32,405 nt of DNA from Labilibaculum manganireducens (lineage in GTDB: Bacteria > Bacteroidota > Bacteroidia > Bacteroidales > Marinifilaceae): NCBI RefSeq assembly GCF_002843385.1, contig NZ_MVDE01000049.1:1-32405 (forward strand), written 5' to 3'. The translations under genes were made by a program, and so were the position numbers. Of the stretch, positions 1 to 32,405 are shown piece by piece. A model generated the notes under the pieces. It saw only the letters and a program-made list of their open reading frames with translations, ran no database searches and was not told the DNA's origin. Within the stretch, counting starts at the first letter, position 1, and each line of letters begins with the position of its first letter.

Positions 1-303
1 TTTGTTGTTTTGGACAACAGGTTATGAGATCTCTCGGGATAAGATAACGTACTTTCGTCACGTCCTACTTGATTTACTCTTAGTGGTTACGGTTGACTTT
101 TGGGTTTTCCCAATCCATAGCTCGGTTACCCACACTAATAAGCCTTATATCAAGTTTCTGTTCGTTAGAACGATGACTTTGCTGATGGCTTCCTTCAGAT
201 TTGGGGTCGCCCCCAACACCCTTGCCAATTGCTAGTTCTTCCTGTCAACTCGGCGAACTCAAGAACGTTTCATCTTGATAGCACGTTACCATGCCCGACA
301 TAC
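1..303 (-). mobile_element. Group IIC intron, 5' part (domain I and start of domain II), cut by the window edge
   Basis: Read on the minus strand, this segment starts with GTATGTCGGGCATGG at 303-289, close to the GUGYG intron start. It continues with the conserved domain I blocks of bacterial group IIC ribozymes: GGCAAGGGTGT, AATCTGAAGGAAGC with GGCAAA-like text after it, GAACAGAAACTTGATATAAGGCT, AGAGTAAAT, and TTATCCCGAGAGATCT near the end of domain I. The order and spacing match the Oceanobacillus iheyensis IIC intron as I remember it. Domains II-VI, and any reverse transcriptase/maturase in domain IV, would lie to the left of the window. The 5' boundary at 303 is inferred from homology and from the hairpin next to it. 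There is no credible protein in this stretch. Confidence 0.88.
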
Positions 304-309
304 TAAGAA

Positions 310-340
310 GAGCAAACCTGGGCGGGTTTGCTCTTTTTTT
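310..340 (+). terminator. Rho-independent terminator hairpin adjoining the group IIC intron
   Basis: The arms GAGCAAACC (310-318) and GGTTTGCTC (325-333) pair perfectly around a 6-base loop, followed by seven T (334-340) on the plus strand. It would end a plus-strand transcript coming from left of the window. On the minus strand the same hairpin is followed by TTCTTA and then the intron start. That is the target layout of group IIC introns, which insert just downstream of terminator stems. Confidence 0.85.
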
Positions 341-354
341 GCTTGCTGTTGAAT

Positions 355-436
355 ACCCCTAAATCCCCTACAGGGGACTTGTCTGTACGAATTTGAATCA
401 ATAGTAGCTTCCCTTAAGCCCCTTTAGGGGTTTGGG
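355..436. repeat. REP-like CCCC/GGGG palindromes
   Basis: Two short palindromes lie in non-coding DNA: TCCCCTACAGGGGA at about 363-376, and CCCCTTTAGGGG at about 419-430 followed by TTTGGGGT. Such G/C-run hairpins are common intergenic elements in Bacteroidota. No transposase of the RAYT type is visible in the window. Confidence 0.5.
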
Positions 437-473
437 GTAATACAAGAATGGCAAATTTGCATTCGCCAAGAAA

Positions 474-527
474 AACACCCCTCTGCCTGCCGGCATCTCC
501 CCTTAAAAAAGGAGAATTTCGGAAAGA
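474..527 (+). repeat. Dispersed repeat, copy 1 (second copy at 2306-2357)
   Basis: The text from AACACCCCTCTGCCTGCC to TTTCGGAAAG matches 2306-2357 with only scattered substitutions: the second copy reads AACACGCCTTTGCCTGCC to CTCCGGAAG. Both copies are intergenic and contain a run of A. The relation is visible by eye. The origin of the element is unknown. Confidence 0.55.
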
Positions 528-1011
528 AAGCACTAGACTCTTTTTTACTTGATACTTAGGACTTGATACTTGATTTATGAATCGCATTGCATTTTCGTCG
601 CATGTGGAAACGCCTCCTTTATTCAAATTTTTACCTGCGACGAGTCCACTATTCGTCAAAATACCTGGGGTGGAAATCGCTTCGCTCATTTACCCCAGGC
701 TATTATATTCGAGCCCTTCAGGCTCAGTATTCACAAACAAAATACAAAGTTCGGAAAGAAAGCATTGGACTCTTTTTTTACTTGATACTTAGGACTTGAT
801 ACTGTATTTATGAATCGCATTGCATTTTCGTCGCATGTGGGAACGCCTCCTTTATTCAAATTTTTACCTGCGACGAGTCCACTATACATCAAAATACCTG
901 GGGTGGAAATCGCTTCGCTCATTTACCCCAGGCTATTATATTCGAGCCCTTCAGGCTCAGTATTCACAAACAAAATACAAAGTCCGGAAAGAAAGCATTA
1001 GACTCTTTTTT
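518..1011 (+). repeat. Tandem direct repeat of 232-233 bp: two full copies and a partial third
   Basis: Copy 1 (518-749) and copy 2 (750-982) are nearly identical, and a third copy starts at 983 and stops after about 28 bp. Each full unit contains several palindromes. CGTCGCA and TGCGACG are at 596-602 and 636-642. A long hairpin has CCTGGGGT at 664-671 and ACCCCAGG at 692-699 around an inner AAATCGC-TTC-GCTCATTT stem. GAGCC-CTTCA-GGCTC follows. The palindromes point to a structured REP/BIME-like element. Open frames across the units are all below 105 codons, overlap each other in several frames, and look like chance readings. No gene is supported in 341-1113. Confidence 0.8.
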
Positions 1012-1081
1012 TTACTTGATACTTGTTACTTGTTACTTGATACTTGTTACTTGTTACTTGATACTAGTTACTTGATACTTG
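1012..1081 (+). repeat. Heptamer minisatellite, ten units of (T/A)TACTTG
   Basis: Ten consecutive 7-bp units run without a gap. They are TTACTTG or ATACTTG, with one variant ATACTAG, giving a higher-order period near 21 bp. The same heptamers occur in shorter runs at the start of the upstream 232-bp units (about 546-572 and 779-803). The array sits just downstream of the stop codon of the minus-strand hydrolase, so it is outside any coding region. Confidence 0.85.
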
Positions 1082-1113
1082 CTTCTGAACAAACACCACT
1101 CTGCCAGCCTGTT

Positions 1114-1899
1114 TTATTTCAGTTGATTTAAGAAACCGGTTATGGCCACCCAATACTCTTCTCCGCCTTGCTGATTTTTCCACAAAGCACGGGAACCATG
1201 GTGTCCGGCTCCTTCGGGAACAAACTGAACCTGTTTTTCGAGTAATTTATGCTTTGCGAGCAAATCGGTCACTCTTTTTGCCTCGCTGTTCGAACTGGTT
1301 AGAAACATGGGCTTGTTAAAATCTTCCAATACATCGGCTAATGAGCCTTTGGTTTCGGCCAGATAATCACCCGGACTAAAAGAGATAACCGCGCTTACAT
1401 CCTCTCGTTTGGCTGCGATATACAATGCCAGTGTTGAGGAATAGGAAGATCCCCACAAGATTACTTTCGAGCTGTATTCCTGAGTCAAATAATCGATGGC
1501 TGCTGTAATGTCTGCTTCAGCATCCAGATAATCGACTCCTTTTGCCGCTTTAAGAGCTCTTAAATAGGTTTCGTTCTGAGTATTGCCAATGGGGCCGCCC
1601 GAACGTTGATCAATTGCCAGACAGTTAAAACCCATCTCGTTTAATCGTTCGGCAATACCGGCATATTCAAATTTGTTGAACCGGGCCTGATGGCAAAGTA
1701 GAATATACGGAGATGTTTCATCGATCTGATACAAGTGAGCGCTAATTATCAATGAATCCAAAGATTCAAACTCAACCAATTCAGGGTATCCGGCTTGTTC
1801 CTGTATTTCGGAAACGGGTGTTTCGGCTTTTTTAGAAGCCGGATTGCACGATGCCAATACCAAGCTTAAAGCGAAAAGTAGTAAAAGAATATTTTTCAT
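1114..1899 (-). CDS. Lipoprotein alpha/beta hydrolase (dienelactone hydrolase-like)
   Basis: This encodes 261 residues when started at the ATG at 1899. That start gives a typical lipoprotein signal, MKNILLLLFALSLVLASC, with the lipobox cysteine at residue 18. A longer frame to 1983 exists but would overlap the zinc-ribbon gene and bury the signal peptide. The mature part has an alpha/beta hydrolase look: a nucleophile elbow GSSYS, an early HQARFNKFEYAGIAERL segment where this family has its oxyanion-hole strand, AIDQRSGG, and a late GAGHHGS histidine. The usual acid residue after strand 7 is not obvious: MFLTSSNSEAKR stands where a G-x-x-D motif is expected. Substrate unknown; probably a periplasm-facing or surface lipoprotein esterase. 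Confidence 0.8.
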   Translation of the reverse strand: MKNILLLLFALSLVLASCNPASKKAETPVSEIQEQAGYPELVEFESLDSLIISAHLYQIDETSPYILLCHQARFNKFEYAGIAERLNEMGFNCLAIDQRSGGPIGNTQNETYLRALKAAKGVDYLDAEADITAAIDYLTQEYSSKVILWGSSYSSTLALYIAAKREDVSAVISFSPGDYLAETKGSLADVLEDFNKPMFLTSSNSEAKRVTDLLAKHKLLEKQVQFVPEGAGHHGSRALWKNQQGGEEYWVAITGFLNQLK

Positions 1900-1961
1900 C
1901 AATTTTAAGTTTAGTGTTTTTACTAACAGATGATTAAATGTAGGAATACCCTGCTTGAAAA

Positions 1962-2204
1962 TCAATGGGCATTCTTTTTCCAATTGTACTCGTCTTCGTT
2001 CAATTGATTTCCGTTTTTACAAATCGGACAGTAGTGAATGTATCGGGTTTTTATTGGGAATACGGATATAAAGAACAAACTGGCATAAGTGGCGTTCTTT
2101 TCCAATATCCATTTTGTGGTGTTGTTACAATGGTAACAATGCTCCTGATTATAGCATTGCTGCTGTTTTACTATTTTATCGTTGGCTCCGAAAATGAAGA
2201 TCAT
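1962..2204 (-). CDS. Small zinc-ribbon protein
   Basis: This encodes 80 residues. It begins MIFIFGAN and carries two cysteine pairs, CYHC near residues 23-26 and CPIC near 59-62, joined by a hydrophobic stretch containing FFISVFPIKTRY. Small bacterial zinc-ribbon proteins share this plan: an N-terminal I-F-G strand, CxxC, an aromatic IP/FP-rich middle and a second CxxC. It lies just upstream of the hydrolase on the same strand and could be co-transcribed with it. No enzymatic role can be assigned; metal binding is inferred from the cysteine spacing. An overlapping plus-strand frame at 1965-2234 has no recognisable features. Confidence 0.65.
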   Translation of the reverse strand: MIFIFGANDKIVKQQQCYNQEHCYHCNNTTKWILEKNATYASLFFISVFPIKTRYIHYCPICKNGNQLNEDEYNWKKNAH

Positions 2205-2305
2205 ATTTTTGTTTTTTTATTTAGAGCCCTTTAAGTGTTTGAGATAATTGTCACAAGATAATATTTGATGCAAACAATACAGCAAGTCTGCAAAATAATA
2301 TTTAG

Positions 2306-2357
2306 AACACGCCTTTGCCTGCCAGGTATCTCTGCAAAAAAGGGAGAACTCCGGAAG
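2306..2357 (+). repeat. Dispersed repeat, copy 2
   Basis: This is a diverged copy of 474-527, sharing TGCCTGCC, a run of A followed by GGAGAA, and CCGGAAG. It lies in the 252-bp non-coding gap between the zinc-ribbon gene and the YihY-family gene. Confidence 0.55.
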
Positions 2358-2386
2358 CGGGACATTTCATCGGATTCTTGTAAAAC

Positions 2387-2425
2387 CTCACCCCAGCCCT
2401 CTCCTGCAAGGAGAGGGAGAAAAAA
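2387..2425 (+). repeat. REP-like hairpin CCCTCTCCT-GCA-AGGAGAGGG
   Basis: Perfect 9-bp arms at 2397-2405 and 2409-2417 follow CCTCACCCCAG. The motif resembles a dispersed element found between genes in many bacteria. The T-run needed for termination lies on the wrong side for both strands, so it is called a repeat and not a terminator. Confidence 0.55.
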
Positions 2426-2456
2426 AGCAAATAGCCACTCTGGTATTCTTTGGGTA

Positions 2457-3818
2457 CTATGCGGTAAACTCCTTGTCCAAATCAATATCCTTCAACAGTG
2501 TCTCTTGCTGACTCGACGAAACTGAATTCCGGTAGTCCTGCAAAATAGATTTTAGTTCGATATATGTCTCGGTCTCCAAAACAGGAATCTTATCGGATCC
2601 TGTACTCTCCAAAATATCAATCACTTTGTTTACCGACATGGTATTGATATCAAAAGCCGGATGGTATGCAATTTGTTTGTCTGTATCCGTTACTAATTCT
2701 GCTACCAATCTGGCATTTATCAAATCAAAAAGAATTTCCCGTACCAAACGGATAGGCATCTGTAATCGATGAGAAATATCCTGAGAAAGCATTGGCACCT
2801 GATCTTTTTTAAAATTATGGATAATTAAATGCAGAACATATATGCTTAACAAGCGTTTGTAGTCGTATGCTATTTTGGAGGTTTCTGTTTCGTACTCGTA
2901 ATTTTCAACATTTTGCTCGGCAAACGAAATTTCTGCGCCCAGCAAAACTACCAACCAACTCATCTGCAACCACATTAAAAACAGCGGCAAGGCGGCAAAA
3001 CTACCGTAAACAGCATTATAGGTTGTAACCATCCCCTGAAACTCGATGTATAAAACCTGAAATATTTGATAAATTGTACCGGCAATAACTCCCGCCAGCA
3101 AACCCGATTTAAATTTCACATGCGTATTCGGCATAAAAGTGTACAGCATGGTAAATAAAGTCCAAACCAAAAAATAAGGAGTTAAATTAATCAGAAAGCT
3201 GAGATACGGCCCAACTGCCTCCATTAACGTATTGCCTTGGGTTACCTGTTTAATCATGGTTTTTAAGAAAACTGTTGCACCGCTGGAACCAATCAGTAAA
3301 ATGGGTGCAAAAATCATGATCGCAGTGTAATCACTGAATCTGCGCCCCCAGGTTCTCCCTTTCTTTATTCGCCAAACGTCGTTAAATGATTCCTCGATAT
3401 TGGTTAAAACCTTTAATACCGACCAAAACAGGATAACAAATCCCAATCCCGCTACCAATGATCCTTTTGTATTGATCAGCATCTTGTTCGCGAACTCAAT
3501 CAGCCAGTTCAAAACTTCTTCCTGACCTGAAAGATTGGCGATAAGCTCCTTCTCTAACTTTTCTTCCAAATCGAATCCTTTGGCAATTCCAAAACCCATA
3601 GCCAAGACAGGCACCACCGATAAAATGGAGTAAAAAGTTAAGGCAGATGCCCTCAATTGACATTTGTCTTCGTAAAAGCCTTTAATAGCCAAAAGGTAAA
3701 TCCGTAATTGCCGAATTAAAAAATAACGGGGACCGGACAATTCTTTTAAGCGCATGTTCCATACTCCACGACTCAAAAAATTCATTACGATATCGAAATA
3801 ATTACGAAGACTCTTCAT
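2457..3818 (-). CDS. YihY/BrkB (UPF0761) family inner membrane protein
   Basis: This encodes 453 residues. After a basic N-terminal region, residues 50-300 contain about six hydrophobic segments and the family signature LRASALTFYSILSVVPVLA. Further family features are SFNDVWRIKKGRTWGRRF and the late NAVYGSFAALPLFLMWLQMSWLVVLLGAE block (about residues 267-295). Homologues were once called RNase BN, which is not their function; the true role of the family is unclear. The last ~140 residues are soluble and look like a winged-helix-type domain (MLSQDISHRLQMPIRLVREI, then LVAELVTDTDKQIAYHP). That extension is common in the longer members. It stands alone, divergent from the response regulator at 4002. 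Confidence 0.88.
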   Translation of the reverse strand: MKSLRNYFDIVMNFLSRGVWNMRLKELSGPRYFLIRQLRIYLLAIKGFYEDKCQLRASALTFYSILSVVPVLAMGFGIAKGFDLEEKLEKELIANLSGQEEVLNWLIEFANKMLINTKGSLVAGLGFVILFWSVLKVLTNIEESFNDVWRIKKGRTWGRRFSDYTAIMIFAPILLIGSSGATVFLKTMIKQVTQGNTLMEAVGPYLSFLINLTPYFLVWTLFTMLYTFMPNTHVKFKSGLLAGVIAGTIYQIFQVLYIEFQGMVTTYNAVYGSFAALPLFLMWLQMSWLVVLLGAEISFAEQNVENYEYETETSKIAYDYKRLLSIYVLHLIIHNFKKDQVPMLSQDISHRLQMPIRLVREILFDLINARLVAELVTDTDKQIAYHPAFDINTMSVNKVIDILESTGSDKIPVLETETYIELKSILQDYRNSVSSSQQETLLKDIDLDKEFTA

Positions 3819-3959
3819 TTTTTGTTTTTTAGCAGCTGATTTATGAGTTCGAATTTACATAAAAGGCAAAGATTTACCAATAATTTCAAAATCCTGCCAT
3901 TTGATTGATTCAAAAAAACAAAAAATCTTTTTCTATTAAGAAATCTTCTTCCCTTTTTT

Positions 3960-3967
3960 TAAGTTTG
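3960..3967 (+). promoter_or_regulatory. Candidate -7 element TAAGTTTG for the two-component system
   Basis: TAAGTTTG fits the Bacteroidota TAnnTTTG consensus and lies 34 bases before the response regulator start. No convincing -33 TTTG is present at the usual distance, so the call rests on the -7 box and position alone. Confidence 0.4.
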
Positions 3968-4001
3968 TAAAAACTAAGTTTACTTCTTATCTCTCATCAT
4001 C

Positions 4002-4685
4002 ATGAAAAAAGAAATTCTAATTATTGAAGATGACCTTTCGCTGCAAAAGATCTTAGCTGATTATCTTTCAAGTTGTGGATTTCAATGTACTTGTGCGGAG
4101 CTGATTAAGGACGGCAAATCTCTTTTCGATAAAAAATTTTTCCACATTGTACTTCTTGATTTGGGACTTCCAGATGGTGAAGGATTGGATTGCATCTCTT
4201 TTATCAAATCAATTTGGTCCGATACGGGTGTGATTATCATTTCGGCCCGCGATAAGCTGGAGGACCGGGTTGATGGTCTAAATTTAGGTGCTGATGATTA
4301 TTTAGTAAAACCATTTCATCTTTCCGAACTCAATGCTCGAATCAATGCACTTGTGCGGAGAAACTTTCAAGCAGAAAATCAGGTATTAAGCTTTGGCGAA
4401 TTGGAAATTGATACCCGTTCCCATCAAGTGAGAATCAGGAACGAACAAGTAGATTTTAGCCGAAAAGAATTTGATTTACTGCTGTATTTTATCGAAAATA
4501 AAAATAGAGTTCTTACTAAAGAGAGTTTATTTGAACATGTGTGGGGCGAAAATCCGATTTTTATGGATAACTCCGATTTTATTTACACACACATCAACCG
4601 GCTCCGAAAAAAAATCAAAAATCATACCGGAGAAAATTACATCAAAACTGTTCATGGGTTTGGCTATAAATTAGATAATCCTTAA
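4002..4685 (+). CDS. OmpR/PhoB-family response regulator
   Basis: This encodes 227 residues. The receiver domain (about 1-120) has the acidic pair at E9-D10-D11, the phospho-acceptor D53 in VLLDLGLP, the switch serine S81 in IIISARD and K103 in DDYLVKPF. The C-terminal winged helix (about 130-225) shows FSRKEFDLLLYF, a region around VWGE, and the closing IKTVHGFGYKL. It is therefore a DNA-binding regulator phosphorylated by the histidine kinase, whose gene starts 3 bases after the stop codon. The layout resembles PmrAB/BasRS or QseBC. Because envelope-modifying genes follow on the same strand, control of that locus is a reasonable inference. Confidence 0.93.
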   Translation: MKKEILIIEDDLSLQKILADYLSSCGFQCTCAELIKDGKSLFDKKFFHIVLLDLGLPDGEGLDCISFIKSIWSDTGVIIISARDKLEDRVDGLNLGADDYLVKPFHLSELNARINALVRRNFQAENQVLSFGELEIDTRSHQVRIRNEQVDFSRKEFDLLLYFIENKNRVLTKESLFEHVWGENPIFMDNSDFIYTHINRLRKKIKNHTGENYIKTVHGFGYKLDNP

Positions 4686-4688
4686 AAA

Positions 4689-5945
4689 ATGAAACTATTA
4701 ACTAAGATTAACAGATCCTATTTCAAATATGGTATTCTGGTATTTCTAATAGCTGATGTGGTAATTATTGCCATGAGCAATTACTTTTTAAAAGAAGAAA
4801 TTGACCAGCAATTAAGGCTTGAAGCTAAAGAAATTTTTGAGGTACTTAAAGAAAAAGCAGAATTTCAGAGCATTTACCCTACCGACATAATTACTCCCAT
4901 TTCTTCCTCAGAAATTAAAACGAATACTGAGAAGGACACATTGATTTTGGACTTGTACCAGAATAAACTAACTCCCTACAGGGAATTCACAACCTATCAA
5001 TCAATTAGTAACAAACATTATCGAATTACAACACGGCAAATGCTGATGGAATTCGATGATATTCTCACAATTTTCACTTCTCTGATATCCAGTGTACTAT
5101 TATTGATTTTTATCGGCTTACTGCTATTTACACGTCGGTTAAATACCTCGCTGTGGAAAACTTTTAATGACAATATTGAGAAAATAAAATCTTATTCTTT
5201 TACTCCTCCATCAAAATTGGAATTGACAGCTACCGGAATTAATGAGTTTGATGATTTAAACCAGGTGCTTTCCATGATGTCGGGTCGTTTGGAAAAGGAT
5301 TACACAGCAACTAAGGAATTCTCTGCCAATGCTGCCCACGAACTTCAAACTCCTCTTGCTGCTATCCGAAATAAATGTGAAAACTTATTCTCCGACTCCA
5401 ATTTAGATGAAAAAACAATCGACACAATACGGGAAATATATCTTTCTGCAGATAAACTTTCAGGCATTTCGAAAGCACTGCTCTTGCTTGCAAAAATTGA
5501 CCACGAACAATTCAATGAGAGAGATCATGTCTCACTGAATCAAATTTTCAACTATTGGATCAATTCATTTCAGGATGTAATACAAGATAGAAACCTACTG
5601 GTTTCTCTTTCTGCTGCAGACAACTGCCAATTGTTAATGGACAAAAGATTAGCCAACTTATTGATTCAGAATGTTCTTGTAAATGCCATAAAACACAGTA
5701 AGAATGGTGAAGAAATATCGATTTATCTGGCAAAAGATTATTTTACAATTGCCAATTCGGGTGAACAAGCCATTAACCAACCCGAAATGATCTTTAATCG
5801 GTTTTATACGGAAAGCCAAAATGTTGGATCAACAGGAATTGGTTTGGCTATTGTAAAAAAAATAGCAGACCATTATAAAATTGATATCGATTATTCATTT
5901 AAGGATTTTAAACACTTATTTACATTCAAATTACAGAATTGTTAG
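4689..5945 (+). CDS. Membrane sensor histidine kinase
   Basis: This encodes 418 residues. Transmembrane segments at about 14-30 and 125-148 flank a roughly 95-residue periplasmic loop. The dimerisation and phosphotransfer motif EFSANAAHELQTPLAAIR places the phospho-accepting histidine at H217. The catalytic domain follows, with an N-box in LLIQNVLVNAIKHSKNG and a G-box GSTGIGLAIVKKI. Its D/G1 region reads FTIANSGEQ and so lacks the usual DxGxG, a known variation in short HATPase domains of this sub-group. It is the partner of the regulator just upstream. The input signal is unknown; in PmrB/QseC-like kinases, cationic peptides or metals act through the periplasmic loop. Confidence 0.93.
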   Translation: MKLLTKINRSYFKYGILVFLIADVVIIAMSNYFLKEEIDQQLRLEAKEIFEVLKEKAEFQSIYPTDIITPISSSEIKTNTEKDTLILDLYQNKLTPYREFTTYQSISNKHYRITTRQMLMEFDDILTIFTSLISSVLLLIFIGLLLFTRRLNTSLWKTFNDNIEKIKSYSFTPPSKLELTATGINEFDDLNQVLSMMSGRLEKDYTATKEFSANAAHELQTPLAAIRNKCENLFSDSNLDEKTIDTIREIYLSADKLSGISKALLLLAKIDHEQFNERDHVSLNQIFNYWINSFQDVIQDRNLLVSLSAADNCQLLMDKRLANLLIQNVLVNAIKHSKNGEEISIYLAKDYFTIANSGEQAINQPEMIFNRFYTESQNVGSTGIGLAIVKKIADHYKIDIDYSFKDFKHLFTFKLQNC

Positions 5946-5995
5946 TTTTTTGTTAGAATCAGGTTGTTTTTTTGGCTCGTATTAATTTATAAAAT

Positions 5996-7906
5996 ATGAA
6001 GTTCAAAAATATCCTGCGCAGTCGGTTTGGTGGTCTTATTTTGTTTGGTTTTATTTTCCTTGCAATCTCATTCCTGATCCGCACCATTCTATTAATTACT
6101 GATTTGCAAAATGTTGATCTTAGCTTTATTCGGTTTATCCAAATTTACAGCATAGGCATATTTTACGATCTGGTAACCATTTCCTACTTTATCATTCCTT
6201 TTACAATCTATCTGCTGTTTGTTCCTGATAAAATATTTAACTCCAAAATCCATCGCTGGATTTCTTATGTGTTTTTTATTGTAACAATTGGAATTCTAGT
6301 TTTTTCGGGAATTGGCGAATGGTTTTTTTGGGAAGAGTTTAGTGTGCGATACAACTTTATAGCTGTTGACTATCTGGTTTACACTCACGAAGTTATTTCC
6401 AATATTCGGGAGTCTTACCCAATGCCTGCTATCCTATTAGGTATGTTATTGGTTTCAGGAGGAATCTTTGCTTTGGTTAAAAAGAATTTCGACCATAGTA
6501 TCCATTCAGAATCCCGATTTGTTAAGCGTCTTACCACCTGTGTTATTTTGTGGATGTTCCCTCTTGCTGCATTTTACACAATCAATAAAAGTTCAGCAGA
6601 AATAACTAAAAACACATACTCCAATGAGCTGGCTCACAACGGAATTTATCAGATTTTCGCAGCCTTTCGAAACAATGAGCTTAACTACAATTCCTTTTAT
6701 CAATCAATCGATGATAAAGAGGCTTTTACAAACCTTCGAAAGTTGATAAAAACATCAAACAGTGAATTTACAAGTGAGGATGTTTTCGATGTCAGCCGAA
6801 AAATTACTTATCCGGGCGACGATAAAAAATACAATGTAATGCTGATCACTGTTGAGAGTCTGAGCGGGTCATTTTTTACTCGTTTTGGCGGAAAAGACAA
6901 TATTACTCCCAACATGGATACGATTGTTCAGCAATCGCTTTTTTTCACCAATTTCTATGCTACTGGTACCCGTACAGTTCGTGGAATGGAAGCACTAACT
7001 CTCTCCTTGCCGCCAACTCCTGGATTTTCGATCGTTAAACGACCAAAAAACGAAGGTTTGTTTACCCTTGGAAATATATTGACCTCAAAAGGTTATAATT
7101 CAAGCTTTATTTATGCCGGAAACGGTTATTTTGATAACATGAACTACTTCTTTGGAAACAACGGATACAATGTGGTTGATCGAAAAGATTTTCCGGACAG
7201 TGAAATTACATTTGAAAATGCCTGGGGTGTCTGCGACGAAGATCTGTTTGCGAAAGCATGTCAGGTGGCCGACAGCAGTTATAAAGAGGGAAAACCTTTT
7301 CATAATTTTATCATGACAACATCCAATCATCGTCCTTATACTTATCCTGATTCAAAAATTGATATTCCATCGCACACTGGAAGAAACGGTGCTGTTAAGT
7401 ATACTGATTATGCCATTGCTAAATTTCTTCGTGAAGCAAAAGATCACGAATGGTTCAAGAATACTATTTTTGTAATTGTTGCAGATCATTGTGCTTCCAG
7501 TGCAGGAAAAACATCTCTTCCGGTAAATAAATACCACATTCCGCTTATTATTTATGCTCCGAATATTATTCAGCCATCCGAAAACAATACAATGGCCTCT
7601 CAAATTGATTTTGCTCCGACTATTCTGGGTCTTTTAAATATGGATTACACATCCAAATTTTTTGGTAAAGACATTTTGCTCGAGAAACCAAACCGTGCAT
7701 TAATTGGCACATATCAAAAAATTGGCTTGTTGCAAAACGATCAGCTGATTGTTCAATTGCCTGTAAAACGAACCGAATCTTTTAAAATATCCGGAGAAGA
7801 ACAGGATGCAGAACAAATAAATCCGGCCGAATTAAAAAATGCAATTACTTACTATCAAACAGCCAGTTATCTTTTTCACAATAAAAAATATTCTTTTAAA
7901 GACTAA
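5996..7906 (+). CDS. LTA synthase / phosphoethanolamine transferase-like membrane enzyme
   Basis: This encodes 636 residues. The N-terminal part (about 1-200) has five hydrophobic helices. The C-terminal domain (about 275-620) belongs to the alkaline-phosphatase/sulfatase superfamily. Visible active-site parts are E287 in ITVESLSG, a threonine in ATGTRTVRGMEA (probably T327, corresponding to the nucleophile of LtaS), H445 in TTSNHRPY, D497-H498 in VADHCASS and H514 in KYHIPLI. Family members move phosphoglycerol or phosphoethanolamine from a phospholipid onto a glycolipid or glycan on the outer face of the inner membrane. It starts 50 bases after the kinase gene and precedes Arn-like genes. 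This favours a lipid A or envelope headgroup transferase over a true teichoic acid synthase, but the substrate is not shown. Confidence 0.85.
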   Translation: MKFKNILRSRFGGLILFGFIFLAISFLIRTILLITDLQNVDLSFIRFIQIYSIGIFYDLVTISYFIIPFTIYLLFVPDKIFNSKIHRWISYVFFIVTIGILVFSGIGEWFFWEEFSVRYNFIAVDYLVYTHEVISNIRESYPMPAILLGMLLVSGGIFALVKKNFDHSIHSESRFVKRLTTCVILWMFPLAAFYTINKSSAEITKNTYSNELAHNGIYQIFAAFRNNELNYNSFYQSIDDKEAFTNLRKLIKTSNSEFTSEDVFDVSRKITYPGDDKKYNVMLITVESLSGSFFTRFGGKDNITPNMDTIVQQSLFFTNFYATGTRTVRGMEALTLSLPPTPGFSIVKRPKNEGLFTLGNILTSKGYNSSFIYAGNGYFDNMNYFFGNNGYNVVDRKDFPDSEITFENAWGVCDEDLFAKACQVADSSYKEGKPFHNFIMTTSNHRPYTYPDSKIDIPSHTGRNGAVKYTDYAIAKFLREAKDHEWFKNTIFVIVADHCASSAGKTSLPVNKYHIPLIIYAPNIIQPSENNTMASQIDFAPTILGLLNMDYTSKFFGKDILLEKPNRALIGTYQKIGLLQNDQLIVQLPVKRTESFKISGEEQDAEQINPAELKNAITYYQTASYLFHNKKYSFKD

Positions 7907-8253
7907 AAAACCTTATAACCAAAATTGGCGCTGTTCTGCAAAACTAATTTTGAAACGCCTTAAAGAAGACTAAATAAAAATGAAGGGATTCCCTAATAGT
8001 ACAACCTCTGTGGTTGTATTATTAGCTCCTAAATTTAAAAATGTCCCGTTTCCTCTTTTTAAGTCCCGGCAAAAAATTCACTTTTGCGAGTAAAGAAACC
8101 ATCTCATCCCGTTATATTTTTACTTATTTCAAACAAAAAGTACACATTCAATTCATATCTTTGAAAAAATTTATATTTAGAAAAAGTGTATTATTTGTAT
8201 TGTGATTTGTATGGCAATGCTATAACCACTACCAATTCGTTAAACAAAACTTA
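7907..8253 (+). promoter_or_regulatory. 347-bp intergenic region with a hairpin and a candidate promoter
   Basis: A strong hairpin has CTAATAGTACAACC (7993-8006) and GGTTGTATTATTAG (8012-8025) around a 5-base loop, with one G-T wobble. No T-run follows, so it may be a processing or regulatory stem and not a simple terminator. TATCTTTG at 8156-8163 fits the TAnnTTTG -7 box and would drive the glycosyltransferase gene with a leader of about 85 bases. No gene is seen here. Confidence 0.45.
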
Positions 8254-8982
8254 ATGAGCCAGCAAGAAAAAGAATTCGAATTAACGATCATTGTTCCCGT
8301 TTTTAACGAGGAAGATAATATGCAGCGTGTAAAAGAGGAATTTACAGCCTACTTTGCAAGCTCAAAATATGCCTCAAAAGTACTTTTTGTGAACGATGGT
8401 TCATCGGATGGAAGTCAAAAAATGATTGAAGATATTTGCAATAATTCTGATCGTTTTTCTTATTTGGAATTGAATAAAAATCATGGTTTAAGTGCAGCCA
8501 TTAAAGCTGGTTTTGATAACACAACCACACCTTTTGTTGGATACATTGATTCTGATTTACAAACTACACCTTTCGATTTTGATTTGTTGATGGAACATCG
8601 AAATGAATTTGCTCTGGTAACAGGTGTTCGTCAAAACCGAAAAGACAGCTTTGTGAAAAACATGAGCTCAAAAATTGCAAATGGATTTCGCCGTTATATG
8701 ACTAAGGATACCGCTGAAGATACTGGCTGTCCGTTGAAAATAATGAAAACCGATTACGCTAAAAAAATGCCTTTCTTTACAGGAATGCACCGTTTTATTC
8801 CAGCCTTAATCATGTTGCAGGAAGGTGAAATAAAACAAATTCCGGTACGTCATTTTCCAAGAATTGCAGGCGAAGCCAAATACCATCTTTTCAACCGTTT
8901 GGTTGGCCCTTTTAAAGATTGTTTCGCTTATCGCTGGATGAAAAAACGTTACATTAATTACGAAATTATTTCTCGTAACTAA
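8254..8982 (+). CDS. Family 2 glycosyltransferase, ArnC/DPM-like without membrane anchor
   Basis: This encodes 242 residues. It has the GT-A fold motifs of GT2 enzymes: TIIVPVFNEEDNM at the start, FVNDGSSDGS (about 46-54) for nucleotide binding, and GYIDSDLQ (D99, D101) as the metal-binding DxD. The later FTGMHRFIPALI and GEAKYHLFNR segments are typical of polyprenyl-phosphate sugar transferases such as ArnC and dolichol-phosphate mannose synthase. The C-terminal membrane helices of ArnC are absent. The next gene starts inside the stop codon (TAATG overlap), indicating translational coupling. Likely product: a polyprenyl-phosphate-linked sugar that serves as donor for the GT39 enzyme two genes downstream. 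Confidence 0.88.
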   Translation: MSQQEKEFELTIIVPVFNEEDNMQRVKEEFTAYFASSKYASKVLFVNDGSSDGSQKMIEDICNNSDRFSYLELNKNHGLSAAIKAGFDNTTTPFVGYIDSDLQTTPFDFDLLMEHRNEFALVTGVRQNRKDSFVKNMSSKIANGFRRYMTKDTAEDTGCPLKIMKTDYAKKMPFFTGMHRFIPALIMLQEGEIKQIPVRHFPRIAGEAKYHLFNRLVGPFKDCFAYRWMKKRYINYEIISRN

Positions 8983-9617
8983 TGGATAGCATATATATTT
9001 ACGCCATTGGTTTTTTTGCACAAGCTCTGTTTTCAGCGCGGTTAATTGTGCAGTGGGTAAAATCTGAAAAAGCCGGAAAAACCTTATCTCCGGTATTATT
9101 TTGGCAAATCAGTATTTTGGCTTCGTGGATGCTGTTTATTTACGGCTTGCTGCGCGATGATTTTGCCATTATTATGGGACAAGTGATTGCTTATTCCATT
9201 TACATCCGAAATCTGCACATCCAGAACAATTGGAAAACCTTGCCCATATTAACGCGGCTAATTGCCATAATAACTCCTGTTGTTGTTTTAGCTTTCATGC
9301 TAAAAAACTGGGGATTTCACTATCAGCAATTATTTAAAAACGAAGACATTCCAACTCTTCTTTTAATTTGGGGGGTAGCTGGACAAATTACCTTTACTTT
9401 CCGTTTTGTTTACCAATGGATCTACTCTGAACGTAAAGGAGAATCGGTACTTCCTATGGGTTTTTGGGTCATCAGCATCATCGGATCAATCATGATCTTA
9501 TCTTATGCTCTCTATCGAAAAGATCCTGTTCTTTTTCTTGGTCAGGGTTTTGGGATGTTGGTTTACTGCAGAAACATCGTACTTATTCGAAAACAATCTC
9601 ACAAGTTAGATCACTAA
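8982..9617 (+). CDS. Membrane protein with two tandem LAB_N (lipid A biosynthesis N-terminal) domains
   Basis: This encodes 211 residues, almost all hydrophobic, forming two repeats. Repeat 1 (about 1-80) reads FFAQALFSARLIVQWVKSEKAG then LFWQISILASW and ends AYSIYIRNLHIQ. Repeat 2 (about 130-205) reads TFRFVYQWIYSERKGES then MGFWVISIIGS and ends MLVYCRNIVLI. This is the LAB_N plan, named for its fusion to lipid A disaccharide synthase in some bacteria. Small LAB_N proteins often sit between a GT2 and an ArnT-like gene, as here, and are thought to help move lipid-linked sugars across the membrane. The start overlaps the GT2 stop, and GT39 starts 12 bases downstream. Confidence 0.82.
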   Translation: MDSIYIYAIGFFAQALFSARLIVQWVKSEKAGKTLSPVLFWQISILASWMLFIYGLLRDDFAIIMGQVIAYSIYIRNLHIQNNWKTLPILTRLIAIITPVVVLAFMLKNWGFHYQQLFKNEDIPTLLLIWGVAGQITFTFRFVYQWIYSERKGESVLPMGFWVISIIGSIMILSYALYRKDPVLFLGQGFGMLVYCRNIVLIRKQSHKLDH

Positions 9618-9629
9618 ACTCAACTTAAA

Positions 9630-11297
9630 ATGATTCAACGTTATCTGTTTGAGAACAAAACTTCTGTTCATATATTATTTCTGCTAGTAGTTTGCTACTT
9701 CGCGTTCTTCTTTGCCAACAGTAGTTTTTTTGTGAATATCATGGAAGCACGAAACTTTGTGACTGCCCGTGAAATGATTGAAAAAGGAAACTGGCTGGTT
9801 CCCACAATGAACGGAGAATTGCGCTTGGCAAAACCGCCGCTTCCTACATGGATTACTGCAGTATTTGGAAGCTGGTTTGGAATCGAAAATGTAAGTATGC
9901 TTCGATTTCCGGCGGCAATGGTCAGTTCCCTAATGGTGATTTTGATGTATTTCTTCACCATATCATTAAATAAAAACAGAATAGCGGCTTTATGTAATAG
10001 TCTCGTTTTAGCATCAAGTTTCTATATCGTTTATATGGGAAGAACCGGAACCTGGGATATTTACTGTCATAGCTTTATGCTTGGTGCCATTCTCTTTTTT
10101 CATAAAGCCTGGAAAACAGAAAATAAAAACTGGAAATTATTTATTGGTGCCGGTATCTTTTTGGGTTTATCATTCCTTAGTAAAGGACCCGTAGCATTTT
10201 TTGCCGTTTTAATTCCATTTTTAATTGCCTATTCATGGGTATACGATGGAAAAGTAATTCTACAAAAATGGCAGCCGCTTTTATTAGCCATTGGAATTTT
10301 TGTTGTGATCAGCTTTTGGTGGCCTGTTTTTATCTCTTTGGTTCACGCTGATGAAGCAGCCGCAATTGCTAAGCTGGAATCCGGCTCTTGGATGAACCGT
10401 CATGTTCGTCCGTTTTATTACTATTGGAATTTCCCTATTCAATCAGGAATCTGGACACTGATCATTTTCTCTGCATTGATTTCTCCATATGCCTTTAAAC
10501 GATTCGAGGCCAAAAAAGAATACAAATTTGCACTAATCTGGACCATTACAGCTGTTGTACTGCTATCGCTGATACCTGAAAAAAAAGACAGATATCTACT
10601 TCCTGTGCTAATTCCCAGTGCTTTACTAGCCGGGCAATTAATTCAGCACTTATTTCAGGTTTTTAAAAACAAAACGGCTGACAAATGGGACAATCTCATT
10701 TTTGGAGTTAACCTTTGGCTGATCGCCATTGTTGCTCTTGTAATGCCTGTTGGTATTTTTATCTTTTTCTATCAGGATCAGCAAATATCATTGCTCGCAT
10801 TTGTTCGTTTTGCTCTTCTTTCCGAAGGAATTTTTCTGTTATTGCTGATGGCATGGAAAAACAAAAACATTCTAAACTTTGTTATTGGAATGCTTTGTTT
10901 AATGGTAATTACTGAAGTATTTATATTACCAAACACCAGTAACTTACAAAACAGAAATAAAGAATTTAAAAATATCCGGGAGGCACGAAACATCGAATCA
11001 ATAAAAGATTTAAACCTATATAGTATTGGTAAAGAACAATTTCGAATTGAAATGGTTTGGGAAGTGGGCCGAGAAGTAAAATCCTGGAATACTGAAGACT
11101 TAACTGAATTCCCTAAGGAGAAATCATTTGTCGTTTTCTCCTCTGAGAATCCTAAGGAATTGTTCTCTGACTTGCAGCTTCAAAATATGGAATTTGAAAC
11201 CATCGATCATTACGATTACAATCGTCAACCAAAAGGAAATAAACGTTACAGTCCATATTTTCAGAAATACATGACCCTTATTACGATCAAACAATAG
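9630..11297 (+). CDS. ArnT-like family 39 glycosyltransferase (lipid-linked sugar to lipid A or protein)
   Basis: This encodes 555 residues with about eleven to thirteen hydrophobic segments through residue 440 and a soluble C-terminal tail of about 115 residues. The first periplasmic loop has IMEARNFVTAREMIEKGNW followed by RLAKPPLPTW, the GT39/ArnT pattern in which E39 stands at the catalytic acidic site and KPPL is invariant. MGRTGTWDIY and FLSKGPVAFF are further ArnT-family segments. The enzyme takes a sugar from polyprenyl phosphate and adds it to an acceptor on the periplasmic face. With the upstream ArnC-like and LAB_N genes it forms a complete donor-flip-transfer unit. The acceptor could be lipid A, as in polymyxin resistance; this is inference. 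Confidence 0.87.
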   Translation: MIQRYLFENKTSVHILFLLVVCYFAFFFANSSFFVNIMEARNFVTAREMIEKGNWLVPTMNGELRLAKPPLPTWITAVFGSWFGIENVSMLRFPAAMVSSLMVILMYFFTISLNKNRIAALCNSLVLASSFYIVYMGRTGTWDIYCHSFMLGAILFFHKAWKTENKNWKLFIGAGIFLGLSFLSKGPVAFFAVLIPFLIAYSWVYDGKVILQKWQPLLLAIGIFVVISFWWPVFISLVHADEAAAIAKLESGSWMNRHVRPFYYYWNFPIQSGIWTLIIFSALISPYAFKRFEAKKEYKFALIWTITAVVLLSLIPEKKDRYLLPVLIPSALLAGQLIQHLFQVFKNKTADKWDNLIFGVNLWLIAIVALVMPVGIFIFFYQDQQISLLAFVRFALLSEGIFLLLLMAWKNKNILNFVIGMLCLMVITEVFILPNTSNLQNRNKEFKNIREARNIESIKDLNLYSIGKEQFRIEMVWEVGREVKSWNTEDLTEFPKEKSFVVFSSENPKELFSDLQLQNMEFETIDHYDYNRQPKGNKRYSPYFQKYMTLITIKQ

Positions 11298-11423
11298 GAT
11301 ACTATTAGTTAAAAAAAACTAAGATTTCAGGCAAAATCAGTCATCTTTCATGATTATAGAATAGCTTTGTTTTACTTTTAAGTTAATTCTTAAGTTGTTG
11401 AAGATAATTGATATGGATTTATC

Positions 11424-11431
11424 TAATTTTG
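11424..11431 (+). promoter_or_regulatory. Candidate -7 element TAATTTTG for the epimerase gene
   Basis: TAATTTTG fits TAnnTTTG, with TTGTTG at 11395-11400 as a loose -33 box. Transcription would start near 11437. That is almost on top of the possible TTG start at 11442, so it supports the ATG at 11475. Confidence 0.45.
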
Positions 11432-11474
11432 ATTCACTCTTTTGAATCAAATCCAAAAAAATAAGTCAGGAGAT

Positions 11475-12455
11475 ATGCAAACTGTGAATAATAAATCGAC
11501 AGAAAAAACCATTCTTGTAACCGGATGTGCTGGTTTTATTGGATCTCATCTTTCTGAAAAATTACTATTACTGGGATATAAAGTTATTGGTATCGATAAT
11601 TTCGATCCATTTTATCCGAGAAATATAAAAGAAGAAAATATGAATGCTTTTTTTCAGAATTCATCCTATACATTTCATGAACTGGATTTACGGATTGATT
11701 CAAGTTTGGATATCATCGAAGATCAAATTGATTTGGTGGTTCATTTGGCAGGCAAGGCAGGAGTCCGGCCTTCTATCGAAGATCCGCAAGGATACATCGA
11801 CAGCAATATTACTGCAACCCGAAATGTATTGGATTTCATGCGAAAAAAGGGAATTAAAAAGCTGGCTTTTGCTTCCTCCTCATCGGTTTACGGCAACAAC
11901 AAAGACGTTCCTTTTTCGGAAAATCACAATGTTGACCGGGCCATTTCGCCTTATGCTTTCTCAAAAAAATCTTGTGAGGTTTTAAACCACAGCTACCATC
12001 ATTTGTACGATTTGGATATCATTAACATGAGATTTTTCACTGTTTTTGGTCCTCGTCAGCGACCCGATCTGGCCATTCATAAATTTCTGAAATTGTTCCG
12101 AAATGAACAGCCAATTCCAATGTTTGGAGATGGTTCTACGGCAAGAGATTATACTTTCGTTGATGATACTGTGGAGGGAATTGTAAAAAGCTGCAATTAT
12201 CTATTCAATCACGAACAGGTTTTTGAAACCATAAACCTGGGCAACAGCTATCCAATTCTTCTTCGCGACATGATTGATATCATCGCAAAAAATGCAAAAT
12301 GCGAACCGCAAATCAATCATCTGCCAATGCAGGCAGGTGATGTGGAACAAACCTATGCTGACATTTCCCGTGCAAAAAAACTGATTGGTTACAATCCGCA
12401 AGTTAGTTTCGAAGAGGGCATTAAACGCTTTATAACTTGGTTCGACAACAAATAG
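11475..12455 (+). CDS. NAD-dependent sugar epimerase, UDP-glucuronate 4-epimerase-like
   Basis: This encodes 326 residues from the ATG at 11475, which has AGGAG just upstream; a TTG 33 bases earlier is less likely. It is an extended short-chain dehydrogenase with a Rossmann GCAGFIGSHL (about 17-26), an acidic IDNFDPFY after strand 2, the serine cluster FASSSSVYG, and a catalytic Y160-x3-K164 in SPYAFSKKS. The substrate-side segment FFTVFGPRQRPDLAIHKF is characteristic of UDP-glucuronate 4-epimerases (galacturonate formation), as are DNFDPFYPRNIKE and GDGSTARDYTFVDD. It supplies nucleotide sugars for envelope polysaccharide or for the modification genes upstream. It has its own promoter and ends at a bidirectional terminator. 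Confidence 0.87.
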   Translation: MQTVNNKSTEKTILVTGCAGFIGSHLSEKLLLLGYKVIGIDNFDPFYPRNIKEENMNAFFQNSSYTFHELDLRIDSSLDIIEDQIDLVVHLAGKAGVRPSIEDPQGYIDSNITATRNVLDFMRKKGIKKLAFASSSSVYGNNKDVPFSENHNVDRAISPYAFSKKSCEVLNHSYHHLYDLDIINMRFFTVFGPRQRPDLAIHKFLKLFRNEQPIPMFGDGSTARDYTFVDDTVEGIVKSCNYLFNHEQVFETINLGNSYPILLRDMIDIIAKNAKCEPQINHLPMQAGDVEQTYADISRAKKLIGYNPQVSFEEGIKRFITWFDNK

Positions 12456-12483
12456 AAATCATTTCATACCCGAATTAAAACAT

Positions 12484-12520
12484 AAAAAAGAGACTCCAAA
12501 ATTAATTGAAGTCTCTTTTT
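12484..12520. terminator. Bidirectional terminator between convergent genes
   Basis: The arms AAAAAGAGACT (12485-12495) and AGTCTCTTTTT (12510-12520) pair perfectly, with A-runs and T-runs built into the stem. It serves the plus-strand epimerase and the minus-strand glutathione peroxidase. Confidence 0.85.
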
Positions 12521-12547
12521 CATATTTTATCTGATCCACAATCAGAA

Positions 12548-13198
12548 TTATAACATTCCTTTTATTTCATCTTCAAAATCTTCAGGAGCGACGTTTGGTT
12601 CAATTCTTTTTACCACTTTTCCATTTCTATCGATAATAAATTTGGTAAAATTCCATTTGATGCCGTTTCCTGCATAAATCTCAGGAAATTTTTCACTGAT
12701 AAATCCCTTGAATTTTTGTCCTGATTCTGAATCATCAAAACCTAAAAACGGTTTTTCTTCAGTCAGCATTTTATAAAGAGGGTGAGCATTTTCCCCACGA
12801 ACTTCAATTTTCTCGAACATTGGAAAGCTTACGCCATAGTTTTTCTCACAAAAAGCAGCAATTTCTTCCGATGTTCCAGGCTCTTGTTCCAGAAACTGAT
12901 TGCTCGGAAATCCTAAAATTACGAATCCCTGGTCTTTGTATTTCTGATACATTGCTTCCAAACCTTTGTATTGTGGCGTTAAACCGCATTTGCTTGCCGT
13001 ATTAACAACCAAAACAACTTTTCCTTTATACTGATTCAAATCAACTTCCTCACCAGTTAAAGAGGCTGCTTTAAAGCCATACAATCCTTCTTTCATACAT
13101 TTCTCTTTTTTACAATCTTTCTTTGTCTCTGTTTGTGCTATTGTCTGATAAGACATCAAACCTACAGCAAATATCAGCAGTAAGGCAATTTTTTTCAT
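12548..13198 (-). CDS. Exported glutathione peroxidase-family thiol peroxidase
   Basis: This encodes 216 residues. A Sec signal peptide covers about residues 1-21 (MKKIALLLIFAVGLMSYQTIA). The core has the glutathione peroxidase signatures: NTASKCGLTPQY with the peroxidatic cysteine C71 (Cys in place of Sec), GFPSNQF with the catalytic Gln, and IKWNFTKFIID with the Trp-Asn pair. A second cysteine in AAFCEKNYG is where thioredoxin-dependent members have their resolving cysteine, so thioredoxin is the likelier reductant. It removes hydroperoxides in the periplasm. A short cysteine-containing linker KKDCKKEKCMKEG precedes the domain and is unusual. It is transcribed alone. Confidence 0.92.
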   Translation of the reverse strand: MKKIALLLIFAVGLMSYQTIAQTETKKDCKKEKCMKEGLYGFKAASLTGEEVDLNQYKGKVVLVVNTASKCGLTPQYKGLEAMYQKYKDQGFVILGFPSNQFLEQEPGTSEEIAAFCEKNYGVSFPMFEKIEVRGENAHPLYKMLTEEKPFLGFDDSESGQKFKGFISEKFPEIYAGNGIKWNFTKFIIDRNGKVVKRIEPNVAPEDFEDEIKGML

Positions 13199-13271
13199 TT
13201 CGATTATTTTTATCGTTTGTGTTTGTTTTGCATTTCGAAAAAATCCATTCCAATTTACATCGCGTGCGATA

Positions 13272-13279
13272 CAAATATA
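13272..13279 (-). promoter_or_regulatory. Candidate -7 element for the glutathione peroxidase gene
   Basis: The minus strand reads TATATTTG here, fitting TAnnTTTG, about 74 bases before the start codon. No clear -33 box was seen. Confidence 0.35.
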
Positions 13280-13341
13280 TACTTTTATTTTTAATTGTTT
13301 TAAATAAGCATGTTAAATATCTGTTAAGCGATTAAAATAAT

Positions 13342-14376
13342 TTAGGACATTCGCTGAATCACTTCCTGAGCAACCCATTCCGGAGTAATATCTACCATAC
13401 ATTGCTGGTAAATTTTTTGTATACACTTCCCTGAGCCATCTTTTGTACATGGCCGGCATTTCATATCCACCTCAAGGGTTTTGATGTGTTCTCCCGTTGT
13501 AAATCCAAATGCAGTTGGCCCCATTAAAGATAAAGCAGGAATACCAAACTTATCTGCAGCATGCAAAAAACCAGTATCACCGGAAATTACCAAGTTCGAT
13601 TTCTGAACCAAATAACAGGATTCCAGTAAATTGGTTTTTCCGCTAAGGTTCAGAACTCGTTCTTTTGCAACAGCCTCAATCTCTTCGCAGAACACATCAT
13701 CTGGTCCGGCTAAAATTACAAAATGATAATCCGGCAATTGCTGCACCAACTTTTGCCAATGAGAGACTGGCCAGCGTTTCATCATCCAGGCTGCAGAAGG
13801 AACCAAAGTGACCAATTTTGATGATTCCCCTTTTAAATTTGAAAAAACCTTCTCCTCCATTTTCTTCTTTAACTCTTCAGGAAAATACCAATTGACATTG
13901 ACCTTTGAATAATCTGTTAACCCCCATTTCTCAAGAGGTTTCCGATACGAAAGCATTCCTTTAAAAGGCATTGGAAAACGATCAATACCAAACTTGAATA
14001 ACAAAATTCTTTTGATTCTATCTTTGCTGCGCATGGTATACTTTGATCCAATACCGAACCAACGCTTCCATCGCGGTACCAATACTGTTTTCAGCACAAT
14101 CGATCGAATATTGCTGTGAGCATCGTAAACGAAGTCGAATTTTTCTTTTTTAAGCTCTTTTGCCTGCTTTAAGAGACCTTTAAATCCCTGTCCTCTATCA
14201 AATCCCCAAACTTTACAGATACGCTGATCCATGGCCAAAAAAGAAGACATGTCCTTTCTCGCAATCCAATGTATTTCAGCATCCGGATAATGGTTTAAAA
14301 TACCATCAACAGCTGTCATACATTGAATAATATCACCTATGGAAGAAAAACGAATAATCAGGAATTTTTTTGGCAT
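13342..14376 (-). CDS. Heptosyltransferase-like family 9 glycosyltransferase
   Basis: This encodes 344 residues. It begins with the GT9 signature FLIIRFSSIGDIIQCMTAV. It has YDAHSNIRSIVLKT in the N-terminal Rossmann domain and, in the C-terminal domain, VTLVPSAAWMMKRWP, FVILAGPDDV, NLVISGDTGFLHAADKFG and SLMGPTAFGFTTG. These are the nucleotide-sugar binding parts of ADP-heptose:LPS heptosyltransferases. A cysteine-rich tail (CRPCTKDGSGKC ... C) follows, as in many Bacteroidota members. It probably adds a core sugar to lipopolysaccharide on the cytoplasmic side. The exact sugar is not determined. It stands downstream of the atpC terminator and so needs its own promoter. Confidence 0.88.
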   Translation of the reverse strand: MPKKFLIIRFSSIGDIIQCMTAVDGILNHYPDAEIHWIARKDMSSFLAMDQRICKVWGFDRGQGFKGLLKQAKELKKEKFDFVYDAHSNIRSIVLKTVLVPRWKRWFGIGSKYTMRSKDRIKRILLFKFGIDRFPMPFKGMLSYRKPLEKWGLTDYSKVNVNWYFPEELKKKMEEKVFSNLKGESSKLVTLVPSAAWMMKRWPVSHWQKLVQQLPDYHFVILAGPDDVFCEEIEAVAKERVLNLSGKTNLLESCYLVQKSNLVISGDTGFLHAADKFGIPALSLMGPTAFGFTTGEHIKTLEVDMKCRPCTKDGSGKCIQKIYQQCMVDITPEWVAQEVIQRMS

Positions 14377-14448
14377 TTTTTCTAGTATCTGGTACAGAGC
14401 AATTAGCAGCTAGACAATTTACAGCTTTTGTTTAAACAATTATAGTCA

Positions 14449-14481
14449 CAAAAATAGTAAGAGTAGTTAGGAAATCCACAA
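14449..14481 (-). promoter_or_regulatory. Candidate promoter for the GT9 gene
   Basis: On the minus strand TATTTTTG (14456-14449) fits TAnnTTTG, with TTG (14481-14479) 22 bases upstream as a possible -33 box. It lies between the atpC terminator and the GT9 start, where a promoter is required. Confidence 0.45.
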
Positions 14482-14490
14482 TGTTGGCAA

Positions 14491-14526
14491 TAAAAAAAGA
14501 GACTTTAGAAATTCTAAAGTCTCTTT
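14491..14526 (-). terminator. Rho-independent terminator of atpD-atpC
   Basis: A perfect inverted repeat has AAAGAGACTTTAGAA (14496-14510) and TTCTAAAGTCTCTTT (14512-14526). On the minus strand it is followed by a run of T (14498-14492). It lies 60 bases past the atpC stop. Confidence 0.9.
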
Positions 14527-14586
14527 ACGATAAGTTGTATTGTCAATATTAGGTACTGATTACTATTGTACTAACTTCTATTTTCT

Positions 14587-14826
14587 CTAGTTATCTGCCA
14601 ATACTGAAATTACATTTTTCTTACATTCAGCAACACCTCCGTTGATTTCAAAGAAAATTTCTTCACCTCCAACTGATTTAATTTTAATCGTTCCTTTCTC
14701 CAGACTGGAAACAATTGGAGCATGGTTTTTCAATATTTCAAAAGATCCGTTTTTTCCTGGCAACTGAACCAGTTCAACTTCTCCGGAATACAGACTCTTT
14801 TCGGGTGTAACAATTTCCAAATGCAT
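14587..14826 (-). CDS. atpC: ATP synthase F1 epsilon subunit, short form
   Basis: This encodes 79 residues. MHLEIVTPEKSLYSGEVELVQLPGKNGSFEILKNHAPI is the epsilon-subunit beta-sandwich start, and the protein ends directly after the sandwich (VAECKKNVISVLADN). The C-terminal helical hairpin that inhibits ATP hydrolysis in E. coli is missing; this is usual for Bacteroidota and not a truncation. It sits in the rotor stalk with gamma and touches the c-ring. It follows atpD with a 107-base spacer and precedes the shared terminator. Confidence 0.93.
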   Translation of the reverse strand: MHLEIVTPEKSLYSGEVELVQLPGKNGSFEILKNHAPIVSSLEKGTIKIKSVGGEEIFFEINGGVAECKKNVISVLADN

Positions 14827-14933
14827 ATTTTCTAAGTTTAAAGTACTTAAAGGTTAAAGTTCAAAGTACTTACAGCTTCAAATAAAGTCAAAATAACTTT
14901 AGGCATCTAAAACTTTAAGTACTTAAGGCACTT
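14827..14933 (-). promoter_or_regulatory. atpD-atpC spacer with three AAGTACTT palindromes
   Basis: The palindrome AAGTACTT occurs at 14841-14848, 14864-14871 and 14917-14924, each inside a similar TT(T/C)AAAGTACTTA-like context. The spacer also contains further AAAGT and ACTTT fragments. It could be repeat slippage, an RNA-processing site or a binding site; the sequence does not say which. Confidence 0.4.
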
Positions 14934-16445
<1,512 letters not shown>

Positions 16446-16483
16446 TTACATTAATTTTTTGGATCATTAATATCGCGTGACAA

Positions 16484-16491
16484 CAAATTTA
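16484..16491 (-). promoter_or_regulatory. Candidate -7 element for atpD-atpC
   Basis: The minus strand reads TAAATTTG here, fitting TAnnTTTG, 38 bases upstream of the atpD start. A leader of about 30 bases would result. Confidence 0.45.
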
Positions 16492-16538
16492 GAATTTTTT
16501 GTCAATAAAGGAGAATGTAACCTGAATTTTTAACATTC

Positions 16539-17513
16539 TTAAACGGAACGATCGACTAAACCTTTAACCAATAAATATAGTTCCTTTTTCTTTTCGGCAT
16601 CAACATCTACTTTATCGAGATATTCGAGACATAAAGCAAAATAATTCTCAATTTTATTCTGTGAATATTCACGAACATTCAATTGCTCATAAATAGTTCC
16701 TACGGCCTTTATTTTTTCTTCCGGATTAAAAGATTTTGTTGTAATCCAAGACTTTAATTCTTTTTCGACATCTCCCGAAGCAGTTTCCAGAGCATTAATT
16801 AAAAGAAAGGTTTTCTTATTGGATAAGATATCACCACCAATTTTCTTTCCAAAAACAGCCTCATCACCAAAAACATCTAAAAGATCGTCCTGAAGTTGGA
16901 ATGCCATACCTAGATTCACACCAAAATGGTACAATAACTCAGCATCTTTTGAGCTGGCATCACCCATTATTGCTCCCATTTTTAGACTTCCTCCTAATAG
17001 AACTGCTGTTTTCAATCGAATCATATTCAAATACTCTTCAATTTCAACATCATTTCTATCTTCAAATTCCATATCGAACTGCTGCCCCTCACAAACTTCC
17101 AAAGCTGTTTGATTAAACACAGTAAGAACATCGCGCAGGTATTTGTCTTCGCAGGAACCAATATACTGATATGCCTTAATAGACATGGCATCACCAGAAA
17201 GAATAGCTACGTTACTGTTCCATTTTTCGTGAACTGTTTTCTTGTTTCTGCGAATTGGAGCATTGTCCATTACATCATCGTGCAAAAGTGTGAAATTGTG
17301 AAATATTTCTATGCCGATAGCAGGCAAACAAACTTTTGAAAGATCATCCTTGTATAAATTAGCACCCAGCAGAACTAAAATTGGACGAAGCCGCTTCCCT
17401 CCAATGCCTAATATATATTTCATTGGTTCGAAAAGACCTTCCGGCGGAGCAGAAAACTCCAGTCCATCTATCTCTTTTTCAATAATTTCATGAAGTTCAT
17501 TAAAACTATACAT
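16539..17513 (-). CDS. Polyprenyl (isoprenyl) diphosphate synthase
   Basis: This encodes 324 residues, all-alpha. It has both aspartate-rich motifs: the first DDVMD at 79-83 within FTLLHDDVMDNAPIRR, and the second DDLLD at 209-213 within FQLQDDLLDVFGD. GGKRLRPILVLL (about 38-49) binds the allylic/isopentenyl diphosphate. The enzyme condenses isopentenyl diphosphate with an allylic starter to build a linear isoprenoid. The bulky F74 five residues before the first motif hints at a limited chain length, such as farnesyl or geranylgeranyl, but chain length cannot be fixed from this. It lies downstream of the RND gene on the same strand, 152 bases away. Confidence 0.9.
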   Translation of the reverse strand: MYSFNELHEIIEKEIDGLEFSAPPEGLFEPMKYILGIGGKRLRPILVLLGANLYKDDLSKVCLPAIGIEIFHNFTLLHDDVMDNAPIRRNKKTVHEKWNSNVAILSGDAMSIKAYQYIGSCEDKYLRDVLTVFNQTALEVCEGQQFDMEFEDRNDVEIEEYLNMIRLKTAVLLGGSLKMGAIMGDASSKDAELLYHFGVNLGMAFQLQDDLLDVFGDEAVFGKKIGGDILSNKKTFLLINALETASGDVEKELKSWITTKSFNPEEKIKAVGTIYEQLNVREYSQNKIENYFALCLEYLDKVDVDAEKKKELYLLVKGLVDRSV

Positions 17514-17665
17514 TTTTTTATAGAATTTAGATATAAGAAGTTAGATCTGAGATCGATTTACAGGAACTCAAAAAAACCTCAAATGAGATTTATGCTTTTA
17601 ATCAGAAATCGCTAAAGGCAATTATAGAATAGCTTTCAGAAACAGCTCACTAAAATATAAAAAAA

Positions 17666-20086
17666 TCAATTCACAAGGCTTTCTTTTTCCTCTTTGTTTT
17701 CCATCCGAGCAATTCTAAGATCATCCAGTTCAATATCTTCCTCTTCATCGAAAATCTGAAGCAGTGGTTCTTTGAACGATCGGTTGGTAATAAACTTCTC
17801 AAGAGTCAGCAACAATGATGGCAACAAAATTAAGTTGGAGAGCATTGCTGAAAGTAAAGTTACCGACACCAGTATCCCCAAAGAAACAGTTCCTCCAAAA
17901 TCAGATAAAGCAAAAATGCCGAAACCGAAAAACAAAATAATAGAGGTGTACATCATACTTTGCCCGGTTTCGCGAAGCGCAAGAACAACAGATGATCGAA
18001 TACTCCAGTTGGTTGCTTTTAATTCCTGACGGTATTTAGCAAGATAGTGAATGGTATCGTCAACGGAAATACCAAATGCAATGCTAAACACCAATATGGT
18101 TGATGCCTTAATCGGAATACCGAAAAAGCCCATTAGTGCTGCTGTAATTATTAACGGCAAAAGGTTTGGCAATAATGCCACCACAACCATTCTTTTGGAA
18201 GAAAACATCCATGCCATGAATGAGGCAATAAGAAAAATTGCCAAAGCAAGACTTATGAATAGATTCTTTACCAGATATTTATTCCCTTTAAAAAAGATGA
18301 TACTGGATCCTGTTACATGAACAGTATATTGATCCTCAGGAAAAATATCACTTACATTGGCAAGAATTCTTTGCTCCATTTCCTCCATTCTGGTAGTGCC
18401 AATGTCCTTCATTCGAAAACTCATCCGGGTAATGGACTGAGTGGAATCCACAAAAGTGCTGAACAATTTGGAATCATCACCGGTATCAGCTTTAGCCAAA
18501 TACGACATAATCACATTTCGGGTCTGATTACCAGGCAATTCATAGTATTTTTCTTTACCATTGAAATACGCCTGATTGGCAAATTTTGCCGCCTCAACAA
18601 TCGAAACAGATGATGATATTTCGGGATATGATTTTAATGTATCGTTAAAAGCATTTAATCGCTTTAAGGTTGATAACTTTAAGATGCCTGCCTTTTTCTT
18701 GGTTTCTACCATCACTTCCAAAGGCATAATTCCATCCATGTTCTTTTCGAAGAACTTTAAATCCTGAAATATTACATTGTCATGTGGCAGGTCATCAACC
18801 ATATAACCAGTGCTTTTCATTTTGCTGATTCCAAAAACTCCTAAAGTAAGCAAAACAAAACCTACTGTATAAACTACAGTCCGTCTATTCAATACAATAT
18901 TTACTAATTTGCCCACAAACCACACTGTCATTTTATTTTCTAAATGACTTGTCGCTTTTTGATCCGGAGGATTTAAAAAACTAAAAATGATTGGGATTAG
19001 AAGTAATGAAAGGACAAAAACCACCATAATATTTAAGGCCGCAATCACACCAAACTCCTTCAATATCTGACTGGAAGTCACTATAAAAGTAGCAAAACCT
19101 GATGCTGTAGTAAGATTGGTTAAGAAAGTTGCATTTCCAATTTTAGAAACAACACGTTGCAAAGCTTTTATTTTGTTGTTGTGCCGAATGTATTCTCCGT
19201 GATATTTATTAATAAGAAAAACGGAATTCGGAATCCCTATTACCACCAGCAATGGCGGTAACATTGCGGTAAGCAAAGTAATTTTGTAATCGAACAAGAC
19301 CATTGATCCAACCGCCCAGATTACACTCAAACCAACAACCAACATACAAAAGAAAACCACTTTAAAAGAGCGGAAAAACATAAATAAAATAATCGCAGTA
19401 ACCAGAAGAGAAAGGTAAATGAACATTTTCATCTCCTCTTTAATCATTTGCGCCGTAACTACCCTAATATAAGGAAGTCCCGAGTATTTCATTTCCAAAT
19501 TGTATTTGGCAGTAAATCTATCAGTAATTTCCCGAACCTTAACAACCATTGGCTCACGCGCTTTCGAATTAATTATTCTGGCGTTCACCGTAATTCCCAT
19601 TAAAAATGTATTAGATTCTTTATTTATTAAGCTGCCTTGATAAAATGGCAATGACTCCGCAATAAGAGCAAGACTATCTAATTCTTTTTGCGAATTTAGT
19701 TTCTTTGGGAATATTGTTTGAAATTCGAACCTCTTCGCTTCGCTGTTTTTATTGATATTATAGGTATGTGCAATGGAAACCACGGCATCAATTCCATCCA
19801 AAGCTTTCAGGCTGTCTCCTAAGGCAATCCAATCGTTAAACTTCTCAAGTTCATAAAAATCAGTATCCTGAACGGCAAAAACCATTACATTTCCTTCTTG
19901 TCCAAAGGTGTTTTTAAAACGCTCATATTCCACAGATGCAGGGTCATCATCAGGCAGAAGTGCCGCATACTGATAGGACATCTCCACAAATTGAGCTTTG
20001 TACCCCATAAATATTGTGATAAGTCCAACTACCACTAAAAGTAAAATTCTATTCCTAAGAATTAATCCTGCAATTCTGTTCCACAT
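17666..20086 (-). CDS. RND/MMPL-family inner membrane exporter
   Basis: This encodes 806 residues. It has two similar halves, each made of one transmembrane helix, a large periplasmic domain (about 40-220 and 430-610) and a block of five helices. LTAMLPPLLVVIGIPNSVFLINKYHGEY in half one (landmarks PPLLVVIGIPNSV and FLINKYH) and AFGISVDDTIHYLAKYRQEL in half two are the RND/MMPL helix motifs, the second carrying the acidic pair thought to relay protons. Members move hydrophobic molecules such as lipids, hopanoids or carotenoid-like compounds. The C-terminal tail is highly acidic (FDEEEDIELDDL). The neighbouring isoprenoid synthase could hint at an isoprenoid or lipid substrate, but this is only context. 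Confidence 0.88.
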   Translation of the reverse strand: MWNRIAGLILRNRILLLVVVGLITIFMGYKAQFVEMSYQYAALLPDDDPASVEYERFKNTFGQEGNVMVFAVQDTDFYELEKFNDWIALGDSLKALDGIDAVVSIAHTYNINKNSEAKRFEFQTIFPKKLNSQKELDSLALIAESLPFYQGSLINKESNTFLMGITVNARIINSKAREPMVVKVREITDRFTAKYNLEMKYSGLPYIRVVTAQMIKEEMKMFIYLSLLVTAIILFMFFRSFKVVFFCMLVVGLSVIWAVGSMVLFDYKITLLTAMLPPLLVVIGIPNSVFLINKYHGEYIRHNNKIKALQRVVSKIGNATFLTNLTTASGFATFIVTSSQILKEFGVIAALNIMVVFVLSLLLIPIIFSFLNPPDQKATSHLENKMTVWFVGKLVNIVLNRRTVVYTVGFVLLTLGVFGISKMKSTGYMVDDLPHDNVIFQDLKFFEKNMDGIMPLEVMVETKKKAGILKLSTLKRLNAFNDTLKSYPEISSSVSIVEAAKFANQAYFNGKEKYYELPGNQTRNVIMSYLAKADTGDDSKLFSTFVDSTQSITRMSFRMKDIGTTRMEEMEQRILANVSDIFPEDQYTVHVTGSSIIFFKGNKYLVKNLFISLALAIFLIASFMAWMFSSKRMVVVALLPNLLPLIITAALMGFFGIPIKASTILVFSIAFGISVDDTIHYLAKYRQELKATNWSIRSSVVLALRETGQSMMYTSIILFFGFGIFALSDFGGTVSLGILVSVTLLSAMLSNLILLPSLLLTLEKFITNRSFKEPLLQIFDEEEDIELDDLRIARMENKEEKESLVN

Positions 20087-20574
20087 ACTATTATCCTGCT
20101 AAAGAGATCTCGTTTTTATTTTTAGATTTCGGCGAAAATACGACTTATAATCTTTTTATCAAAAGATGATGATTGTATAGAATCTTAATACGCATCTGTG
20201 AATGGTATTAAGCTTCAAAATTATACAAATTCAATGAAACCATTTGGTTTTTAACAAATTAATTGCCAAAAACAAGTGTGTTTTAAATGATTAAATCTCA
20301 ATTATTCACAAATTTCATTAAAAATTAAATATGAATCCCAATTTTTCGGATGCAAGCCTGCACACAATCAACTTACTATCAAAACAATTAGTAAGCGTTA
20401 AAAATCTATAAAAAATATCGATACCATTTTATTGTAACATTTTTCTAAGCTTATTTTTACTTTTTCTTAATACTCAATTAACACGATAAAAAATTAGAGG
20501 TTTTGCAAATATCTTCTATTTTTGCGGCCTTAACAGCTACTAATCTATTGAAAAACAAATAAACTAAATAAGTT
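20087..20574. promoter_or_regulatory. 488-bp divergent intergenic region with two candidate promoters
   Basis: This very AT-rich non-coding DNA lies between the RND exporter (minus) and the Na/Pi cotransporter (plus). CAAAATTA at 20216-20223 reads TAATTTTG on the minus strand, a possible -7 box for the exporter with a long leader. TATTTTTG at 20517-20524 fits the -7 box for the cotransporter, with a leader of about 45 bases. Neither has a convincing -33 box. No gene, RNA or repeat was recognised. Confidence 0.4.
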
Positions 20575-22269
20575 ATGAATTACGGATTGACCGATATTTT
20601 AACACTTATAGGGTCTTTAGGCTTATTCCTTTATGGAATGAAATTGATGAGTGAAGCTCTTCAACAAGTTGCCGGAGACAAGATGCGAACCATTCTCGCA
20701 GCAATGACTTCCAACCGATTTAAAGGTGTAATGACCGGCGTGTTAATTACTGCCCTTATTCAGTCTTCGTCAGCAACAACTGTAATGGTAGTTAGCTTTG
20801 TAAATGCCGGATTGTTATCGCTGGTAGAATCGATAGGAGTAATTATGGGTGCCAATATCGGTACTACGGTTACTGCCTGGTTAATCTCACTTTTGGGATT
20901 TAAGGTTAGTATGAGTGCAATATCTTTGCCTTTAATAGGTTTAGGCCTTCCATTCCTGTTTTCAAAAAATCGTACAAAGAAAAATTGGGGTGAATTGATT
21001 ATGGGATTTGCCTTGCTTTTTATTGGCTTGCAATTTCTTAAAACTTCAATGCCTGATATCAAAAATAATCCTGAGATTCTAAATTTCCTGACCAGCTATA
21101 CGGACATGGGATTTGCTTCTTCCCTGCTATTTTTGACTATCGGAACCCTTCTTACTATTTTAATTCAATCATCATCAGCTACCATGGCACTTACCTTGGT
21201 AATGTGTAATAGTGGATGGATTAGTTTCGAAATGGCTGCGGCTATGGTACTGGGAGAAAACATTGGTACTACTATTACAGCGAATCTTGCCGCAATGATT
21301 GCCAACACTTCAGCAAAAAGAGCTGCAAGAGCCCATTTAATCTTTAATACTTTTGGTGTTATGTGGATGCTGATTGCGTTGCCATTTTTCTTAAAAACGG
21401 TTGCTTGGGTTAACATGACTATTCTTGGAGGAGGCAATCCTTTTACAAACACAGCTGCCGTACCTATTTCCTTGTCTCTATTTCATACCGGATTTAATAT
21501 TCTAAATGTTGTTATCCTGATTTGGTTTGCCAATTTCATAGTAAAAGTAGTTACCAAACTGGTTCCTGTTCGTGAAGATGTAGAAGAGGAATTCAAACTT
21601 CAGCACATAAAAACAGGAACTCTTTCTACTCCAGAAGCATCTTTATTTTTAGCTAAAAAAGAAATCAGTGCTTACGTAAAAAGCACGAAGAAAATGTTTA
21701 GCTATACCAAGCAGGCATTTAACGAAACCAATGATAAAACTTTCAATAAACTTTTCGAGAAAATTGACAAAAGAGAAGATGAAAGTGATGATATGGAAGT
21801 GGAAATTGCCAACTTTCTTGCTAAAGTGTCTGAAACCAGACTAAGTTCTGAAAATTCGGAAAGAGTTCGCGCCTATTTTAAAATGGTAAGTGATATTGAA
21901 AGTGTTGGTGATTCAACTCTTAACCTCGCCAAAGCAATGAAAAGGAAACGTGAACAAAAAGCATGGTTTCCTCAGGAATTGAGAGATAATATCAACAATA
22001 TGTTCGCCTTGGTTGACGAAGCTCTTGATGTGATGCATGAAAACACTAAAAAAGAATTTGCGGAAGTAAAAATCAAAAAAGCCTGGGAAATTGAGCGTGA
22101 AATAAATGATTACCGAACTCTCCTAAAAACAGAACATTTAAACAATGTTGAGGAACATAAATACAAATACCAAGCTGGTATTATCTACAACGATCTGTTC
22201 TCTGAGTGTGAAAAAATAGGTGATTACTGCATCAATGTAAGTGAAGCTCTTAACGAGATAAAAGAGTAG
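20575..22269 (+). CDS. Na+/phosphate cotransporter, NptA type, with PhoU-like tail
   Basis: This encodes 564 residues. Two inverted-repeat Na_Pi_cotrans units each carry the hallmark QSSSAT motif (Q63-T68 and Q198-T203), followed by GANIGTT and GENIGTT respectively, which form the substrate and sodium site. The C-terminal portion (about 350-564) is helical and charged, like PhoU (FNKLFEKIDKREDESDDMEVEI, with landmarks FEKIDKRED and MVSDIESVGD). It imports inorganic phosphate with sodium across the inner membrane. It stands alone with its own promoter and terminator. A decayed second copy of its last 60 codons lies at 32098-32253. Confidence 0.93.
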   Translation: MNYGLTDILTLIGSLGLFLYGMKLMSEALQQVAGDKMRTILAAMTSNRFKGVMTGVLITALIQSSSATTVMVVSFVNAGLLSLVESIGVIMGANIGTTVTAWLISLLGFKVSMSAISLPLIGLGLPFLFSKNRTKKNWGELIMGFALLFIGLQFLKTSMPDIKNNPEILNFLTSYTDMGFASSLLFLTIGTLLTILIQSSSATMALTLVMCNSGWISFEMAAAMVLGENIGTTITANLAAMIANTSAKRAARAHLIFNTFGVMWMLIALPFFLKTVAWVNMTILGGGNPFTNTAAVPISLSLFHTGFNILNVVILIWFANFIVKVVTKLVPVREDVEEEFKLQHIKTGTLSTPEASLFLAKKEISAYVKSTKKMFSYTKQAFNETNDKTFNKLFEKIDKREDESDDMEVEIANFLAKVSETRLSSENSERVRAYFKMVSDIESVGDSTLNLAKAMKRKREQKAWFPQELRDNINNMFALVDEALDVMHENTKKEFAEVKIKKAWEIEREINDYRTLLKTEHLNNVEEHKYKYQAGIIYNDLFSECEKIGDYCINVSEALNEIKE

Positions 22270-22280
22270 TTAAAAAAATA

Positions 22281-22318
22281 CAATCTTAAGAATAAACAAT
22301 AACATATTCTTAAGATTG
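22281..22318. terminator. Bidirectional hairpin between the Na/Pi gene and the HlyD gene
   Basis: The 14-bp arms CAATCTTAAGAATA (22281-22294) and TATTCTTAAGATTG (22305-22318) pair perfectly around a 10-base loop. A-rich sequence precedes it and CATTTT follows. It separates convergent genes. The T-tract is weak on the plus strand; on the minus strand TATTTTTTTAA follows. Confidence 0.75.
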
Positions 22319-22323
22319 CATTT

Positions 22324-23664
22324 TCACACATTAATACTTTGTAGTATAGAGTAATAGAAACGTTGAATCAAACTCAAGTCTTTAGTGATTATCTCTGCAT
22401 TTGCAGTTAATCCGTCTCGATACTGTACTTTTTTATTATAACTGGTATTCAATCCATTTATAAAATTAACCTTTGCTAAATACCCCTTTTCCGAAGGGAT
22501 ATGTGAAATAAAACTTATTTTTCCAATCACAGAACCAAATTCTGCATATGGGTAGGAGTTGAATTTTAGAAAAACCTTTTGCCCCAATTCAACTTTTCCA
22601 AAATTTTTCTGTGGAATTGTGATTTGAGCAAAATAAGAAGATTCTTTCGGATTTACATAACAAACGACCTGATTATTTGTTAATTGTTGATTTTCCTGAA
22701 TAAAACTTTCAAAAGAAATCTTCCCGTCTAAAGGTGCTACAAGCAGATATTCTTTCTTCCAAGATTCTATTTTGCTTTTGAATGTATTTAGCGCTTGCTG
22801 AAAAACAATTTGCTGTTGACTAATTGTATTTTCCAACTCCTTTATTTCTTTCTGTTTATTATTTTGATTATTCTCATTATTAATAATCTCAGTTCCTGTT
22901 ATGGGTAGAGCTATTTTTTTACTAATGAATTTACTCTTTTCAGCTCTGTAAACTAAGTCCGAAATGATTTGTTTTTGTATTAACAGCTCGTAAGCATCCA
23001 TCGTTTTTTGAGCTAGCTCCAAATCTTCTTTTTGCAAAACTATTTGTTCGGAATAATTTAAATGCAGCTCTTTAAGATGCATCATATCTTTTTTTAACAT
23101 AGACATTTTGTCCATATAAAATCCTGTTGACAAGTAGTTTTTAAAAGTTATAAAAGCTTGTGAAAATATCTGATATGAAGCCTGTAATTCGCCTAGCTGC
23201 GAAAAATGATTTTGAAAGATATTAGGTATTTCTTCACATTCATTATCATACAATTTAACTTGAATTGAATCAATAATGACTGACAGTTTCATTACCTCTT
23301 CATGTATAGCAGTAGATTCCATCAAACCCAAAATATCACCCTTATAAACTTGCTGGCCTTCTTGTGCATTTATTTTTACAATCTTGCCATTGATAAGTGC
23401 AGGCACTGATTTAGGTGCATTTATTGATGTTAGTTCTGCAGGAGCTTTAATAACATCTGGATATTTAACTAACCCGCAAATTATTCCCAGAAACAATAAA
23501 ATTGAAAATAATATTACTGTACCCCACCGAATAATATATGGTACTTTCCATGAAATAACCTCTTCGATTTCATTACTGTGCTCAGCAAATGAATTCTTAT
23601 TTATCATTAGATTCGCCCCATTCTGAGATTGCTGAGCATTTACTTTTGGTAGATTAGTTTCCAA
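22324..23664 (-). CDS. HlyD-family membrane fusion protein of the peptide exporter
   Basis: This encodes 446 residues. A cytoplasmic N-terminus is followed by one transmembrane helix (about 45-66). A biotinyl-lipoyl-like half-motif then reads PALINGKIVKINAQEGQQVYKGDIL (landmarks GKIVKINAQEGQ). There is a long helical coiled-coil region (about 125-310) and a second lipoyl half with APLDGKISF. The closing beta-barrel part includes VGQ-type ELGQKVFLKFNSYPYAEFG text. It bridges the ABC exporter to an outer membrane channel; no TolC-like gene is in the window. The start overlaps the ABC gene by 11 bases, so the two are translationally coupled and form one machine. A second ATG at residue 20 is possible. 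Confidence 0.92.
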   Translation of the reverse strand: METNLPKVNAQQSQNGANLMINKNSFAEHSNEIEEVISWKVPYIIRWGTVILFSILLFLGIICGLVKYPDVIKAPAELTSINAPKSVPALINGKIVKINAQEGQQVYKGDILGLMESTAIHEEVMKLSVIIDSIQVKLYDNECEEIPNIFQNHFSQLGELQASYQIFSQAFITFKNYLSTGFYMDKMSMLKKDMMHLKELHLNYSEQIVLQKEDLELAQKTMDAYELLIQKQIISDLVYRAEKSKFISKKIALPITGTEIINNENNQNNKQKEIKELENTISQQQIVFQQALNTFKSKIESWKKEYLLVAPLDGKISFESFIQENQQLTNNQVVCYVNPKESSYFAQITIPQKNFGKVELGQKVFLKFNSYPYAEFGSVIGKISFISHIPSEKGYLAKVNFINGLNTSYNKKVQYRDGLTANAEIITKDLSLIQRFYYSILQSINV

Positions 23665-25870
23665 GTTCTAATTGATTTTTTACAAGTTGATAATACATCC
23701 CTCTTTTTGATGTTAACTCAGTATGAGTCCCTTTTTCTACAATTTCTCCCTTATCCAGGACAATTATATTATCTGCATTTTTAACTGTACTAAGTCTATG
23801 TGCAACAACAACTACAGTTTTTCCTTGAAAAAACTGCTGTAAATTCTCTAATATTTCCTTTTCATTATTGGCATCTAATGAGTTTGTTGCTTCATCTAAG
23901 AAAATATATTTAGGATTCTTATAAACAGCTCTTGCTATTGTAATTCTTTGTTTCTGTCCACCACTTATACCTTTTCCTTCAGCTCCTAATTTTGTATAAA
24001 AACCCAAAGGCAAGGATTCTATAAATTCATCTATATTCGCTATCCTACAAGCTTCCTGCAATCGCTTACTATCAACAACATTATCCGTAACTGTAATATT
24101 TTTTCTAATATTATCATTGAAAATAAAACTTTCCTGCATGACAGAACCGCACATACTCCTCCAATACTTCGGACTAACGGTATTATAATTTGTTGTTCCA
24201 ATCTGAATCTCTCCGCTATAACTATCATAAAAACGCAACAAAAGCTTTATTAAAGTCGTTTTACCGCAACCGCTCATACCTACTATTGCAGTTACTTTCC
24301 CCTTTGGAATTGTTAAGTTGATATTTTTTAAAACAGGTTCATTCCCTGCTCCCGGATAAGTGAAAGACAAATTCTTCATAGAAATACTATCATTTAATTC
24401 TGAGGTTCGATCAAAAAATTTACTTATTGGTTCTTCGTCTTCTAAAGAATGAATATCATTTAACCTTTCTAAACTAATTTTTGCATTCTGTGCTTGTTGT
24501 GTAAAAATTATCAATTGTTCTATAGGGCTACTTAGCTGTCCTAAAATATATTGAATTGCCAACATCACTCCCATGGTTAGGTTTCCCTCAATAACTAGTT
24601 TCGCAACCAAATAGGTGATTAAAATATTCTTGCTCTGGTTAATAAAAAATGCACCAACTTCCTGATACTGATCAAGAGACAAATTTTTGAATTTTAATTT
24701 AAATAAACCTGCCTGTAAACCTTCCCATGCCCAACGATAAGTGTTCTCCGCATTATTCAACTTTATCTCCTGCATTCCATAAACCAATTGCATTGTTGCA
24801 TTGTTTTCTTTAGAAGCAATTGAGAAACGTTTATAGTCCAGCTTTCTTCTGTACTTCAAAAAAAGCCGAATCCATAACAGATACAATACACTACCTGTAA
24901 GAAAAATGAAAAACACAGTAATGTCATAAAAATAAAGTACGAAAGAGTATAAAATCAATGTTATAATACTAAACAAAGAACTAATTGCCGTTCCTGTCAA
25001 AAATTCTTCTATTCGATGATGGTCACTAATACGCTGAATAATATCTCCGGGGTGTTTACTATCAAAGAATTTCATTGGTAGTTTTAATAGTTTGGCCCAA
25101 AAAAAAGACAAAAGAGAGATATTTATGCGCGTGCTAATATGAAGAAGAATTCTACTTCGTATAAATTCGACTACGGTTTGGGAGAATAGCAACATTAATT
25201 GAGCAGCCAAAATAATCTGAATAAAACTAAGATTTTGCGTATTTATACCAGTATCTACAATACTTTGAGTCAGATATGGAAAAACCAACTGTAACAGAGC
25301 TCCTAAAAGTGAACCCAATAAAATTTGTATGAAATAGAGTCTAAAATCTTTTATGTATCCCAATAATGTACTCCACCCTATTTTAGCTTTCTTATCCTCT
25401 GTGTCATATTCTGATTCATAGAATTCAGGAGTTGGTTCTAGAACTAAGGCAACTCCCTTGTTTACTCCTTGTTCCGTAGTTGATATCCAATTTCTTAAAA
25501 ATTCTTCTTTGGTTAGTTTAATAATTCCATTTCTGGGATCTGCAATTCTAAGATGTTTTTTGGCTCTTTGCCTGCGTGAATGAGGTAAGATCACAACAAA
25601 ATGTTTAGGCTGCCAATATAAAATTGCCGGAAAGGGAATATCACTCAATAATTGCTCAAAACTTATTTTTAAACCTAAAGATTTTAAACCTATACTTTCA
25701 GCAGCATCAGCTATTCCCAATAAAGTAACACCCTCTTTACCTATCTGAGTCTTCTCTCGCAGAAAATCGTTAGTAAAAGATCGCCCATAAAATTTAGCGA
25801 TCATTCGCAAGCAAGTAGGACCACAGTCCATTACATCCAGCTGACGAAAAAAAGGAAAAGATTTATACAT
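23654..25870 (-). CDS. Peptidase C39-containing ABC exporter (PCAT) for double-glycine peptides
   Basis: This encodes 738 residues. The N-terminal C39 cysteine peptidase (about 1-140) has Q10, the catalytic C16 in DVMDCGPTC, H90 in PKHFVVI and D111 in IADPRNG, so it should be active. Six transmembrane helices (about 170-460) follow. The nucleotide-binding domain has Walker A GMSGCGKT (531-538, CGKT in place of the common SGKS/T), signature ISGGQKQR (635-642), Walker B YIFLDE (655-660) and the H-loop VAHRLST. Such proteins cut the leader after Gly-Gly and export the core peptide using ATP. Its probable substrate is encoded at 29501-29662 in the same cluster. Confidence 0.95.
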   Translation of the reverse strand: MYKSFPFFRQLDVMDCGPTCLRMIAKFYGRSFTNDFLREKTQIGKEGVTLLGIADAAESIGLKSLGLKISFEQLLSDIPFPAILYWQPKHFVVILPHSRRQRAKKHLRIADPRNGIIKLTKEEFLRNWISTTEQGVNKGVALVLEPTPEFYESEYDTEDKKAKIGWSTLLGYIKDFRLYFIQILLGSLLGALLQLVFPYLTQSIVDTGINTQNLSFIQIILAAQLMLLFSQTVVEFIRSRILLHISTRINISLLSFFWAKLLKLPMKFFDSKHPGDIIQRISDHHRIEEFLTGTAISSLFSIITLILYSFVLYFYDITVFFIFLTGSVLYLLWIRLFLKYRRKLDYKRFSIASKENNATMQLVYGMQEIKLNNAENTYRWAWEGLQAGLFKLKFKNLSLDQYQEVGAFFINQSKNILITYLVAKLVIEGNLTMGVMLAIQYILGQLSSPIEQLIIFTQQAQNAKISLERLNDIHSLEDEEPISKFFDRTSELNDSISMKNLSFTYPGAGNEPVLKNINLTIPKGKVTAIVGMSGCGKTTLIKLLLRFYDSYSGEIQIGTTNYNTVSPKYWRSMCGSVMQESFIFNDNIRKNITVTDNVVDSKRLQEACRIANIDEFIESLPLGFYTKLGAEGKGISGGQKQRITIARAVYKNPKYIFLDEATNSLDANNEKEILENLQQFFQGKTVVVVAHRLSTVKNADNIIVLDKGEIVEKGTHTELTSKRGMYYQLVKNQLELGN

Positions 25871-25939
25871 TAAAACCAGACTAAATCAATTATTACTATT
25901 GTTTATAATTTCATAAAAAAAATATTAACCCCCTTTTCA

Positions 25940-27517
25940 TCAACCATTACAAACATTTAAATGACTATAATACAATGAATTTTGAATCAGAAAATAAAAC
26001 ACATCTTCCTCTATATCATTGCTTTCATACTCAAAGGGAGTCTGCCCTGATTTTATTAAATCGATAATTTGGTTTCCTGATATTTCACTATCTTCAAAAT
26101 AATATAACAGTATATCCCAATCCTTTAGAATCTGATATTTTATTTTATTGTCAATCCATTTGATCAGCATTAACTGAGGTGCTTTCTTCATACCTATTTG
26201 AGTCTTACCTTCTGCAATCTGTCTCAAATAAGTAGTATCAATATTCTCATTAAAATCATGAAATATGAATTGAATAACACACCTTTCTTTGTCTATTGAA
26301 AATGTTCTACCTAAAAACGAACTCTTATTATAATTATACACAAGATCCAATCGGTTCTTAATAGTTTCTTCAAGAGGTGGTATTACTTTATCTTGTTGAT
26401 TCAACAAGATTTTTGTTGTAGCTTGTTCAATTTGATAAATATCCATAAGCAAATACTGTTGTTTATCAAATTCCTCTTTTTCAAACAGTTCACACATAAA
26501 ATTTTCTATCTTTTCCTTATCACTATCACAAATTGTGATCTTCATTTTTTTCAAAAGAACTCTTGTGTTAGGGTAATCTGGATAAGAATCAAACTGGTCA
26601 ACAGAGATTTTTTCAGATGCTTTTTCTTTCTTCTTTCCCGGGAAATACGTATCCCTGATTCGTTGATAAACCTCTGGAAATTCATACTTTAAACGAGCCT
26701 CAATTTCCAAATATATAAATTCTTTTCTTTTGCTTACACCAATTGTATGTATATACTTGGTCAGAATTGGAACATCATTAACTCTCAAAAATTGCTCAAA
26801 GGTTTCTTTCACTCCTTCACATAGAGGAGTGATCTCCAATCGCTTTTGCTTAGCTAGTAGGAAAAAAATTAATTGTTCGAATACGGGATTAAACATTCCA
26901 ATGTTAATTTTCGAGATTTGGTCTGTATTCTTATCTACCAAATCCATTGCTATAGCAGCATATTCTTTAAAGAACTCATAGTTTTGTCCTCCAATAACAC
27001 CTGCATTTATAGCTGTAATCGTTTGCTTCTTTCTGATTTCATCCATTAATAATGAAGGTATATCTCTAAAGTTTTCTTCTATTTGATTTAGCGATGTTTG
27101 ATAAAAAGCGAAGTTCTTTTCAAAGTTCTGCACTAATAGTTGACTCTTCTCAAAAGTTGAATTGAATTTTTCCCAAATAAAAACGTCTCCGTCTGCATGA
27201 ATAAATGGTGCATTTTGCTGGCTATATGCATATACTTTCGGTAAGGCCCAAAGTAAGGGATGATATTTACTCAAACAGTCTAAATTACAAACCACCTCAC
27301 TGTATTCCAAACCTAATTTGTTAATTAACCAATCATATCCATCCTTATCGGTATACAACACAATTTCTGGGTAAAACTGTTTAAATTTCAAATTACTTAA
27401 AGCCCAACTACATGCATGATAAAACTCTGAAGGCCACCCTCCATTGTTTCTTCCATTCAAATCATCAGGATTATTAAATTTTGCTGGTGCAGACCAGTAT
27501 GTTTGTATTACTTTCAT
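25940..27517 (-). CDS. Putative glycosyltransferase (DUF6734-type) in the peptide cluster
   Basis: This encodes 525 residues with no signal peptide and no membrane segment. It starts MKVIQTYWSAP; GGWPSEFYHACSWALSNLKF, EIVLYTDKDG and KYHPLLWALPKVYAYS follow, then FIHADGDVFIW, where D109-G-D111 is a DxD metal-binding motif of GT-A transferases. AINAGVIGGQN later resembles the NxGxxG step of such enzymes. This matches what I recall of family DUF6734, which has no proven function. The last ~190 residues form a separate charged, helix-rich part that I do not recognise. The gene lies between the repeat array and the ABC exporter (69-base gap), so sugar transfer onto the peptide is an attractive but unproven role. 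Confidence 0.65.
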   Translation of the reverse strand: MKVIQTYWSAPAKFNNPDDLNGRNNGGWPSEFYHACSWALSNLKFKQFYPEIVLYTDKDGYDWLINKLGLEYSEVVCNLDCLSKYHPLLWALPKVYAYSQQNAPFIHADGDVFIWEKFNSTFEKSQLLVQNFEKNFAFYQTSLNQIEENFRDIPSLLMDEIRKKQTITAINAGVIGGQNYEFFKEYAAIAMDLVDKNTDQISKINIGMFNPVFEQLIFFLLAKQKRLEITPLCEGVKETFEQFLRVNDVPILTKYIHTIGVSKRKEFIYLEIEARLKYEFPEVYQRIRDTYFPGKKKEKASEKISVDQFDSYPDYPNTRVLLKKMKITICDSDKEKIENFMCELFEKEEFDKQQYLLMDIYQIEQATTKILLNQQDKVIPPLEETIKNRLDLVYNYNKSSFLGRTFSIDKERCVIQFIFHDFNENIDTTYLRQIAEGKTQIGMKKAPQLMLIKWIDNKIKYQILKDWDILLYYFEDSEISGNQIIDLIKSGQTPFEYESNDIEEDVFYFLIQNSLYYSHLNVCNG

Positions 27518-27815
27518 ATGTTTATAATTTTAAGTTTTTGTCATATAGCCTGTCCCGAACTTGTTTCGGGAGAACTTACCATGCTGAAATAATCATCCCC
27601 CTGTGTGTCAAAATATCCTTGTCATGGACGTTTCATATGATTATAATTTGTTTTCATTTGCCATATGGAACTTACCATATAATCATCTCCCTGTGTGTAG
27701 AAAGCTTTATACATGGACGTTTCATATGATTAGAATTTTAAGTTTTTGCCATATGGAACTTATCATGAACCAATAATCATCCCCTTGAGTGTCAAAAATT
27801 CCTTGACATGCAAGT
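27514..27815 (-). repeat. Three tandem degenerate leader repeats upstream of the putative glycosyltransferase
   Basis: Three imperfect units fill most of the 384-base gap: 27721-27815, 27631-27720 and 27514-27630. On the minus strand each unit runs from about CATG(T/A)CAAGG, through GACACxCAGGGGGATGATTAT and TAAGTTCCATATGGCAAA, to ATAATCATATGAAA. The last ATATGAAA is the start codon region of the gene at 27517, so the units look like copies of its leader plus first codons. The unit next to the gene carries an inserted hairpin CCCGAA-ACAAG-TTCGGG (about 27553-27571), itself a common Bacteroidota element. A 58-codon frame (27722-27898) crosses one unit but shows no codon-like conservation. Confidence 0.75.
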
Positions 27816-27901
27816 TTTATATTATTTATTATCCACGGCAACAGATCTGGTATCAAGCTAATAAATTGTATCATTTCTAACCGTGCAAAAAGGATCATCT
27901 T

Positions 27902-29428
27902 TTACTCAATAATTTTATTTTTTATCTGTTTTACTAATTTCTCATACAAGCTTGGACGATAGGCATTATTTTCAATCACTTCACCTTTTTTATTGTAAAT
28001 CATATAACGCGGTATTCCTGAAAACTGAGTATTTAAAACATCTTTCATACTTTTATTTGTCAAAAAATGATAACCATACAGTTTATAATTCTTAATAAAA
28101 TCCTTCCAATTCTCTTTACTACCCTCATTATCGAGCGATACATAGAGCATTTCTATATCATTTTCTTTAAGAAATATTGTCAACAATTCCTTGTGTTTAA
28201 ACTCAGCTACACAAGGCGCACAATAGGTTGCCCAATAATCCACAAATACATTTTTTCCAGAAAAATTTTCTTTAATTACCTGATCAATATCACTATATTC
28301 CTTAATGTCAAACTTTATAATCCTTCCTTGTGCATCTAAACGAAGCAATTGATTTTTATTTTGATCGCTTTCTGCTGATACATCAATAGTGCCAAGTAGT
28401 TCATTAACAATAGTCGCATTGTATGGACTATCCGGAAATAAATCCCTATATGTTTTAAATACCCTGACAAAATTTTCATTAGACATAGGTTTAAACACCA
28501 AAGCTATCATCATGGCATTTCCAATTAAAAATTCTTGCTGATTCAATGGAGCGTAATCGTATATCCCAAATTCAGAATCAACCATTCCAAAATACTCCTT
28601 ATATTTTTCCCATACTCTTTGGGGCTTTGAATTAGATATTGGTAATTTTTTCTCTTTTATCAAATAACATTTAAAAGCTGCTGTATTAGATACGACAATA
28701 CTTGATTCATATTTTTTTGCAAAAGGATCAAATTCTTCAAATAACTGTTCTGTTAACTGGAGCAATTCTTTTTTATTCATTCTTAGTTCCTGAGCGTTTT
28801 TAAACCCGTCACTAATTATTCCCATAGTCCAAAACAATAATCTCTGTTCCGTTTCTGCCATGAGATTAGCCAGGCATGTTTCAGTAATCTCGTTTTTCAC
28901 ATACAAATCATTTAGCAATGTCTTATATGGAGATAAGATAAAATGAAGACTATCCATAGCCTGAGAAGAACTTGAAGAATTCTTTATCACATTTACAATT
29001 GTATTTTGATCATCACCTCCATTATTTAAGAGCTTTCTATTAACCAACAAATCATTTCCTCTGGCATTTGTACCATGAAATATGACCATTTGATTCTTAG
29101 ATACTGAATCTGTTATCACTTCAAAATCTATCACTTCCCCTCTGTCTACATAGCACATAAATTTTGGAAGTCCTTTACTTTGTATTCTCACAAATGAGTT
29201 TTCAGACAAATACAATTCTTTTGTGAACATTCTATTTTCAATGAAACAATCGTCATTTCCATCAACATAAAATATATTGAAGCGTCTTTGTATTGGTTTA
29301 CTTAACTGGACTACATCCCCATTTTGAGCAATATCTATCTTTCCCTTAATTATAAATTTTGAGTTTTGCGACAATGTTATTTGCCCCAAAAAAAGAGTGA
29401 CAAATAAAAAAACAATAATGTATCTCAT
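27902..29428 (-). CDS. Exported TlpA-like thiol-disulfide oxidoreductase
   Basis: This encodes 508 residues. A Sec signal peptide (about 1-20, MRYIIVFLFVTLFLGQITLS) is followed by a roughly 350-residue N-terminal region of mixed type without recognised motifs. Long TlpA/ResA-like proteins of Bacteroidota commonly have such a region. A C-terminal thioredoxin-like domain (about 385-505) follows, with the redox motif C403-A-P-C406 in DYWATYCAPCVAEF and the cis-proline loop SGIPRYMIY. It should act on thiols in the periplasm. Standing between the precursor gene and the modification/export genes, it may reduce, proofread or isomerise disulfides of the exported four-cysteine peptide. Confidence 0.88.
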   Translation of the reverse strand: MRYIIVFLFVTLFLGQITLSQNSKFIIKGKIDIAQNGDVVQLSKPIQRRFNIFYVDGNDDCFIENRMFTKELYLSENSFVRIQSKGLPKFMCYVDRGEVIDFEVITDSVSKNQMVIFHGTNARGNDLLVNRKLLNNGGDDQNTIVNVIKNSSSSSQAMDSLHFILSPYKTLLNDLYVKNEITETCLANLMAETEQRLLFWTMGIISDGFKNAQELRMNKKELLQLTEQLFEEFDPFAKKYESSIVVSNTAAFKCYLIKEKKLPISNSKPQRVWEKYKEYFGMVDSEFGIYDYAPLNQQEFLIGNAMMIALVFKPMSNENFVRVFKTYRDLFPDSPYNATIVNELLGTIDVSAESDQNKNQLLRLDAQGRIIKFDIKEYSDIDQVIKENFSGKNVFVDYWATYCAPCVAEFKHKELLTIFLKENDIEMLYVSLDNEGSKENWKDFIKNYKLYGYHFLTNKSMKDVLNTQFSGIPRYMIYNKKGEVIENNAYRPSLYEKLVKQIKNKIIE

Positions 29429-29459
29429 TAAATAAAATATTAATAATGAATAAATTGCT

Positions 29460-29486
29460 AAAAGGAGAGAGAGTCAATCTCTCTCC
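29460..29486 (-). terminator. Terminator or attenuator hairpin after the precursor peptide gene
   Basis: On the minus strand GGAGAGAGA (29486-29478) and TCTCTCTCC (29472-29464) form a 9-bp stem with a 5-base loop, followed by only four T. It lies 15 bases after the peptide stop codon. A weak terminator at this place would let the peptide be made in excess over the downstream genes. Confidence 0.6.
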
Positions 29487-29500
29487 CTATTATCTGCTAA

Positions 29501-29662
29501 TTAGCATGCATTCCAACAAGAAGCGATACTACCCATTTCTCCTTTATATGTTCCATTACAATAACAAGAAAATCCACCATCCATTGCTTTCATTTCATTT
29601 CTTGATAATTTTTGTGCTGGTAATAAAGAATCAATCTTTAACATTTTAGCTGTTTTTGCCAT
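29501..29662 (-). CDS. Double-glycine leader precursor peptide with a four-cysteine core
   Basis: This encodes 53 residues. The leader (1-30) begins MAKTAKMLKIDSLLPAQ and ends KLSRNEMKAMDGG. L19, E23, M27 and G29-G30 occupy the -12, -8, -4, -2 and -1 positions recognised by C39 peptidases. This is the GG-leader type known from Bacteroidales natural-product precursors. The 23-residue core (31-53) has cysteines at 33, 35, 49 and 53 (C-x-C, 13 residues, C-x3-C), one Lys and one Glu, and possible glycosylation sites S32, T38, S45 and S48. Nested pairing 33-53 and 35-49 would give a hairpin. The cluster's C39 exporter, VKOR-thioredoxin and TlpA-like protein fit a secreted disulfide-bonded peptide. 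Activity (bacteriocin or signal) is unknown. Confidence 0.9.
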   Translation of the reverse strand: MAKTAKMLKIDSLLPAQKLSRNEMKAMDGGFSCYCNGTYKGEMGSIASCWNAC

Positions 29663-29796
29663 TTTTATAATTTTTAATATTTGACTTTGCTTTTATAAAT
29701 AGGTACAAAGCTCATTTACCTTCATTTGCTGTTGCAAATGGTCAATAACTTACCATTACTGTACGTGCACATACAAACAAGTAAGTTAATCTTTAA
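29663..29796 (-). promoter_or_regulatory. Leader region of the precursor gene with a stem-loop
   Basis: A perfect hairpin, CATTTGC (29723-29729), loop TGTT, GCAAATG (29734-29740), lies about 60 bases upstream of the peptide start, 56 bases past the stop codon of the fusion-protein gene. No T-run follows on either strand and no TAnnTTTG box was found. The region may hold an RNA-processing site or an unrecognised promoter. Confidence 0.4.
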
Positions 29797-31404
29797 TCAC
29801 ATTATGTAATGTAAATTGTCGATGTCATAAATAAAAGGCAATTGATATCCATTAAAAAAATACGTAGGTGTATACTGTATTTGTGTATTTATGCACCATT
29901 CATCCATTATGTCCACCCCAACATCGACATTTAGCAACTCTTCTTTAAGCGGATATTTTTGAGCGAATCTATCATAGCTCAAATCTGAAATTTGGTACCA
30001 ATCTTTAAGAATTTTAAATTTTCCCCGGTCAGTTTTGCATTGGGACATAAGAACCATAATATGAAATGTAGGAAGAAAGGCAGGATTTTCTTTTCGATTT
30101 GGCGTTGTATAAATTATTCTGATTTTCAAATCAATATTTTTAGATAATAATTTTTCTATTTTGGGATGTGATTGACTGCAAGGTTGACAATATGGATTGC
30201 ACACTTTTATTAATGTATTTGTAGCATTCTTATTGCCTAAAAGAATTCCGACATCTTCCCCTGGTTCTTCTATTTGTTTCTGTTTTATTAGTAAACTTTG
30301 AAAGATATCAGGATTATATTTAAATCGACGTAGTTCCAGTTTTATAGAATTAGCCTCATTAAGATGGATTACAAAAGGTTTAAGAGATAACCATAACAAT
30401 AATGAAGAGAGATATGCCCCTAAAATTTTAACAAAAAATAGAGAAGAAAAATTAAATAGAAAAAAGGATTGATAATTAATCAATGCATTTATCCCTCCTA
30501 TCACTAATAAGGATTGTATCAGCAGACACAAAACGCACCATTTTTTTACAATGAATGCCTGATAACAAATTGAAAATATTACATATGGTAAAGCCAATAC
30601 ATTAATAAAAAGAACTGCTATTAATGCATTTTTTATAGAATTTCCAACAAATACAAGCGTAACAATTCCGCCTAAAAAATATGTCCACCCTATTTCACTC
30701 CAATTTAGTATTCCGAATAATTTTGATGCTTTCGAAGTTATTACCGATTTACAATTACCATTTCCAAAAGCAGAACAAACTTTATCCCAAAAATAATTAT
30801 GAGTCCTAAATTCATATTTCATTAGTTCTGATGATATCACCACTCCAATCACCAATACAAAATATTGTAGGTAAACCACATTACTTAAAAGCAAATCCAG
30901 ATTTGCCATTTTTTGATTAATAGAATAAAATGAAGCCGTGAATAATACAACTAAAAATATAATTGGCAATAGAACCTGAACTAAGTTCCTTAACTTGATT
31001 TGTTTGTACCCTTCCTCACCAGAAGAAACCGTAGTTTCAACCAATAAACAAACACCAGTCCAGACAGATAGAAAATTATTTTTCTCAATGCTCTCTGTTC
31101 TATTTTTTCCATTGGCATAAAACTCTACTTTTTTATCATTTACACTTGCTACTATAACAGGATGTCCCTTATCATTAACGTAGGTTAGAAAGGGGGGTGA
31201 AATACTGCCAATCTCTTCTCTGCTAATGTGAACCGCAGCATTCTTAACCTTCCACATATTAAGGGAATCACTAATACTCAGTAAGCTGGGCCACTCCGGG
31301 TGATTTTCCAAAGAATCTTCAATTGTTTTAGAATTAACTTTGATTTTCAATAATCGTAAGAGTCTTATTACAACATCAACCTCTGGAGAATACATTTTAA
31401 ACAT
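29797..31404 (-). CDS. C39-like / VKOR / thioredoxin fusion: disulfide-forming membrane protein
   Basis: This encodes 535 residues. Residues 1-125 resemble a C39 peptidase fold without the catalytic cysteine (GHPVIVAS stands where the active-site His strand is expected) and may bind the GG leader. After a transmembrane helix (about 140-160) comes a VKOR domain (about 170-345). It has loop cysteines C210 and C218 (VCSAFGNGNCKSVITSKASKLFGI) and the quinone-side pair C290-VL-C293. A C-terminal thioredoxin/DsbA-like domain (about 380-535) has C406-QP-C409 and cis-proline P513 in YTPTYFFNG. Electrons would pass from substrate thiols through the thioredoxin domain and VKOR to quinone, making disulfides in the periplasm. 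It is the first gene of the cluster and the natural oxidase for the four-cysteine peptide. Confidence 0.9.
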   Translation of the reverse strand: MFKMYSPEVDVVIRLLRLLKIKVNSKTIEDSLENHPEWPSLLSISDSLNMWKVKNAAVHISREEIGSISPPFLTYVNDKGHPVIVASVNDKKVEFYANGKNRTESIEKNNFLSVWTGVCLLVETTVSSGEEGYKQIKLRNLVQVLLPIIFLVVLFTASFYSINQKMANLDLLLSNVVYLQYFVLVIGVVISSELMKYEFRTHNYFWDKVCSAFGNGNCKSVITSKASKLFGILNWSEIGWTYFLGGIVTLVFVGNSIKNALIAVLFINVLALPYVIFSICYQAFIVKKWCVLCLLIQSLLVIGGINALINYQSFFLFNFSSLFFVKILGAYLSSLLLWLSLKPFVIHLNEANSIKLELRRFKYNPDIFQSLLIKQKQIEEPGEDVGILLGNKNATNTLIKVCNPYCQPCSQSHPKIEKLLSKNIDLKIRIIYTTPNRKENPAFLPTFHIMVLMSQCKTDRGKFKILKDWYQISDLSYDRFAQKYPLKEELLNVDVGVDIMDEWCINTQIQYTPTYFFNGYQLPFIYDIDNLHYIM

Positions 31405-32097
31405 ATCGTTACTTACAAATTATACTGCAAACAATTTAAATCACTCCACTGCCAAACACCTTTTCAAAAAATTACTCTCATAAATATTTACAATACTTTA
31501 CATTAATATTGAATACTACTAATATTATGGGTAAACTAAATTTACTCTTTAAACAAACTGCCCTTAAATTGTCAAAATACAATTAAAGCAATTCATAAAT
31601 CTCTTTTTACACAACATAAATATTTACTCACTGAATTTATACAAAATTTAAACACTATGAAATAAATAATCAATAAATTATGAAATATTTATCCACAATC
31701 TAAACCGCAATCGTTTTCTGTTTATTTAAAAAGCCATTTTACCACAAAACACTACACCTTCAAAATCTAAAGATACATTATGAGACATTATTTACTAAAA
31801 TTTCACATAACAAATTAATAAAAAATTCACTTATAATGTTTCAGTTAAATTAAAATTAATGAGGACTAAAGGAAAATCGTACAAATTAGTATAAACAAAT
31901 AATTTTATAATTTTTGTTTATGATAATATATTTGTATTAAAAAGAAGGTACCTTAGATAAGTGTTTCTTGCTCTTCACCTTGATTTGGTTGAAAAAAATA
32001 AATTTTAAGGTAAAGATACTACCGCGTTTAAACTGACATAAAATTCCAAATAACCTCTCTGAAATTGATAAGGTCACTTTTATCTAATCTCCAAATT
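31405..32097. other. Gene-poor, very AT-rich stretch
   Basis: No open frame above about 40 codons looks real on either strand, and no tRNA, repeat array or hairpin terminator was recognised. TATATTTG at 31927-31934 fits the TAnnTTTG -7 box on the plus strand but has no gene behind it, only the decayed cotransporter fragment. The promoter of the minus-strand peptide cluster should lie near 31405-31600, yet no good match was found there. The base composition is poorer in G+C than the housekeeping part of the window. Confidence 0.5.
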
Positions 32098-32253
32098 ATT
32101 GATAATGAAATCAACGCTATAGAACTACTCTTATAACTGAATATCTCACAAATTTAGAAGAGAATAAATGCAATATTGTTTATAGTGATCTGTTCTCTAA
32201 AGTGTAAAAATAGGTGTTAAAATAAGTGGGCAATTAATAAAATTAAAGAATAA
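32098..32253 (+). pseudogene. Decayed copy of the Na/Pi cotransporter 3' end
   Basis: Translated in two frames joined by a shift near 32134, the fragment reads IDNEINAIELLL, then TEYLTNLEENKCNIVYSDLFS, then after a further frame break KIKE and a stop. The intact gene at 20575-22269 ends IEREINDYRTLL, TEHLNNVEEHKYKYQ, GIIYNDLFSE and NEIKE in the same order. At DNA level GATCTGTTCTCT and AAAAATAGGTG are identical in both. In-frame stops and at least two frame breaks show it is not expressed as a protein. Only about the last 55-60 codons are recognisable. Confidence 0.8.
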
Positions 32254-32299
32254 TACGGTTCTGTTTGTTAATTTACTCAAAAAAAACTTATCTTAGTAT

Positions 32300-32405
32300 A
32301 TGCCAAAAATTATAGATGTAGAAATCACCGAAAGTGAATCAGAATTACTTTACCTTCTGAGAAAGCAGACAAAAATTCTTCAGCATAGTAGAGTTAAAAC
32401 CCTTC
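32300..32405 (+). CDS. Probable IS630-type transposase, N-terminal fragment (runs off the window)
   Basis: Thirty-five codons are visible: MPKIIDVEITESESELLYLL then RKQTKILQHSRVKTL. This resembles the start of the helix-turn-helix region of IS630-family transposases in Bacteroidota, where a short beta-strand start precedes an E-L-x-x-L-L helix and a K/R-rich helix. The rest lies beyond the window, so neither completeness nor the inverted repeats can be judged. It follows the decayed cotransporter fragment by 46 bases. Confidence 0.5.
   Translation, partial: MPKIIDVEITESESELLYLLRKQTKILQHSRVKTL

Follow-up and report, generated by a model that had tools for sequence, protein, structure and literature searches.

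Glycocins are defined by a core of two helix-loop-helix segments, each of the Cx6C type, in which the disulfides are nested, and SunS and GccA are glycosyltransferases of the GT2 family. Singh and Rao reportedly described glycocin clusters beyond Firmicutes in 2021, and an earlier published mention of related Bacteroidota loci is possible. According to the available portion of PMC12457901, glycocins such as sublancin, glycocin F and thermoglycocin combine a C39-cut leader, a Cys-rich disulfide core, thioredoxin-like helpers, a peptidase-containing ABC exporter (PCAT) and a glycosyltransferase. Bacteroidetocins, in the available portion of PMC6671954, have a leader of 15-16 aa, a mature peptide of 42 aa (35-50) and a four-gene region, listed there without a glycosyltransferase, whose multi-TM protein has five TM segments. 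Fusions of an RRE with a glycosyltransferase are reported in passing in the parts available of two further papers, in 2020 with RRE-Finder (PMC7470986) and in 2025 with PF00535 named (PMC12710340). DUF6734 was not found as such a fusion in the literature searched, nor was its name.

Here we describe a cluster at positions 22324-31404 of a 32,405-nucleotide stretch of Labilibaculum manganireducens DNA (contig NZ_MVDE01000049.1; hereafter the window). A first-pass annotation, made from the sequence alone, had placed a 53-codon precursor gene at 29501-29662 next to VKOR-thioredoxin, TlpA-like, DUF6734, C39 exporter and HlyD genes on one strand, and Pfam and open reading frames bear out this set of six genes, all on the minus strand:

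29797-31404, minus strand: C39-like domain without the catalytic Cys, VKOR domain (CVLC at 290) and thioredoxin domain (CQPC at 406) (Pfam; exporter alignment)
29501-29662, minus strand: 53-aa precursor with a 30-aa double-glycine leader and the 23-aa core FSCYCNGTYKGEMGSIASCWNAC (ORF; leader HMM, 18.8 bits)
29464-29486, minus strand: hairpin, then TTTT (inverted repeat; RNA fold)
27902-29428, minus strand: TlpA-like thiol oxidoreductase (CAPC) with an N-terminal hydrophobic segment (Pfam Thioredoxin_8; hydropathy)
27518-27901, no strand: intergenic stretch with imperfect repeats about 90 bp apart (sequence repeats)
25940-27517, minus strand: DUF6734 protein with a predicted GT-A-like domain (residues 1-290) and a predicted RRE-like C-terminal domain (about 400-515) (Pfam; AF2 and Foldseek; homologue C-terminus; alignments)
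23654-25870, minus strand: C39 peptidase-containing ABC exporter (PCAT), catalytic Cys motif kept (Pfam; alignment)
22324-23664, minus strand: HlyD-type periplasmic adaptor, TTG start (Pfam HlyD_3 above cut-off; TIGR01843 under cut-off)

The VKOR fusion matches PF07884 (44.8 bits) and PF03412 (28.6 bits) above their cut-offs, its thioredoxin matches falling slightly below theirs. The TlpA-like protein, which is probably periplasmic judging from its sequence, matches PF13905 (35.3 bits), the DUF6734 protein PF20508 (325.3 bits), the exporter PF03412 (103 bits) and the adaptor PF13437 (48.4 bits). The exporter, earlier called active-looking, indeed retains the DCG motif in the alignment. The cluster has a GC content of 31.3%, against 36.5% in 1-22269, and an Rfam scan of 22000-32405 gave no match at the gathering score. 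New relative to the first-pass annotation are the C39-like domain of the VKOR protein, the RRE-like domain of DUF6734 and the hairpin after the precursor gene.

The precursor leader, MAKTAKMLKIDSLLPAQKLSRNEMKAMDGG, carries the L-12, E-8, M-4 and GG positions ascribed to it, and the four cysteines of the 23-residue core are arranged as CxC and Cx3C instead of two Cx6C, as had been read. The bare core has a calculated mass of 2493.95 Da in reduced form and 2489.92 Da if it holds two disulfides. A leader of the type cut by C39 exporters is thus encoded, at the level of sequence, alongside such an exporter. Scored with a leader HMM trained at other loci, the precursor reaches 18.8 bits, a joint top score, against 8.4 bits for the best reversed sequence, which argues that it is not a chance reading frame. 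It passes no curated NCBIfam cut-off (TIGR04149, rSAM-modified RiPP, 17.2 bits for a cut-off of 25), and two of eleven precursors (this one and ten others) pass any, those of loci L173 (TIGR04149, TIGR01847) and L085 (NF047798). The hairpin directly downstream folds at -17 kcal/mol (z -2.9; 1 of 200 shuffles equally good). A terminator scan reports it for the plus strand only, since the T-run on the minus strand, four T, is too short. It is possibly a partial terminator or an RNA stabiliser, and its position could leave precursor mRNA in excess of downstream mRNA.

What sets this cluster apart is the DUF6734 protein. In an AF2 model built from a 14-sequence alignment, residues 1-290 are well modelled (mean pLDDT of at least 90 in 21 of 29 ten-residue blocks) and the remainder poorly. 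A Foldseek search of the PDB with this N-terminal domain gave 568 rows at E values up to 10, of which the best 50 are all glycosyltransferases, of five kinds (glycogenin-1, glycogenin-2, xyloside xylosyltransferase, alpha-1,3-galactosyltransferase and BoGT6a). The best E value is 1.3e-4, for glycogenin, and the TM-scores to target of the glycosyltransferase rows are modest, 0.32-0.58. Among viral structures matched at E values up to 0.001, 12 of 18 are named as glycosyl- or NDP-sugar transferases. Eight positions are invariant in the 14 sequences (D109, D111, N171, G173, E214, Q215, H257 and K263) and they follow the order of the DxD, NAG and H..G..K motifs of the GT8 alpha-1,4-galactosyltransferase (1ss9), residues with a functional role in GT8 enzymes; DUF6734 does not keep the glycine of H..G..K in every sequence. 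The predicted structure therefore combines a GT-A fold with a DxD motif. Sequence comparison is silent on this relationship: PF20508 is the sole Pfam match, with neither PF01501 (GT8) nor any other Pfam glycosyltransferase family recovered, a profile comparison with GT8 by hhalign is not significant (p 0.28), and a PDB sequence search with the DUF6734 profile found no match at E values up to 10. On the strength of the model we regard the protein as a candidate peptide glycosyltransferase.

The C-terminus of the window protein was modelled poorly, and that of a Tenacibaculum homologue (pLDDT 85) was used in its place; an alignment of the window protein with eight homologous proteins from six loci puts the corresponding span at about residues 400-515. 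The homologue model shows a winged-helix fold, and 29 of its best 30 Foldseek rows in the PDB belong to RREs or to RiPP enzymes that bear one; the odd one out, at rank 26, is a TRAMP subunit. Eight distinct proteins make up these 29 rows: MibB, TbtB, TbiB1 with leader, ThcOx, PqqD, MccB, NisB and the PbtF RRE, of which we take MibB, TbtB, ThcOx, MccB and NisB to be RRE carriers. The best RRE match has an E value of 0.0065 and none reaches 0.001, and the weight of the comparison is in its consistency across rows, the single E values being weak. An hhalign comparison with PqqD fell short of significance (p 0.061 over 76 columns). From the homologue model, the family seems to carry an inbuilt leader-gripping domain.

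DUF6734 occurs in 16 of 395 genomes sampled across the phylum and in 10 of 393 across the order (E 0.001), 8 of the latter above cut-off. The leader HMM was trained on 27 peptides from loci chosen by their VKOR fusion, although some training genomes (e.g., those of L087, L093, L098 and L100) have DUF6734 elsewhere. It was run on 4702 small ORFs from 39 loci, of which 33, counting the window, were fetched for DUF6734 and 6 served as controls. Left out were L029, nearly identical to L027, and L035, L037 and L040 (the same places as L045, L025 and L028); L045, with a broken DUF6734 copy, and L178, whose DUF6734 gene phmmer did not recover, were kept in the count. Fourteen matches exceed the reversed-sequence best of 8.4 bits, the weakest by 0.2. 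Four of them, at 11.4-13.1 bits, are inside larger ORFs (the cotransporter gene of the window and its homologues in control loci L167, L170 and L171) and were set aside; because they outscore four of the ten others, the score alone does not separate cleanly. The remaining ten, each with 4 or 6 cysteines, come from nine of the 39 loci and all have a long DUF6734 gene less than 2 kb away: eight at 35-108 bases, that of L173 at 1667 and that of the window at 1984, where the TlpA gene stands between precursor and DUF6734. With 225 of 851 comparable ORFs that near a long DUF6734 gene, chance would give ten such placements with p of about 2e-6, or 9e-5 if the ten are counted as seven lineages by our own grouping.

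Sixteen loci have a DUF6734 protein of more than 400 aa, and nine of these have a leader-HMM match. The same kind of precursor is seen by eye near the long gene in L028 and L033, L044 combines a leader of lanthipeptide type with genes for LanB and LanC-like proteins, and L039 a two-cysteine peptide. In L034 (SPASM, sub-threshold ATP-grasp, PCAT), L038 (at a contig end) and L174 no precursor was found that near the long gene, and loci with short DUF6734 only gave no leader-HMM match. Among these last, L041 and L042 show other GG-type peptides by pattern. The VKOR fusion shares a locus with DUF6734 in 6 of 33 cases (the window, L023, L032, L043, L173 and L175), and the gene set recurs with all six kinds in L043 and L173 and, apart from a TlpA gene, which was not seen there, in L023. 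Co-occurrence of precursor, DUF6734 and VKOR genes in other genomes, whose absence the first-pass annotation had named as grounds for discarding its proposal, is thus found in both gene sets and leader matches. At genome level, the fusion is present in 7 of 7 phylum-sample genomes with a long DUF6734 as opposed to 34 of the 388 remaining genomes (Fisher 8e-8, uncorrected for relatedness), and in 5 of those 7 it is at another place than the DUF6734 gene. DUF6734 also has wider company: extra glycosyltransferase genes in L173, L041 and L175; contractile-injection (eCIS) genes in L048, confirmed by Pfam, and in the same layout in L049-L052, on a divergent branch; LanC-like and NRPS genes in L030; and radical SAM enzymes with GG peptides in L041. 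The family as a whole is thus linked to natural products in general and not exclusive to the system in the window.

Relatives of the VKOR fusion turned up in 41 of the 395 Bacteroidota genomes sampled (E 1e-10), giving 59 match rows, of which 20, for the most part those with the best scores, were opened as loci. Cysteine-bearing GG-type peptides are near the fusion in 19 of the 20, by a permissive display pattern that also takes in chance ORFs, L091 having none; a PCAT gene accompanies it in 11, including one truncated where the contig ends, and phmmer finds a TlpA-like gene in 7; DUF6734 appears in none of the 20 stretches shown. A stricter pattern gave the 27 peptides, one without cysteine and likely a false catch; the core-cysteine count is even in 24 of the other 26 (binomial p 5e-6, uncorrected for relatedness). 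In the C39 alignment, which left out fusions shorter than 450 aa (split frames in L089 and L095) and L099, the DCG motif is absent from 23 of 23 fusions and kept in 6 of 6 exporters, and both CxxC pairs are present in all 23 fusions. Such an inactive C39 domain joined to an oxidase suggests substrate docking, and the fusion can be read as a membrane disulfide-forming protein, possibly leader-docking. A PDB sequence search with it gave no match at E values up to 0.01. DUF6734 has no match in 29 of the 41 genomes that carry the fusion, so it is dispensable to the peptide system; the disulfide and exporter part is a broader Bacteroidota system, mostly without it. The genome of the window has a second VKOR-fusion locus, L083, where five GG peptides each have four cysteines.

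Compared from position 20001 onwards, all six genus relatives opened cease to match the window where the Na/Pi cotransporter gene ends (22265-22271). The DNA that follows in the nearest relative is found on another contig of the window's genome (97% over 1588 of 2000 bases), in a match ending 225 bases before the end of that contig; the site occupied by the cluster is therefore most likely empty in this relative, to judge from the sequences, and the two contigs presumably adjoin. A precursor recurrent in the genus was considered and rejected, as the search found it in one of nine genomes of the genus; of the remaining eight, two are incomplete or contaminated. The RiPP cluster was probably acquired horizontally.

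The explanation that we favour, with moderate confidence, is that this probably horizontally acquired RiPP cluster directs RRE-guided glycosylation by DUF6734, disulfide formation and export of the 23-residue core. In the cytoplasm, the RRE-like domain of DUF6734 would grip the precursor leader and its GT-A domain would move a sugar from a nucleotide sugar onto the core. O-linkage to Ser or Thr has a slight edge over the alternative, S-linkage, since pairing of the four cysteines is expected; an even number of cysteines had first been read as ruling S-linkage out, an argument given up because orniglycocin has eight cysteines and two S-linked GlcNAc in the available portion of its description (PMC12457901). 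The PCAT/HlyD exporter would cleave after GG and export the core, and the C39-like/VKOR/thioredoxin and TlpA-like proteins would pair the cysteines in disulfides, either at the inner membrane or past it; the inactive C39 domain probably acts as a docking site for leader or substrate. We think a bacteriocin the most likely product, with a presumed antibacterial role. A signalling or other non-killing peptide, compatible with the same modification, is unlikely in our view: Pfam and NCBIfam recognise no immunity gene in the cluster and nothing points to a target, as would suit such a peptide, but bacteroidetocins, also PCAT-exported disulfide peptides, kill relatives and likewise, in the portion of the source available, lack an obvious immunity gene (PMC6671954).

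The peptide might instead be a disulfide-bearing bacteriocin with a double-glycine leader, like those of the wider VKOR-fusion loci, with DUF6734 merely sharing the operon and glycosylating a surface glycan or an immunity factor. The 19 of 20 opened VKOR-fusion loci (of 59 rows) that have cysteine-bearing GG-type peptides, with DUF6734 in none as displayed, fit this division of labor, as do the eCIS and NRPS settings of DUF6734 and the neighboring glycosyltransferases, which could serve glycan pathways; we nevertheless consider it rather improbable, given the RRE-like domain and the eight of ten leader-HMM peptides encoded 35-108 bases from the DUF6734 gene. That DUF6734 acts on the core by some other transfer, with a GT-A fold that has come to accept a donor other than a sugar, is hard to reconcile with the best 50 of 568 PDB rows all being sugar transferases and with the conserved metal and nucleotide motif positions; the sugar is our deduction and neither the GT8 profile comparison nor Pfam points to a glycosyltransferase, yet we think this very unlikely.

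Beyond the preferred reading of glycosylation, disulfide formation and export in the window, we propose tentatively, and with somewhat more doubt than conviction, that long DUF6734 proteins are undescribed RRE-guided peptide glycosyltransferases, drawn from a GT8-like lineage separately from SunS, which define a disulfide-locked glycopeptide class across Bacteroidota and act also on lanthipeptide-like and perhaps graspetide-like scaffolds. If so, a Pfam family of unknown function would gain a role in leader-guided peptide glycosylation, Bacteroidota would make glycocin-like products with an independently recruited enzyme, and a glycosyltransferase that bears an RRE would offer a handle for steering sugars to chosen peptides. 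The even-cysteine double-glycine peptides beside the dead-C39/VKOR/thioredoxin fusion form a minable family of secreted disulfide peptides.

Set against the described systems, the locus has in common with bacteroidetocins its Bacteroidota host, a GG leader, four cysteines (as in bacteroidetocins A and B), a thiol oxidoreductase, a PCAT and a multi-TM protein; by the available portion of their description, however, leader (30 versus 15-16), core (23 versus 35-50) and gene number (six versus four) differ, and assignment to the bacteroidetocins was rejected. With GT8 enzymes (glycogenin, LgtC) the DUF6734 model shares its fold and the order of DxD, NxG and H...K, unlike them having no Pfam GT8 match and no significant profile similarity, and the fusions noted with RRE-Finder have, as far as that source's available part goes, the same architecture in principle. 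The first-pass annotation had seen in the cluster a Gram-negative counterpart of the glycocins. Membership does not hold: the core lacks two Cx6C segments, having CxC...Cx3C, and the enzyme is not GT2, matching only PF20508 and combining a predicted GT8/GT6-like fold with a fused RRE-like domain, and a plain glycocin was rejected on both counts; the VKOR fusion and the Bacteroidota host are further differences. The leader type cut by C39 exporters, the Cys-rich core, thioredoxin-like helpers, a PCAT and a candidate glycosyltransferase are nonetheless common to both, and co-occurrence in other genomes together with the GT-A fold match of DUF6734 lends the working analogy indirect support. As a way of working, the analogy with glycocins is well supported by predicted fold, architecture and association.

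On the far side of the cluster from the Na/Pi cotransporter gene, a decayed stretch at window positions 32174-32216 is similar to the 3' end of that gene, with 35 of 44 positions alike (E = 4e-5). The insert looks as if it were flanked by a remnant copy. At the contig end, an open frame at 32300-32404 resembles by eye the start of a transposase, and a Pfam search of this frame gave no match. Within the cluster, the interval between the TlpA-like and DUF6734 genes carries imperfect repeats (27512-27826) spaced at 90-94 bp, in which a 25-base core is present in three copies.

The same genome holds a second VKOR fusion at locus L083 (C4:177001-197000), followed by five tandem double-glycine leader peptides; fusion and peptides together are placed at 9163-12181 of the locus. 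Each of the five has four cysteines, and two share the core CYADGTCPAGWTCISGTC.

DUF6734 genes from other genomes lie in varied surroundings. At L044 a long copy neighbours a LanB gene, a LanC-like gene and a DUF6625 protein (15613-16872), the last of which is a further uncharacterised family inside a RiPP cluster. The copies in L048-L052 are short and divergent, and are paired in three of these five loci; the layout of the loci resembles that of contractile injection systems, eCIS proteins being confirmed by Pfam in L048 only.
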